A DNA stretch of 42,623 nt from a virus: the IMG/VR virus record IMGVR_UViG_3300009790_000023, positions 1 to 42,623 of that record; one strand, written 5' to 3'. Shown here in pieces: positions 1-42,623 of the stretch; the stretch's first letter is position 1; each line of letters begins with the position of its first letter. The notes under the pieces are model-generated. The model saw nothing but the letters and a program-made list of their open reading frames with translations. It made no database searches and was not told the origin of the DNA. A program made the translations under genes and the position numbers.

Positions 1-2170
1 CCTCAAGAACTTTTGTTCCACTAGCTGTTATTGCTAAAAGGTTTGTACCAGGGCTGTAAATACCTGTATCAGTATCACCAGCAATAAAGAGTCCAGGGGC
101 ACCGTTGTTTGCGGCTGGAACACCAACATTTCCTGTGAAAGTTTGTCCTGTTGATACGGCGAAACCTGTCGTGTCCGTAACACCTGTATTCCAATTGCTA
201 CCGTCATAGACTTTTAAAACATTGGAAGTTGTATTGAAATATTGATCCCCTTCTTGTAATGAACTTGAGTCTGCTCTAGCTGAAGGATCTGAAGACGCTA
301 TCTGATAACGATCAGCATAATTACTAACGTCTGTAAGATTGGTTGCGACGGTATTTACATTCGTAATTGATCCACCTACGTTATTAACATTTGTTATTGC
401 ATTTCCAACAGTATTAACATTAGCTATATTCGTTGCAACTGTATCAATTTCACTTGTAGTCTCATTCAAATCATTAGCAACAGTATTAACATTGGCGATT
501 GAAGTCCCTACTGTGTTTACGTTTGCGATATTTGTAGCAACAGTATCTATCTCACTTGTTGTTTCATTAAGGTCACTAGCAACAGTATTAATATTGGCAA
601 TATTTGTAGCTGCTGTATTAACATTAGCTATTGCATTTCCAACAGTATTAACATTAGTAATTGCATTAGCAACAGTTTCTATTTCACTTGTCGTTTCGTT
701 TAAGTCATTTGCGACTGTGGTTATGTCGGCAATATTTGTAGCAACAGTTGTGATGTTGGAATTATTTCCTGCAACCGTCGTGACCTCAGTTGCTTTGGGT
801 GTTAAGCGATGGAACGAATATGTATGAAGAGTAGAAGTTGTTTCAAGAATTACTCCAAAACCAGCAGGCAAGGTTGTTGTGCCCACGCCTGAAATGGTTA
901 CGTTATTTCCAGTACCAGCACCATTAGAAATAGTGACGCTGCCACCTGAAGGGGTATGACTACTTGCTAAAACCTGAACGCTAACTAAAGTTCCAGCACC
1001 ATTATTTACATCAGGGTTTGCAGTAGGGAATGAAGTTTCATTTGGTATTGGTACAAAGCCACCAACATCATCAACCAAGTCAATTATTCTTGCGTCAATC
1101 GCTGCCGTAGTTGCAATCTTATTATCAGCAGCAGTCCAAGTTTCACCTGATTGAATCTCTTCTCCACTAGATAAATTGTAATACCTGTTGTCTGCTGCGG
1201 TTTGAGTGAAGTAACGATTATCTAGAACACCATCAGTTAATAATTCTGTTTCTGTGTAATACCTGTTATCTAATTGACCAGCGTCTAATTCTACTTCGGT
1301 GTAATAGAGAGTATCTAAATCAATACTTGCATGACCTGTGATATGACCTCTAGGGTTGATCGTTAAATCTTGAAGGACAACACCATTTGAATTATTTACT
1401 GAAGAAGCACCTGTAACACTATGGTTAAGAGTTACCTGACCGCCTGTTTGAGTCTTAGTTAAATCAGTACCAGCTAGTACATCTCCTTCAATAGCTGTAT
1501 CAATCTTGCTATCTATTCGACCATCAATTGCCCCTGTAGTTGCAATCTTTGTATTATTGCCAGCCCAAGTCTCATTGCTTGCAATTGTCTCTGTTGTGTT
1601 ATCCCAAGATTGTGCTTCAAAGTAGCTTTTAATAACTGGCTCACTACCACTAGCAGGATCAGGTAAACCTGTAATTCTATTGCCACCCATGACGATATCG
1701 CCCGTCATAGAGCCCCCACTGCGGGCCAATGCTGCGTTTGCTGTTGCCTGCGCTGCGTTTGCTGTTGTTACAGCATTGCCGGAATTTGTTGTTGCGTTTC
1801 GCGCTTCGGTTGCTCCTAATGAGTTTCTATCTTTTTGCTCCTGGACGATATATAGGTTTTGTAAATCAGCGTTATTTAATTCTTCAGCAGTCAGGTTTGA
1901 ACCATCAGACCAAGGCGACAATTGTGAAGCACTTGGAGTTTGCCTTTCAATCGTTAATACTTCTCCAGATCCAAGAGCTGAAGTCAGAGTGATCTGCGTT
2001 CCTGAAGTGTTAAAGGTGTAATCAGAAGTCTCAGCTAAAGTTGCTGTCTGAGTATCTAAGACAATATCTCTGCCTTTAAAAACCTTTACATGAGATTTAT
2101 TCAGGTAAGGAAATGGAACAGAAAAAGTAGTCTGACCAGCATTTGAATACGACTGATATGTATCTGCCAT
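1..2170 (-). CDS. Tail fibre protein, N-terminal part (cut by left edge)
   Basis: The open frame runs from an ATG at 2170 to the window edge without a stop, giving about 723 residues. The first 150 residues (MADTYQSYSNAGQTTFSVPF, YLNKSHVKVF, then a YTFNTSGTQI-like strand) match the T7 gp17-type N-terminal domain that anchors the fibre to the tail. A coiled-coil-like stretch follows (TTANAAQATANAAL), then DNRYYTE-type segments common in marine phage fibres, then a run of VNTVA/NETTSEI repeats at about residues 455-610. It ends in a TDTGIYSPGTN motif typical of fibre shafts. It is the last visible gene of the leftward virion cluster, 46 bp after an internal virion protein. The gene probably continues past the edge; the minus-strand fibre C-terminus at the right edge may be the rest of it. 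Confidence 0.9.
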   Translation of the reverse strand, partial: MADTYQSYSNAGQTTFSVPFPYLNKSHVKVFKGRDIVLDTQTATLAETSDYTFNTSGTQITLTSALGSGEVLTIERQTPSASQLSPWSDGSNLTAEELNNADLQNLYIVQEQKDRNSLGATEARNATTNSGNAVTTANAAQATANAALARSGGSMTGDIVMGGNRITGLPDPASGSEPVIKSYFEAQSWDNTTETIASNETWAGNNTKIATTGAIDGRIDSKIDTAIEGDVLAGTDLTKTQTGGQVTLNHSVTGASSVNNSNGVVLQDLTINPRGHITGHASIDLDTLYYTEVELDAGQLDNRYYTETELLTDGVLDNRYFTQTAADNRYYNLSSGEEIQSGETWTAADNKIATTAAIDARIIDLVDDVGGFVPIPNETSFPTANPDVNNGAGTLVSVQVLASSHTPSGGSVTISNGAGTGNNVTISGVGTTTLPAGFGVILETTSTLHTYSFHRLTPKATEVTTVAGNNSNITTVATNIADITTVANDLNETTSEIETVANAITNVNTVGNAIANVNTAATNIANINTVASDLNETTSEIDTVATNIANVNTVGTSIANVNTVANDLNETTSEIDTVATNIANVNTVGNAITNVNNVGGSITNVNTVATNLTDVSNYADRYQIASSDPSARADSSSLQEGDQYFNTTSNVLKVYDGSNWNTGVTDTTGFAVSTGQTFTGNVGVPAANNGAPGLFIAGDTDTGIYSPGTNLLAITASGTKVLE
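339..800 (-). repeat. Degenerate tandem repeat coding fibre-shaft units
   Basis: In the tail-fibre frame this stretch encodes repeated units such as IANVNTVATNI and ASDLNETTSEIDTVAT, roughly 10-11 residues per short unit, with DLNETTSEI recurring at four spaced places. At DNA level the words acagtattaacatt and tcacttgt recur. Such repeats usually form elongated fibre shafts in marine podoviruses. They are degenerate and in frame, so this is not CRISPR or a regulatory array. Unit number is likely to vary between relatives. Confidence 0.8.
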
Positions 2171-2216
2171 TTTGGAGTTCTACAAGACCGTAGCCCTATT
2201 CTGCCACGCTCTCAGA

Positions 2217-5200
2217 TTATTTGCCCCTAAACACTTCTAAGGCTTCCATAATTCCCTCATTTTGTGCTGCATCCTTGGCTGTATTTGCGGACTCTATAGA
2301 ATCTCTCATTGCTCTCCATTGAATAGCTTCAGGCTCTTGACTTACGTTTATAGAATTTACAGTCAATAAATGAAAATACTCTTTAACAGTCTCCATCATT
2401 TTATAAGGGATTGTTTTTTTCAATTCACGCTTGGTTTTATCTTGAACTCTGAGGTCCGCTGTTGTTGACTTTTGCTCCATTAATTTCTTATAGAAAGGAT
2501 CATTCATTACTGATCTAAAGGCTTGAATTGGAGTCTTGTTAGATACATGTTTAACCAGGAATAAAGGAACATCAAGCTCAAAAACTTTACCCCCTGAACT
2601 ATCACTAACTCTCTTAATAAATCGCTGACCAGAGAGTTTACCCCCTCCTTGATTTATCACGCTAAAGACAATTGGATCAAACCTATATGTAGGATTCCTT
2701 GATGCTTCTTTTAGTATCATCAACATGCCTTCATTTCCTTTGTTTTGGAAATAAGTGTTGTTATACATTTCTTGCAAGTCATCACTCATAGGAACACCTT
2801 CAAGAGTTTTATTTAATAAAGGCCCAGGAGGATTTAACAGATTTAATCTATTTAATTCTGCATATACTTTTTCTCCTTCAGGATGCTGCCCAGGGAAATA
2901 TTTGTACTTAAGATAACGACCAAAATGTTCGCCCCAACTCAACCTAGTTTTTGATCCTAACCAATCGTAATTTTTAAACTTTCCTCCAGCAACAGAAGCT
3001 ATTGAGAACATATTCATAACCCTATCTCTAAGGCCATCCTCGAAATCTCTAAATTTAAACTCATCAAACATTTCTTTCTCTTCTTCTGTGAAAGGTCTTG
3101 GCCTGTAAACCTGACTAGCTTTTGCACCTATTAATCTTTCTGTTTCCCTAAGAGGACCAATAAGAGGATTCAATTGTCCTGAAGCCATATAACCAAGATA
3201 TTTTCCTGGCCTTCTCTGCCCGTAATCATCTCCATAGGCTATATCCATTATTTGTTTCACATTGCCTACTGCTGTATGTCTAGTTAAATGTCCAACTAAA
3301 ACAGCAAAGATTCCATTCAAAACTCCTTGGGTATCGTACTTACTAACATTGCCCCGCTTAATTGCATCTTCTACGTCCTTTAAGAGGAACATAGTTGAGA
3401 TAACAGGAAGACCGCCAACCATCGGAACACCACCTATTGAGTTAGGTCTTTTTCCGTCAAGCTTTAACTGAGTCAACCATTCTTCTCTCTCTGCCCCTGG
3501 TGGAGGACCATTGCCAACAATTTGATCACTAGCAGACAACATCCCATAAGTAGCCCAAACAAAACCAGCCATTGCAGCATTGGATTTCACTCGCGCTATC
3601 TCTTTAGGTGTCCAAGCATCTGATCGGTTAAAACTTATTCTTAGAAAATCAAGTAATGGTCCCATTCCTGTCAACGTAAAATCTAAACTATTACCTTTAA
3701 ATGGAGCTTGCAGATAAGGGAACATCACATCCATCATCCAGTGATCTTTTCTCAAATTATCAATAGTGTTATACAAAGGTTTCCCAGGGTTCCTTTTGCC
3801 AGGCTTGGTTTGGAAACGCATGTCCTCTGAGAATCTTCCTGCATCTCTTACAAACTCATTATCAACAACTGGAGCTCCATAAGTTTCTCCAATCTTCTCT
3901 TCTCTAATCATATTTTCTATCTCAACATCATCCACTATGTCTGGAGTTAAACCATTTTCTCTTCTGTATTGAAGACGCATTTTCTCCGTGACTTGATGGC
4001 TATAAGTTGCCTCATCAAATTGCTTATTAATCCAATCATCCATTTTCATTCGATCTAAATTTCCATCCTTATCTATCAGTCCTAGCTGAACCCCATCACG
4101 CCTTGCTCTTAGTTCTAGATCAGTTCTTAGGTGATAATTATGAAAGAAGAATCCAGATAAATTATCAACAGCAGTTAGATTTGTTAGCCCTGGTCTAAGA
4201 AAATAAGGGTGCTTAAGTTTTTCGTATAGCCAGAGACGGCTAGTTGCATGAGCCCATCTTCTCCACCAGACGGGATTAGCAGCCATTAATTGTTTAGATC
4301 TTTTTGTCTTGGGCCTCCAATCCCTCAACATTTTTAATTCTTGTATTTGCTGTTCTGTTGACTTGAAATATTTTCCGTAAGTATCAATTTGCCCTGCATA
4401 GTGCATAGATTTATTATTCCAAGCATCTAAAAAAACTTCCTTCCCAGACTCCCGAAGCATTTTTACTGCTTGTCCATAACCTTTAAGACCAGCCTGGAAA
4501 TTCTCATAATAAGAATCCATCAAGCTTGTTCCTGCTGGCCTATAAGCAACCCCCTCATGTAATTTCCTTGCCGGACCAAACAAGCCCATAATGAAATTAG
4601 ATCCAGCGTTTAAGCCCTGAGTTCTTAAATTCCAAAGCTGTGAATCCTTGGCTAATACATTTGTTAGCCTGTGCATCCTATCGACGTAATTTTTAGGGTC
4701 GTATATTTTAGCTGGATCAAACCCTCTAATTCTTGCCGTATTAATCTCCAGCTCCAACTGCTTTAAGCCTGCATCTCTATTAGTTCTGAAAGTATCTGCC
4801 GCTGCTAAAATCCTTCCAATAGGAGAATCTTCACTGAAATCTTCTGGCTTCATATCTCTGGCTTCTTGAACCGTAGATATATCCATTGAGTTGTCTATAT
4901 TCTCCTCTAATTTGCCGCTAACGAAATCAACTTCAAGATCGTTAAAGCCAGCTCCCTGCATAGCTTTACCCTGCTTTGACCAGCTATTTCTTACAAAGTC
5001 ATATTGCCTTTCAGACATCAAAGCAATCTTGTAAGTTGCAACAGTTTTCCTTAGTAAATCAGAAGGGAATTGTGTCGCCTTAGTGTTATTAGTTGTGAAA
5101 TTTTGAAGGTCATCGAATACATCTAATAATGCTTTATGACTAACTTGATATATAGCTCTAATTCTCATTGTTTTTTCTACAACAGAATTAAAACCAACCG

Positions 5201-5672
5201 CATCTCTATTCATCATTCCTAAAACTTCTTCAGCGTTCATCTTTCCTGTAATCAATTCGGAAACATGTTGAGCTGCTAAGCCAGGATTGTCTTTAATAAA
5301 TTCCCATTGCTCTGGACTTAACTCCTTACCCCTATTCATTAATGCCTTGGACATTAAAGCTTGATCTTTTACAAACTCCTCAGGGTAATACCTGATCATT
5401 TGAGCAATATTTGTAGGCTGTCCTCCAGGAATATTTACTTCAGGGTTTGGTTTTGACTTATCAAGGGTGTTTCTTATTAAGTCGTCTATTTCTTGGGTTT
5501 GTTCTAGCTTCTCAATTTCGTCGCCAAACTTACCTCCTATTTCATCTGTCCAAGGATCGTCAGGAACTTGAGATGCTTGAAGTGTTTTAACTCTTTTTAA
5601 GTCGGCTTCGACATCTGCTCTTTCTTTAAGAAGGCGTTGTCTTTTTTGAAATAGATCTCCACAGCTAGTCAT
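2217..5672 (-). CDS. Large internal virion protein with polyvalent-protein-like region (1151 aa)
   Basis: It sits at the T7 gp16 end of the internal core protein genes, between the 1624-residue protein and the tail fibre. The start is taken as ATG at 5672, overlapping the upstream stop as TAATG and preceded by GGAGGG; an in-frame TTG at 5678 is less likely. About residues 640-690 hold a tryptophan- and proline-rich stretch (DHWMMDVMFPYLQAPFKGN) that resembles the PF-x-R/K-x-N segment of large polyvalent-protein associated domains. A hydrophobic helical stretch (AGFVWATYGMLSA) follows. The rest is mostly charged helix. I see no lytic transglycosylase active site. By position it is probably packaged in the capsid and ejected with the DNA; its biochemical activity is unknown. 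Confidence 0.75.
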   Translation of the reverse strand: MTSCGDLFQKRQRLLKERADVEADLKRVKTLQASQVPDDPWTDEIGGKFGDEIEKLEQTQEIDDLIRNTLDKSKPNPEVNIPGGQPTNIAQMIRYYPEEFVKDQALMSKALMNRGKELSPEQWEFIKDNPGLAAQHVSELITGKMNAEEVLGMMNRDAVGFNSVVEKTMRIRAIYQVSHKALLDVFDDLQNFTTNNTKATQFPSDLLRKTVATYKIALMSERQYDFVRNSWSKQGKAMQGAGFNDLEVDFVSGKLEENIDNSMDISTVQEARDMKPEDFSEDSPIGRILAAADTFRTNRDAGLKQLELEINTARIRGFDPAKIYDPKNYVDRMHRLTNVLAKDSQLWNLRTQGLNAGSNFIMGLFGPARKLHEGVAYRPAGTSLMDSYYENFQAGLKGYGQAVKMLRESGKEVFLDAWNNKSMHYAGQIDTYGKYFKSTEQQIQELKMLRDWRPKTKRSKQLMAANPVWWRRWAHATSRLWLYEKLKHPYFLRPGLTNLTAVDNLSGFFFHNYHLRTDLELRARRDGVQLGLIDKDGNLDRMKMDDWINKQFDEATYSHQVTEKMRLQYRRENGLTPDIVDDVEIENMIREEKIGETYGAPVVDNEFVRDAGRFSEDMRFQTKPGKRNPGKPLYNTIDNLRKDHWMMDVMFPYLQAPFKGNSLDFTLTGMGPLLDFLRISFNRSDAWTPKEIARVKSNAAMAGFVWATYGMLSASDQIVGNGPPPGAEREEWLTQLKLDGKRPNSIGGVPMVGGLPVISTMFLLKDVEDAIKRGNVSKYDTQGVLNGIFAVLVGHLTRHTAVGNVKQIMDIAYGDDYGQRRPGKYLGYMASGQLNPLIGPLRETERLIGAKASQVYRPRPFTEEEKEMFDEFKFRDFEDGLRDRVMNMFSIASVAGGKFKNYDWLGSKTRLSWGEHFGRYLKYKYFPGQHPEGEKVYAELNRLNLLNPPGPLLNKTLEGVPMSDDLQEMYNNTYFQNKGNEGMLMILKEASRNPTYRFDPIVFSVINQGGGKLSGQRFIKRVSDSSGGKVFELDVPLFLVKHVSNKTPIQAFRSVMNDPFYKKLMEQKSTTADLRVQDKTKRELKKTIPYKMMETVKEYFHLLTVNSINVSQEPEAIQWRAMRDSIESANTAKDAAQNEGIMEALEVFRGK

Positions 5673-8600
5673 TAGCAACCCTCCTTAGTAAATTGGTTAT
5701 TCGCACCGAAAATCAAGTTGTCATAATCGGCTTTCTTAGTTTCAAGATACTCAAAGACTCTCATAGTTAGTTGAGGTGCATGTTGATGGCTCCAAGCATT
5801 AAGTTTTGAAGTCATAAAGAAAAGTTGGTGATCAGATAATCCTTCAATAGCCGCTGCCTTTGCAATATTGCCCTTTGCTGCTATTTCAAAAATATCTGTA
5901 TAACCCAGGCTTTTCTTTCTCATAAGGTCATATTTAATTCGTAAGCTTTGTATAAATTTCTTTATGCGCTCAAAGGTTGTTTTTACAACTCCTCCTTTTG
6001 TAAGTTTTATTTTTCTATTCGTTGCCCATATACCGAAAGCTTCAGCCTGTATCTCACTATTCGACATCCCAGGCTGATAATTGCCCCCGTGTTTTTTAAT
6101 AATACCTACCATCTCAGTTATGCCTTCTACACTATCTAACGACTGTGCATCAAGATTCATTCGTTTGATAAGATCTTGAACACCATGAAAAGCTTCGTGA
6201 TACAAAGTCCATGAGAAAGGTCTTCCTCCCTGTGGCGCGTGTGATAGCAAGCCTCCAAGTCTTTGGTTTAAGGCGGGGTATAAAGCGAGATAAATCGACT
6301 GCTGAACTTTCTCCGAATAATCAATCGGGACATAAAGTCCTCCGGTTTCACCCGCTGCCATCTTCGCTAATGGATCATCAGGATTTTGAGAAATAAATGT
6401 TGCTCTTCCTGTATCCCACTCAGCAGTAGTTCTCGCTAACTCCTCAGGTCCAAACTTATCTAAAAGATTTATATCATCAAAAACTTTTAAGTTATTAAGA
6501 GGTATTCCAGAAATATGCAGAGCATCTTTCATCGCTGTTAATAATTCATTCGTTAATACTTTTGATTGGAATATTCGTCCATTTAATTCATCTGAGATGC
6601 GAGCTCCATATTCTGCTAAAGAATCTGCTGCCATAATTGCTTTTCTATCTTGAAGGTTCTTTAAATATCTTCTGTAATACATTTCGTCGTAATTACCATT
6701 TGTGTAATCAATACCAGTAACAGACGATTGTAGTTTTTTCTTTTCTAATTTTTGCTTCCTTATTTTTGCCCTGTACTCAGGATCTTTACTTAAAAACGGT
6801 TTTATAAATGGGAATTGTTCGTCAACATTTAATCTTCTACCACTCTTAGAAGTAGTTACTTTTTCAAAATCTTCTAAGGCTTTAATTACAGCAACTTCTG
6901 AAGATCTTCTTGCTACATCTAAAACATTTAAAAGATCACCAGCAGTATCAAAACCACCTTTCCACTCATGCCCAAGAGTTCTATCCATCGCAGCAACTAA
7001 ACGATTAAATGCTTTTCCAGTTGCACCTTCAAATATCTTTTTATTCTCTACTTCAAAATTAACAATCTCTCTTTTCCATTTTTCACGTTGTAGAGCTTGA
7101 TAAACATTATGATCTTTTAGCTCTTGTTCTGCTTTATCTAATCTTAGTTTTTCTCTCTCATCTAATATTTTATCAGCCTCATTATATTCGACATCTAATG
7201 CTGCTTGTTCTTCCGTAGTAGGCATCCTATTTCCATCTTTCCCTGCCCTTAATTGCTTATCCATATCTTTATTAATTTCATAAAATCTTTCCTGCTTAGA
7301 CTCAAAATCAGTTATTTTTTTCAATCTATTTTGTATCTTCTTTTCTGTTAATTTCTTCTTCGTAAATTTATCAATCTGACCAGCAAGAGTCTTATCGTCC
7401 ATCTTGCCAATTTCAATTAGTTTTTCGTCACTAACTTTGGTTGACTCAATTCCAAACATACTTCTTGTATTTCTTTCAATTTCTGCAAATTCTTCAGTTA
7501 GTTTTATATCTTCTCTGAACGCATCTAAAACACCTGCTTTTTTCTTTTCTTCATAGGTTTTTTCGTAGTAACCAGTATCAGTTCTTTCTTTTGTTAATTT
7601 ATCAGCCTCCATAGATTCATCTACACGCCCGTGCTCTTCTCTTAAACGTTGTTCAGTTTCTAGTAATTTTCGATATTCGTCATTGTCTACTGTTGATAAA
7701 TTTGTAAAGGCTTTATTTAAATCAATATCTTCAACTTCAGGCGATGGCGGGATGGTCGTCGAAGGGGCTCTTGCTTCTCCTTTCTCTAAAGCATTTACAG
7801 CTATATCTTTTACTAACTCATCTCCAGTTGGATCTGGTGGCTTTGGAGCTGGTGGAAGATCTATCGCTTTCTGAAGTTCTGCATCACCTAAACTCTCAAC
7901 AAATTGCTGTTGGATTCTGCTTTTAATAGGACCAATCTTGCCTCCTTGTTGTAGCTCAATCGCTCCTTCATTTAGTAATTGACTTAAACGTGTTTGTGTA
8001 TACTTCTGCGCTTTAAATTGATCAACGGCTAACCCTGTGTCAGAAACAATTTGAGTAGTTCCTTTCCCAACTTTTGTGCCGCCTTCCTCTAGTTTTTTCT
8101 TATTAGCTTGAACTTTTTTCCATAAAACTTTGTCACTCTTTAAATCCTTTTCAATACGATCTGCAAGCTTCGCTTTCTCAACCATCAAATTTAAAGTTTC
8201 TGTATTGCCAAACAAATCAACCTGATCTCCTTCAATTGTTGGTGATAACTTTGCTTGTTCAATTACTTGAGCAAAAGTTCCATCAGACATATCTCTGGAC
8301 TGCAACATCTTGTATGCCTGTTGCATCCCTGCTTCATCCATCTCACTAGCACCTAAAGCCATAGCCTTAGATCTTGTTAACTTGCCATCAATGAAATCTT
8401 GGAAAATATTATCGGGTAATTTTGAAAGAGCTAATCCTTCTGCTGCTTTTCCTGAAGCCAAAGGAAGACCTAAATTTGTTAAATCTTCTATGGAATTAAA
8501 TCCTTTTGATTTAAAGAATTTTGCTGCATCAACACCAGTACCAGACCCAGAAGCAATATTGGCTAAAGCACCTTTGATCTTTGCTTCCTCTGCTGTTTTA

Positions 8601-10546
8601 GCAACTATGTAATTAACTCTTAAACTTGGTATCCCTAGTTGCTCCGCTAATTGCCTTCGATTATGACCATTAACAATATAAGTTTTACCATCAGCGGGAT
8701 CTCGCCATACATCAACAGCATCTTCTAAATCAGTATTCCATTTTTGAACACCAGCTAAAGAAGCACCTTTTTGAACACCAACCTCATCTACTCCCTGCTT
8801 GTACTGAAAGCGAAGTGGATCCGTAAATAATTCAGCAAGAGAAGCTACTTGCTGGCCTGCTAAACGATTAGGCAAAACTGAAACACCTTTTATCTCTTCT
8901 AATTTTTTAAAAGCTTCAATTAGATCTAAACGCTTTAATTCAGAAGGCTCCTTACCAGTAAGAGATAAGACATCCAAAACAAATGCTTCATCAGAACTTG
9001 CCATAGCCCTAAGAGTTGGCAAGTCTATTGATTCAAGATCTTCATAATATTTAGACCCAGACAAAGAAGAAGTTGGAGCTGTACTTAAGGAAAACTTTGC
9101 GTCTGGAGCTGCGGCGGTCTGTTCTCTTCCAGTTACATCGGCAACAACTTCTGTTGTATTTTCTCCAGCAGCAGTTCTTTTCTGTATCTCTAATTTGCCT
9201 GCAAGGTCTGTATTGTCTCTAATCGTCTCAACGATAGTGGTTACTTCTGGCTTGCTATTGTCTGCTGGAATATATTTATTAGTTAAAGATGCTTCTGCTT
9301 CCTCCGCAGTCTCAGGCCTTACGGCATCTCCATTCGAGTATTTACCATCAGCATCTTTTTTGATTACACCTTCTTTTTCTAAGAAATCTCTTGTATCTGT
9401 AGCCTTTCTTGTATAAGACTTTTGTACTTTACCTTTTCTATAAGCTTGAGTTACGTTTAGCTGCGCTTCCTTTTTTTTAGTTGCTATTGATTCAAGCAAT
9501 TCTTTGATTTTTATGTTCTGGTCTAGCTTAAAACCGTCAGCCAGATCACCAGCACCGCCAATAAATACAGCTAAAGCGCCATCAATCGGAACTTTTCTGA
9601 AATAAGCTTGCTTTCTGGTGATCCCTTGCTGCATTGCAGGATCCCATTTTTCGCTTAAGAAACTAACAGCACTACCAGTAATCCTTGGATCAGTAGCCAA
9701 TCCTGTCGTCATTTCTTCAATAAGAGAAAAAGCAACACCTTTCCTCACTAATCCCCATCCTGTTTTTGCTGTTCTTGGATCAAATAAAGAAGCAAGACCT
9801 TTCGTGTACTTAAATTTACCTAAATAACCTAAAGCTTTAAACCACGCTGGAGCAGACGCTATCGCTGCAACAAATTCAGTCCTAGCCGCATCTCCTTGTC
9901 TTTCCTCCTTGGTCATTTCACCTTGGAGTTTTGTCGTCTGCTCTCCTGCTCCTGCATAAAAAGCATCGTTTATACGTTGTTCGAGATCTTCAATAGGCTC
10001 TCTAAATCTTGGAAATGTTTCAGCAGCTAAGAAAGAAGCTGTTCCAGTTATTGCAGTTGGTATGCCTAAATAAGCAGTATTCCCCCAATCTCTATTAGGA
10101 GCAATTGCCCTTGTTCCGAGATAAATAGGTCTAGTTACTAACTGACCCCAGTTCTTTTCTTTTATGTTTTCATTTAAAATATTCCACTCAGTTATTGCAT
10201 CGTCTTTACTTCTATCAACGTACATCTTTGCAAAATCTCTAGCAGATAGCTCTCTAAGCTCTGCCTTTGTGTGATCTAAATAAGGCTTGTCTCCTATTTT
10301 TAAATTATTAATTTGCGAAGGATGATAGTCGCCCTGAGTAATCGTATGCCAAAACTTTCGTGCGACGTTTGCTTTTTTCATAACCGAAGCATCGGTCATG
10401 GATTTGGGCAATACATCTCTTAAAGTTTGCTCTTTCTTTGGTTCCTCGACTAATGGCTTAATTACGCCTGGATCTTTTAATTCTTCCTCATCTTCCAGGA
10501 CTTCGTTGCCGAGTTGAGGGGCATCTCCGAAAGGTGTTGTTGTCAT
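5672..10546 (-). CDS. Giant internal virion protein with ParB-like and metallopeptidase motifs (1624 aa)
   Basis: This is the largest gene of the window, in the gp15/gp16 region. Around residues 570-660 there is a ParB/sulfiredoxin-like segment: a DPLRFQ box, then IVNGHNRRQLAEQLGIPSLRV, which matches the GxxRxxA box of ParB-type N-terminal domains. Residues 660-760 are helical, as in the helical part that follows in such proteins. Near the C-terminus is HEAFH at residues 1450-1454 (DNA 6185-6199), with a candidate third zinc ligand E1502 in a QAEAFG motif, together the signature of a zinc metallopeptidase. Residues 850-1250 are highly charged and coiled-coil-like. This combination is known from phage polyvalent proteins thought to be injected with DNA. 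No SLT lysozyme motif is visible. It starts 3 bp after the 750-aa gene's stop. Confidence 0.8.
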   Translation of the reverse strand: MTTTPFGDAPQLGNEVLEDEEELKDPGVIKPLVEEPKKEQTLRDVLPKSMTDASVMKKANVARKFWHTITQGDYHPSQINNLKIGDKPYLDHTKAELRELSARDFAKMYVDRSKDDAITEWNILNENIKEKNWGQLVTRPIYLGTRAIAPNRDWGNTAYLGIPTAITGTASFLAAETFPRFREPIEDLEQRINDAFYAGAGEQTTKLQGEMTKEERQGDAARTEFVAAIASAPAWFKALGYLGKFKYTKGLASLFDPRTAKTGWGLVRKGVAFSLIEEMTTGLATDPRITGSAVSFLSEKWDPAMQQGITRKQAYFRKVPIDGALAVFIGGAGDLADGFKLDQNIKIKELLESIATKKKEAQLNVTQAYRKGKVQKSYTRKATDTRDFLEKEGVIKKDADGKYSNGDAVRPETAEEAEASLTNKYIPADNSKPEVTTIVETIRDNTDLAGKLEIQKRTAAGENTTEVVADVTGREQTAAAPDAKFSLSTAPTSSLSGSKYYEDLESIDLPTLRAMASSDEAFVLDVLSLTGKEPSELKRLDLIEAFKKLEEIKGVSVLPNRLAGQQVASLAELFTDPLRFQYKQGVDEVGVQKGASLAGVQKWNTDLEDAVDVWRDPADGKTYIVNGHNRRQLAEQLGIPSLRVNYIVAKTAEEAKIKGALANIASGSGTGVDAAKFFKSKGFNSIEDLTNLGLPLASGKAAEGLALSKLPDNIFQDFIDGKLTRSKAMALGASEMDEAGMQQAYKMLQSRDMSDGTFAQVIEQAKLSPTIEGDQVDLFGNTETLNLMVEKAKLADRIEKDLKSDKVLWKKVQANKKKLEEGGTKVGKGTTQIVSDTGLAVDQFKAQKYTQTRLSQLLNEGAIELQQGGKIGPIKSRIQQQFVESLGDAELQKAIDLPPAPKPPDPTGDELVKDIAVNALEKGEARAPSTTIPPSPEVEDIDLNKAFTNLSTVDNDEYRKLLETEQRLREEHGRVDESMEADKLTKERTDTGYYEKTYEEKKKAGVLDAFREDIKLTEEFAEIERNTRSMFGIESTKVSDEKLIEIGKMDDKTLAGQIDKFTKKKLTEKKIQNRLKKITDFESKQERFYEINKDMDKQLRAGKDGNRMPTTEEQAALDVEYNEADKILDEREKLRLDKAEQELKDHNVYQALQREKWKREIVNFEVENKKIFEGATGKAFNRLVAAMDRTLGHEWKGGFDTAGDLLNVLDVARRSSEVAVIKALEDFEKVTTSKSGRRLNVDEQFPFIKPFLSKDPEYRAKIRKQKLEKKKLQSSVTGIDYTNGNYDEMYYRRYLKNLQDRKAIMAADSLAEYGARISDELNGRIFQSKVLTNELLTAMKDALHISGIPLNNLKVFDDINLLDKFGPEELARTTAEWDTGRATFISQNPDDPLAKMAAGETGGLYVPIDYSEKVQQSIYLALYPALNQRLGGLLSHAPQGGRPFSWTLYHEAFHGVQDLIKRMNLDAQSLDSVEGITEMVGIIKKHGGNYQPGMSNSEIQAEAFGIWATNRKIKLTKGGVVKTTFERIKKFIQSLRIKYDLMRKKSLGYTDIFEIAAKGNIAKAAAIEGLSDHQLFFMTSKLNAWSHQHAPQLTMRVFEYLETKKADYDNLIFGANNQFTKEGC

Positions 10547-10549
10547 TGG

Positions 10550-12802
10550 TTAAACCCCCAAAAGAACATTTTCAAACAAGCGACTCGTTTGTGCCAGAGC
10601 CGTTGGTCCTGGTGCAGCCGTAAGTATTCCTTCAATCATTCCTTGCGCTTGATTTCCTAAGATTTCTAAGTTTCTTAATTCATCTTCATCGGGGAACCAA
10701 TCTTTAACTTTGGGATTATCTTTGTAGTGATTTAAGTGAATTAATAAGAGCTGTTCTGGACTAATATTGTTATATCTTGTCGCTGCATCTCTGAAATGAT
10801 AATCGTAATTACCAGGCTTATCAGCTTGGTTCTCGTAAATACGCCTAATAGCATCAATGCTATATATAGGTTGTGTCTCTAAACTGCTTAAATCTTCGTC
10901 TTTAGGAGACATTTTATAACCATATTTACCTTCTACGATTACATTTTGTCCTTCTTTTGGAGGGGTTAAATCAAAACTACCAGGCAAAATTCGTTTCATT
11001 ATCTGTTCATTACCAGTAATATCATCAGTAACTTCTCTAACAATATTAGCTACTTCTTGATCTGAAATTGAACCACCTGGGCCTATTTTTTGTAGTCTTT
11101 CATCAACCTCATTGAGCACTCCACTTGTTATTTTATTTGTTATATTTCTAATTCCTTCCGCTTCATCTAAATCATTATTAACCATAAAATCAAGTACATC
11201 TTGATCTCCACCTTCAGATAATACCCTCTTCATAATATCAGGATAGAATCTTTCAGTAATTACTTTAATCTCATCTTTAATTCTTTTATTCATCTCTGCA
11301 TTGTTATACGCTTTATTCTTATCTTCTATTTGAGATTTAAACAGAGCTATTTTCTGTTTGTTAAGTTCTATCTTATATTTAGTAGATGGAATCCTTTCAT
11401 AAAATGAATTAAATTCTTTATTTGCTTGCTCTGGATTCCAAGCATTACCAGAAGTTAAAGACCATTTGTTATACCATTCATTCCATTCTGGATCATTCTC
11501 AAGCTTAACAACTCGCTCCCTTTCATTTAGCGCTGATTCATTTATTTCTTTAATAAAATCAGCCCTTTGTTTTCTATCAAAATTAGGTGCTAATTTATCA
11601 TTTTTATATATATCATCTGTAATTTTATTAATTTTATCCGTATCCCCTTCAACAATAGCGGTCCACAAATCATCACCAAAATTTTCTTCAAAAATTGCAT
11701 ACCCAGTTTTTTGTTCTTCTGTTCTTAATTTATGATAAGACTCCTCAACTTTACTTCTATCAACCTCTAATTCTGCGCCAAATATATCACCTATTAAATA
11801 TCTCATATCCTCGGTTCCATCTCCTCCTGGCTTTAAGCCATGACCAGCAGGCATTAAAGAAAAAAGACTTAATGCTCTAATAGCTCTTGGATCATCTTTG
11901 CTTCTTAGTTGTAGATTTTTTGCAGTCGTAAGTATTGATCTTTTGATCATTGGCAATCCATCTGCGCCAAGACCAGCCTCTAATAATGCTTGCTCTATAA
12001 ACCCGTGAACCTTTTCTTTTAGTAAATCTAAATCTTCATAATTTGGCCCTACTTTATTATTCAACATGATCTGCTCAAGTCCATAAGCAGTTTGATATTC
12101 TTTTGTGTATTTCTTTAATTTTAAATTTGCTTGAAAATGTTTCTCTTGGAAATTTGCAAATTCCTTATTAATTTCTGGTACAACTTTTGTTGTAAAACCT
12201 GGAGCACTTTCATCAATACCAAAAATATTCATCAAGGCCGTTGTTACTCTTGCCTTCGTTTTAAGAACGTCTTGATGACCATGATCTAAAGAAGCTAATT
12301 TTGATCCCTCAGTTGCCCATGCGTGATTAAACATAGGCTTCACAAACTGAGCTGTTATCGTGCTTGCTTGATTTAAAACTCCAGCTCTTCTGTAATAGTT
12401 GAGCTCATCCATTTGGATGCCAGCTATTGCATCCTGTTTCTCTACTTCCCTATTGGTGGTTGCATATTCAATTCCTTTAAATACCTGTTCTCTATTGATA
12501 TTGTCAAAAGCTCTTTGAAGTTGATTTTTACCTTTTTCATATTCATTGCTGGCATACATTTTCATGCCTGCATCCATAGCAGGAATCAACTTTCCAACTG
12601 CTTCAGCTAACTGATCAAAACTGTTGTAACCCTGAACGTTTTGAACATTGCCGCGCTGAATAATATTGATTCCTTTTGGCTGACTAAATTCTCTTAAAAG
12701 ACCAGCGGGAGCAACGTCTTTAACATTAGGTCGGGTAAAAGTATCTACAGGTTTTGCAGAAGGAGTGATTTTACCAGGATCAATTCGTTGTTGTTTAGCC
12801 AT
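10550..12802 (-). CDS. gp15-like internal virion protein (750 aa)
   Basis: By position, directly between the gp14-like gene and the giant 1624-aa gene, this corresponds to T7 gp15, an inner-core protein ejected into the cell. The sequence is long, hydrophilic and predominantly helical, with no signal peptide and no obvious enzymatic motif. The N-terminus (MAKQQRIDPGKITPSAKPVD) is proline-rich, and a FDQLAEAVGKLIPAMDAGM helix follows, a pattern common in gp15-like proteins of marine podoviruses. The start overlaps the stop of the preceding gene as TAATG, implying translational coupling. The assignment rests on synteny more than on sequence motifs. Confidence 0.75.
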   Translation of the reverse strand: MAKQQRIDPGKITPSAKPVDTFTRPNVKDVAPAGLLREFSQPKGINIIQRGNVQNVQGYNSFDQLAEAVGKLIPAMDAGMKMYASNEYEKGKNQLQRAFDNINREQVFKGIEYATTNREVEKQDAIAGIQMDELNYYRRAGVLNQASTITAQFVKPMFNHAWATEGSKLASLDHGHQDVLKTKARVTTALMNIFGIDESAPGFTTKVVPEINKEFANFQEKHFQANLKLKKYTKEYQTAYGLEQIMLNNKVGPNYEDLDLLKEKVHGFIEQALLEAGLGADGLPMIKRSILTTAKNLQLRSKDDPRAIRALSLFSLMPAGHGLKPGGDGTEDMRYLIGDIFGAELEVDRSKVEESYHKLRTEEQKTGYAIFEENFGDDLWTAIVEGDTDKINKITDDIYKNDKLAPNFDRKQRADFIKEINESALNERERVVKLENDPEWNEWYNKWSLTSGNAWNPEQANKEFNSFYERIPSTKYKIELNKQKIALFKSQIEDKNKAYNNAEMNKRIKDEIKVITERFYPDIMKRVLSEGGDQDVLDFMVNNDLDEAEGIRNITNKITSGVLNEVDERLQKIGPGGSISDQEVANIVREVTDDITGNEQIMKRILPGSFDLTPPKEGQNVIVEGKYGYKMSPKDEDLSSLETQPIYSIDAIRRIYENQADKPGNYDYHFRDAATRYNNISPEQLLLIHLNHYKDNPKVKDWFPDEDELRNLEILGNQAQGMIEGILTAAPGPTALAQTSRLFENVLLGV

Positions 12803-13584
12803 TAGATCTGCTTAAGACCGATATAAGTGTTCAAGCCAGCGGAGAAACCACCAGCGACAGAACTTAAGAACGCAGCAGAAGAGCTTGGCGCACTTCCAAC
12901 CATTGACGGAGGCACAGCTCCAACCAATGCAGGAATTGGTGGGAACGGTGGCAATGGATCCATAATTTCTTGAGCCTCATAAAATTGTTGAGAATTAAAT
13001 TCTTTTAAATATCCGGCAATTGCTCCAGCCTGATCTCTGGTGTACTGACCATCTCTAAATTTTTGGTTGATCTGAGAGATAGTTGCTTTGTTACCTACTT
13101 GTCTTTGCACATCCATTTGCAAAGCATCAACCATTCCAATTCCATTCGCTCCGAGTGCTCCAACAGATGCTCTATTCCTTAAACCCTGAACCTTGGTGTG
13201 AAACATAGCCATAGCTTCAGACATGGCCTCTTGCTCATGTCTTGCCTGTATTGCTGATGCTTTATTTATATAATTAGCTCCTGCCGCTGCTCTCGTTTCA
13301 GCTACAAGATCAGCCTGTGCAATTGACTTAGATAATTCAACAGCTCTTAAGTTATAAGCATGTGTTACTTGCTGACCATGATTTAATTTCTCTACCCAAT
13401 AGGAATAATTCTGATTGACATTCGTTTGCTTGGCTTGCATCCCTGCTGCCCAACCTGAATATTCATCCATCGCCTCTTTGTAGGCGACATCATTTATATA
13501 CTTTTGCTTTTGAGCTGCATGTTGTAATTGGCCCTGGAGAAAGCCAGCGCCCATCGAAAGCCCAAAACCGACTAAAGGATCCAT
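12802..13584 (-). CDS. gp14-like internal virion protein (260 aa)
   Basis: An alanine- and glutamine-rich helical protein lies between the gp13-like and gp15-like genes, the T7 gp14 position. The N-terminus (PLVGFGLSMGAGFLQGQLQH) is glycine-rich and hydrophobic, then comes a long helical region (residues 25-190), then a proline-rich tail (DPLPPFPPIPALVGAVPP) and a small-residue C-terminus. Glycine-rich segments of this kind are typical of gp14, which forms part of the trans-envelope ejection channel. Both ends overlap their neighbours as TAATG, so the three core genes look translationally coupled. Confidence 0.75.
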   Translation of the reverse strand: MDPLVGFGLSMGAGFLQGQLQHAAQKQKYINDVAYKEAMDEYSGWAAGMQAKQTNVNQNYSYWVEKLNHGQQVTHAYNLRAVELSKSIAQADLVAETRAAAGANYINKASAIQARHEQEAMSEAMAMFHTKVQGLRNRASVGALGANGIGMVDALQMDVQRQVGNKATISQINQKFRDGQYTRDQAGAIAGYLKEFNSQQFYEAQEIMDPLPPFPPIPALVGAVPPSMVGSAPSSSAAFLSSVAGGFSAGLNTYIGLKQI

Positions 13585-14030
13585 TAAGCCTTCCTCCAGA
13601 AATGACAGAACAATTGATCTTCAACCCCGTAAGGTTTTGGTTCTTCAATAGTGAAGTTCAAATGTTTTAACCAACGGATTGATTGTCTGTTCTTTGAATA
13701 AACATAATTTTCCACCATTCCACCTGCTTTTTCAAGACAATACTCTACCCATTCTCGACCATAAAGTGATAGTTGCCACCTGTGATGTTTGGTCGCTGTA
13801 AGCTTGTCTGTACCTAGCAACCAGATATAAGAACCCACTACCCCTGTAATACCAACGGGATCACCATCATCTCCTTCAATTCCTTGAATAACATTAGAGC
13901 TTAAAAAACATTTTTTACATGCTTCCAAACCAGATAATCCGTGACTAAGTTTCACTTCAATTTCATCTTCTTGCCTTATGTTATCTCCGACCTCGTAAAT
14001 AACATTAGCGTCGGCTTTAATCCACTTCAT
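13584..14030 (-). CDS. gp13-like protein, GNAT-like fold (148 aa)
   Basis: The ATG at 14030 (MKWIKADANVIYEV) is chosen because it overlaps the gp12-like stop as ATGA; the longer frame from 14069 would run 13 codons into gp12. The protein has a GNAT-like pattern: a central TGVVGSYIWLLGTDKL strand, then a hydrophobic helix (HHRWQLSLYGREWVEYCLEKA) and a conserved NYVYSKNRQSIRWLKHLNF segment near the end, which matches the NxVdxxNxxaixWLkxlGF block of gp13-like virion assembly proteins. These share an acetyltransferase fold, but acetylation activity is unproven. It lies between tail protein B and gp14, as in T7. Confidence 0.8.
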   Translation of the reverse strand: MKWIKADANVIYEVGDNIRQEDEIEVKLSHGLSGLEACKKCFLSSNVIQGIEGDDGDPVGITGVVGSYIWLLGTDKLTATKHHRWQLSLYGREWVEYCLEKAGGMVENYVYSKNRQSIRWLKHLNFTIEEPKPYGVEDQLFCHFWRKA

Positions 14031-16522
14031 CTTAAAGCACTTGCCTTTCCTGTTATCAACGCAACCCATTCACAAGTAGAGAACTTACATGGATGTGGAG
14101 AGTCATTTTGTATCTCAACCATGCACCTTTCACCTCTACTCATAATCGGAATATTGAATACTCCTTCAAAAATTCTTTCATCATCTATCGTCCATCCATT
14201 AGGTAATGCACTTCCTAAAGTTGAATCTCTAGATCCAAGAATTGTTCCATCAAATTTATAAATACCTGTATCTCTTCCTTCAGGTAAAACATGAACCTCA
14301 AAATAATGAGATTCGTGATACCGAAGCTTGGCGTGACGAACTTGAGTTCTCTCAACGTTCGCTGCCGCCTTACCTCCTCCTATTTCTTTATAAAGTTTAA
14401 AACGTGTAAAACGATATCTAAAGTTATAAACTTCTCCAAAATAAATGGGAACAGCAGACCAATCACCATTAGCAACAATCTGATTTCCACTTGTTGCTTT
14501 ACCGAGATATACACCTCCATTGTGTGACGTGCTGTAACCACTCCATGCCTGCGTCTCCGAGGCAATTGTGTATGGCAATGTCCATGTCGTTTTCTTTGTA
14601 TTTGCGTCATAAGTACCCGCTGAAACTCTCATTGCTGTCGGGGTTTCAGTGGTAGTTGAGACACGCCTATCCAATAGAAGAGGATATGGAGAACCAGCTA
14701 AAGGCTCTTGAGATCTATCCATGACAGAGATAGTTTCCAAGTAAACCTTTGTTCCATATCTCATCAAGCAATAAAGAGTTTCTCTTATGGCAAGCACCTG
14801 GAGCACTTCGTCAACTCCTGCAAAATCCCAATAGCTCCAACTTGACTGTGCTCTTTCAGTACCTTGGCCTGAATTTCTAAAAAAGTATTTATAAACATAG
14901 ATTCTATTTTTATGGCCTGTTTTTCCACTTATTCCAAACATCACGTTCGACGTATCATTAACCGTCATCTTGAACATGTCACTTGGAACGTATGCCGATA
15001 CATAACCAGTTAAATCCTGTGCGTCAGCAGTTAAAGCCGTTCCAGCTCCACGAACACTAAATTCTCTAAACTGAGAAAAATCGCCGTTTGATTGTGCAAA
15101 GATAATACCCCCGCCTGCCAGTTGGGGTCTGACATCTGTATCTACTTCAAACTGAGTTAAAACCGTAATCTGTGCTGTTGCTGGAGTTAAAATAGTTTCA
15201 GCAGCGTTAAATCTAAATTGATATTGCGAACTAAATAATATTAATTCGTCCTGGTATGGAACAGCATATTTTAAAATAGATACCCTGTTGTTACTTGCTA
15301 CAACATCAATCGGATCTGTATCTAATATGGTTGTCGTTGTTTCAGGAAAAAATTCAAAGAAAGATCGAACTCTACTCAGAATTACATTTTCATCTGATAA
15401 GAATCCGAGCCTGTTCTTGTAAATAAAAATGTCATTAATAGGAAATCCAATAAAGCTCGGATCTGGAGAAGTTAAATAATCACCAGCTATCCGATCACCC
15501 CACTTAGGCATCTCACTTCCTGACTGAGTGCTTTTGTCAGCAGGCCCAAAGTAAAACTGACCATTTGATAACCTCACCAAAATATGAGGCATTGTGTCCT
15601 CATCGACCTCGTATTCAACGCCAGGGCTAACAGTTTCAGTCCATGCACCTTCTCCAAACGTTCCACTCTTAGGTTTGAACTCGACGTAATAACCGTCATA
15701 GTTATTCCCTGGATCACCAATAATTGATATTTGATAACCGACAGGAGCAATAGTTGGTAATTCTGTAAACGCCTGGACCTCGTTCAGGAAAACAGTTATG
15801 TCTTGGTTGGCTCTGGCATCTGTGGCCTCAAGTGTGATTGCGTTTGCAGACGTTAAATGAAGGACCGAACCACTTTGAGTAATGGTTACTCCACTTGGAC
15901 TAATGTTGTTTTTTAAATTCTCAGCAATCTCTTTAGAACTAATTCTATTTTCAGTAACACTTCCACCAGATGAAACTACAGCAGCAACAGCAGTTTGAAC
16001 TGTTGCGCTGCTTCCATTAACAGTCAATTTATATTCGTTTCCATAGCTCGCTCCCTTAACCCATACCAATGCTTCATGTGCGCTAGGCCGCGCAGTTGCG
16101 GGAGCCGTAGCGGTTTTCATCGCAGGGATCCTTTTTACATTCGTAATGAATGTGTAATCAGCAATTGTTACACAACGAATATCCGAACGAGCATTACTAA
16201 CAGTGCTTAAATATCCAACTCCACTCGGTTTATTTACAATCTTTTGGTTTCCCTCAAGGTCAAAAACTTTAACGTCGTTATTGCTTACAACTGCAAGATA
16301 TTCTTCAGTATTATCCCTAAGAATACTATGGATGAAACTGTCTCCAAAACTGGAGGTAGCAACTTCAGCCAAGACTTGCGAGGAGTCTCTTTTTCGTAAA
16401 CCCTCGACAATTGATGACATTCCATTGATTTGTATCTCTCCTTGTGATGGATCTCTTTGAGCGTCGGGTTGTTGTGAGATTCCCTGAGAAAGATTAGGAA
16501 TCGAATAAGAACGTAATGCCAT
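14027..16522 (-). CDS. Tail tubular protein B (gp12-like, 831 aa)
   Basis: The N-terminus MALRSYSIPNLSQGISQQPD, followed by AQRDPSQGEIQINGMSSIVEGLRKR, is the hallmark of T7 gp12-type nozzle proteins. The length (831 aa) fits the family (794 aa in T7). Further support is the mid-region SFIGFPINDIFIYKNRLGFLSDENVILSR, a block found in these proteins. It forms the distal tail nozzle below tail protein A. Its start overlaps the gp11-like stop (TAATG) and its stop overlaps the gp13-like start (ATGA), so it is in one tightly packed unit. Confidence 0.95.
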   Translation of the reverse strand: MALRSYSIPNLSQGISQQPDAQRDPSQGEIQINGMSSIVEGLRKRDSSQVLAEVATSSFGDSFIHSILRDNTEEYLAVVSNNDVKVFDLEGNQKIVNKPSGVGYLSTVSNARSDIRCVTIADYTFITNVKRIPAMKTATAPATARPSAHEALVWVKGASYGNEYKLTVNGSSATVQTAVAAVVSSGGSVTENRISSKEIAENLKNNISPSGVTITQSGSVLHLTSANAITLEATDARANQDITVFLNEVQAFTELPTIAPVGYQISIIGDPGNNYDGYYVEFKPKSGTFGEGAWTETVSPGVEYEVDEDTMPHILVRLSNGQFYFGPADKSTQSGSEMPKWGDRIAGDYLTSPDPSFIGFPINDIFIYKNRLGFLSDENVILSRVRSFFEFFPETTTTILDTDPIDVVASNNRVSILKYAVPYQDELILFSSQYQFRFNAAETILTPATAQITVLTQFEVDTDVRPQLAGGGIIFAQSNGDFSQFREFSVRGAGTALTADAQDLTGYVSAYVPSDMFKMTVNDTSNVMFGISGKTGHKNRIYVYKYFFRNSGQGTERAQSSWSYWDFAGVDEVLQVLAIRETLYCLMRYGTKVYLETISVMDRSQEPLAGSPYPLLLDRRVSTTTETPTAMRVSAGTYDANTKKTTWTLPYTIASETQAWSGYSTSHNGGVYLGKATSGNQIVANGDWSAVPIYFGEVYNFRYRFTRFKLYKEIGGGKAAANVERTQVRHAKLRYHESHYFEVHVLPEGRDTGIYKFDGTILGSRDSTLGSALPNGWTIDDERIFEGVFNIPIMSRGERCMVEIQNDSPHPCKFSTCEWVALITGKASALR

Positions 16523-17184
16523 TAGAGTCGAATACCAAGACTTGTTCTACGAGTAGCTAATCCTTTGGCAGGGGCATAAGTTGGGAAAGGTAAGTAGTTT
16601 CTATCTCCTGTTAACAAGTTTGGTTGTTGTTGTTGAAGCTCCATTCTTTCAAGAACAACTTGAGCAGCTCTTTCATCCTCTGCTGTATATCTAAATGAAT
16701 CGGTTGAACCTAAAACCCTTGCCGAGAAAACTCTTGCAGCTCTAATTGTTATCCATCTGTTGAACGCCTCTGGTGAATCATCCCAAGAGAAACCCCAAAC
16801 CACATTGGCTAAAACTTCATTGATATGTTCCTCAAAAACCGTGGTCCTTCTATCCATGTCATATAACTTTTGTCCTCTTAAAACGTAACGATTGGCATAT
16901 ATATATTCATCTAACTGCCACCTTAAAACGTTGGTTGGAATCGTCACCTCTCCAGTTGAAGAGTTTTTAGTGAACGGATAATCATTCTCCGTGTTCCAGC
17001 TCCATCCTTTGATCTGGCCTTCCTTGTGCATTTCGAGAAGCGTTCTCTCAGCAATACGAGCATCCGTAATTTGCTCGTCTTCCAAGGTGTTTATTGGTTG
17101 CTCACCAATGTTTTCTAAAAGAATATTTACCGCATCTAAAAGAGTTGATCTCCCTGGTACGGCTGACTGGTTTTGTAAACCCAT
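16522..17184 (-). CDS. Tail tubular protein A (gp11-like, 220 aa)
   Basis: The sequence TLLDAVNILLENIGEQPINTLED near the N-terminus, followed by AERTLLEMHKEGQIKGWSWNTE, is characteristic of T7 gp11-type adaptor proteins that sit between the portal and the nozzle. Length matches the family (196 aa in T7, about 200-220 in marine relatives). It is the first gene after the capsid-gene terminator, separated from the capsid gene by about 100 bp, and it overlaps gp12 by TAATG. The leader has ACGCCC 13 bases before the ATG, close to the ACGACC motif seen elsewhere in the window. Confidence 0.93.
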   Translation of the reverse strand: MGLQNQSAVPGRSTLLDAVNILLENIGEQPINTLEDEQITDARIAERTLLEMHKEGQIKGWSWNTENDYPFTKNSSTGEVTIPTNVLRWQLDEYIYANRYVLRGQKLYDMDRRTTVFEEHINEVLANVVWGFSWDDSPEAFNRWITIRAARVFSARVLGSTDSFRYTAEDERAAQVVLERMELQQQQPNLLTGDRNYLPFPTYAPAKGLATRRTSLGIRL

Positions 17185-17225
17185 AAGACTATTACAAGGG
17201 CGTTGCGTTCATTGTATTAGGTAGC

Positions 17226-17253
17226 AAAAAAAAGAGCCAGCTTTCGCTGGCCC
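17226..17253 (-). terminator. Intrinsic terminator after the capsid gene
   Basis: Read on the minus strand, an 8-bp stem (GGGCCAGC / GCTGGCTC, one G-T pair) closes a GAAA tetraloop and is followed by an uninterrupted run of eight T. It stands about 30 bp after the major capsid stop and before tail protein A. In T7 the late terminator T-phi has the same position after gene 10, so this probably lowers tail-gene expression relative to capsid. Confidence 0.92.
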
Positions 17254-17283
17254 TGCTTTGCAATCTTCCCAAGTTTAATCTAC

Positions 17284-18309
17284 TTAAGGGATTACGACTT
17301 TACAAGCTGACTCAGCTCTAAGAACTCCCATTCCGAGAGCTTGTCTCGCTACGAGTAAATCTGCCTGGTGAACAACTCTCCATTCCTCGCCTGTCATCTG
17401 TAATGAAGGTGAGAGTAGAGAAACCACACCGACGGCCTCTTTATTGAAGATGAGCCCCTTACACTTAGTTAAGTTCTGAGCGTAATCAGAGTTGTGATCA
17501 CCAGCTACAAGGGTGTAGTTCGCTTGAGTGACGTGGTTTGAACTGAATATCGGAATACCCGCAACTTGTAATGTGCGGCCATCTGCGATGGTTCCAGATC
17601 CACCAAAGTCAGCGTTGATAGCACGACTTGATTGTGTGATGAGGTAGTAATCCTCTGGAGTAAATACCGCGTACATGTCGTCGATACTTACATCCTTCTC
17701 TTCAAAGCCAACACGAGCATCAAAGATCGCGTTAACTAGAGCATCACCTTTTGCCTGACGGGTAGCAGAACCACCTGTGTAGTCAGTACCAAGGGTGATT
17801 CCTTGACCTGTTCTACCAGCGTTAAGAGTTTTGTTTAAAGGCTCAGTAGCGTTGCTTGCTGCCGCGAAGATTAATCTTGCAACACGCTTGTCATATTCAA
17901 CCGCTAAAGCACGACCTAACTCTTTTGTGTAGATCTGACGAACGTCGAAGTAAGACATTAATTCGTCCACGTTATAGATCGCCGCATCGGCAACCATTAA
18001 CGCGTCAAGACTGATTACACGCTCGTTGATATCCGAAGGATCATTGATCGTGCCTGTCAGTTCGGTGCCCGGCTGGTGGTAGGCCGCTTGCATCTTCCCT
18101 GTGATTGGGAAGGCGACGCTCTTGCCTCCTCTTATGTTTCTTTCGCGGGTTTTCCCTTTGAAAACCGTTGCAGTCATGAACGCGTCAAGAATCTCGGCAG
18201 AACCGAGCTTGAGCATCATGGCTCTATCCGTATCTAAGCCAGAAGCACCAGCGCCCCAAGTAGCGGCTGCGCCTTTAATCTGACCAATACGGCTGAGTGT
18301 GACAGCCAT
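17284..18309 (-). CDS. Major capsid protein (gp10-like, 341 aa)
   Basis: The protein fits the T7/cyanopodovirus capsid family in length and position (scaffold upstream, tail protein A downstream). Recognisable blocks include TVFKGKTRERNIRGGKSVAF, the PGTEL segment, VISLDALMVADAAIYNVDEL and a C-terminal EEWRVVHQADLLVARQALGM. It is expected to adopt the HK97 fold. It is flanked by a 111-bp leader and by a strong terminator, so it is probably its own expression unit within the late region. Codons look regular and the start ATG at 18309 is the only plausible one (MAVTLSRIGQIKGA). Confidence 0.95.
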   Translation of the reverse strand: MAVTLSRIGQIKGAAATWGAGASGLDTDRAMMLKLGSAEILDAFMTATVFKGKTRERNIRGGKSVAFPITGKMQAAYHQPGTELTGTINDPSDINERVISLDALMVADAAIYNVDELMSYFDVRQIYTKELGRALAVEYDKRVARLIFAAASNATEPLNKTLNAGRTGQGITLGTDYTGGSATRQAKGDALVNAIFDARVGFEEKDVSIDDMYAVFTPEDYYLITQSSRAINADFGGSGTIADGRTLQVAGIPIFSSNHVTQANYTLVAGDHNSDYAQNLTKCKGLIFNKEAVGVVSLLSPSLQMTGEEWRVVHQADLLVARQALGMGVLRAESACKVVIP

Positions 18310-18420
18310 AATTAGCTAAATTTTGTAGAAAAAATACTTTTTTAGACCGCCTCTTCCTTCTCTCATGGGTTATCCGCTATTCACGGGCCCACAGCGCTCG
18401 GTTTGCGTTCTGGCTAAATA
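18310..18420 (-). promoter_or_regulatory. Leader of the capsid gene
   Basis: This 111-bp gap is the only sizeable space between portal/scaffold and capsid. On the minus strand it carries GAAGGAAGAGG and two A/T runs shortly before the capsid ATG. A phage RNA polymerase promoter is expected here by analogy with the T7 promoter before gene 10, but I could not align it convincingly with the ACGACC-type motifs. The call of regulatory leader is an inference from position. Confidence 0.35.
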
Positions 18421-19296
18421 CTAGCTGAAATCAGGGCTTCTGAACAATATTTCTTTAACACTTTGCTGATAAGCTTCGTCAACTTCGTATAACTTTTGTC
18501 CTCTATTGTTCCTTTTGTTCATTGCATCAAGTACTTGTTGTTGGCTTCTAAATACTGTTTCGCTTGGCACTTCTCCACCCCCGATAAGCTTTGGCTCTAC
18601 AACTGACTTAGGATTTGCCATATCTAACTGCATAGATCTAATAGCCCAACGTATCGACTCAATATTCCCTCCTTCCATCGTTTTATTGAACTCAGCAACC
18701 ATTTCCTCTGGCATATTCTTATTAGCCCATTCACCCATTTGTTTATAAGCTTCTGGACCTCCTACCTCACCAATAATTTTCTCCTCATCTGCCGCTGTTA
18801 ATTGGCCTGACGTATTAGCGGCTTGGCCTGATTTGCCATAGGTATTAACAAAACCTTCTACAAGTGATCTAGGAACATTGAATGTCTCAGCAAGAGTATC
18901 GTAATGCTCGCTTATATCTCCACCATTATCGGCAGAGTGCATGATCTCTTCCATCTTTAAACCTTTTGAAGCCAAAGCCTCAACTCCTGCTTCTCCATAA
19001 ATAGAAACAGCCTGATCTCGCGAATAAGATTCGCCTTGTTGTGGCGTTTCGGTTTGAGTTTCGGTTTGAGTTTCGGCTTGAGTCTCAGGTTTTTGCTGCT
19101 GGTTCTGAGTGAATTTTCTTTGCAGCTCTGCGTAAGACTTTGCTAAGTCCTCAGTGCTATTGAATTTTTGTAAAACTTGCTGCGTTTCTTCAGAAATCTG
19201 ATCTTGTTGTTGTAGCTCCTGGACCAGCTCTTGTTGAGCAGGACTAGCCAAGCCCTCCTGTCCTTCAGGAGTAGATAATTGTGGCGTTTCGGTCAT
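18421..19296 (-). CDS. Capsid assembly scaffold (gp9-like, 291 aa)
   Basis: An acidic, glutamine-rich, mostly helical protein lies between portal and capsid genes, the standard scaffold position. It has low-complexity QTETQTETQTETPQQ repeats at about residues 75-90 (DNA 19045-19085). The central region (SKGLKMEEIMHSADNGG) and the RSLVEGFVNTYGKSG stretch resemble scaffolds of marine podoviruses. The C-terminus (ELEVDEAYQQ-like, ending VKEILFRSPDFS) is charged and probably contacts the capsid. The start overlaps the portal stop as ATGA. Scaffolds diverge quickly, so the call rests on position, composition and length. Confidence 0.85.
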   Translation of the reverse strand: MTETPQLSTPEGQEGLASPAQQELVQELQQQDQISEETQQVLQKFNSTEDLAKSYAELQRKFTQNQQQKPETQAETQTETQTETPQQGESYSRDQAVSIYGEAGVEALASKGLKMEEIMHSADNGGDISEHYDTLAETFNVPRSLVEGFVNTYGKSGQAANTSGQLTAADEEKIIGEVGGPEAYKQMGEWANKNMPEEMVAEFNKTMEGGNIESIRWAIRSMQLDMANPKSVVEPKLIGGGEVPSETVFRSQQQVLDAMNKRNNRGQKLYEVDEAYQQSVKEILFRSPDFS

Positions 19297-20897
19297 GGTT
19301 GTTCTTGAGGTTGATTATTGGAAATGTCTTGGGCAGTCTGGGCAGCATCAGCTAATTTCTTAGGATCACCCATTGCTGATTGGAGTAACGCGGCTTGTTG
19401 AGCTTGCTCTTGTTGAGCCTGTTGCTCTTGCTGCAACTCCTGTTCAGTCTTAATTAGCCCAAGAGTGTCTATACCCATCGAATAGGCAAGACGAGTGATT
19501 AACTCAGTAGGTTTTAAATACTGAGCCAATCCCTCTGGGCCAATTGTCTGACCCAAAGTTGTTGTAAATCTGACCAATTGTTCTAAATCATTTCCTCTTC
19601 CAACAGCAGCAAGACCAACGGTCATAACTACTGAAACCAAATCATCTGGCAATTCAGGAACTTTGTTCTCTCTAGTCAAAATATCTAACTTCCTGGCGAC
19701 ATAAGGCACTTGGAAAGTAGTCGTCAAAATTGAATATATGCTTCCGAGGCTTTGTTCCGTTTGAAGTTGACTCATTCTGACTTCTTCCGCGGTCACGCGC
19801 TCCGCATTTCGCTGATCAGCCAACATAAAAGCCTGTGACAGCCTACGTTCTATCTGTTCTTTACCTTGCATCGCTACCGCAAGATCCTGTGATTTCTGCA
19901 TTTGCAGACTAAGCACATCAGTAGGATCTCCTGTCACGAACGAACCATTTGCGGCCCTTGCAAGATCAGACGCTTTCGTGACTCCGCTTGGTTTCACAAG
20001 AAACAAGCACTTTGAAGACGCTAATGCTGCTTCTGCTATTGCCTGGCATAAAGCTTCTACTGTTTGAAGGTCAGCAATTGCCGCCTGTTCGATATATCCC
20101 ACTCCATAACTCTGTCCTGCAACCGCTGTCATACGCAATGCAAGCCAAGGGCTCTTATCTTTTGGTGCTTTGCCTTCTGATCCAGGAACAATCTTATTTT
20201 TTACTTGCTGATTCCACCTAACAGAGTTCCCTTCCCACTTGATATGGGTGTAAACCTTACAAGTATCCTGTTCATCTCCATTAATCTCAACTTGATTGTC
20301 GTAAAAACCTTTTAATTCTTCTTCTTTCTCTTCTTCAAGTATCTTCTTTACGTTTTCTGGCAGCATCTCATAAGGAATTTCCTCGCAAACAACGACCTCA
20401 CTGGGTTCTCCCATTGGATCGCGAAAACATACAAAGCGATTTAAGTGATATAGCTTTAATCCATCAACTCCAATGTATAAAAGCGCGTTTCCTGTAACGA
20501 TTAAGTGTAATAACGCCTCATGCAAGACAACTCGATCATTACTTGCTTCAATCTCACGCAAAACCATACGTTCGATTTTGCTTAAAGCCTCTTCATATTT
20601 AGTTTTTTCTTCTGGTCCGACTCCTTGCTGCGCTAACTGAGCATCATCTAACGAGAACCTGAAGAATTGTTGTGTTGGCGGTAGCAATGCAAGAAGCATA
20701 CGGCTCGCCAAATTAAGTGTTCCGCGAGCACCTATTCCATTCCAAGGGACAGGGTATGTATCTTTGTTGTTTAGCTTTGGATCATTTGATGCTGGTACGA
20801 GATAGGGAATGGTTAATCTCGCAGAATGTCGAGCACGATCTAAATGCCAATTACGGTCATTTTCGCCATCCCTAAAACGTTGTTCAGCAGTTCTCAT
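19293..20897 (-). CDS. Portal (head-tail connector, gp8-like, 534 aa)
   Basis: The N-terminal half contains the segments TLNLASRMLLALLPPTQQFF and FFRFSLDD that typify T7 gp8 portals. Later segments such as NRFVCFRDPMGEPSEVVVCE and RRLSQAFMLADQRNAERVTA, then EEVRM, are also family hallmarks. Length is as in T7 (536 aa). The C-terminus is a glutamine-rich tail (QELQQEQQAQQEQAQQAALL). It precedes scaffold and capsid and follows three small coiled-coil proteins. Portal dodecamers form the DNA entry vertex and dock the terminase. Confidence 0.95.
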   Translation of the reverse strand: MRTAEQRFRDGENDRNWHLDRARHSARLTIPYLVPASNDPKLNNKDTYPVPWNGIGARGTLNLASRMLLALLPPTQQFFRFSLDDAQLAQQGVGPEEKTKYEEALSKIERMVLREIEASNDRVVLHEALLHLIVTGNALLYIGVDGLKLYHLNRFVCFRDPMGEPSEVVVCEEIPYEMLPENVKKILEEEKEEELKGFYDNQVEINGDEQDTCKVYTHIKWEGNSVRWNQQVKNKIVPGSEGKAPKDKSPWLALRMTAVAGQSYGVGYIEQAAIADLQTVEALCQAIAEAALASSKCLFLVKPSGVTKASDLARAANGSFVTGDPTDVLSLQMQKSQDLAVAMQGKEQIERRLSQAFMLADQRNAERVTAEEVRMSQLQTEQSLGSIYSILTTTFQVPYVARKLDILTRENKVPELPDDLVSVVMTVGLAAVGRGNDLEQLVRFTTTLGQTIGPEGLAQYLKPTELITRLAYSMGIDTLGLIKTEQELQQEQQAQQEQAQQAALLQSAMGDPKKLADAAQTAQDISNNQPQEQP

Positions 20898-20899
20898 AA

Positions 20900-21421
20900 T
20901 TAAATAGCGAGGTTAGTACCTGTTCCAGTGGACTGAGTTTGACCTTCTATTTGTAAATCTGCTTTTGTAGATTTCGGTCCACGTTGCCCTTCTTGACGTT
21001 TAGACGGTGAATACGGAAGTTTTAAATTATTCTTCTTTTTCTTCTTCTCATTCTGTAAAACACTTTGAGAAGTTTGGGCCGCGCCTCTTGCGGCAAGTTC
21101 ACTTGCACTAGGACCAGTAGGACCAGCTACAGCGGTTTGGTGGGTAAGAATCTGATTAGTCAGATCAGCGTTTGTTTGTTGTATGTCAGCTAATTCACCT
21201 CCTAAAGTGTTTGTAATATTGGTTTGCTCTGTCGCCGCCGCATCTATCAGTGCTTGTTTCGATGCCTCTAACTCTTCTATCCGTGTAGCTTCAGCCTCGG
21301 CAGCAGCTTGGTTAGCAGCCTCTTGTTCAGCCGCTTCCTTAGCCGCTTTTTTAGCTGCGTTTTTTTGGGCAGTAACCCCAGTTAAATCTTCAATCAAGTT
21401 GTCAACAGGTCCAGCACACAT
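20900..21421 (-). CDS. Alanine-rich coiled-coil virion-associated protein, paralogue 3 (173 aa)
   Basis: The start is ATG at 21421 (MCAGPVDNLIEDLTG). Residues 20-60 are an Ala/Glu/Lys coiled coil, followed by a TNITNTLGGELADIQQTNAD helix, a basic KKKKKNN patch near residue 128 and a C-terminus reading ADLQIEGQTQSTGTGTNLAI. The MC start, helical middle and final L-x-I ... TGTGTN motif are shared with the two genes upstream, so the three look like a tandem paralogous family. Its stop is 2 bp before the portal start. Proteins ending in this type of motif occur in T7-like cyanophages, but the function is not known to me; a minor head or core role is a guess from position. Confidence 0.7.
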   Translation of the reverse strand: MCAGPVDNLIEDLTGVTAQKNAAKKAAKEAAEQEAANQAAAEAEATRIEELEASKQALIDAAATEQTNITNTLGGELADIQQTNADLTNQILTHQTAVAGPTGPSASELAARGAAQTSQSVLQNEKKKKKNNLKLPYSPSKRQEGQRGPKSTKADLQIEGQTQSTGTGTNLAI

Positions 21422-21423
21422 AA

Positions 21424-21837
21424 TTAAACTCCGTAGTTAACGCCAGTTCCAGCAGAGGACTGGATTCCACTCTGGGTAATTTTCAATGAACCTGTTGGCT
21501 TCTTCTTGTCTTGAATAGTTGTTGTTGTTTGAGCTAAATCTGTTTCATCGACGTTATCTTCAGTCGTGATTGCATAAGGAGCAGAGGTTAGACCTCCTGC
21601 CGAGTTCGCTGCCGCAGTTTGAGTATTCATGGTTGCGATTTTGTCCATAAGGTCAGCAGTAGCTTCGTTTGCAGTAGTAATTTGATTCTGAATGTTGGTT
21701 TGGAATGTCTGGTTATTTGCGGTTAACGTATTTTGAAAATCTGTAAGAGCTTGATTCTGAGCATCAATCTCTTCTTGAGATGGTCCAACATATTGAACCG
21801 TGGGCATTTGAATTGAGGGAGCTTTGAACATGCACAT
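21424..21837 (-). CDS. Coiled-coil protein, paralogue 2 (137 aa)
   Basis: The start is ATG at 21837 (MCMFKAPSIQMPTVQYVGPS). A long polar helix rich in Asn/Gln/Thr follows (residues 20-75), and the protein ends KKPTGSLKITQSGIQSS then AGTGVNYGV. The C-terminal SLKI ... GTGVN pattern matches SLRI ... GSGLQL in the preceding gene and DLQI ... GTGTNL in the following one. All three begin MC followed by a short hydrophobic or proline segment. Spacing to the next gene is 2 bp. I infer a small virion-associated family; there is no catalytic motif. Confidence 0.68.
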   Translation of the reverse strand: MCMFKAPSIQMPTVQYVGPSQEEIDAQNQALTDFQNTLTANNQTFQTNIQNQITTANEATADLMDKIATMNTQTAAANSAGGLTSAPYAITTEDNVDETDLAQTTTTIQDKKKPTGSLKITQSGIQSSAGTGVNYGV

Positions 21838-21846
21838 GATGAATAC

Positions 21847-22245
21847 TTAAGTGAGTTGAAGGCCAGAACCTTGAGCGTATTGACTAGATGTTTTACCTAT
21901 TCTTAAAGAACTTTTTCCTTTTTTAGTTTTCACTCCTCTATCGTCCGCGCCTACTTTTGGAGGTTCTGCATGTTTCTCTCTTGGTGGCGGTCCAGCTACT
22001 TGAGATAAACGCATGGCAGCCTGACTTGTTGCATTAGCTCTAGCTGTTGAGGCAATAGCTAACTGAGATAACGCATCTTGTTTATCGCTTAAAGCACCAT
22101 GCAAAGTATTTTGCAAAGTTGTATTTTGATTTGTTATTTGACTTTCAATTGCCGCCTTTTGTAAATCAAACTGCTGATTGAAAGCCGTGTAATCAGGTTG
22201 TGTTACAACCGCTGGACTACCACCTCCCCCACCAAAAAAGCACAT
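21847..22245 (-). CDS. Coiled-coil protein, paralogue 1 (132 aa)
   Basis: The protein begins MCFFGGGGGSPAVVTQPDYT, continues with a helical QQFDLQKAAIESQITNQNTT region and ends with a basic KTKKGKSSLRIGKTSSQYAQ then GSGLQLT. It shares the MC start and L-R-I ... GSGL ending with the next two genes. The ATG overlaps the upstream stop as TGATG. The glycine-rich N-terminus and KGKSSLRI tail are typical of short proteins found next to portal genes in marine T7-like phages. No function can be assigned from sequence. Confidence 0.68.
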   Translation of the reverse strand: MCFFGGGGGSPAVVTQPDYTAFNQQFDLQKAAIESQITNQNTTLQNTLHGALSDKQDALSQLAIASTARANATSQAAMRLSQVAGPPPREKHAEPPKVGADDRGVKTKKGKSSLRIGKTSSQYAQGSGLQLT

Positions 22246-22439
22246 CAGGCAACCTCCCTTAATTGAAAAACGTCCTCGGTTTGCTCTTCCGACTTTCTTT
22301 TAAGCCAACGAGCAACAGAAGCTTGGCCTGCTTTAAACCAAACTTCTTTTTCGGAAAGATTTATATCAGGACATTTATCAGGAAACTGTTCCTGTAAAGC
22401 AAGAATCAATCTTTCATCAATGGTCGGAAAATAAGACAC
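22245..22439 (-). CDS. Small conserved-looking protein (64 aa), GTG start
   Basis: The start is GTG at 22439 (decoded MSYFPTIDERLILALQEQFP), with GGAGA a few bases upstream. It contains an amphipathic helix, a PDINLSEKEVWFKAGQASVA segment and RWLKRKSEEQ. Small proteins of this type (a DERLVxALxExFP start and a WxxGxxxVVRxL middle) are common beside portal genes of T7-like marine phages. It overlaps the next gene by TGATG. It is the last gene of this leftward block before the oppositely oriented small-terminase gene. The function is unknown to me. Confidence 0.7.
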   Translation of the reverse strand: MSYFPTIDERLILALQEQFPDKCPDINLSEKEVWFKAGQASVARWLKRKSEEQTEDVFQLREVA

Positions 22440-22457
22440 TCTCCAAGGATGTAGACC

Positions 22458-22486
22458 TTTACAGCCTACCGATAATCGGGAATATA
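22458..22486 (+). promoter_or_regulatory. Weak sigma70-like promoter before the small-terminase gene
   Basis: TTTACA at 22458-22463 is followed, after 17 bases, by AATATA at 22481-22486, or after 19 by TATATA. A CCGATAATCGG inverted repeat lies in the spacer. The gap is only 88 bp between two divergent genes, so a promoter for the rightward gene should be in it. The boxes are imperfect, hence the low confidence. Confidence 0.35.
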
Positions 22487-22527
22487 TACCATAGTAGAGA
22501 AGTTATTCCACTTCCCCGTAGAAGTTT

Positions 22528-22791
22528 ATGGATTTACAAGAACAATTAGCAGAGATTCATTCTGAATTGGTAAGTCAAGTACTCGATGATCTAAGAAATG
22601 GAGATCGCAAAGCAAGATCAGACGCAATGGCTCTACTAAAACAAAACAATGTCACTGCTGTTGCGGCTGAAGGTAGCACTTTGAAAAAACTTGCCAACAA
22701 GCTTGACTTCTCAAGCATGGATGACAAGGTAATTCCTCTTAAGATCCCATCGTCAAACGTTGAATCCCTCCATAAGAACGCCCAGAAGTAG
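22528..22791 (+). CDS. Terminase small subunit-like protein (87 aa), opposite strand
   Basis: MDLQEQLAEIHSELVSQVLD is followed by DLRNGDRKARSDAMALLKQNNVTAV and a STLKKLANKLDF tail. This matches the pattern of small terminase subunits of T7-like cyanophages: an N-terminal IHExLxxxLL helix, a second helix ending in LKxNxI/V, then a short linker and a LxxKLPF-like end. Such subunits recognise phage DNA for packaging. Here the gene is on the plus strand, between the small head genes and the large terminase, and its last 53 bp overlap the 3' end of terL in antisense. T7-like phages normally keep it co-directional with late genes. The assignment is by pattern; no search was run. Confidence 0.72.
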   Translation: MDLQEQLAEIHSELVSQVLDDLRNGDRKARSDAMALLKQNNVTAVAAEGSTLKKLANKLDFSSMDDKVIPLKIPSSNVESLHKNAQK

Positions 22792-24514
22792 TTTTCTTCT
22801 TAAAACCAAACGCTATTGAGTCAATGGAACCTGTTGTTTCATCCATCCAGGCTTCTAATTCATCTTCAAATAGCTGATCTTTCCTTGCTTGTTGTTGTAT
22901 TTGCTGGTCCTGGGCCGCAGATTCAACAAAAAATGCACAAGCTATGGCGAGAGCATCGAGCCGATCATCATACGGGATGCAATTTTTTTCCTCTGTCAGC
23001 CTTGAGGCTTGATAAAAAAGGCTGCGTGAATATCCATGTTCAGGATCTTCGTCAGTAAGACGATAATCATTTTTAATTACTCGGCTATTAATAATAAGAC
23101 GATGCTGCTGAATCAAAGGAGCAAGAGTGTCACATAATCTCCGTTCTTTTTGAATGTTATGTCTAACTTCTTCAATAGTGCAGGGATGAGTTCTTACAAG
23201 GTGCGGCTTTAGTAGAGCACTAAACATTCCATCGCCCATATTCGACTCAGCTACCACATAATTAACATCCCATTTCTTGGCTATATCAGCTAAATACCGC
23301 AAAACTTCATCGGCATAGCCCAAAGTAGACCCACCCGACTCAAGCAAAAACATATTTCCATTTAATTCTGCTAAAACTGCCCAAGCTAATTCGTCAGACC
23401 TAACGCCTCCTCTACCAGCGGGATCAATTGCTAAGACACACCGCCAAGATTCGGTTTTTGACACCCATCCATTTTGGAATATTGGGCGATGGTAGAACCT
23501 ATCAGCTCCAAGTCCGACACAAACAAGCTCTTGCAATCTCATATCAGGTTGGTTAGACCATATACAAGTCTCGGGCAGAGCTTTCCCATCAAGATCCATG
23601 ACCATGAGATCCCCAAGCCTGATTGGATACTTGTCTAAAGTAGACAATCGAGTGTTGAGCATGAACTGAAGTTCAAAGCTCGCTTTCGTCATGGATGCTT
23701 TTCTCTGGAGAATGTCCTCATGTCCAAATCTCTCTGGATCAGTCGGCTCTTCCACGAGGCTGGTATTCGAGATGACCTCATGTTCAATCGTCGGATCGAG
23801 GCTGCCCTCGTAGCAGTCGAACTCCTTCGGATAGAGCGCAGGCCAGTAACGAGCAGAATAGTTCCGTTCTCTCACAAGCCTTAAATATATCGAAGTCTCT
23901 GTATGTGGCGTTCCTAAATATAAAATTTTACGGGGCAAAACCTGGCCCTCCTCTGGCTTTATGATACTTTGTATTTCTTCAACAGCGTGTGCAACTCTGT
24001 CTTGTTTTAGCTGTGTAATTACGTTAGCTAAAGTTTCAACATCATCGAGTATGGCACAGGTACATCTTTGTCCAGTTGTTTGACCCATGACACCCATTGA
24101 TCGAACAGACGGAGACTGTTCAACTTGAGCTGGCCCTACATCAAAGGCAACATTTGAAAATCTATTTTCCGGCCCAGGCATAAGACATTGAAGAATATCT
24201 ATTTCTCCAATGCAGCGAAGCATGAAAGACGAAAAGTCAGTTGATTTAACTGCTGTAGCAGAGACAATCAGAATTTTTTCATTCGGATCTACTCTTAATC
24301 TCCATAAAGCATAAAAAGACGCAAGAATTGACTTACCTAGTCCACGAAACGCAACAGTAAGACTTCGATCTGGTCCATTTTGCATCCAATCACAAACAGA
24401 AATCTGCTGCTTAGTTGGGGCATCGGCTAACCCCAACTCTCGCAACAAATAACAAGTGAAATTAGGAAAGCTATCTTTTAACTGAGGTGGTAACTCTTCC
24501 CATAAATTATTCAC
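22739..24514 (-). CDS. terL: Terminase large subunit (gp19-like, 591 aa)
   Basis: The ATPase part has a Walker A-like FRGLGKS at residues 56-62 and a Walker B CAILDDVE at 153-160. The C-terminal nuclease part begins with LAIDPAGRGGVRSDELAW (about residue 365), the first acidic residue of the RNase H-fold centre, and continues with VAESNMGDGMF and the PYDDRLDALAIACAF block near residue 535. Length matches T7 gp19 (586 aa). The start is GTG at 24514, overlapping the upstream stop as GTGA. The 3' end overlaps the plus-strand small-terminase gene. Confidence 0.95.
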   Translation of the reverse strand: MNNLWEELPPQLKDSFPNFTCYLLRELGLADAPTKQQISVCDWMQNGPDRSLTVAFRGLGKSILASFYALWRLRVDPNEKILIVSATAVKSTDFSSFMLRCIGEIDILQCLMPGPENRFSNVAFDVGPAQVEQSPSVRSMGVMGQTTGQRCTCAILDDVETLANVITQLKQDRVAHAVEEIQSIIKPEEGQVLPRKILYLGTPHTETSIYLRLVRERNYSARYWPALYPKEFDCYEGSLDPTIEHEVISNTSLVEEPTDPERFGHEDILQRKASMTKASFELQFMLNTRLSTLDKYPIRLGDLMVMDLDGKALPETCIWSNQPDMRLQELVCVGLGADRFYHRPIFQNGWVSKTESWRCVLAIDPAGRGGVRSDELAWAVLAELNGNMFLLESGGSTLGYADEVLRYLADIAKKWDVNYVVAESNMGDGMFSALLKPHLVRTHPCTIEEVRHNIQKERRLCDTLAPLIQQHRLIINSRVIKNDYRLTDEDPEHGYSRSLFYQASRLTEEKNCIPYDDRLDALAIACAFFVESAAQDQQIQQQARKDQLFEDELEAWMDETTGSIDSIAFGFKKKTTSGRSYGGIQRLTMGS

Positions 24515-24729
24515 TCTTCTGTTTCTAAATCAGCTTTTTCAACTTTAACTGGTTCTGGAGCTGGCTTTGGAGTTGCTTTTGGTCTAACAGGTGGAGCTAG
24601 TAGCTGTTCTTGCATCTCCTCGTCCACGTAAACATTAGACGTATCTGCCTTTTTTAAAGTCTCAGGCTTGACACAGCAAGCACCTTCAAGACCTAACTCC
24701 ATTCTTTGATTGTTGGTGAGGTAAGGCAT
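24511..24729 (-). CDS. Small acidic protein upstream of terL (72 aa)
   Basis: MPYLTNNQRMELGLEGACCV is followed by KPETLKKADTSNVYVDEEMQ and a proline-lysine rich tail (PVRPKATPKPAPEPVKVEK). The PA/PK-rich linker suggests a flexible C-terminus. It starts from ATG at 24729 with AAAAAAGGA upstream and ends overlapping terL by GTGA, so it is probably translated together with the terminase. I do not recognise the family. Confidence 0.65.
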   Translation of the reverse strand: MPYLTNNQRMELGLEGACCVKPETLKKADTSNVYVDEEMQEQLLAPPVRPKATPKPAPEPVKVEKADLETEE

Positions 24730-24775
24730 AGTCCTTTTTTAACTTTTTCTATTCTGACGTAACTATGGCTAGATA

Positions 24776-24811
24776 CAACAAAACCCCCTAACAGCGCAAT
24801 TAGTTAGGAGG
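24776..24811 (-). terminator. Intrinsic terminator upstream of the late genes
   Basis: On the minus strand a 9-bp stem CCTCCTAAC / GTTAGGGGG (one T-G pair) with a 10-base loop is followed by TTTTGTTG. It lies between the 52-aa gene and the 72-aa gene that leads into terL. It should stop leftward transcription from the divergent early region and so separate those two small genes from the late virion operon. Confidence 0.8.
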
Positions 24812-24829
24812 CTTCATCTAACCCACGCT

Positions 24830-24839
24830 GACCACGACC
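24830..24839 (+). promoter_or_regulatory. GACCACGACC motif, plus orientation, no gene downstream
   Basis: GACCACGACC is followed by AAGCA. It is one of the copies of the ACCACGACC word that elsewhere precedes start codons, but here nothing is coded to its right on the plus strand. The 11-mer ACGACCAAGCA recurs on the minus strand at 25298-25288, before the leftward 82-aa gene. Its role is unknown. Confidence 0.4.
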
Positions 24840-24862
24840 AAGCAGCAAGCATCAGGGCTACT

Positions 24863-25021
24863 TTATTTTAGCTTACCTTCTAATTCTTTCGACTTTTCTG
24901 CCAAACCCGTATAAAAACCATGAAGCTTATGTGTCTTTAAGTGCCTGCCATCAAGGACATACCAGCGCTCCATGTCCAACATCCTTTGTCTATCTTCCTC
25001 TAGCCATTCTTTTTGATACAT
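24863..25021 (-). CDS. Small protein, unknown (52 aa)
   Basis: The frame opens with ATG at 25021, preceded by GAGGAAATT, a good Shine-Dalgarno sequence at normal spacing. It reads MYQKEWLEEDRQRMLDMERW, then YVLDGRHLKTHKLHGFYTGL, ending AEKSKELEGKLK. It is charged and probably helical, with no membrane segment. It lies 8 bp after the leftward 82-aa gene and is followed by the hairpin terminator at 24.8 kb. Short leftward genes beside the divergent control region are often takeover or regulatory proteins, but nothing in the sequence shows a function. Confidence 0.6.
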   Translation of the reverse strand: MYQKEWLEEDRQRMLDMERWYVLDGRHLKTHKLHGFYTGLAEKSKELEGKLK

Positions 25022-25029
25022 AATTTCCT

Positions 25030-25278
25030 CTATTGGTATCCCCTATTCTTCAGGTCTTCCTCTCTCCTTTTTCTTAAATATTCATTAAACCCATTTTGAT
25101 CAGTTCTTAACCCATCAACTAATCCATACTTCGCTCTATACCCTCTCATGTATTTTCCATACTCCTTTCTCTCGCCCCTCGTAAAATCTCTCGCTAATTC
25201 TCCTCCACTTGGGTCTCTTCCTACTCCAATCCTCTCTTTCATTTCCTTCATTTTATAAGTCTCCTTTCTTTTCATCAT
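25030..25278 (-). CDS. Small basic protein, unknown (82 or 73 aa)
   Basis: The protein is strongly charged (RIGVGRDPSGGELARDFTRG, then ERKEYGKYMRGYRAKYGLVD, ending KRREEDLKNRGYQ) and could bind nucleic acid or another macromolecule. Two starts are plausible. The ATG at 25278 has an ACGACC motif 14 bases upstream, as other early genes here. The ATG at 25251 has a good AAAGGAGAC ribosome site. It is the first leftward gene from the divergent region and is followed 8 bp later by the 52-aa gene. The family is not recognised. Confidence 0.65.
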   Translation of the reverse strand: MMKRKETYKMKEMKERIGVGRDPSGGELARDFTRGERKEYGKYMRGYRAKYGLVDGLRTDQNGFNEYLRKRREEDLKNRGYQ

Positions 25279-25367
25279 AATCTTTAATGCTTGGTCGTTT
25301 CAGTACCTTACATCCATGCAGAACTAACACAACCCCTAAGATTGTTTCATTCCGTTAACACGGAACA

Positions 25368-25396
25368 TTGACTTTCAATCCAAATGCCCATATAAA
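25368..25396 (+). promoter_or_regulatory. Host sigma70-type early promoter
   Basis: TTGACT at 25368-25373 is followed after exactly 17 bases by TATAAA at 25391-25396. Both boxes differ from consensus by a single base. Transcription would begin near 25403 and run right through a leader of about 480 nt into the early genes. This is the best bacterial promoter I see in the window and fits early transcription by host polymerase, before the phage polymerase is made. Confidence 0.75.
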
Positions 25397-25464
25397 CAGA
25401 CGGCAGGGTCTTTCATCGAAACGCACAGATACTTCACACACTTACCTCGATATATAACAGCTCA

Positions 25465-25496
25465 GCCGTGCTATTCCCATTGGTAGCGCGGCTTTT
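25465..25496 (+). terminator. Hairpin with short T tract (attenuator or sRNA terminator)
   Basis: GCCGTGCTA (25465-25473) pairs with TAGCGCGGC (25484-25492), nine pairs with one T-G, closing a 10-base loop. TTTT, then CCATTTT, follows. It stands about 60-90 nt after the predicted start of the early promoter, so it could attenuate early transcription or end a small RNA of roughly 90 nt. The T tract is short. Confidence 0.55.
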
Positions 25497-25841
25497 CCAT
25501 TTTGGGTCTCGCGATTAAGTAGGCTTCGTCGTCGTTCAGAATCTAAAATCCCCCCTTGGCCCCCCTAATTGGCCTGAAAAAAAGAAAAAAATTCCTACAA
25601 ATGCAAATATTTTGCAAGTTAGGGCATGGGGGGCAGGGTGGGGGCTGGACTTCGTCGAATTATTAATTCGCCGGAGTATTTCTCGCCCTGGTCGAATGGC
25701 TGGACCAGCTCCAGAGGAGCCCGCCAGGCAGACGGACAAGTGAGAGCCCGCCGCGGGAGGCTGAGAGGCAGGGAATACAACAAAGTGTTAAGTTTTAAGG
25801 GCTAACTCTACGGGGGCGAAGAGTGCTGACTATTGTTAGGG

Positions 25842-25864
25842 AGTGCTTCGGCACTACCACGACC
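25842..25864 (+). promoter_or_regulatory. TTCG hairpin plus TACCACGACC leader element, copy 1
   Basis: AGTGC-TTCG-GCACT forms a tetraloop hairpin whose right arm runs straight into TACCACGACC (25855-25864). The ATG of the next gene is 16 bases further on. There is no Shine-Dalgarno sequence between them. The same arrangement recurs at 26211 and 26788. Confidence 0.65.
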
Positions 25865-25880
25865 GCAACTTGAAAATTCA

Positions 25881-26201
25881 ATGAAGCAATTCTCTTTCCA
25901 CCATGACAATGGTCATGGATGGCTTCAGGTCCCTGAACAGTCTTTAAAAGACTTAGGCATTGAGCACTTCGTTTCTCGCTTTAGTTATTTAAAGGATGAA
26001 CAGGTTTATCTAGAGGAAGACATGGATGCAAGTCTTTTTATCGCAGCTTGGAAAGCAGAGAAGGGGAAGCAGCCAGACTGGTTCGACTTCTTTGAAGATG
26101 GGCAGTCAAAAATAAGAAATTATGACCGTTACCCAGCCAAAGCCGATAGAGACTTCACCCAAGTCATGCGAAAGATAAGCGACCTGAACAAAGGACTATG
26201 A
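25881..26201 (+). CDS. Conserved-type phage/plasmid protein, unknown (106 aa)
   Basis: The start is taken at ATG 25881 (MKQFSFHHDNGHGWLQVPEQ), because the longer frame from 25833 would run through a hairpin leader. The pattern FxFHHDxGHGWLxVP, then YLEEDMDASLFIAAWKAEKG, then SKIRNYDRY belongs to a small family that I recognise from phages and plasmids, with no known function to my knowledge. It is likely cytosolic. It is the first rightward early gene, after a roughly 480-nt leader, and its end is followed by the second hairpin cassette. Confidence 0.85.
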   Translation: MKQFSFHHDNGHGWLQVPEQSLKDLGIEHFVSRFSYLKDEQVYLEEDMDASLFIAAWKAEKGKQPDWFDFFEDGQSKIRNYDRYPAKADRDFTQVMRKISDLNKGL

Positions 26202-26210
26202 GCTCATCCT

Positions 26211-26257
26211 GGAGCCCTTCGGGGTTCCATGCTGGGCTCTCCAGCATTACCACGACC
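26211..26257 (+). promoter_or_regulatory. Twin hairpins plus TACCACGACC leader element, copy 2
   Basis: The first hairpin is GGAGCCC-TTCG-GGGTTCC (26211-26228). The second is ATGCTGG-GCTCT-CCAGCAT (26229-26247). TACCACGACC (26248-26257) follows at once, then 13 bases and the ATG at 26271. The structure repeats that before the preceding and following genes. The first hairpin could also end or stabilise the upstream message, although no T tract follows it. Confidence 0.7.
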
Positions 26258-26270
26258 AAAAAGGTATTAA

Positions 26271-26447
26271 ATGACTAAAGAAAATCACCCAATTCCAGGC
26301 CAGGAGTATTTGTTAATTGGCCGTTCTGATCAAAAAGCTATTTCTTCAGGGAATGATTGGCACGAGTGCCTGATCCAGGAAGAAGGGAAAGTAAAAGTTC
26401 AGAGCGAAAAACAGACAGATATTTTGGAGCAAATCAATGACAATTAA
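26271..26447 (+). CDS. Small protein, unknown (58 aa)
   Basis: The ATG at 26271 follows the second TACCACGACC cassette by 13 bases. The frame reads MTKENHPIPGQEYLLIGRSD, then QKAISSGNDWHECLIQEEGK, and ends at 26447, overlapping the next start by 11 bp. It is short, polar and has no motif or membrane segment. Its reality is supported by the conserved leader and the coupled overlap, not by homology. Confidence 0.6.
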   Translation: MTKENHPIPGQEYLLIGRSDQKAISSGNDWHECLIQEEGKVKVQSEKQTDILEQINDN

Positions 26448-26778
26448 AAAGGAGACTTTTTTTATTGAGTGCGGAGATAGATACCGTTTTGATTTTGATT
26501 TGTGTAGACCTTCCCAGGGCTATTCCCAAGTTGATACAAAGCAGGATGCCTCCTACTTCGGCCACTGGGCTAATCCATTTGATTTTAAATTGGTTGGCTT
26601 TGTCGAAGGAGATGTAACCGTTTCAATCGCACCGAACAAGGAAGAGTTTATCGACCTGATGCGGTCTACTGCTAAATGGTATTCAGATAATGATGACAAG
26701 TTAAACATTGACCCAATGCTTGACGAGAAGCAGGAACAAGCCTGGAAGGATTTAGGACTAGCTGATTTATTGCATTGA
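26437..26778 (+). CDS. Early protein, unknown (113 aa)
   Basis: MTIKKETFFIECGDRYRFDF starts at 26437, with GGAG about ten bases upstream inside the previous gene. The protein is acidic (EGDVTVSIAPNKEEFIDLMR, DNDDKLNIDPMLDEKQEQAW) and probably a soluble alpha/beta domain. It has no membrane segment or known motif. It ends just before the third hairpin cassette. It resembles small uncharacterised cyanophage proteins, but I cannot name a family. Confidence 0.75.
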   Translation: MTIKKETFFIECGDRYRFDFDLCRPSQGYSQVDTKQDASYFGHWANPFDFKLVGFVEGDVTVSIAPNKEEFIDLMRSTAKWYSDNDDKLNIDPMLDEKQEQAWKDLGLADLLH

Positions 26779-26787
26779 CAGTATCCC

Positions 26788-26832
26788 AGAGCCCTGCGGG
26801 GCTCTCTGATGCTCTCAGCATCTACCACGACC
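26788..26832 (+). promoter_or_regulatory. Twin hairpins plus TACCACGACC leader element, copy 3
   Basis: AGAGCCC-TGCG-GGGCTCT (26788-26805) is followed by GATGCT-CTC-AGCATC (26808-26822) and TACCACGACC (26823-26832). The ATG at 26846 is 13 bases further on. The T-rich spacer contains no Shine-Dalgarno sequence. Layout and spacing equal those of copy 2, though the stem sequences of the second hairpins differ. Confidence 0.7.
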
Positions 26833-26845
26833 CTTTTTATTCTTT

Positions 26846-27187
26846 ATGACTAAAGAACTTGTGAAAAATTATATGTTGGAGCTGGTCGCAGCTCTCAACA
26901 AAAAAACAGAGAATCAAGATCCAAGGATTAGAACTGAATTTAGTTTCACTACAGGTAAAAAGTATTTCAAAATTGGTACTGTTTACCGTGGCGATCTTGA
27001 ACAATTCAAAGGGAAACTTGGTTCAATTCATGCCTTAGTAGATATGACTACAGGCAATGTATACAAGCCAGCAGGAGCCAATAGCCCTGCTAAAGGTATT
27101 AGATTTAATTTACTAGATCAGAAGTCACGAGAGCTATGTCTTTCTAGAGCTGACCAATACGGCGGCTATCTATACATAAGAGGTTAA
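26846..27187 (+). CDS. Early protein, unknown (113 aa)
   Basis: MTKELVKNYMLELVAALNKK opens a helix; an EFSFTTGKKYFKIGTVYRGD beta region follows, then HALVDMTTGNVYKPAGANSP and ARGIRFNLLD-like residues. The KYFKI ... HALVDMTTGNVYKPA pattern occurs in small phage proteins of unknown role. It is soluble and slightly basic. It follows the third leader cassette and is followed after 2 bp by a 42-aa gene. Confidence 0.78.
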   Translation: MTKELVKNYMLELVAALNKKTENQDPRIRTEFSFTTGKKYFKIGTVYRGDLEQFKGKLGSIHALVDMTTGNVYKPAGANSPAKGIRFNLLDQKSRELCLSRADQYGGYLYIRG

Positions 27188-27189
27188 TT

Positions 27190-27318
27190 ATGGATGAATC
27201 TTTTGAGGATATGGCGAACACCGCCGAGAATTATTACCAGGACCAGGAGCCGCCTCACTACCCTGAGAGCTGGCAAGCGGCGGCTGATGGTTATGAACTT
27301 AGTGAGGATGTTATCTAA
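27190..27318 (+). CDS. Very small acidic protein (42 aa)
   Basis: The ATG at 27190 (MDESFEDMANTAENYYQDQE) has GAGG seven bases upstream, inside the end of the previous gene. It ends with SEDVI and a stop that overlaps the next ATG as TAATG. The composition is acidic and tyrosine-rich. The tight packing and ribosome site support a real gene. The function is unknown. Confidence 0.6.
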   Translation: MDESFEDMANTAENYYQDQEPPHYPESWQAAADGYELSEDVI

Positions 27319-27488
27319 TGGCTAGACAATACGACTCAGAGATTGAGAGAGAGCTGCACCTGACGCGGCTCTCTATCGAACGAGTAGAAAAAAAACTTGA
27401 AAAGCTTTTGAATCTTAAATTCAGAGAGTTTTACGAGGAAGACCAAAAACCAAAGGAGGTTAAACGTGCAAAAAAAGGATCTGCCTAA
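27318..27488 (+). CDS. Small coiled-coil protein (56 aa)
   Basis: MARQYDSEIERELHLTRLSI continues into ERVEKKLEKLLNLKFREFYE, a clear heptad-like helix with a basic C-terminus (VKRAKKGSA). The ATG overlaps the previous stop. The last 23 bp overlap the next gene in another frame. It could be an oligomerising or nucleic-acid-binding accessory protein; nothing more is visible. Confidence 0.6.
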   Translation: MARQYDSEIERELHLTRLSIERVEKKLEKLLNLKFREFYEEDQKPKEVKRAKKGSA

Positions 27489-27633
27489 AGCTTTGGTAGG
27501 TCACTCATTATTATTAATGGGGGGTGTAGTCATACTCCCCGCTTTTATTTATTTAGTGATGTTCCTACTGGAGCCGTTTGTTGTTTTTGGATTTGGATCT
27601 TATTTGATATGGACATGCCTGAAGAAAAATTAA
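27466..27633 (+). CDS. Small membrane protein, GTG start (55 aa)
   Basis: The GTG at 27466 is preceded by AAAGGAGGT at ideal spacing, the best ribosome site in the window. It gives MQKKDLPKALVGHSLLLMGG, then two hydrophobic stretches (about residues 13-34 and 36-50) separated by a glutamate, ending TCLKKN. It is probably an inner-membrane protein with one or two passes. Candidate roles are superinfection exclusion or a holin-like function, but neither is shown. It overlaps the following winged-helix gene by 25 bp. Confidence 0.7.
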   Translation: MQKKDLPKALVGHSLLLMGGVVILPAFIYLVMFLLEPFVVFGFGSYLIWTCLKKN

Positions 27634-27965
27634 ATGCTTTCTCTTTGTTGCTAAAAACATTGAGACATAACAGCAAAAGACATACATGCCCTTCGGCGCT
27701 CCAGGTCGAAGTGCTTTTACATGTAGCGGTTAAGCCTAGAACCTATGAGGAATTGGCAACCTTAACCAATACATCTAATGGGCCTATCTCCAGAGCAATT
27801 GCAAGTATGGCCCCAAGAGTTCATAAAGGGGAATTTATTATGCCCAACATTTATTTATTGAATAGAGACTATGACTCTTCAAAGAAAAGGTTCAAGGTAT
27901 CTCTATCTACGCCTGGGAAAGAATTGATGGCAGGAGTTGGCTTATTTAGTTCTACGGGGGCGTAA
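27609..27965 (+). CDS. Winged-helix (MarR-like) small regulator 1 (118 aa)
   Basis: Residues 25-70 form a helix-turn-helix pattern: CPSALQVEVLLHVAVKPRTY, then EELATLTNTSNGPISRAIASMAPRV, where the TSNGPISRAI helix would be the recognition helix. A wing-like strand pair (IYLLNRDYDSSKKRFKVSLS) and a TPGKELM helix follow, as in MarR-type proteins. The start could be 27609 or the second ATG at 27615. A similar 105-residue protein lies 270 bp downstream, immediately before the integrase. This suggests control of the integrase or lysogeny decision; the DNA target is unknown. Confidence 0.7.
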   Translation: MDMPEEKLNAFSLLLKTLRHNSKRHTCPSALQVEVLLHVAVKPRTYEELATLTNTSNGPISRAIASMAPRVHKGEFIMPNIYLLNRDYDSSKKRFKVSLSTPGKELMAGVGLFSSTGA

Positions 27966-28231
27966 CAAATGTTACTTAAAGATGGTTTTCCTATACAGAC
28001 TAGATATACATGCTAGGCGGGAGTCTTGCCACCTTGTAAAGTTTTTACTCTATCCATTAAGACTTGTCGCATGAACCACGGTAAATCTAACATCACCCTT
28101 ATATTGAGCTTGATTCTCCCTATTCGCACTGGAGAGATTCATCTTGCTATTTATCAGCACCCCGTTCAAGATCCTAAAAGGATACGAATTGAGGGAACCG
28201 TGAGTCGCAAGAGATCGCCTCCTAATGAAAA
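27966..28231. other. Gap between the two regulator genes (266 bp)
   Basis: TCTACGGGGGCG at 27951-27962 ends the first regulator gene and repeats the 12-mer found at 25807. Beyond it I see no gene I would support. A plus-strand frame from 28026 to 28361 overlaps the second regulator by 130 bp and lacks a ribosome site. The gap may hold a promoter or operator for the second regulator and int. Confidence 0.4.
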
Positions 28232-28549
28232 ATGGATTTATCTAAACTCGCTACAGCTCTTGAAGCATTGGGCTCTCTTGCCCCAGGTAACTTTCCGGTG
28301 CATCACGCACAGGTTCTTTTATTCATTGCGGAAAAAGGGAGTTGCACGTATCGAGATATAGAAGAAAGGTTTGATGTAACAAATGCGTCAGCCTCAAGAA
28401 TTGTCCACACCCTCAGTGAAACTGTTCGCCATAGAGAGACTTGTTTAGGGCTCTGTGAGATCTATATAGACCCAGAGGAAGGAAGAAGATACAGAGTCAG
28501 GCTCTCTAAAAAAGGCAAAGCAAAGATCAGATCACTTGAGGGTATCTAA
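28232..28549 (+). CDS. Winged-helix (MarR-like) small regulator 2 (105 aa)
   Basis: The protein has a helical N-terminus (MDLSKLATALEALGSLAPGN), then HHAQVLLFIAEKGSCTYRDI and EERFDVTNASASRIVHTLSE, a helix-turn-helix with TNASASRIVHTL as recognition helix. The strands YIDPEEGRRYRVRLSKKGKA form a wing with the typical L-S-x-K-G-K end of MarR-type domains. It is similar in layout to the gene at 27609 (both start with a short helix, then a cysteine-containing loop before the HTH), so the two may be paralogues. It ends 18 bp before int, so both could be on one message. Confidence 0.75.
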   Translation: MDLSKLATALEALGSLAPGNFPVHHAQVLLFIAEKGSCTYRDIEERFDVTNASASRIVHTLSETVRHRETCLGLCEIYIDPEEGRRYRVRLSKKGKAKIRSLEGI

Positions 28550-28556
28550 CCCACAA

Positions 28557-28566
28557 AACCACGACC
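28557..28566 (+). promoter_or_regulatory. AACCACGACC before int
   Basis: Nine of ten bases match the TACCACGACC of the early leader cassettes. Here the word ends 1 base before the int ATG, with no hairpin and no Shine-Dalgarno sequence. The very different spacing argues against a strict distance requirement. Confidence 0.5.
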
Positions 28567-28567
28567 A

Positions 28568-29605
28568 ATGGCCCACGTTATAAATACAAGCGTCACCCGC
28601 CGGAAAATTGGCTGGGTGGTAGATGTTAAATACAGTGACGGGAAAAGAAAGCAATTAAGTAATAAGAAATGGACGAAAAAAGAAGCGATAGCCAAGGAAC
28701 TTTCTATTCAAATGCTCGATTCCTCTATGCCTAGAGCTGGAGCAGAAGGGTTGTATGTCCTTCAACAAGGTTTTAATGACGCAGTTAAATATGTTTGGTC
28801 AGATTGTGAGGACGGGAAAACTCTTAAAGGCCGAGGAAAATGTGTATTAGATTTCTTTGGGCCTAATACTCCTATTGATTCCATAAATGCAGGCAAAGTA
28901 ATTGAGTACAGGAAATATTTACAAGAAAGAAAAGATAATTCAAATTCAACAGTCAATTACAAGATAAGCGCACTTCGAGTAATGAGAGAAATGGCAATTG
29001 TGCATGGAGGACTCGAAAGCGTACCTGAATTGCCAAAAAATTTAAAAATCAACAAAAAGAAAATTGAGGTTTGGGAAGACTGGGAAAGAGAGGCAGTCGA
29101 GCAATATTTAATAAAGATTTCGAGAAAAGATGTTGCTAGGCATTTTGAATTTCTATGTGAAATGGGATGCAGGCCCATCGAAATGGAAAGAACAATAAAA
29201 GCTAATTACAACTTAAACGTCTTGCCTCCAACAGTATGTTTTTTTAAGGCAAATAATGACAATAAAAATGGAAATAGAACCTTACCTTTAACGCCAAAAG
29301 CTCACAGAATGGTACTTCAACAGATGCTTGATATGCGACCAGGGCAAAAGCAAGTCTGGCCTTTAACATGCGACGCTCTTAGATTCCAAATAGAAAAAGC
29401 ATGTCGAGAATTAGATATTGAAAAGAGTTCAGTAGTGAAGATTACAAGACATACCTGCGGATCACGTTTAGGCAACGACGGATGCACAGCCCTAGAGATT
29501 GCAAACTGGTTGGGCCACTCTTCAACTCAAATGTGCGAAAAGTACGTCAGGATGGATAGTGAAAAACATGCGACAGCATATAGAATCTTATCGACGCGGG
29601 TCTAG
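28568..29605 (+). CDS. int: Tyrosine recombinase integrase (345 aa)
   Basis: The catalytic domain shows R202 (GCRPIE), a probable beta-hairpin lysine (K227 or K233), R294 in TRHTCGSRL, H317 in WLGHSS and the nucleophile Y326 in EKYVRMD. The usual histidine of the H-x-x-R box is lysine here (K291). The N-terminal 60 residues form an arm-binding-like domain (RRKIGWVVDVKYSDGKRKQL) and 90-150 a core-binding helical domain. The last codons and the stop lie inside the tRNA at 29596-29668, the usual int-attP arrangement. Int would join phage and host DNA at a tRNA gene. Marine T7-like phages of this type are mostly seen as lytic, so whether it integrates is open. Confidence 0.93.
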   Translation: MAHVINTSVTRRKIGWVVDVKYSDGKRKQLSNKKWTKKEAIAKELSIQMLDSSMPRAGAEGLYVLQQGFNDAVKYVWSDCEDGKTLKGRGKCVLDFFGPNTPIDSINAGKVIEYRKYLQERKDNSNSTVNYKISALRVMREMAIVHGGLESVPELPKNLKINKKKIEVWEDWEREAVEQYLIKISRKDVARHFEFLCEMGCRPIEMERTIKANYNLNVLPPTVCFFKANNDNKNGNRTLPLTPKAHRMVLQQMLDMRPGQKQVWPLTCDALRFQIEKACRELDIEKSSVVKITRHTCGSRLGNDGCTALEIANWLGHSSTQMCEKYVRMDSEKHATAYRILSTRV

Positions 29606-29668
29606 CGATCTGGTGAACGCACCAAACTCATAATTTGGCTCAGGCGAGTTCGATCCTCGCGACCCGCA
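29596..29668 (+). tRNA. tRNA with CAU anticodon (Met or Ile2), overlapping int; probable attP
   Basis: A full cloverleaf of 73 nt can be drawn. The acceptor stem is GCGGGTC/GACCCGC with 7 perfect pairs. The D arm has a GCG/CGC stem and GG in the loop. The anticodon arm is CCAAA/TTTGG around CTCATAA, the variable loop is CTCAG, and the T arm is GCGAG/CTCGC around TTCGATC. The discriminator is A and no CCA is encoded. The G1-C72 pair and the lack of three G-C pairs in the anticodon stem argue against an initiator. The first ten bases are the end of int. Such tRNA sequence next to int normally marks attP, but usually only the 3' half is kept; here all of it is intact. Confidence 0.88.
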
Positions 29669-29888
29669 TTGCAACATTTTTGTAAAGTTAGTTCGATGGA
29701 TTCGACCCTGGAGACAGTTTGCACCAATAGTTTGCAAGTTTGCAAAAAAAAATGCTGAAATCAATTGGTATAACAGGGCTCCTTCGACCTCATAATTCGA
29801 CGAAACAACGTCTTAGCCCCCGTGGAGCAAATAATTCGAGTCACTGTGTAGCAATTAATCCTGGCAATGCGGCCCAGTAACGAATAAC
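29669..29888 (+). promoter_or_regulatory. attP-RNA polymerase control region (220 bp)
   Basis: No gene is visible. Elements seen are TTCGACCCTGGAGACAG at 29701-29717, sharing its CGACCCTGNAGAC core with 36552 and 39935; TTGCAAGTTTGCAA at 29732-29745; ATAATTCGACGAA at 29792-29804, the reverse complement of 25651-25663; a second ATAATTCGA at 29831-29839; and GCCCCCGTGG at 29816-29825, complementary to the CACGGGGGC words at 25.8, 27.95 and 32.35 kb. This is likely where the phage polymerase gene is controlled in lytic and integrated states. Confidence 0.5.
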
Positions 29889-32324
29889 TTGCATTTGCAA
29901 GCGCGATTTGTTGAGTTGCAAGATATTCGGACCCTTGAAGAGGAGCAATTAACACGACAATTTCGTGCGGAAAAAAGAGCTGAAGAAACACATAAAAGTA
30001 ATGAAAGAAAACTTAAACAGATAGGAAAAGAGAGCGCATTAATTTATGGCAGGAAATTATATGGATTATTAGTTGATGAATTAAGCAGCCGATTAAATAA
30101 AACTTTTATTGAGTTTGTAGAGAATCCAAACAAGGCAAGATTTCATGGAGCTGCGATTCCATTCTTTGATCCTTTTAAGTCTCCAGAGCACGTTGCAACC
30201 ATCGCCCTGGTCGCGACCCTTGATCAATTAAGTAGGAAACAAAGAATTGCCACTTTCTGTCAGGGGCTAGGAGCTGCGGTTGAAAAAGAAATCCGATTAA
30301 TGAGGCTGGCTGATAAAAGTCCCGTGGAACTGCGGCACTTAATGAGGCAAGGCTTGAGCCGGAACAAGATCAGCACAATGGAAATAATGCGGAAAATGGG
30401 ATGCCCCGTTCTCCCTTTTAATGATTTAAGCAGGCTTCATATTGGTCAGTTCCTTTTAGATCACCTGATCCATACAGGTTTGATCAAAGTTGTTACTCGA
30501 AAGATTGGTAGAACTACACCCAAATTTGTATTTCCTACTGATCACGCTGAGAAAGTTATCAAGAGCTGCCCACCCTCAACTTATAAGGTGGCTTACTCGG
30601 CAATGGTATCTCCTCCAGTTCCTTGGCCTGGACTATATGGAGGAGGAAGATTAGGTAATGAAGAGAGTTTCGTTAGAGTCCCAATTCACGACGCTGAAGA
30701 AAAAGAAACCACAGCAATAGAGCATTACAGGCAAGCAGACTTAACAAAGACATTTGTAGCGACAAATCACCTCCAATCTGTTGGACTTCACGTTAAAGGG
30801 GATGTAATCAAGTGCCAGAGGAATACATGGGAGAACGGAACAGAGGCATTGTGGCCTTGCGCGAAGGTTCCTAAAGATGTTCCTGAACGGTTAGGGCAAG
30901 ATCCAGCTCCAGAGGATTTAAAGATCAGGAATCGTCTTGCTTCGATGGCCCATAGAGACAGAGAGCAGAACAGGCCTCAAAGAATCAAAATTGAACGCTC
31001 GTTACAAGAGGCCGAAGCATTAGCAGATAGAACTGTTTACCAGGCTTATCACGCTGACTTCAGGTCCAGGCTTTATACGTCCAATAAATATGTATCCAGC
31101 CAAGGCCCAGACTATGAAAAGGCCATGCTGGACTTTGCTGAGAAATTACCAGTTAATGACGAGGCTTTTGATTGGTTATTGAAAGGAGCTGCCGGACATT
31201 ATGGACATGGAAGAAAATCATGGGATGAACGCCTGAATTGGGGAAGAAAGAATATTGATTTGATGAAAGCAGCGGCAGAAGATCCACTTGGAAGGCTTGA
31301 ATTGTGGCGAAATGCTAACGATCCCTGGCAATTCTTACAGGCTTGCAAGGGGGTGAAAGGGGTACTTGAAACAGGTAAAACAGGATGCCCCGTAAGGTTT
31401 GATCAGACCACCTCAGGCTGCGGGATAATTGCGGCCCTGTTGAGGTCAGAAAAGGTTGGGAGGGAGTGCAATTTATTTGGCGATGAACGCAGGGATCTTT
31501 ACACCCTTGTCGCTGAGAAAGTTACAGAAAGATTGGTCCACGACCTTCAATTCGGTGAAACAAAAAACAAAGCGTTAGCAGAAATATGGCTTCAGAAAGG
31601 AATTACTAGGTCTTTATGTAAGCAGCCAATACTTGCAGCTCCTTATGGCGGTTCATATATGTCCTTGTGTGATGCCTTAGTTGAAAGGCTCGACGAGCAC
31701 CTGGGCTATGTCCCTCTAGAAAATTTCACTTACGAAGTTGCTATCCCTGCAAAATATTTGGCGAGTCATTTATGGGCTGAAACAAAAATGAGAATTAAGC
31801 CTTGCCTTGATTTCAAACAATGGCTTCACAAAGTAACGAGAAAAGTAATGGCGAAAGGTTACGCCCTGGAATGGACAACTCAAAGCGGATGGCCCATGAA
31901 GATTGCAGATAGAGAACCACAGATTAAAAGGATTCAGACAATGTTATTCGGAAAACATTCAACGATGAATATTAAAGATCAACCAAAAGATGCACCTTTA
32001 TGTGCGACACAAGCCAATAAAGGAATAGCCGCTAATTGGACACATTCTTGGGATTCTGCCTTTTGCGTAAACTTCGTTTACAAGGCCGTGGAACAAAATA
32101 TACAAGTGCTTACAAATCACGACTGTTTTGCGGTACATGCGGCCAATGCTGGGGTAACTCATAAGACACTCCACGACACATTTAACGAACTATATGCACC
32201 CAATTGGTTGATAGGTTTTGTGGACGAAATACAGATGTCTACGGGGTTATCACTGCCTGACATACCTAAACAAGGCAGTCTCGACCCAAGACTAATTGGA
32301 TCAAATCCTTATTTATTTTCTTGA
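29889..32324 (+). CDS. Single-subunit phage RNA polymerase (811 aa), non-AUG start
   Basis: T7 RNA polymerase signatures are clear: catalytic D505 in RFDQTTSGCG (T7 D537), K578 in CKQPILAAPYGGS (T7 K631), Y586 in the same block (T7 Y639) and D745 in TNHDCFAVH (T7 D812). At 811 residues it is somewhat shorter than T7's 883. It would transcribe middle and late genes from its own promoters. The start is unclear. There is no in-frame ATG in the region coding the N-terminus: the first candidates after the stop at 29856 are TTG at 29889, 29895 and 29913, and none has a good ribosome site. It lies directly right of attP. Confidence 0.93.
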   Translation: MHLQARFVELQDIRTLEEEQLTRQFRAEKRAEETHKSNERKLKQIGKESALIYGRKLYGLLVDELSSRLNKTFIEFVENPNKARFHGAAIPFFDPFKSPEHVATIALVATLDQLSRKQRIATFCQGLGAAVEKEIRLMRLADKSPVELRHLMRQGLSRNKISTMEIMRKMGCPVLPFNDLSRLHIGQFLLDHLIHTGLIKVVTRKIGRTTPKFVFPTDHAEKVIKSCPPSTYKVAYSAMVSPPVPWPGLYGGGRLGNEESFVRVPIHDAEEKETTAIEHYRQADLTKTFVATNHLQSVGLHVKGDVIKCQRNTWENGTEALWPCAKVPKDVPERLGQDPAPEDLKIRNRLASMAHRDREQNRPQRIKIERSLQEAEALADRTVYQAYHADFRSRLYTSNKYVSSQGPDYEKAMLDFAEKLPVNDEAFDWLLKGAAGHYGHGRKSWDERLNWGRKNIDLMKAAAEDPLGRLELWRNANDPWQFLQACKGVKGVLETGKTGCPVRFDQTTSGCGIIAALLRSEKVGRECNLFGDERRDLYTLVAEKVTERLVHDLQFGETKNKALAEIWLQKGITRSLCKQPILAAPYGGSYMSLCDALVERLDEHLGYVPLENFTYEVAIPAKYLASHLWAETKMRIKPCLDFKQWLHKVTRKVMAKGYALEWTTQSGWPMKIADREPQIKRIQTMLFGKHSTMNIKDQPKDAPLCATQANKGIAANWTHSWDSAFCVNFVYKAVEQNIQVLTNHDCFAVHAANAGVTHKTLHDTFNELYAPNWLIGFVDEIQMSTGLSLPDIPKQGSLDPRLIGSNPYLFS

Positions 32325-32382
32325 TATAAACATATACTTCATGCGACTTGCACGGGGGCGTGGAACACCGTATGTTTATCAA
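32321..32382 (+). repeat. Imperfect inverted repeat around a small G-loop hairpin
   Basis: TTGATATAAACATATAC (about 32322-32338) is an imperfect reverse complement of GTATGTTTATCAA (32370-32382). Between them lies CACG-GGGG-CGTG (32351-32362), a small hairpin carrying the CACGGGGGCG word also seen near 25.8 and 27.95 kb. It spans the RNA polymerase stop and most of the 69-bp gap before the SSB-like gene. It may be an mRNA structure, a promoter or a processing site. Confidence 0.6.
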
Positions 32383-32393
32383 ACACACTATTG

Positions 32394-32969
32394 ATGGGGG
32401 CATCAACCTTGGAACTCTACAAAACACCGCTAGGTGAAGCACGATGGTTTAAATGTTTAGGTGAAGCCAGAAAGGCATACGACGACGGCAAGCCTGACGA
32501 GTGGACAATGGATTTGTTACACGATGAAAACGATAGAGCTTTCAAAAAGTGGTACGAATCTATGGAAGATAAGTTCTACGAATTACACGGAAAAGATGCC
32601 AAAAAACATACTTATTGGTTTAACTGTTTTCCAGACAAAGAAGATCCAACTAAGTCTATTACTAGATTTAAAAAGGTTTGTTGGGTTAATGACAACGGCA
32701 CAAAAACTGTTGGCCCTAATGTTATTGATTCGACTTGTGAAAAGTGGCCTGTTAATAAAGAAATAGGCAATGGATCTAAGGTCATCGTTGGCTACACCAT
32801 AAGAAAGTGGGGTAACAAATCAGGATGTGGAATGACATTTGATCCTGTAAAAATAATGGTTATGGATTACGTGGAGTATTCAGGTGGTTCTGTCCCTTCT
32901 GATGATGAGTTCTTTGGCAACGTCCAGGGCGGCTATTCATTAAAGGAAGAAGCTGAAAAAGCCTTTTGA
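32394..32969 (+). CDS. Single-stranded DNA-binding protein-like (gp2.5-like, 191 aa)
   Basis: By position, between RNA polymerase and the resolvase, this matches the gp2.5 slot of T7-like phages. The N-terminus GASTLELYKTPLGEARWFKC is typical of cyanophage SSB-like proteins. The middle has strands (TRFKKVCWVNDNGTKTVGPN, SKVIVGYTIRKWGNKSGCGM) that fit an OB fold, and the C-terminus is acidic (DDEFFGNVQGGYSLKEEAEK). The start is ATG 32394; an in-frame TTG lies just before. The stop overlaps the next ATG as TGATG. It would coat single-stranded DNA during replication. Confidence 0.82.
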   Translation: MGASTLELYKTPLGEARWFKCLGEARKAYDDGKPDEWTMDLLHDENDRAFKKWYESMEDKFYELHGKDAKKHTYWFNCFPDKEDPTKSITRFKKVCWVNDNGTKTVGPNVIDSTCEKWPVNKEIGNGSKVIVGYTIRKWGNKSGCGMTFDPVKIMVMDYVEYSGGSVPSDDEFFGNVQGGYSLKEEAEKAF

Positions 32970-33343
32970 TGCTGAAGTTTAAGCAGATTGATTTACCTAT
33001 ACGTCCAATATCTAAGCCAAGACCAAGATCATTTATGGGCCAAAAGCGTCCATACAATCCTCCTCAATACAAGAGTTGGTTAAAAGAAGCCAAGGTTCAT
33101 TTGAAAGAACAATGGAAACTTGAACCACTCACAAAAGTACACCGATTAGATATTTTCTTTCGTGGTGCAGAAATGGGAGATCTTGATAACAAATCTGGCT
33201 CAGTTATGGACGCAGCTAAAAACATTCTGTGGACAGATGACAGCGTAAAAGTCATCCCTCACCTCAATTTATCTTTTACAAAAGTGAAAATTAAAGACTC
33301 TCACATCATTATCCAAATCACTTGGGAGGTTGACGATGATTAG
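32969..33343 (+). CDS. RusA-like Holliday junction resolvase (124 aa)
   Basis: It begins with a PISKPRPRS motif, then carries GDLDNKSGSVMDAAKNILWT followed by DDSVKVI. The D-x-D-N (D71, D73, N74), D81 and D90-D91 pattern is the RusA-family active-site arrangement. T7 has an unrelated endonuclease I (gp3) in this position, so RusA probably replaces it in resolving branched replication intermediates before packaging. The length is usual for the family (about 120 aa). The start at 32969 overlaps the SSB stop; TTG at 32966 is not needed. Confidence 0.88.
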   Translation: MLKFKQIDLPIRPISKPRPRSFMGQKRPYNPPQYKSWLKEAKVHLKEQWKLEPLTKVHRLDIFFRGAEMGDLDNKSGSVMDAAKNILWTDDSVKVIPHLNLSFTKVKIKDSHIIIQITWEVDDD

Positions 33344-33533
33344 ATGTCCTCATTGTGGGCATGAAGAATCAAAAGTTGATAGCCAGCCTAAAAGTTCCAA
33401 TGGGGAAATTAGGCGTTATCGCATTTGTAAAAAGTGCCACAGAACATTTACCACTCTTGAATATTTAGCAATTAACGCTGGTAAGACAAGAGGTTTGGTT
33501 CCCGATATTCCAGTAAGAGGGGGTGATGGGTGA
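33336..33533 (+). CDS. Zinc-ribbon protein, NrdR-like N-terminal domain (65 aa)
   Basis: The start is ATG 33336 with GGGAGGT upstream. MIRCPHCGHEESKVDSQPKS, then NGEIRRYRICKKCHRTFTTL carry two CxxC pairs, the layout of the NrdR zinc ribbon (CPxC ... RRRxCxxCxxRFTTxE). The ATP-cone that follows in true NrdR is missing, and no ribonucleotide reductase gene is in the window. It sits between resolvase and primase and overlaps both (8 bp each). It might bind DNA as a small regulator or as a primase accessory; the function is inferred only. Confidence 0.8.
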   Translation: MIRCPHCGHEESKVDSQPKSSNGEIRRYRICKKCHRTFTTLEYLAINAGKTRGLVPDIPVRGGDG

Positions 33534-35109
33534 ATCCCGTTTTCTTCGTCACGCTCCTTGCGATTCCTGTAACAGCAGCGACGCTCTTGCGATCTACACA
33601 GATCACACCTTTTGCTTTAACTGCCAAAAGTACACGAAAACAGAAGAAGGAGAAGAAGTTGAAAAAACTTCCAGACCGAAACCTGTTCGGCCAATGATCG
33701 ACGTTGATCTAACCGTCCCCTGGGATGCAGATCACTACAGAGGGATACCTAAAAAAGTCCTTGATCAATACGGCGTTTACAAATATGCCGATGGAGTGGC
33801 CTTTCAATACAGGGACAAAAAAGGCGTAAACATTGCACAAAAAATCAGAGATGGAAAAACTTCTTGGAGAGGAGATGCAAAGAAAGTCGCAGGGTTTGGT
33901 TCACATCTCGCAAATCCTAGCCACCACGATGCAATCGCAATTTGCGAAGGCGAAATGGATGCGCCAAGTATCTACCACTCCACCAGAGGCACAGTCGTAG
34001 GAATTTCAGTTCCAAATGGAGCTCAAAATGCAGGGAATTTCGTCAAGAAACACATTGATTTCTTTAGTGCTTTTAAAACTATCTATATCGCCACAGATAT
34101 GGATGAGCCTGGAGAAAATGCAGCCAATGATCTCGTAAGTCTTTTTGAAGCCGGAAGAGTTAGGCGTGTTGTCTTTCCCAAGAAAGATGCCAACGACACT
34201 CTGCAAGAACTAGGAAGTCATGCAGTTAATGAAGCCATTAAAGCAGCCAAGGAGCTGCGACCTGATGGGATTAAATCTGCATCTACTTATGCAGGCTTAG
34301 TCAATAAACCACCAGAGAGAAAGGCTACAAATTGCGCTTTTGCATTTTGGAATGACAAGACACCTTGGTATGACAATCAGCTCATCGTATTAATTGCGGG
34401 GTCAGGTATTGGTAAGACAACGTTTGCAAGGGCGTTGGCATTACATGACATCGAACAACGCATAAAAGTGGGATGGATTGGCCTTGAAGAAACAGCCGAG
34501 GAAGCAGTCTTTCGTTTCGTTGGTCAAGCAGCAGGAATCCAAATTCATGCCAGAGAAAATTATGCAGGGCTAACTGATGAGCAAATTCAAAACATTGCCC
34601 AGGCTGACAAGTTTGTTACTGGCTCTGGATACCTTGAGTTATTTGATCACTTTGGATCACTTGATGAAAAGGTCATCCTCCAGCGGATGAATTACATGGT
34701 CAGAAGTCTTGGCTGCCAACACATTTACTTAGATCATTTAACGATTTTAGGAAGTGGATTAGCACAAGACACAAGGCAGTTAGACGCTCTAGTTACAAAG
34801 ATTAGAAGCTTTATCGCGGCTACTAAATGCACAGTATTCGCTATCAGTCACCTTAATCGCTCTTCTTCTGGAGAGAACTTTGAGAACGGAGCCGCCCCAG
34901 AGTTGCACAACATTAGGAACTCACATTCAATCGTTCAACTTGCCGACACGATATGGGCCTTAAACAGATCAAGAGGATCCAACCTTACTCACTCGAAATG
35001 TTTGAAAAACCGCATGTTGGGCCGAACTGGCTATGCAGGCTCCTTCGAGTTCGACGAAAAAACTCAACAACTAGCTCACAAATGGCACGACCAGGACACG
35101 CAGTTCTGA
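33526..35109 (+). CDS. Primase-helicase (gp4-like, 527 aa)
   Basis: The N-terminal zinc site is C12, C15, C30, C33 (CDSC ... CFNC). The TOPRIM primase domain shows ICEGEMDAPSIY (about residues 147-158) and YIATDMDEPGENAA. The helicase domain has Walker A AGSGIGKTTF at about residues 292-301, Walker B HIYLDHLTIL near 405 and a later SHLNRSSSG loop. This is the T7 gp4 architecture and length (566 aa in T7). It primes and unwinds DNA at the fork. The start is ATG 33526 rather than the in-frame GTG before it; it follows AGAGGGGG. Normally a DNA polymerase gene follows; here it does not. Confidence 0.95.
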   Translation: MGESRFLRHAPCDSCNSSDALAIYTDHTFCFNCQKYTKTEEGEEVEKTSRPKPVRPMIDVDLTVPWDADHYRGIPKKVLDQYGVYKYADGVAFQYRDKKGVNIAQKIRDGKTSWRGDAKKVAGFGSHLANPSHHDAIAICEGEMDAPSIYHSTRGTVVGISVPNGAQNAGNFVKKHIDFFSAFKTIYIATDMDEPGENAANDLVSLFEAGRVRRVVFPKKDANDTLQELGSHAVNEAIKAAKELRPDGIKSASTYAGLVNKPPERKATNCAFAFWNDKTPWYDNQLIVLIAGSGIGKTTFARALALHDIEQRIKVGWIGLEETAEEAVFRFVGQAAGIQIHARENYAGLTDEQIQNIAQADKFVTGSGYLELFDHFGSLDEKVILQRMNYMVRSLGCQHIYLDHLTILGSGLAQDTRQLDALVTKIRSFIAATKCTVFAISHLNRSSSGENFENGAAPELHNIRNSHSIVQLADTIWALNRSRGSNLTHSKCLKNRMLGRTGYAGSFEFDEKTQQLAHKWHDQDTQF

Positions 35110-35330
35110 ACTGGAATCAGCTCAACCGAGCCCAGGCAGTATTCATCTTTTTCCGAGCATCGCACTGGAAACAAGCAATGGTTACTGAAATGTACCCAAC
35201 CTCATGCACCGTTATCTATCAAGAAAATGACAGAGACCACTCAACAAGAATCGTTGACCTCGAAAACATCCGTAGCGTCCGAGAAGTTGACGGAGAGCCA
35301 ACTGATTCTGGTGAAAGCCCTGAAGTATAA
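35082..35330 (+). CDS. Small protein, unknown (82 aa)
   Basis: MARPGHAVLNWNQLNRAQAV continues FIFFRASHWKQAMVTEMYPT, then TVIYQENDRDHSTRIVDLEN. The strand-rich middle ending in VDLENIR is reminiscent of small SH3-like domains found in phage replication modules. Its start lies 28 bp inside the primase-helicase end in another frame, and there is no strong ribosome site. It occupies the place where DNA polymerase would be expected but is far too small. I cannot name a family. Confidence 0.62.
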   Translation: MARPGHAVLNWNQLNRAQAVFIFFRASHWKQAMVTEMYPTSCTVIYQENDRDHSTRIVDLENIRSVREVDGEPTDSGESPEV

Positions 35331-35439
35331 GGCTTCTGAAAATTATCGGGAAGCTCATGTAGCTAAAGATTCAGTTGCCTCCTATTGGCATGACGGCTAT
35401 ATCACAGCCCTTAATCATGTCTTGGATGCTTACGGATGA
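35227..35439 (+). CDS. Small protein, unknown (70 aa, start uncertain)
   Basis: The C-terminal half (ALKYKASENYREAHVAKDSV, then ASYWHDGYITALNHVLDAYG) looks like a genuine two-helix protein. The start could be ATG 35227, which would overlap the preceding gene by 104 bp, or a later GTG at 35311, giving about 42 residues. The stop overlaps the next small frame as ATGA. It may be an accessory protein of the exonuclease or replication module, but that is only from position. Confidence 0.5.
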   Translation: MTETTQQESLTSKTSVASEKLTESQLILVKALKYKASENYREAHVAKDSVASYWHDGYITALNHVLDAYG

Positions 35440-35534
35440 ACGCTTCCGAAAAAATCGCCCACGCAGAGGAGCGAATACGCCAACTCAAACTCTTAATCAA
35501 ACATTGGAAAAAACATGAAAAAAGTTTTCTATGA
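35436..35534 (+). CDS. Tiny helical protein (32 aa)
   Basis: The ATG at 35436 overlaps the previous stop (ATGA). The frame MNASEKIAHAEERIRQLKLL, then IKHWKKHEKSFL is an amphipathic basic helix and ends 20 bp inside the exonuclease gene. It could be only a translational coupler for the exonuclease. The support is the ATGA overlap and helical composition. Confidence 0.4.
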   Translation: MNASEKIAHAEERIRQLKLLIKHWKKHEKSFL

Positions 35535-36294
35535 CATCGAGCCTGATGCTTATCGGGCCATGACCTCCGCAGAATATGAGTGCGAGTGGAGTCCAGAAGT
35601 ATGGACTTATCAAACAAATCTAGATGAAGCTAAACATGCTGTTACCGCAGAGATTGATCGCGTCCAAAAACAATGCCCTGACCACGAAATACTCCTGGCC
35701 CTGGGCGACTCCAGTAACTTCAGGTACGGTGTCTATTCCAATTACAAATCAAACAGACGTAAGTTTAGAAAACCAGCAGGGTATTCAATATTACGGCAAT
35801 GGCTACGTGACACATTTGAAGTCATCTCGCTTCCATTAGCTGAAGCGGATGATGTTGTAGGAATCCTTGCTGATGAACAAAATGAAGATGTTATTTATTC
35901 CAGAGATAAAGATCTAAAAACTATTCCAGGGAACCACCTAGACGCTGAAGGCAATATTGAAAAGATTCAACAGTTTGATGCAGATCACGCTTTTTATCGA
36001 ACGATTTTAACGGGCGATGCTACTGATGGATTCCCTGGATTAAGAGGTTTTGGCAAGGTAACTGCAACCAAACTGCTTGATGGATGCACAAGCGAACTAG
36101 CTATGTGGGAGAAGGTTAGAGGAGCCTATCTAAAAGCAAGCGCTAAAGATCCAGAGACACCAGAGATCCTCTCTCAAGCTAGATGCGCGAGGATCTTAAG
36201 ACCAGGAGAATATGATTTTACGGCTGAGAAACCAATTGAGTGGCAACCACCAACGTCTATCGAAGGCGTTTTTATTCCTACATACCACGATTAA
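35515..36294 (+). CDS. 5'-3' exonuclease (gp6-like, 259 aa)
   Basis: This is a FEN/PIN-type nuclease. LLALGDSSNFRYGVYSNYKS carries the arch-region lysine/arginine pattern. LAEADDVVGILAD (E110, D112, D113) and IYSRDKDLKTI (D131, D133) supply acidic metal ligands. TGDATDGFPGLRGFGKVTA (D168, D171) is the helix-3-turn-helix. In T7, gp6 removes RNA primers and degrades host DNA for recycling. It is directly after three tiny frames and 3 bp before the next gene. The length (259) is a bit under T7's 300. Confidence 0.92.
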   Translation: MKKVFYDIEPDAYRAMTSAEYECEWSPEVWTYQTNLDEAKHAVTAEIDRVQKQCPDHEILLALGDSSNFRYGVYSNYKSNRRKFRKPAGYSILRQWLRDTFEVISLPLAEADDVVGILADEQNEDVIYSRDKDLKTIPGNHLDAEGNIEKIQQFDADHAFYRTILTGDATDGFPGLRGFGKVTATKLLDGCTSELAMWEKVRGAYLKASAKDPETPEILSQARCARILRPGEYDFTAEKPIEWQPPTSIEGVFIPTYHD

Positions 36295-36296
36295 CC

Positions 36297-36509
36297 ATGC
36301 CAGCAACTTCAAGATTCGTAATCGGTGATTCTGTAAACAAGAAAAGAACCTCTGGGATGTATACAGAAATTGGCCCTGCCATTGGAAAAATTATCGAGAT
36401 GAGGGTTAAACACGACAGAAGAGGACGACCAGGTTATTACTGCACAGTCCGTTGGGAGGACCTGAGGACGAGTGAGCACGCCCAGCACATGCTTATACCA
36501 GCGCCATGA
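36297..36509 (+). CDS. Small basic protein, unknown (70 aa)
   Basis: The start ATG 36297 (MPATSRFVIGDSVNKKRTSG) is preferred to an earlier in-frame ATG inside the exonuclease. The rest (MRVKHDRRGRPGYYCTVRWE, then DLRTSEHAQHMLIPAP) is strand-rich. It resembles an SH3/KOW-like barrel: the F-x-x-GDxV start, glycine-rich middle and YxVRWED end are typical of such folds in phages. Nothing indicates a partner. Confidence 0.7.
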   Translation: MPATSRFVIGDSVNKKRTSGMYTEIGPAIGKIIEMRVKHDRRGRPGYYCTVRWEDLRTSEHAQHMLIPAP

Positions 36510-36549
36510 AGTGGTGCTTATTTCGATATATCATGCTTAAAATAACATC

Positions 36550-36571
36550 AACGACCCTGCAGACCTAGCCT
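36550..36571 (+). repeat. CGACCCTG-x-AGAC repeat, copy before the holin-like gene
   Basis: AACGACCCTGCAGACCTAGC lies right before the ATG at 36572. It differs by two bases within a 22-base core (ACGACCC to GCCTA) from the element at 39934-39955. It contains ACGACC 15 bases ahead of the ATG. It is a candidate phage promoter or regulatory site. Confidence 0.55.
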
Positions 36572-37054
36572 ATGGCTGATCAAATACCAACCAAACCAGA
36601 GGAGAAAAAAGACGAAAAGAAAAATTTAATTCAAAAGATACAAGATAAGATCCCTGATAGAGATGAACAATTTGAATACATCTCAGTCGCAGTCAGGCTT
36701 TTGGTCGTTTTTTGGTCCGGGGCGTTGGTTACATTAAATTACTTACCTAAGATTCCCGGCCTAACAAGTGGCGAAAAGCAGGATATTACGTTCCCGGCGA
36801 GTTTGCTGGCGAGTTCGCTCGCAAGTTTTGGACTTGAGAAGAGCGCAAAGAAAAAAGGTGATGGAACATATTCTGTTAACTCAGAAGATAAGCCTATGAA
36901 CAGAAAAGAAATAGAAGCATATTTAAAATCACAAGATGTAATAAGACTCGACAACCGTTTTTCATTAGTTCCACAAGGAACAGAGGTTAAACAAATCAAA
37001 ATCGACCCTATTACAAATAAAGAAATTGGCCCTGATGGGAAATTAAAACCATGA
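36572..37054 (+). CDS. Holin-like membrane protein (160 aa)
   Basis: A charged N-terminus (PTKPEEKKDEKKNLIQKIQD) leads to DRDEQFEYISVAVRLLVVFW and a hydrophobic segment up to NYLPKIPGL (about residues 36-60). A second hydrophobic segment (DITFPASLLASSLASFGL, 70-88) follows, then a polar C-terminus of 70 residues. Two-pass proteins with a DRDE-x-V/I-x-R-L start and LNYLPxIPG between helices recur in cyanophages and are usually called putative holins; the role is unproven. It is the first gene after a 62-bp gap and overlaps the next by ATGA. Confidence 0.6.
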   Translation: MADQIPTKPEEKKDEKKNLIQKIQDKIPDRDEQFEYISVAVRLLVVFWSGALVTLNYLPKIPGLTSGEKQDITFPASLLASSLASFGLEKSAKKKGDGTYSVNSEDKPMNRKEIEAYLKSQDVIRLDNRFSLVPQGTEVKQIKIDPITNKEIGPDGKLKP

Positions 37055-37530
37055 AACGACTATTAATTCTTTTGCTATTAGCAGCTCCAGCTAATGCAGA
37101 TATACATCACACAATTTCAAAATCAACTTCTTTGAAAGTTAATGCCGCTGCAACTGCTAGTGAACGAATAGGTAGTAGTTTTTCTATTAGCGGTAGCGGG
37201 GTTGATGTCACGGATGGGACGACGGCGGGGACTCTGAGTGCTGGCACAATCACTTCAGGCATATACAATCCTGGAACTATTGCAGTAACGCAAAACGCGA
37301 CAAGTGGCGAGGCGTTTAGTTTTAGCACTAGCTTCACTCAGGGGGACGTAGTGCCAACAAGTGCTCCTAGTGTTGGAGCTGTACCAAATTTTTCAGACGT
37401 TACAAGCACAGCCGCAGGCACAGCAGGGTCGCTGGCTGGCACGGTAACTGATACAGCCGTAACAGTCGTGGCTGGAGGCGCAGGAACAGAGGCAGTTGGG
37501 CAGATAATTAATGAAATCGTGGTTAAGTAA
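37051..37530 (+). CDS. Exported Ser/Thr/Gly-rich protein (159 aa)
   Basis: A clear signal peptide (MKRLLILLLLAAPANA, cleavage after ANA) is followed by a low-complexity body rich in Thr, Ser, Gly and Ala (FSISGSGVDVTDGTTAGTLS, TAAGTAGSLAGTVTDTAVTV), predicted as beta-rich. It is the first of three adjacent exported proteins. Its 5' end overlaps the holin-like gene (ATGA) and its 3' end overlaps the next gene by 20 bp. Related-looking exported proteins are found in marine cyanophages. The destination would be the periplasm or outer membrane; the role is unknown. Confidence 0.7.
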   Translation: MKRLLILLLLAAPANADIHHTISKSTSLKVNAAATASERIGSSFSISGSGVDVTDGTTAGTLSAGTITSGIYNPGTIAVTQNATSGEAFSFSTSFTQGDVVPTSAPSVGAVPNFSDVTSTAAGTAGSLAGTVTDTAVTVVAGGAGTEAVGQIINEIVVK

Positions 37531-37948
37531 ATTAGCTTTGCTATCTATTACTTTTGCCCCACAAGTTAGGGGAGAAACAATAGTGCCAAATTTCCAGCAA
37601 GGAATTTTAAATAATCACACAGAAACTAAATCAGTAATAAAACGCGACTTGACTGTTTTTGAGTTCCGTAATGGATATGAACTAACAGTCGGGGGAACAA
37701 ACATTAAGCCCTCAACGAATAATATTGCACCTTCAGGGTTTGTAAAAACAGCAGGAACAGTTTCAGGAGTAGCTACTACTTATGTCATGCCGGAACTATC
37801 AACTAAGCCTCAATATTCAATCGTCAACGAAGGTGCATCCTTTAGTTACTATGAAACATTGGAGACACCAGGGATAAAATCTATGACAAAAATAATAGAA
37901 GAACAAACTATAGAAAGTATCTCAGACAGTACGAGTACTTTTCAATGA
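37511..37948 (+). CDS. Exported protein, unknown (145 aa)
   Basis: The signal peptide is MKSWLSKLALLSITFAPQVRG, with probable cleavage near RGE. The mature part (ETIVPNFQQGILNNHTETKS, RDLTVFEFRNGYELTVGGTN, KPQYSIVNEGASFSYYETLE) is strand-rich with no cysteines. It overlaps the genes on both sides (20 bp and ATGA), so the three exported proteins are surely co-translated and may form a complex at the envelope. Confidence 0.7.
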   Translation: MKSWLSKLALLSITFAPQVRGETIVPNFQQGILNNHTETKSVIKRDLTVFEFRNGYELTVGGTNIKPSTNNIAPSGFVKTAGTVSGVATTYVMPELSTKPQYSIVNEGASFSYYETLETPGIKSMTKIIEEQTIESISDSTSTFQ

Positions 37949-38625
37949 AAAATATATATTTAGCTCTCTTATTTATTACTTTACCTGTTAAATCCTTCGC
38001 ACAAAGTATTAATACTTCGAGCCAATCTACTGGGTCAGTAGTTAATCAAGCGGTGCAAGTAGTTCCTTCGAGGCAGTTCCAATATCAATTAGGAACAAGT
38101 CAAGTTTGCCAAGGAGCAACATTAAATATATCGCCATTCCTTAGTGCTACCAACAGCTTTGGGTCGCCTTATCAACCATATTATTCTAAACCTATCTATT
38201 CTACAAAAGATATAGAGGGAGCATTTGATGATAATAATAATCCAATTGGTGATGGAGAACCAGACGAACCTAACAAGATCATCAGAATAGAACAAGTAAG
38301 AACAGGGATGCAGCAGTCAAATACAAGTTTAAACGGTGGCATAACGGCAACATTCAGTATTCCACTATCTTTTAAATACCAAAAGATGTGCAGGCGCGGG
38401 ATGGAAAGACAAGTCGAATTATATGAGGCATCCCTAGCGTCGAAGCGGTTAAATTATGAGATGTCAAGATTAGCTACGTGCTCGAAACACATCAGAGCAG
38501 GAAATATTTTTACTGGAGAAATGGCAAAAATATGTGCAGATGTAAAAGTAGTTTCGCCTCCTAATGTTGAACATACCCACGCTATTTCTTCCGAGATCTC
38601 TGTAACTTCTGACGCTCAGAAATAG
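37945..38625 (+). CDS. Exported protein with helical C-terminus (226 aa)
   Basis: The signal peptide is MKNIYLALLFITLPVKSFA, with cleavage before QS. The mature protein has a Gln/Ser/Val start (INTSSQSTGSVVNQAVQVVP), a QLGTSQVCQGATLNISPFL segment, an acidic linker (DDNNNPIGDGEPDEPNK) and a helical CRRGMERQVELYEASLASKR region with four cysteines, which could form disulphides in the periplasm. Proteins of this type sit in the same trio in some cyanophages. Its last 44 bp overlap the convergent minus-strand gene. Confidence 0.7.
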   Translation: MKNIYLALLFITLPVKSFAQSINTSSQSTGSVVNQAVQVVPSRQFQYQLGTSQVCQGATLNISPFLSATNSFGSPYQPYYSKPIYSTKDIEGAFDDNNNPIGDGEPDEPNKIIRIEQVRTGMQQSNTSLNGGITATFSIPLSFKYQKMCRRGMERQVELYEASLASKRLNYEMSRLATCSKHIRAGNIFTGEMAKICADVKVVSPPNVEHTHAISSEISVTSDAQK

Positions 38626-39202
38626 ATAATACTTTCTCTTTTTTACCAATTAATTTTTTAACTTTACCAATTAATTGTTTAAATAATGGTTTCAATGCTT
38701 TGGTCAGGATGGGAGCTAACAGAGTTGCACTTGTAGCCACTAATGTTATTCCGAATGTGGTTGCAGCTACCGAGGGACTAGGAAGATACTTGTCTGCAAT
38801 ATTGGTCGGCCCCCATATCTCAAGGCACTTATCCCCGACCAGCTCGAACCCGATTACCTTCTCTTTCGCCTTCGCATTTCTTATATCTCCTAACCGATAC
38901 TGTTGATCTTTAGCAGGACATTCAATTTCTATGTCTCCTATATCAGTTAAACCTGTATCTACATCTGAATTATCATTCTTGTTTTTTTGTGGTTTTGTTT
39001 CGTCCTCAGGGGGTGTTGGGGTAGGAGGTTTTTTATATCTCTGCATTTTTACAGGGTTATATCTCATCGGTTCAAAGAACGGAAAGATAAAATCAAACCC
39101 TGGCTTTTCTACATTTAATTCTCTTGTTATCTGAGGAGTAGTAGGCAGACTATTTATTCTTGGTATTCCAACTTTCTCTACTTCTATCTTTTCAATCTTC
39201 AC
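38582..39202 (-). CDS. Membrane-anchored protein, unknown (206 aa)
   Basis: A hydrophilic, proline-rich N-terminal region (KKPPTPTPPEDETKPQKNKN) precedes a small domain with two cysteines (IECPAKDQQYRLGDIRNAKA, ELVGDKCLEIWGP). A single hydrophobic segment follows (TTFGITLVATSATLLAPIL, about residues 148-166), then a strongly basic tail (KVKKLIGKKEKVL). The C-terminus overlaps the convergent exported gene by 44 bp. It is the last gene of the leftward unit. The function is unknown. Confidence 0.7.
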   Translation of the reverse strand: MKIEKIEVEKVGIPRINSLPTTPQITRELNVEKPGFDFIFPFFEPMRYNPVKMQRYKKPPTPTPPEDETKPQKNKNDNSDVDTGLTDIGDIEIECPAKDQQYRLGDIRNAKAKEKVIGFELVGDKCLEIWGPTNIADKYLPSPSVAATTFGITLVATSATLLAPILTKALKPLFKQLIGKVKKLIGKKEKVLSISERQKLQRSRKK

Positions 39203-39206
39203 AAAG

Positions 39207-39722
39207 TTAGCAATCTACGAAGTCGCCACCTATCTCTTTCCCTAACTCGCCTGCTTTCTTGGTGGCTAATGCGCTGGCAATCCAGCCGATTACAGGTATC
39301 CCAGATAAAGTACTTGCTGCCGGAGTGGCAGTAACCAACGAAGTTCCAACTATTTCTCCCTGTGATTCAGCGCTGCCTTTATCCTTTATACATTGAATAT
39401 AACTGGCTGCTAATTCTGCATCTCCTCCAGGTCGATGGGCAACATATTCTTTTCTTACATAGTCAGTCTTACCATTCCATTTTGTTTTCTCAGAAGAGAA
39501 TAAAGTTGTCTTGGGTTGGTGCATGTTATGTGTAACTACTACCTCTAAATCACCAGACTCAGAACGGTTGTATCGCAGTTGACTCGCCGAGTTCTCAGTC
39601 GTTTGGAGTCGAGCTAAATCGGGTATGCCGTCTTTATTTGCAGAAGACAGCAAAGTTAAGGACATCAAGTTACTAGAAATCAGCCCTATTCCTAGTAGTC
39701 CAGGTAAAAAATATTCTTTCAT
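39207..39722 (-). CDS. Membrane or exported protein, unknown (171 aa)
   Basis: The N-terminus (MKEYFLPGLLGIGLISSNLM, then SLTLLSSANK) is a hydrophobic segment usable as a signal or anchor. The middle is polar and strand-rich (NMHQPKTTLFSSEKTKWNGK), and the C-terminus has a glycine/alanine membrane-like stretch (LSGIPVIGWIASALATKKAG) ending in FVDC. It overlaps the upstream gene by TAATG and lies 4 bp before the 206-aa gene. The three minus-strand genes at 38.6-39.9 kb form an envelope-related cluster facing the exported trio. Confidence 0.65.
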   Translation of the reverse strand: MKEYFLPGLLGIGLISSNLMSLTLLSSANKDGIPDLARLQTTENSASQLRYNRSESGDLEVVVTHNMHQPKTTLFSSEKTKWNGKTDYVRKEYVAHRPGGDAELAASYIQCIKDKGSAESQGEIVGTSLVTATPAASTLSGIPVIGWIASALATKKAGELGKEIGGDFVDC

Positions 39723-39925
39723 TACTTAAATGGCAGAGCTGGCCCAGTAGCACTAGGCATTTTGATTTGATTTTGAATGACATCAACCATCTGATCTTGA
39801 AGAGTCAATATCATATTGTTCATAAATTCAACTCGTTTCATATACATTATTCCTCCTCCAGTTACGACCATTAAGGACATAACAAACGATGCTACTGACA
39901 TAGCATTGATAATTTTTTGCAGCAT
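39722..39925 (-). CDS. Small single-pass membrane protein (67 aa)
   Basis: MLQKIINAMSVASFVMSLMV is followed by VTGGGIMYMKRVEFMNNMIL and a helical QDQMVDVIQNQIKMPSATGP tail. One transmembrane helix lies at residues 8-29. Small proteins with an MLxKIxNxxSVASF start occur repeatedly in marine cyanophages, with unknown role. A lysis or virion-membrane function is possible. The leader contains the reverse complement of the CGACCCTG-x-AGAC repeat. Confidence 0.72.
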   Translation of the reverse strand: MLQKIINAMSVASFVMSLMVVTGGGIMYMKRVEFMNNMILTLQDQMVDVIQNQIKMPSATGPALPFK

Positions 39926-39933
39926 TAAACTTT

Positions 39934-39955
39934 ACGACCCTGTAGACATAGCCTA
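39934..39955 (+). repeat. CGACCCTG-x-AGAC repeat, second copy
   Basis: Read on the plus strand it is TACGACCCTGTAGACATAGC followed by CTAG. It matches the 36551 copy at 20 of 22 positions of the ACGACCC to GCCTA core. It lies between two minus-strand genes (39925 and 39980 ends) and is oriented against them, so if it is a promoter it would be antisense; the minus-strand reading is equally possible. Confidence 0.55.
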
Positions 39956-39979
39956 GCTCTTATTTATGTCTATGCAATC

Positions 39980-40135
39980 TTAAGCGGCTGGCTGTGTACC
40001 TTTAGCTATTGCGTTGATTTTTTGCTGAATAGGAAAAGCTCTTTGTGAACTTGCGTCAAACTGAGCCTTTAAATCTTTTTGAATTTCTTCCTCTTTTGCT
40101 AATGCAGCACCTAATTCTTGTAAGTTCTCAGACAT
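39980..40135 (-). CDS. Small helical protein (51 aa)
   Basis: The frame from ATG 40135 reads MSENLQELGAALAKEEEIQK, then DLKAQFDASSQRAFPIQQKI and ends AKGTQPAA. It is a charged helix, probably soluble. There is no strong ribosome site, but the frame fills the space between the 115-aa and 67-aa genes and has a coding-like composition. The function is unknown. Confidence 0.55.
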   Translation of the reverse strand: MSENLQELGAALAKEEEIQKDLKAQFDASSQRAFPIQQKINAIAKGTQPAA

Positions 40136-40169
40136 AAAAATAATTTATTGCGATTAAAGTATAGCCGTT

Positions 40170-40517
40170 TTAGCTCCAGGGGAAACCGTACATAACGTCA
40201 GGTGTAAATTCTCTTTGAACTGCTAATGAATTTAATAATCTATCTTCTACATCTTTAGAGCTTGGCCCAAACTCTTCTCCTTTTGCGTTTCTTGCATCTA
40301 AAGTGTCTTTAACCCATTGGATAGCTAGGTCATTAGTAATAGCTTCAAAAGCAACTGGAGTTTCAGGAGCAGCTTCTAAATGAATGGAAGCTTGCTCATA
40401 AGCTGCATCTTTTTTCTCATCATCTGCTACTGCAACACGATATTCGATCAAAGATACAATTCCTGTATCTTTTGCTCTTTCTATTCTCAGGATTGACCAA
40501 GTGTTTGCGATGGCCAT
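40170..40517 (-). CDS. Conserved-type phage protein after the tail fibre (115 aa)
   Basis: MAIANTWSILRIERAKDTGI, then VSLIEYRVAVADDEKKDAAY, then a PETPVAFEAITNDLAIQWVK segment. Short proteins opening with an xxTWxIxxL strand and a VxxxxxRVxAxD pattern commonly follow tail-fibre genes in marine phages. They are thought to be fibre-associated or structural; I cannot state a function. The start is 3 bp after the fibre stop. Confidence 0.7.
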   Translation of the reverse strand: MAIANTWSILRIERAKDTGIVSLIEYRVAVADDEKKDAAYEQASIHLEAAPETPVAFEAITNDLAIQWVKDTLDARNAKGEEFGPSSKDVEDRLLNSLAVQREFTPDVMYGFPWS

Positions 40518-40520
40518 TAG

Positions 40521-42623
40521 TTAACCTCCATGATTATGTGATGAATTAGAATATGTAGAGTATGGTTGTCTGTGCATTACGTTAGCAGTCATCAATAACT
40601 TGTCAGTACCTACTGCTAATCCCGCCAATGGTGTATTGGTAAATTGTGGACCTTGTGTAGCATTAGAAGCATTAGGGTTCCAACTGTTTTCTGCATCTGG
40701 ATGCCTTTGGTTGTTAGCGTTATCCCAAGTGTAACCGTCACCGATTGGCCAAAACGAACTATTTTCGTCTTCATCGGCTATTGTTCCATTTGCCTGAATA
40801 AAGTATGGCCAACCAGGTTTTAAACTAGAGAAGCCTTCAACAACAGAGCCATAAGTTTGGATAGTTGCTGTTTGACCGTTGCTATATGCTTGTTTAGGGA
40901 ATCCGACAAAGTAGTTCGGTCCTGGTAAGTTAGATATTGTGCTGGTAGTTTTGAATCTTTTCATATAAGCATTGTTTGCGTTGTGGTTATTAGTAGACAT
41001 AAACACCCATCCATCTAATAGATAAGTATTGTTTTTTGGTAAAGCACATAGGAGTACTTTGTCTTGCCAATACCAATTATCATTCCAATCCCCTCCTGAA
41101 CTAAGTGAGTTATTACTGCCAACAGCAAATCTTTCAATCTTGTTTTGGCTACCACCACCAGGATAAGTTCTATAACTACAAAAGTAGTGATTAGATTTTC
41201 CGTCCCAGACCATATCTCCATTCATATTGGTTTCAGTCTGACCACTTACGTTAGATGCACTTCCCCATGTAATAGATGAACTCCCTGGAGTACCAGCAAT
41301 AGCTCTCCATCCTCTCCAACCACTGCTACTACTTGGGTAAGCAACTACAACATGATTATCTGTAGAGCCATATGCAATACGAAGACCAGCATCATATGTA
41401 GCAGATCGGTATGCAGTAGCAAGTGTTTGTTCTGAGCCTAAACTGATATTTGTTCCACTTACAGTTATATATCTATAATAAATCTGAGTACCAATTTGAT
41501 AAACTAGGTAACTTCTATTGGCGTTTGAATCATAAGCCATTCTACAGTATCGAACATCAGCACTTCTAAATTGTGTGACGCCTCCATACGTAACAGAAGC
41601 ACTTGAGTTTGTACCTGACACTGTTACTGTTCTTATATAACCTCTATAACTGTTACTCTTATCAGCCCAACAAATTATAGCTTTATTGACGTTTTCGTCA
41701 TAACAACCATTAAGGAAATAAGCACTATTATTTGAACTTGAGAAGGTGTGAGCACTACTTATATTCATGCCATTACCAGAAACTCCACTTGCACTTGTAG
41801 GTTCAATTATCCTTATGACACCAGGACCATATCCTCCAATCATTTGAAGTACTAAACCATTGTCAGGGCTGTAAATACCCCATGCCAAGTCCTCCATTGT
41901 AGTTGAAGAGCTATGGTTTAGGTTGGTCCATGTATTATTAGAACTTAAACTACCGCTGGAGTTTACGTGCACACAAGCTACTTCATAACCTACGTCACAT
42001 AGAACAATTTTGTCGTGGGTATTGTCATATGTCATATTCGCTCCATCATTCTTCGAACTTCTTAGATAAGTACTTCCATTATCGGTTATGTTATTACCCA
42101 AAGTGTTAGCGGTAGTAGTTGTATCTATTTGTTTAACTTGCCCATTTGACTTGATATACACACCCTTATTAGCAGCCAAAGCACCATCAGCAGTAGCCGT
42201 AAATGAAGCACCACCAGCAGGGAGGTTTGTTAGGTTTGAACCATCACCGTGAATTTCATTGACATAAACATTTGAGCTAGATAACGCACCACTAGAACCT
42301 ACGTTATTTTGGTGAATAATTTCTCTATAAGCACTAGCGTCATAAAAATAAGGTTGAGAACCTAATCTCAGCCCCTTACCTACGTGCTCGTTCCAGAGAA
42401 ATACGTATCCACCATTGTATTCCCAATAAGCTTTATTAGTTGTACCGCTTCTGAGTCTTATGTAAGGATCACTTGAACCTTGTAAAATAAGTTTTTGATT
42501 ATTACCGTCATTAATAGTTAAGACACCATTGAATGTATCGCCTTGATCAGATCTTAAATAATTTGAACCTTGAACACCATCTAACGTATCGGCATCTAAT
42601 CCACTGCCAGACCCATCGTTGCC
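40521..42623 (-). CDS. Tail fibre/adhesin, C-terminal part (cut by right edge)
   Basis: The frame is open to the window edge, so the apparent start at 42179 is only an internal leucine codon (TTG) and the protein continues upstream. The visible 700 residues begin NDGSGSGLDADTLDGVQGSN, a motif of phage fibre shafts, then a QKLILQGSSDPYIRLRSGTT beta region. The C-terminal part has repeated strand motifs (SATYDAGLRIAYGSTDNHVV, NVNKAIICWADKSNS) resembling beta-propeller-like repeats. The end is FTNTPLAGLAVGTDKLLMTA then a SHNHGG tail. It probably determines receptor binding. It may be the other half of the fibre gene at 1-2170. Confidence 0.88.
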   Translation of the reverse strand, partial: GNDGSGSGLDADTLDGVQGSNYLRSDQGDTFNGVLTINDGNNQKLILQGSSDPYIRLRSGTTNKAYWEYNGGYVFLWNEHVGKGLRLGSQPYFYDASAYREIIHQNNVGSSGALSSSNVYVNEIHGDGSNLTNLPAGGASFTATADGALAANKGVYIKSNGQVKQIDTTTTANTLGNNITDNGSTYLRSSKNDGANMTYDNTHDKIVLCDVGYEVACVHVNSSGSLSSNNTWTNLNHSSSTTMEDLAWGIYSPDNGLVLQMIGGYGPGVIRIIEPTSASGVSGNGMNISSAHTFSSSNNSAYFLNGCYDENVNKAIICWADKSNSYRGYIRTVTVSGTNSSASVTYGGVTQFRSADVRYCRMAYDSNANRSYLVYQIGTQIYYRYITVSGTNISLGSEQTLATAYRSATYDAGLRIAYGSTDNHVVVAYPSSSSGWRGWRAIAGTPGSSSITWGSASNVSGQTETNMNGDMVWDGKSNHYFCSYRTYPGGGSQNKIERFAVGSNNSLSSGGDWNDNWYWQDKVLLCALPKNNTYLLDGWVFMSTNNHNANNAYMKRFKTTSTISNLPGPNYFVGFPKQAYSNGQTATIQTYGSVVEGFSSLKPGWPYFIQANGTIADEDENSSFWPIGDGYTWDNANNQRHPDAENSWNPNASNATQGPQFTNTPLAGLAVGTDKLLMTANVMHRQPYSTYSNSSHNHGG

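Follow-up and report, generated by a model that had tools for sequence, protein, structure and literature searches.

Coliphage T7 encodes an RNA polymerase, the primase-helicase gp4, the ssDNA-binding protein gp2.5 and the exonuclease gp6, together with endonuclease I and the DNA polymerase gp5, which works with thioredoxin. The C-terminal tail of gp4 contacts gp5 (PMC12593628, PMC5997990), and T7 gp4 and gp2.5 both end in DF. The MPP-C cyanopodoviruses (P-SCSP1/P-SCSP2), described in 2022, are T7-like Prochlorococcus phages that lack a DNA polymerase and possess an RNA polymerase, gp4 and an exonuclease (Cai et al., PMC9860041). The bare polymerase-less T7-like state is already known from that work, and MPP-C raises the question by what means the genome of a T7-type phage is replicated when the phage has no polymerase of its own. 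Phages lambda and SPP1 borrow the host replisome by means of O/P- and G38P/G39P-type loaders. The cultured Synechococcus phage S-SRP02, which has a latent period of about 24 h, and the environmental genomes S37-C6, S31-C1 and S38-C3 of uvMED group G9 (PMC8790148, PMC3861242) are the closest kin of the genome analyzed here by RNA polymerase, capsid and a six-gene tree.

We analyzed a window of 42,623 nucleotides, positions 1-42,623 of IMG/VR record IMGVR_UViG_3300009790_000023. It is an essentially complete T7-like (Autographiviridae) phage genome of the S-SRP02/uvMED-G9 clade that has lost gene 5. The Autographiviridae traits present are a single-subunit RNA polymerase and T7-type capsid, portal, tail tube and terminase genes. 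In the six-gene tree (portal, capsid, tail tubes A and B, TerL and exonuclease) the window grouped with S37-C6, S31-C1, S38-C3 and S-SRP02 at 100/100. Its RNA polymerase was 57% identical to that of S37-C6 and 33% identical to that of S-SRP02. The window has the gene content of this clade, its lack of a polymerase and its gene order, MarR-integrase-RNAP-SSB-RusA-NrdR ribbon-(gp4)-exonuclease; S-SRP02 and S38-C3 differ in that the primase-helicase is also absent, whereas the window keeps it. The MPP-C phages P-SCSP1a and P-SCSP2 formed a branch of their own, apart from the window. MPP-C genomes measure 37.3-37.9 kb compared with 42.6 kb for the window, and no RusA was found in P-SCSP1a and P-SCSP2. 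P-SCSP2 resembles the window in having an integrase and an NrdR-like ribbon, the latter weak in P-SCSP2.

The host of the window phage is probably the ocean cyanobacterium Prochlorococcus, as judged from a candidate attP in the tRNA-Met gene. The 42-nt 3' part of this gene was matched exactly in 24 Prochlorococcus genomes, and the sole further match lay in a MAG, on a contig from a related phage. The same attP logic has been used before for host calling, in a study that left uvMED group G9 without a host (PMC3861242).

The features of the integrase region and the replication module are listed in Table 1. A preliminary description of the window had placed RNA polymerase, SSB, RusA, primase-helicase and exonuclease genes in the usual T7-like order, and this order was borne out with every gene at the position claimed. 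For the 405-nt gap between gp4 and exonuclease, where the polymerase should stand, it had reported only three small frames. That account holds in part: one of the three is a conserved gene that had been missed, with homologues in 60 G9 loci and 4 complete genomes and no matches in MPP-C or polymerase-encoding loci, and another, at 34953-35330, overlaps the end of gp4 in a different frame and is probably spurious.

Table 1. Integrase region and replication module of the window
Feature	Position	Strand	Basis
Tyrosine integrase	28568..29605	+	Pfam 6e-06, just below cut-off; HMM 5e-94
tRNA-Met at integrase 3' end, candidate attP	29596..29668	+	ARAGORN
T7-type single-subunit RNA polymerase	29889..32324	+	Pfam RNA_pol 6e-49
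gp2.5-like ssDNA-binding protein (SSB)	32391..32969	+	PHROG 112 7e-06; iterative HMM
RusA Holliday-junction resolvase, replacing T7 endonuclease I	32966..33343	+	Pfam RusA 2e-08
NrdR-like zinc-ribbon protein without ATP cone	33330..33533	+	Pfam Zn_ribbon_NrdR 5e-12
gp4-type primase-helicase (zinc motif, Toprim, DnaB_C)	33523..35109	+	Pfam
DNA polymerase slot of T7-like relatives, no polymerase	35110..35514	+	Gene order of Syn5, S-TIP28 and HTVC134P
Conserved small protein, YWHDGY..A motif, G9-clade specific	35227..35439	+	Conservation
5'-3' exonuclease, gp6-like	35515..36294	+	Pfam 5_3_exonuc_N 4e-10

The absence of a DNA polymerase, which the preliminary description had proposed together with a search by family-A and family-B profiles, was confirmed by three approaches. 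The models DNA_pol_A, DNA_pol_B and DNA_pol3_alpha had no match in the six frames of the window and detected the positive controls. An HMM built from 12 T7-like phage polymerases likewise gave no match in the window; the 12 polymerase-encoding genomes scored 1e-174 or better with this model, having themselves supplied the sequences from which it was built. Pfam analysis of the 44 window genes yielded no polymerase among the best 25 families listed, and the other 19 were all weaker.

More than 90 relatives were collected from RNA polymerase scans of IMG/VR. The polymerase was absent from all 68 G9-clade loci that spanned the module to the exonuclease, and a DNA_pol_A search of 33 further whole G9-clade records (13 + 20) found no family-A polymerase. 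By the same method a polymerase was present in every comparator locus (37/37 in the MPP-A/B scan and 39/39 in the HTVC/CRP scan). The 'DNA polymerase I' in the records of relatives is a misnamed homologue of the exonuclease. The S-SRP02 paper gave this name to ORF34 and drew on a 'DNA polymerase' for its tree (PMC8790148); HMM comparison identified ORF34 as a homologue of the window exonuclease, and the exonuclease of S37-C6 bears the same label in its record. We found no published report of polymerase absence in the S-SRP02/uvMED-G9 clade. New with respect to the literature found are this second polymerase-less clade, the misnamed exonuclease, the loss of the helicase-primase in half of the clade, the tail patterns described below and the assignment to Prochlorococcus.

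The G9 clade splits cleanly in two, a division that had escaped the preliminary description. In the half that includes the window, gp4 is present and the NrdR-like ribbon is short. The other half, consisting of 36 module-complete loci, S38-C3 and S-SRP02, is devoid of the primase-helicase; since S-SRP02 is in culture, genomes without polymerase and primase-helicase are viable. In gp4-less members the ribbon protein reaches about 185-210 aa, more than in the window's half, and carries a conserved helical C-terminal domain, which in 9 of 28 members weakly matched PHROG 678, 'replication initiation O-like' (best E 0.005); a fold search with the extended protein matched the NrdR ribbon and nothing else. 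Directly downstream, and confined to this half, lies a second conserved protein (42 sequences). It had no family match, and in the fold search its S38-C3 homologue was the one significant hit. Several sub-threshold viral fold matches of the predicted structure were named replisome organizer or G39P, which is no more than suggestive. An annotated 'Pol III beta subunit' of S-SRP02 was rejected as a clamp; its Pfam match covered 32 residues at E 0.0065, below the cut-off.

The C-terminal tails of gp4 and SSB were also compared. The window gp4 ends in DTQF and not in DF. The pattern was seen on a first set of 17 genomes, in which the gp4s of polymerase-encoding phages mostly ended in DF and those of polymerase-less phages never did, and was afterwards tested on new loci. 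Among loci with a polymerase, DF was found in 37/37 from MPP-A/B and 17/35 from HTVC/CRP; among loci without one, it was found in 0/32 from G9 and 0/33 from MPP-C. After thinning at 80% RNA polymerase identity, 29 of 43 polymerase-encoding loci had the DF end versus 0 of 19 polymerase-less loci. The SSB tail behaved differently in the two polymerase-less groups: MPP-C SSBs keep DF in 33/33, whereas none of the 68 G9 loci ends in DF and 44 end in PF. As DF is retained throughout MPP-C, the SSB tail was rejected as a general mark of polymerase loss. When gp4 and SSB tails were set against polymerase presence in an independent-pairs test, one pair was usable. Tail states fall in clusters across the tree, and the polymerase was lost once or twice, so few independent events stand behind these correlations; simple decay may account for the lost gp4 tail.

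Bacterial SSB carries the tip DDDIPF, a binding site for DnaG, Pol III chi, PriA and exonuclease I (PMC5872125). The 11 Prochlorococcus SSBs that were read all have IPF or VPF at the C-terminus, preceded by acidic or Asn/Ser residues (e.g. DEEIPF, DDEIPF and NEDVPF). In the gp4-less half of the clade, 31 of 36 SSBs ended in PF, almost always with two acidic residues in front, and 4 ended in PW. By sequence, the SSB tail of this half corresponds to the bacterial SSB tip ([DE][DE]xPF) as it occurs in Prochlorococcus SSB. The window SSB ends in EEAEKAF, which is neither the T7-type DF nor the bacterial xPF, and the acidic-acidic-x-P-F tip is absent. With AF in place of PF, the SSB argument fits the relatives better than the window itself.

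Replication by a host polymerase, which the preliminary description had named as one of two ways out, is the likely answer in view of the clade-wide absence of the enzyme and a gp4 tail without DF. We put the probability that window-clade genomes are replicated by a host polymerase at roughly 0.75; the enzyme is most likely the Pol III holoenzyme. Transcripts of the phage RNA polymerase would provide the first primer, phage gp4 would unwind and prime, and the host polymerase, most likely Pol III holoenzyme and less likely Pol I, would extend the chains. The gp2.5-like SSB, the exonuclease and RusA would then process the products by annealing, trimming and resolution, giving concatemers that can be packaged. 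In the gp4-less half, the ribbon with its O-like extension, the second conserved protein and the host-type SSB tail would hand the fork to DnaB, DnaG and Pol III. Such a strategy would be that of lambda and SPP1, to whose loaders the weak O-like PHROG match and the sub-threshold organizer folds point at a level of homology that is not significant; the window differs from these phages in keeping its own helicase-primase. A search for a beta-clamp-binding motif in the window replication proteins found none. As a tentative reading, somewhat short of even odds, the clade may have dismantled the T7 replisome stepwise, the polymerase first and then the helicase-primase, while the SSB tail exchanged DF for an imitation of the host tip and the O-like domain and a G39P-like loader came to recruit the whole host replisome.

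Several alternatives to co-option of host Pol III have to be weighed. An assembly artefact or a fragment, with the polymerase dropped or lying beyond the contig ends, might be suspected because the contig has no terminal overlap and because a tail-fibre frame runs off both ends, its halves out of frame by one base, which shows the ends to be imperfectly closed. A relative (G001, 42,503 bp, 90% identical) crosses this junction and spans the region with 2,709 nt, against about 2,650 in the window. Thus, fewer than about 100 nt, all within one gene, are unseen, and there is no room for a polymerase gene of about 1.7 kb; a polymerase in missing end sequence, which the preliminary description had named as a finding that would overturn its claim, is excluded in practice. 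The same junction without polymerase in 68/68 relatives, and the polymerase-less state of S-SRP02 and four uvMED genomes, leave an artefact with next to no credibility. It is also highly improbable that an unrecognised, strongly divergent polymerase resides in a large unassigned gene such as 2217-5678, 5672-10546 or 10550-12802. The first of these has no Pfam match, and the authors of the MPP-C study could not exclude the same for their phages (PMC9860041), but these genes belong to the late strand and fall between those for tail tube and tail fibre, the place of virion genes in relatives, no A, B or C model matched in six frames, and the change in the gp4 tail fits a true loss. Co-option of host DNA polymerase I, rather than Pol III, for extending gp4-primed DNA deserves more consideration, since Pol I belongs to the same family (A) as the lost gp5-type enzyme and is one of three options proposed for MPP-C (PMC9860041). 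Host Pol I, however, serves chiefly in repair (PMC9860041), the gp4 tail has lost its DF end, and gp4-less relatives carry the bacterial SSB tip with its affinity for DnaG, Pol III chi and PriA; we consider this option distinctly unlikely.

A further alternative concerns the origin of the polymerase-less state. The preliminary description had mentioned a cyanopodovirus lineage without DNA polymerase, which is real and corresponds to MPP-C (PMC9860041), and had left it undecided whether the window belongs to it or is an independent case; the six-gene tree places the window outside MPP-C, and the data favor independence. Polymerase-encoding P-RSP2, in which the gene is kept next to gp4 and the exonuclease, was placed with G9 at 100/100. 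Its position beside the clade forces two changes, and a single clade of all polymerase-less phages was rejected (AU p = 0.00087), a result that depends on this one genome. Hence the loss in the G9 clade is probably independent of that in MPP-C, P-RSP2 being the one genome that carries the conclusion. When P-RSP2 was left out, the backbone was open and 27% of bootstrap trees allowed one origin. In an RNA polymerase-only tree, again without P-RSP2, one change suffices, but the backbone was not resolved (support 19) and this tree was dropped for counting losses. These two observations, and the occurrence of NrdR-like ribbons in both MPP-C and G9, would agree with one origin in the common ancestor of the two groups and a regain of the polymerase by P-RSP2; given the placement of P-RSP2 and the AU test, we regard this as unlikely.

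Counts of T7-like cyanophages use DNA polymerase as their standard marker, and a second polymerase-less clade with numerous relatives in the environment would escape them. The G9 clade bears on the same question as MPP-C; it forms a graded series from genomes with gp4 to genomes that lack it, includes a cultured member and provides, in the SSB tip, a discrete short peptide that makes recruitment of the host replisome directly testable.

The NrdR-like ribbon was found in 68/68 G9 modules, 23/33 MPP-C modules and 0/76 polymerase-encoding modules. The MPP-C matches are weaker evidence, because P-SCSP2 was part of the model; by itself the P-SCSP2 ribbon scored 25.1 bits with Pfam, below the cut-off of 27.2. 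NrdR is a repressor of ribonucleotide reductase genes. As a guess, a ribbon lacking the ATP cone might disturb the action of host NrdR; a full NrdR was present in 11/11 Prochlorococcus genomes searched.

The genes labelled "DNA polymerase I" in the cultured Synechococcus phage S-SRP02 (L003:22389-23129) and in uvMED S37-C6 (L001:20750-21481) were homologues of the 5'-3' exonuclease of the window (35515-36294); the tree in the S-SRP02 paper took in a "DNA polymerase" (PMC8790148). The "DNA polymerase III beta subunit" label of S-SRP02 (L003:10903-11607) was unsupported, the Pfam match being sub-threshold (32 residues, E 0.0065). In three polymerase-bearing cyanophages, the polymerase was divided between two overlapping frames, one exonuclease and one polymerase, possibly reflecting a programmed frameshift.

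S39-C11 (L052, AP013549) was another T7-like genome without a polymerase and adjoined the S-SRP02/uvMED-G9 clade in the six-gene tree; its primase-helicase (gp4) and SSB ended in RTPS and ILND, respectively. The gp4-less half of the clade had a second conserved protein, for which no family match was obtained; its sub-threshold fold matches included replisome organizer and G39P.

Coordinates of the features
Feature	Location	Details
Split polymerase, polymerase-bearing cyanophage	L050:10928-12693	
Split polymerase, polymerase-bearing cyanophage	L057:14149-15896	
Split polymerase, polymerase-bearing cyanophage	L058:28498-30257	
Second conserved protein, gp4-less half	L104:4799-5320 and homologues	~175 aa
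MarR-type regulator gene, window	27609-27965	PHROG 9665; upstream of integrase
MarR-type regulator gene, window	28232-28549	PHROG 9665; upstream of integrase

A contig binned in the Gammaproteobacteria MAG MED656 (L032) was identified as a phage of the S-SRP02/uvMED-G9 clade (87% over 2.7 kb). In Prochlorococcus AG-404-B19 (L036:2905-3138), tRNA-Met was adjoined by a 45-nt copy of its 3' end, which resembles an integration scar. The two MarR-type genes of the window adjoin each other.
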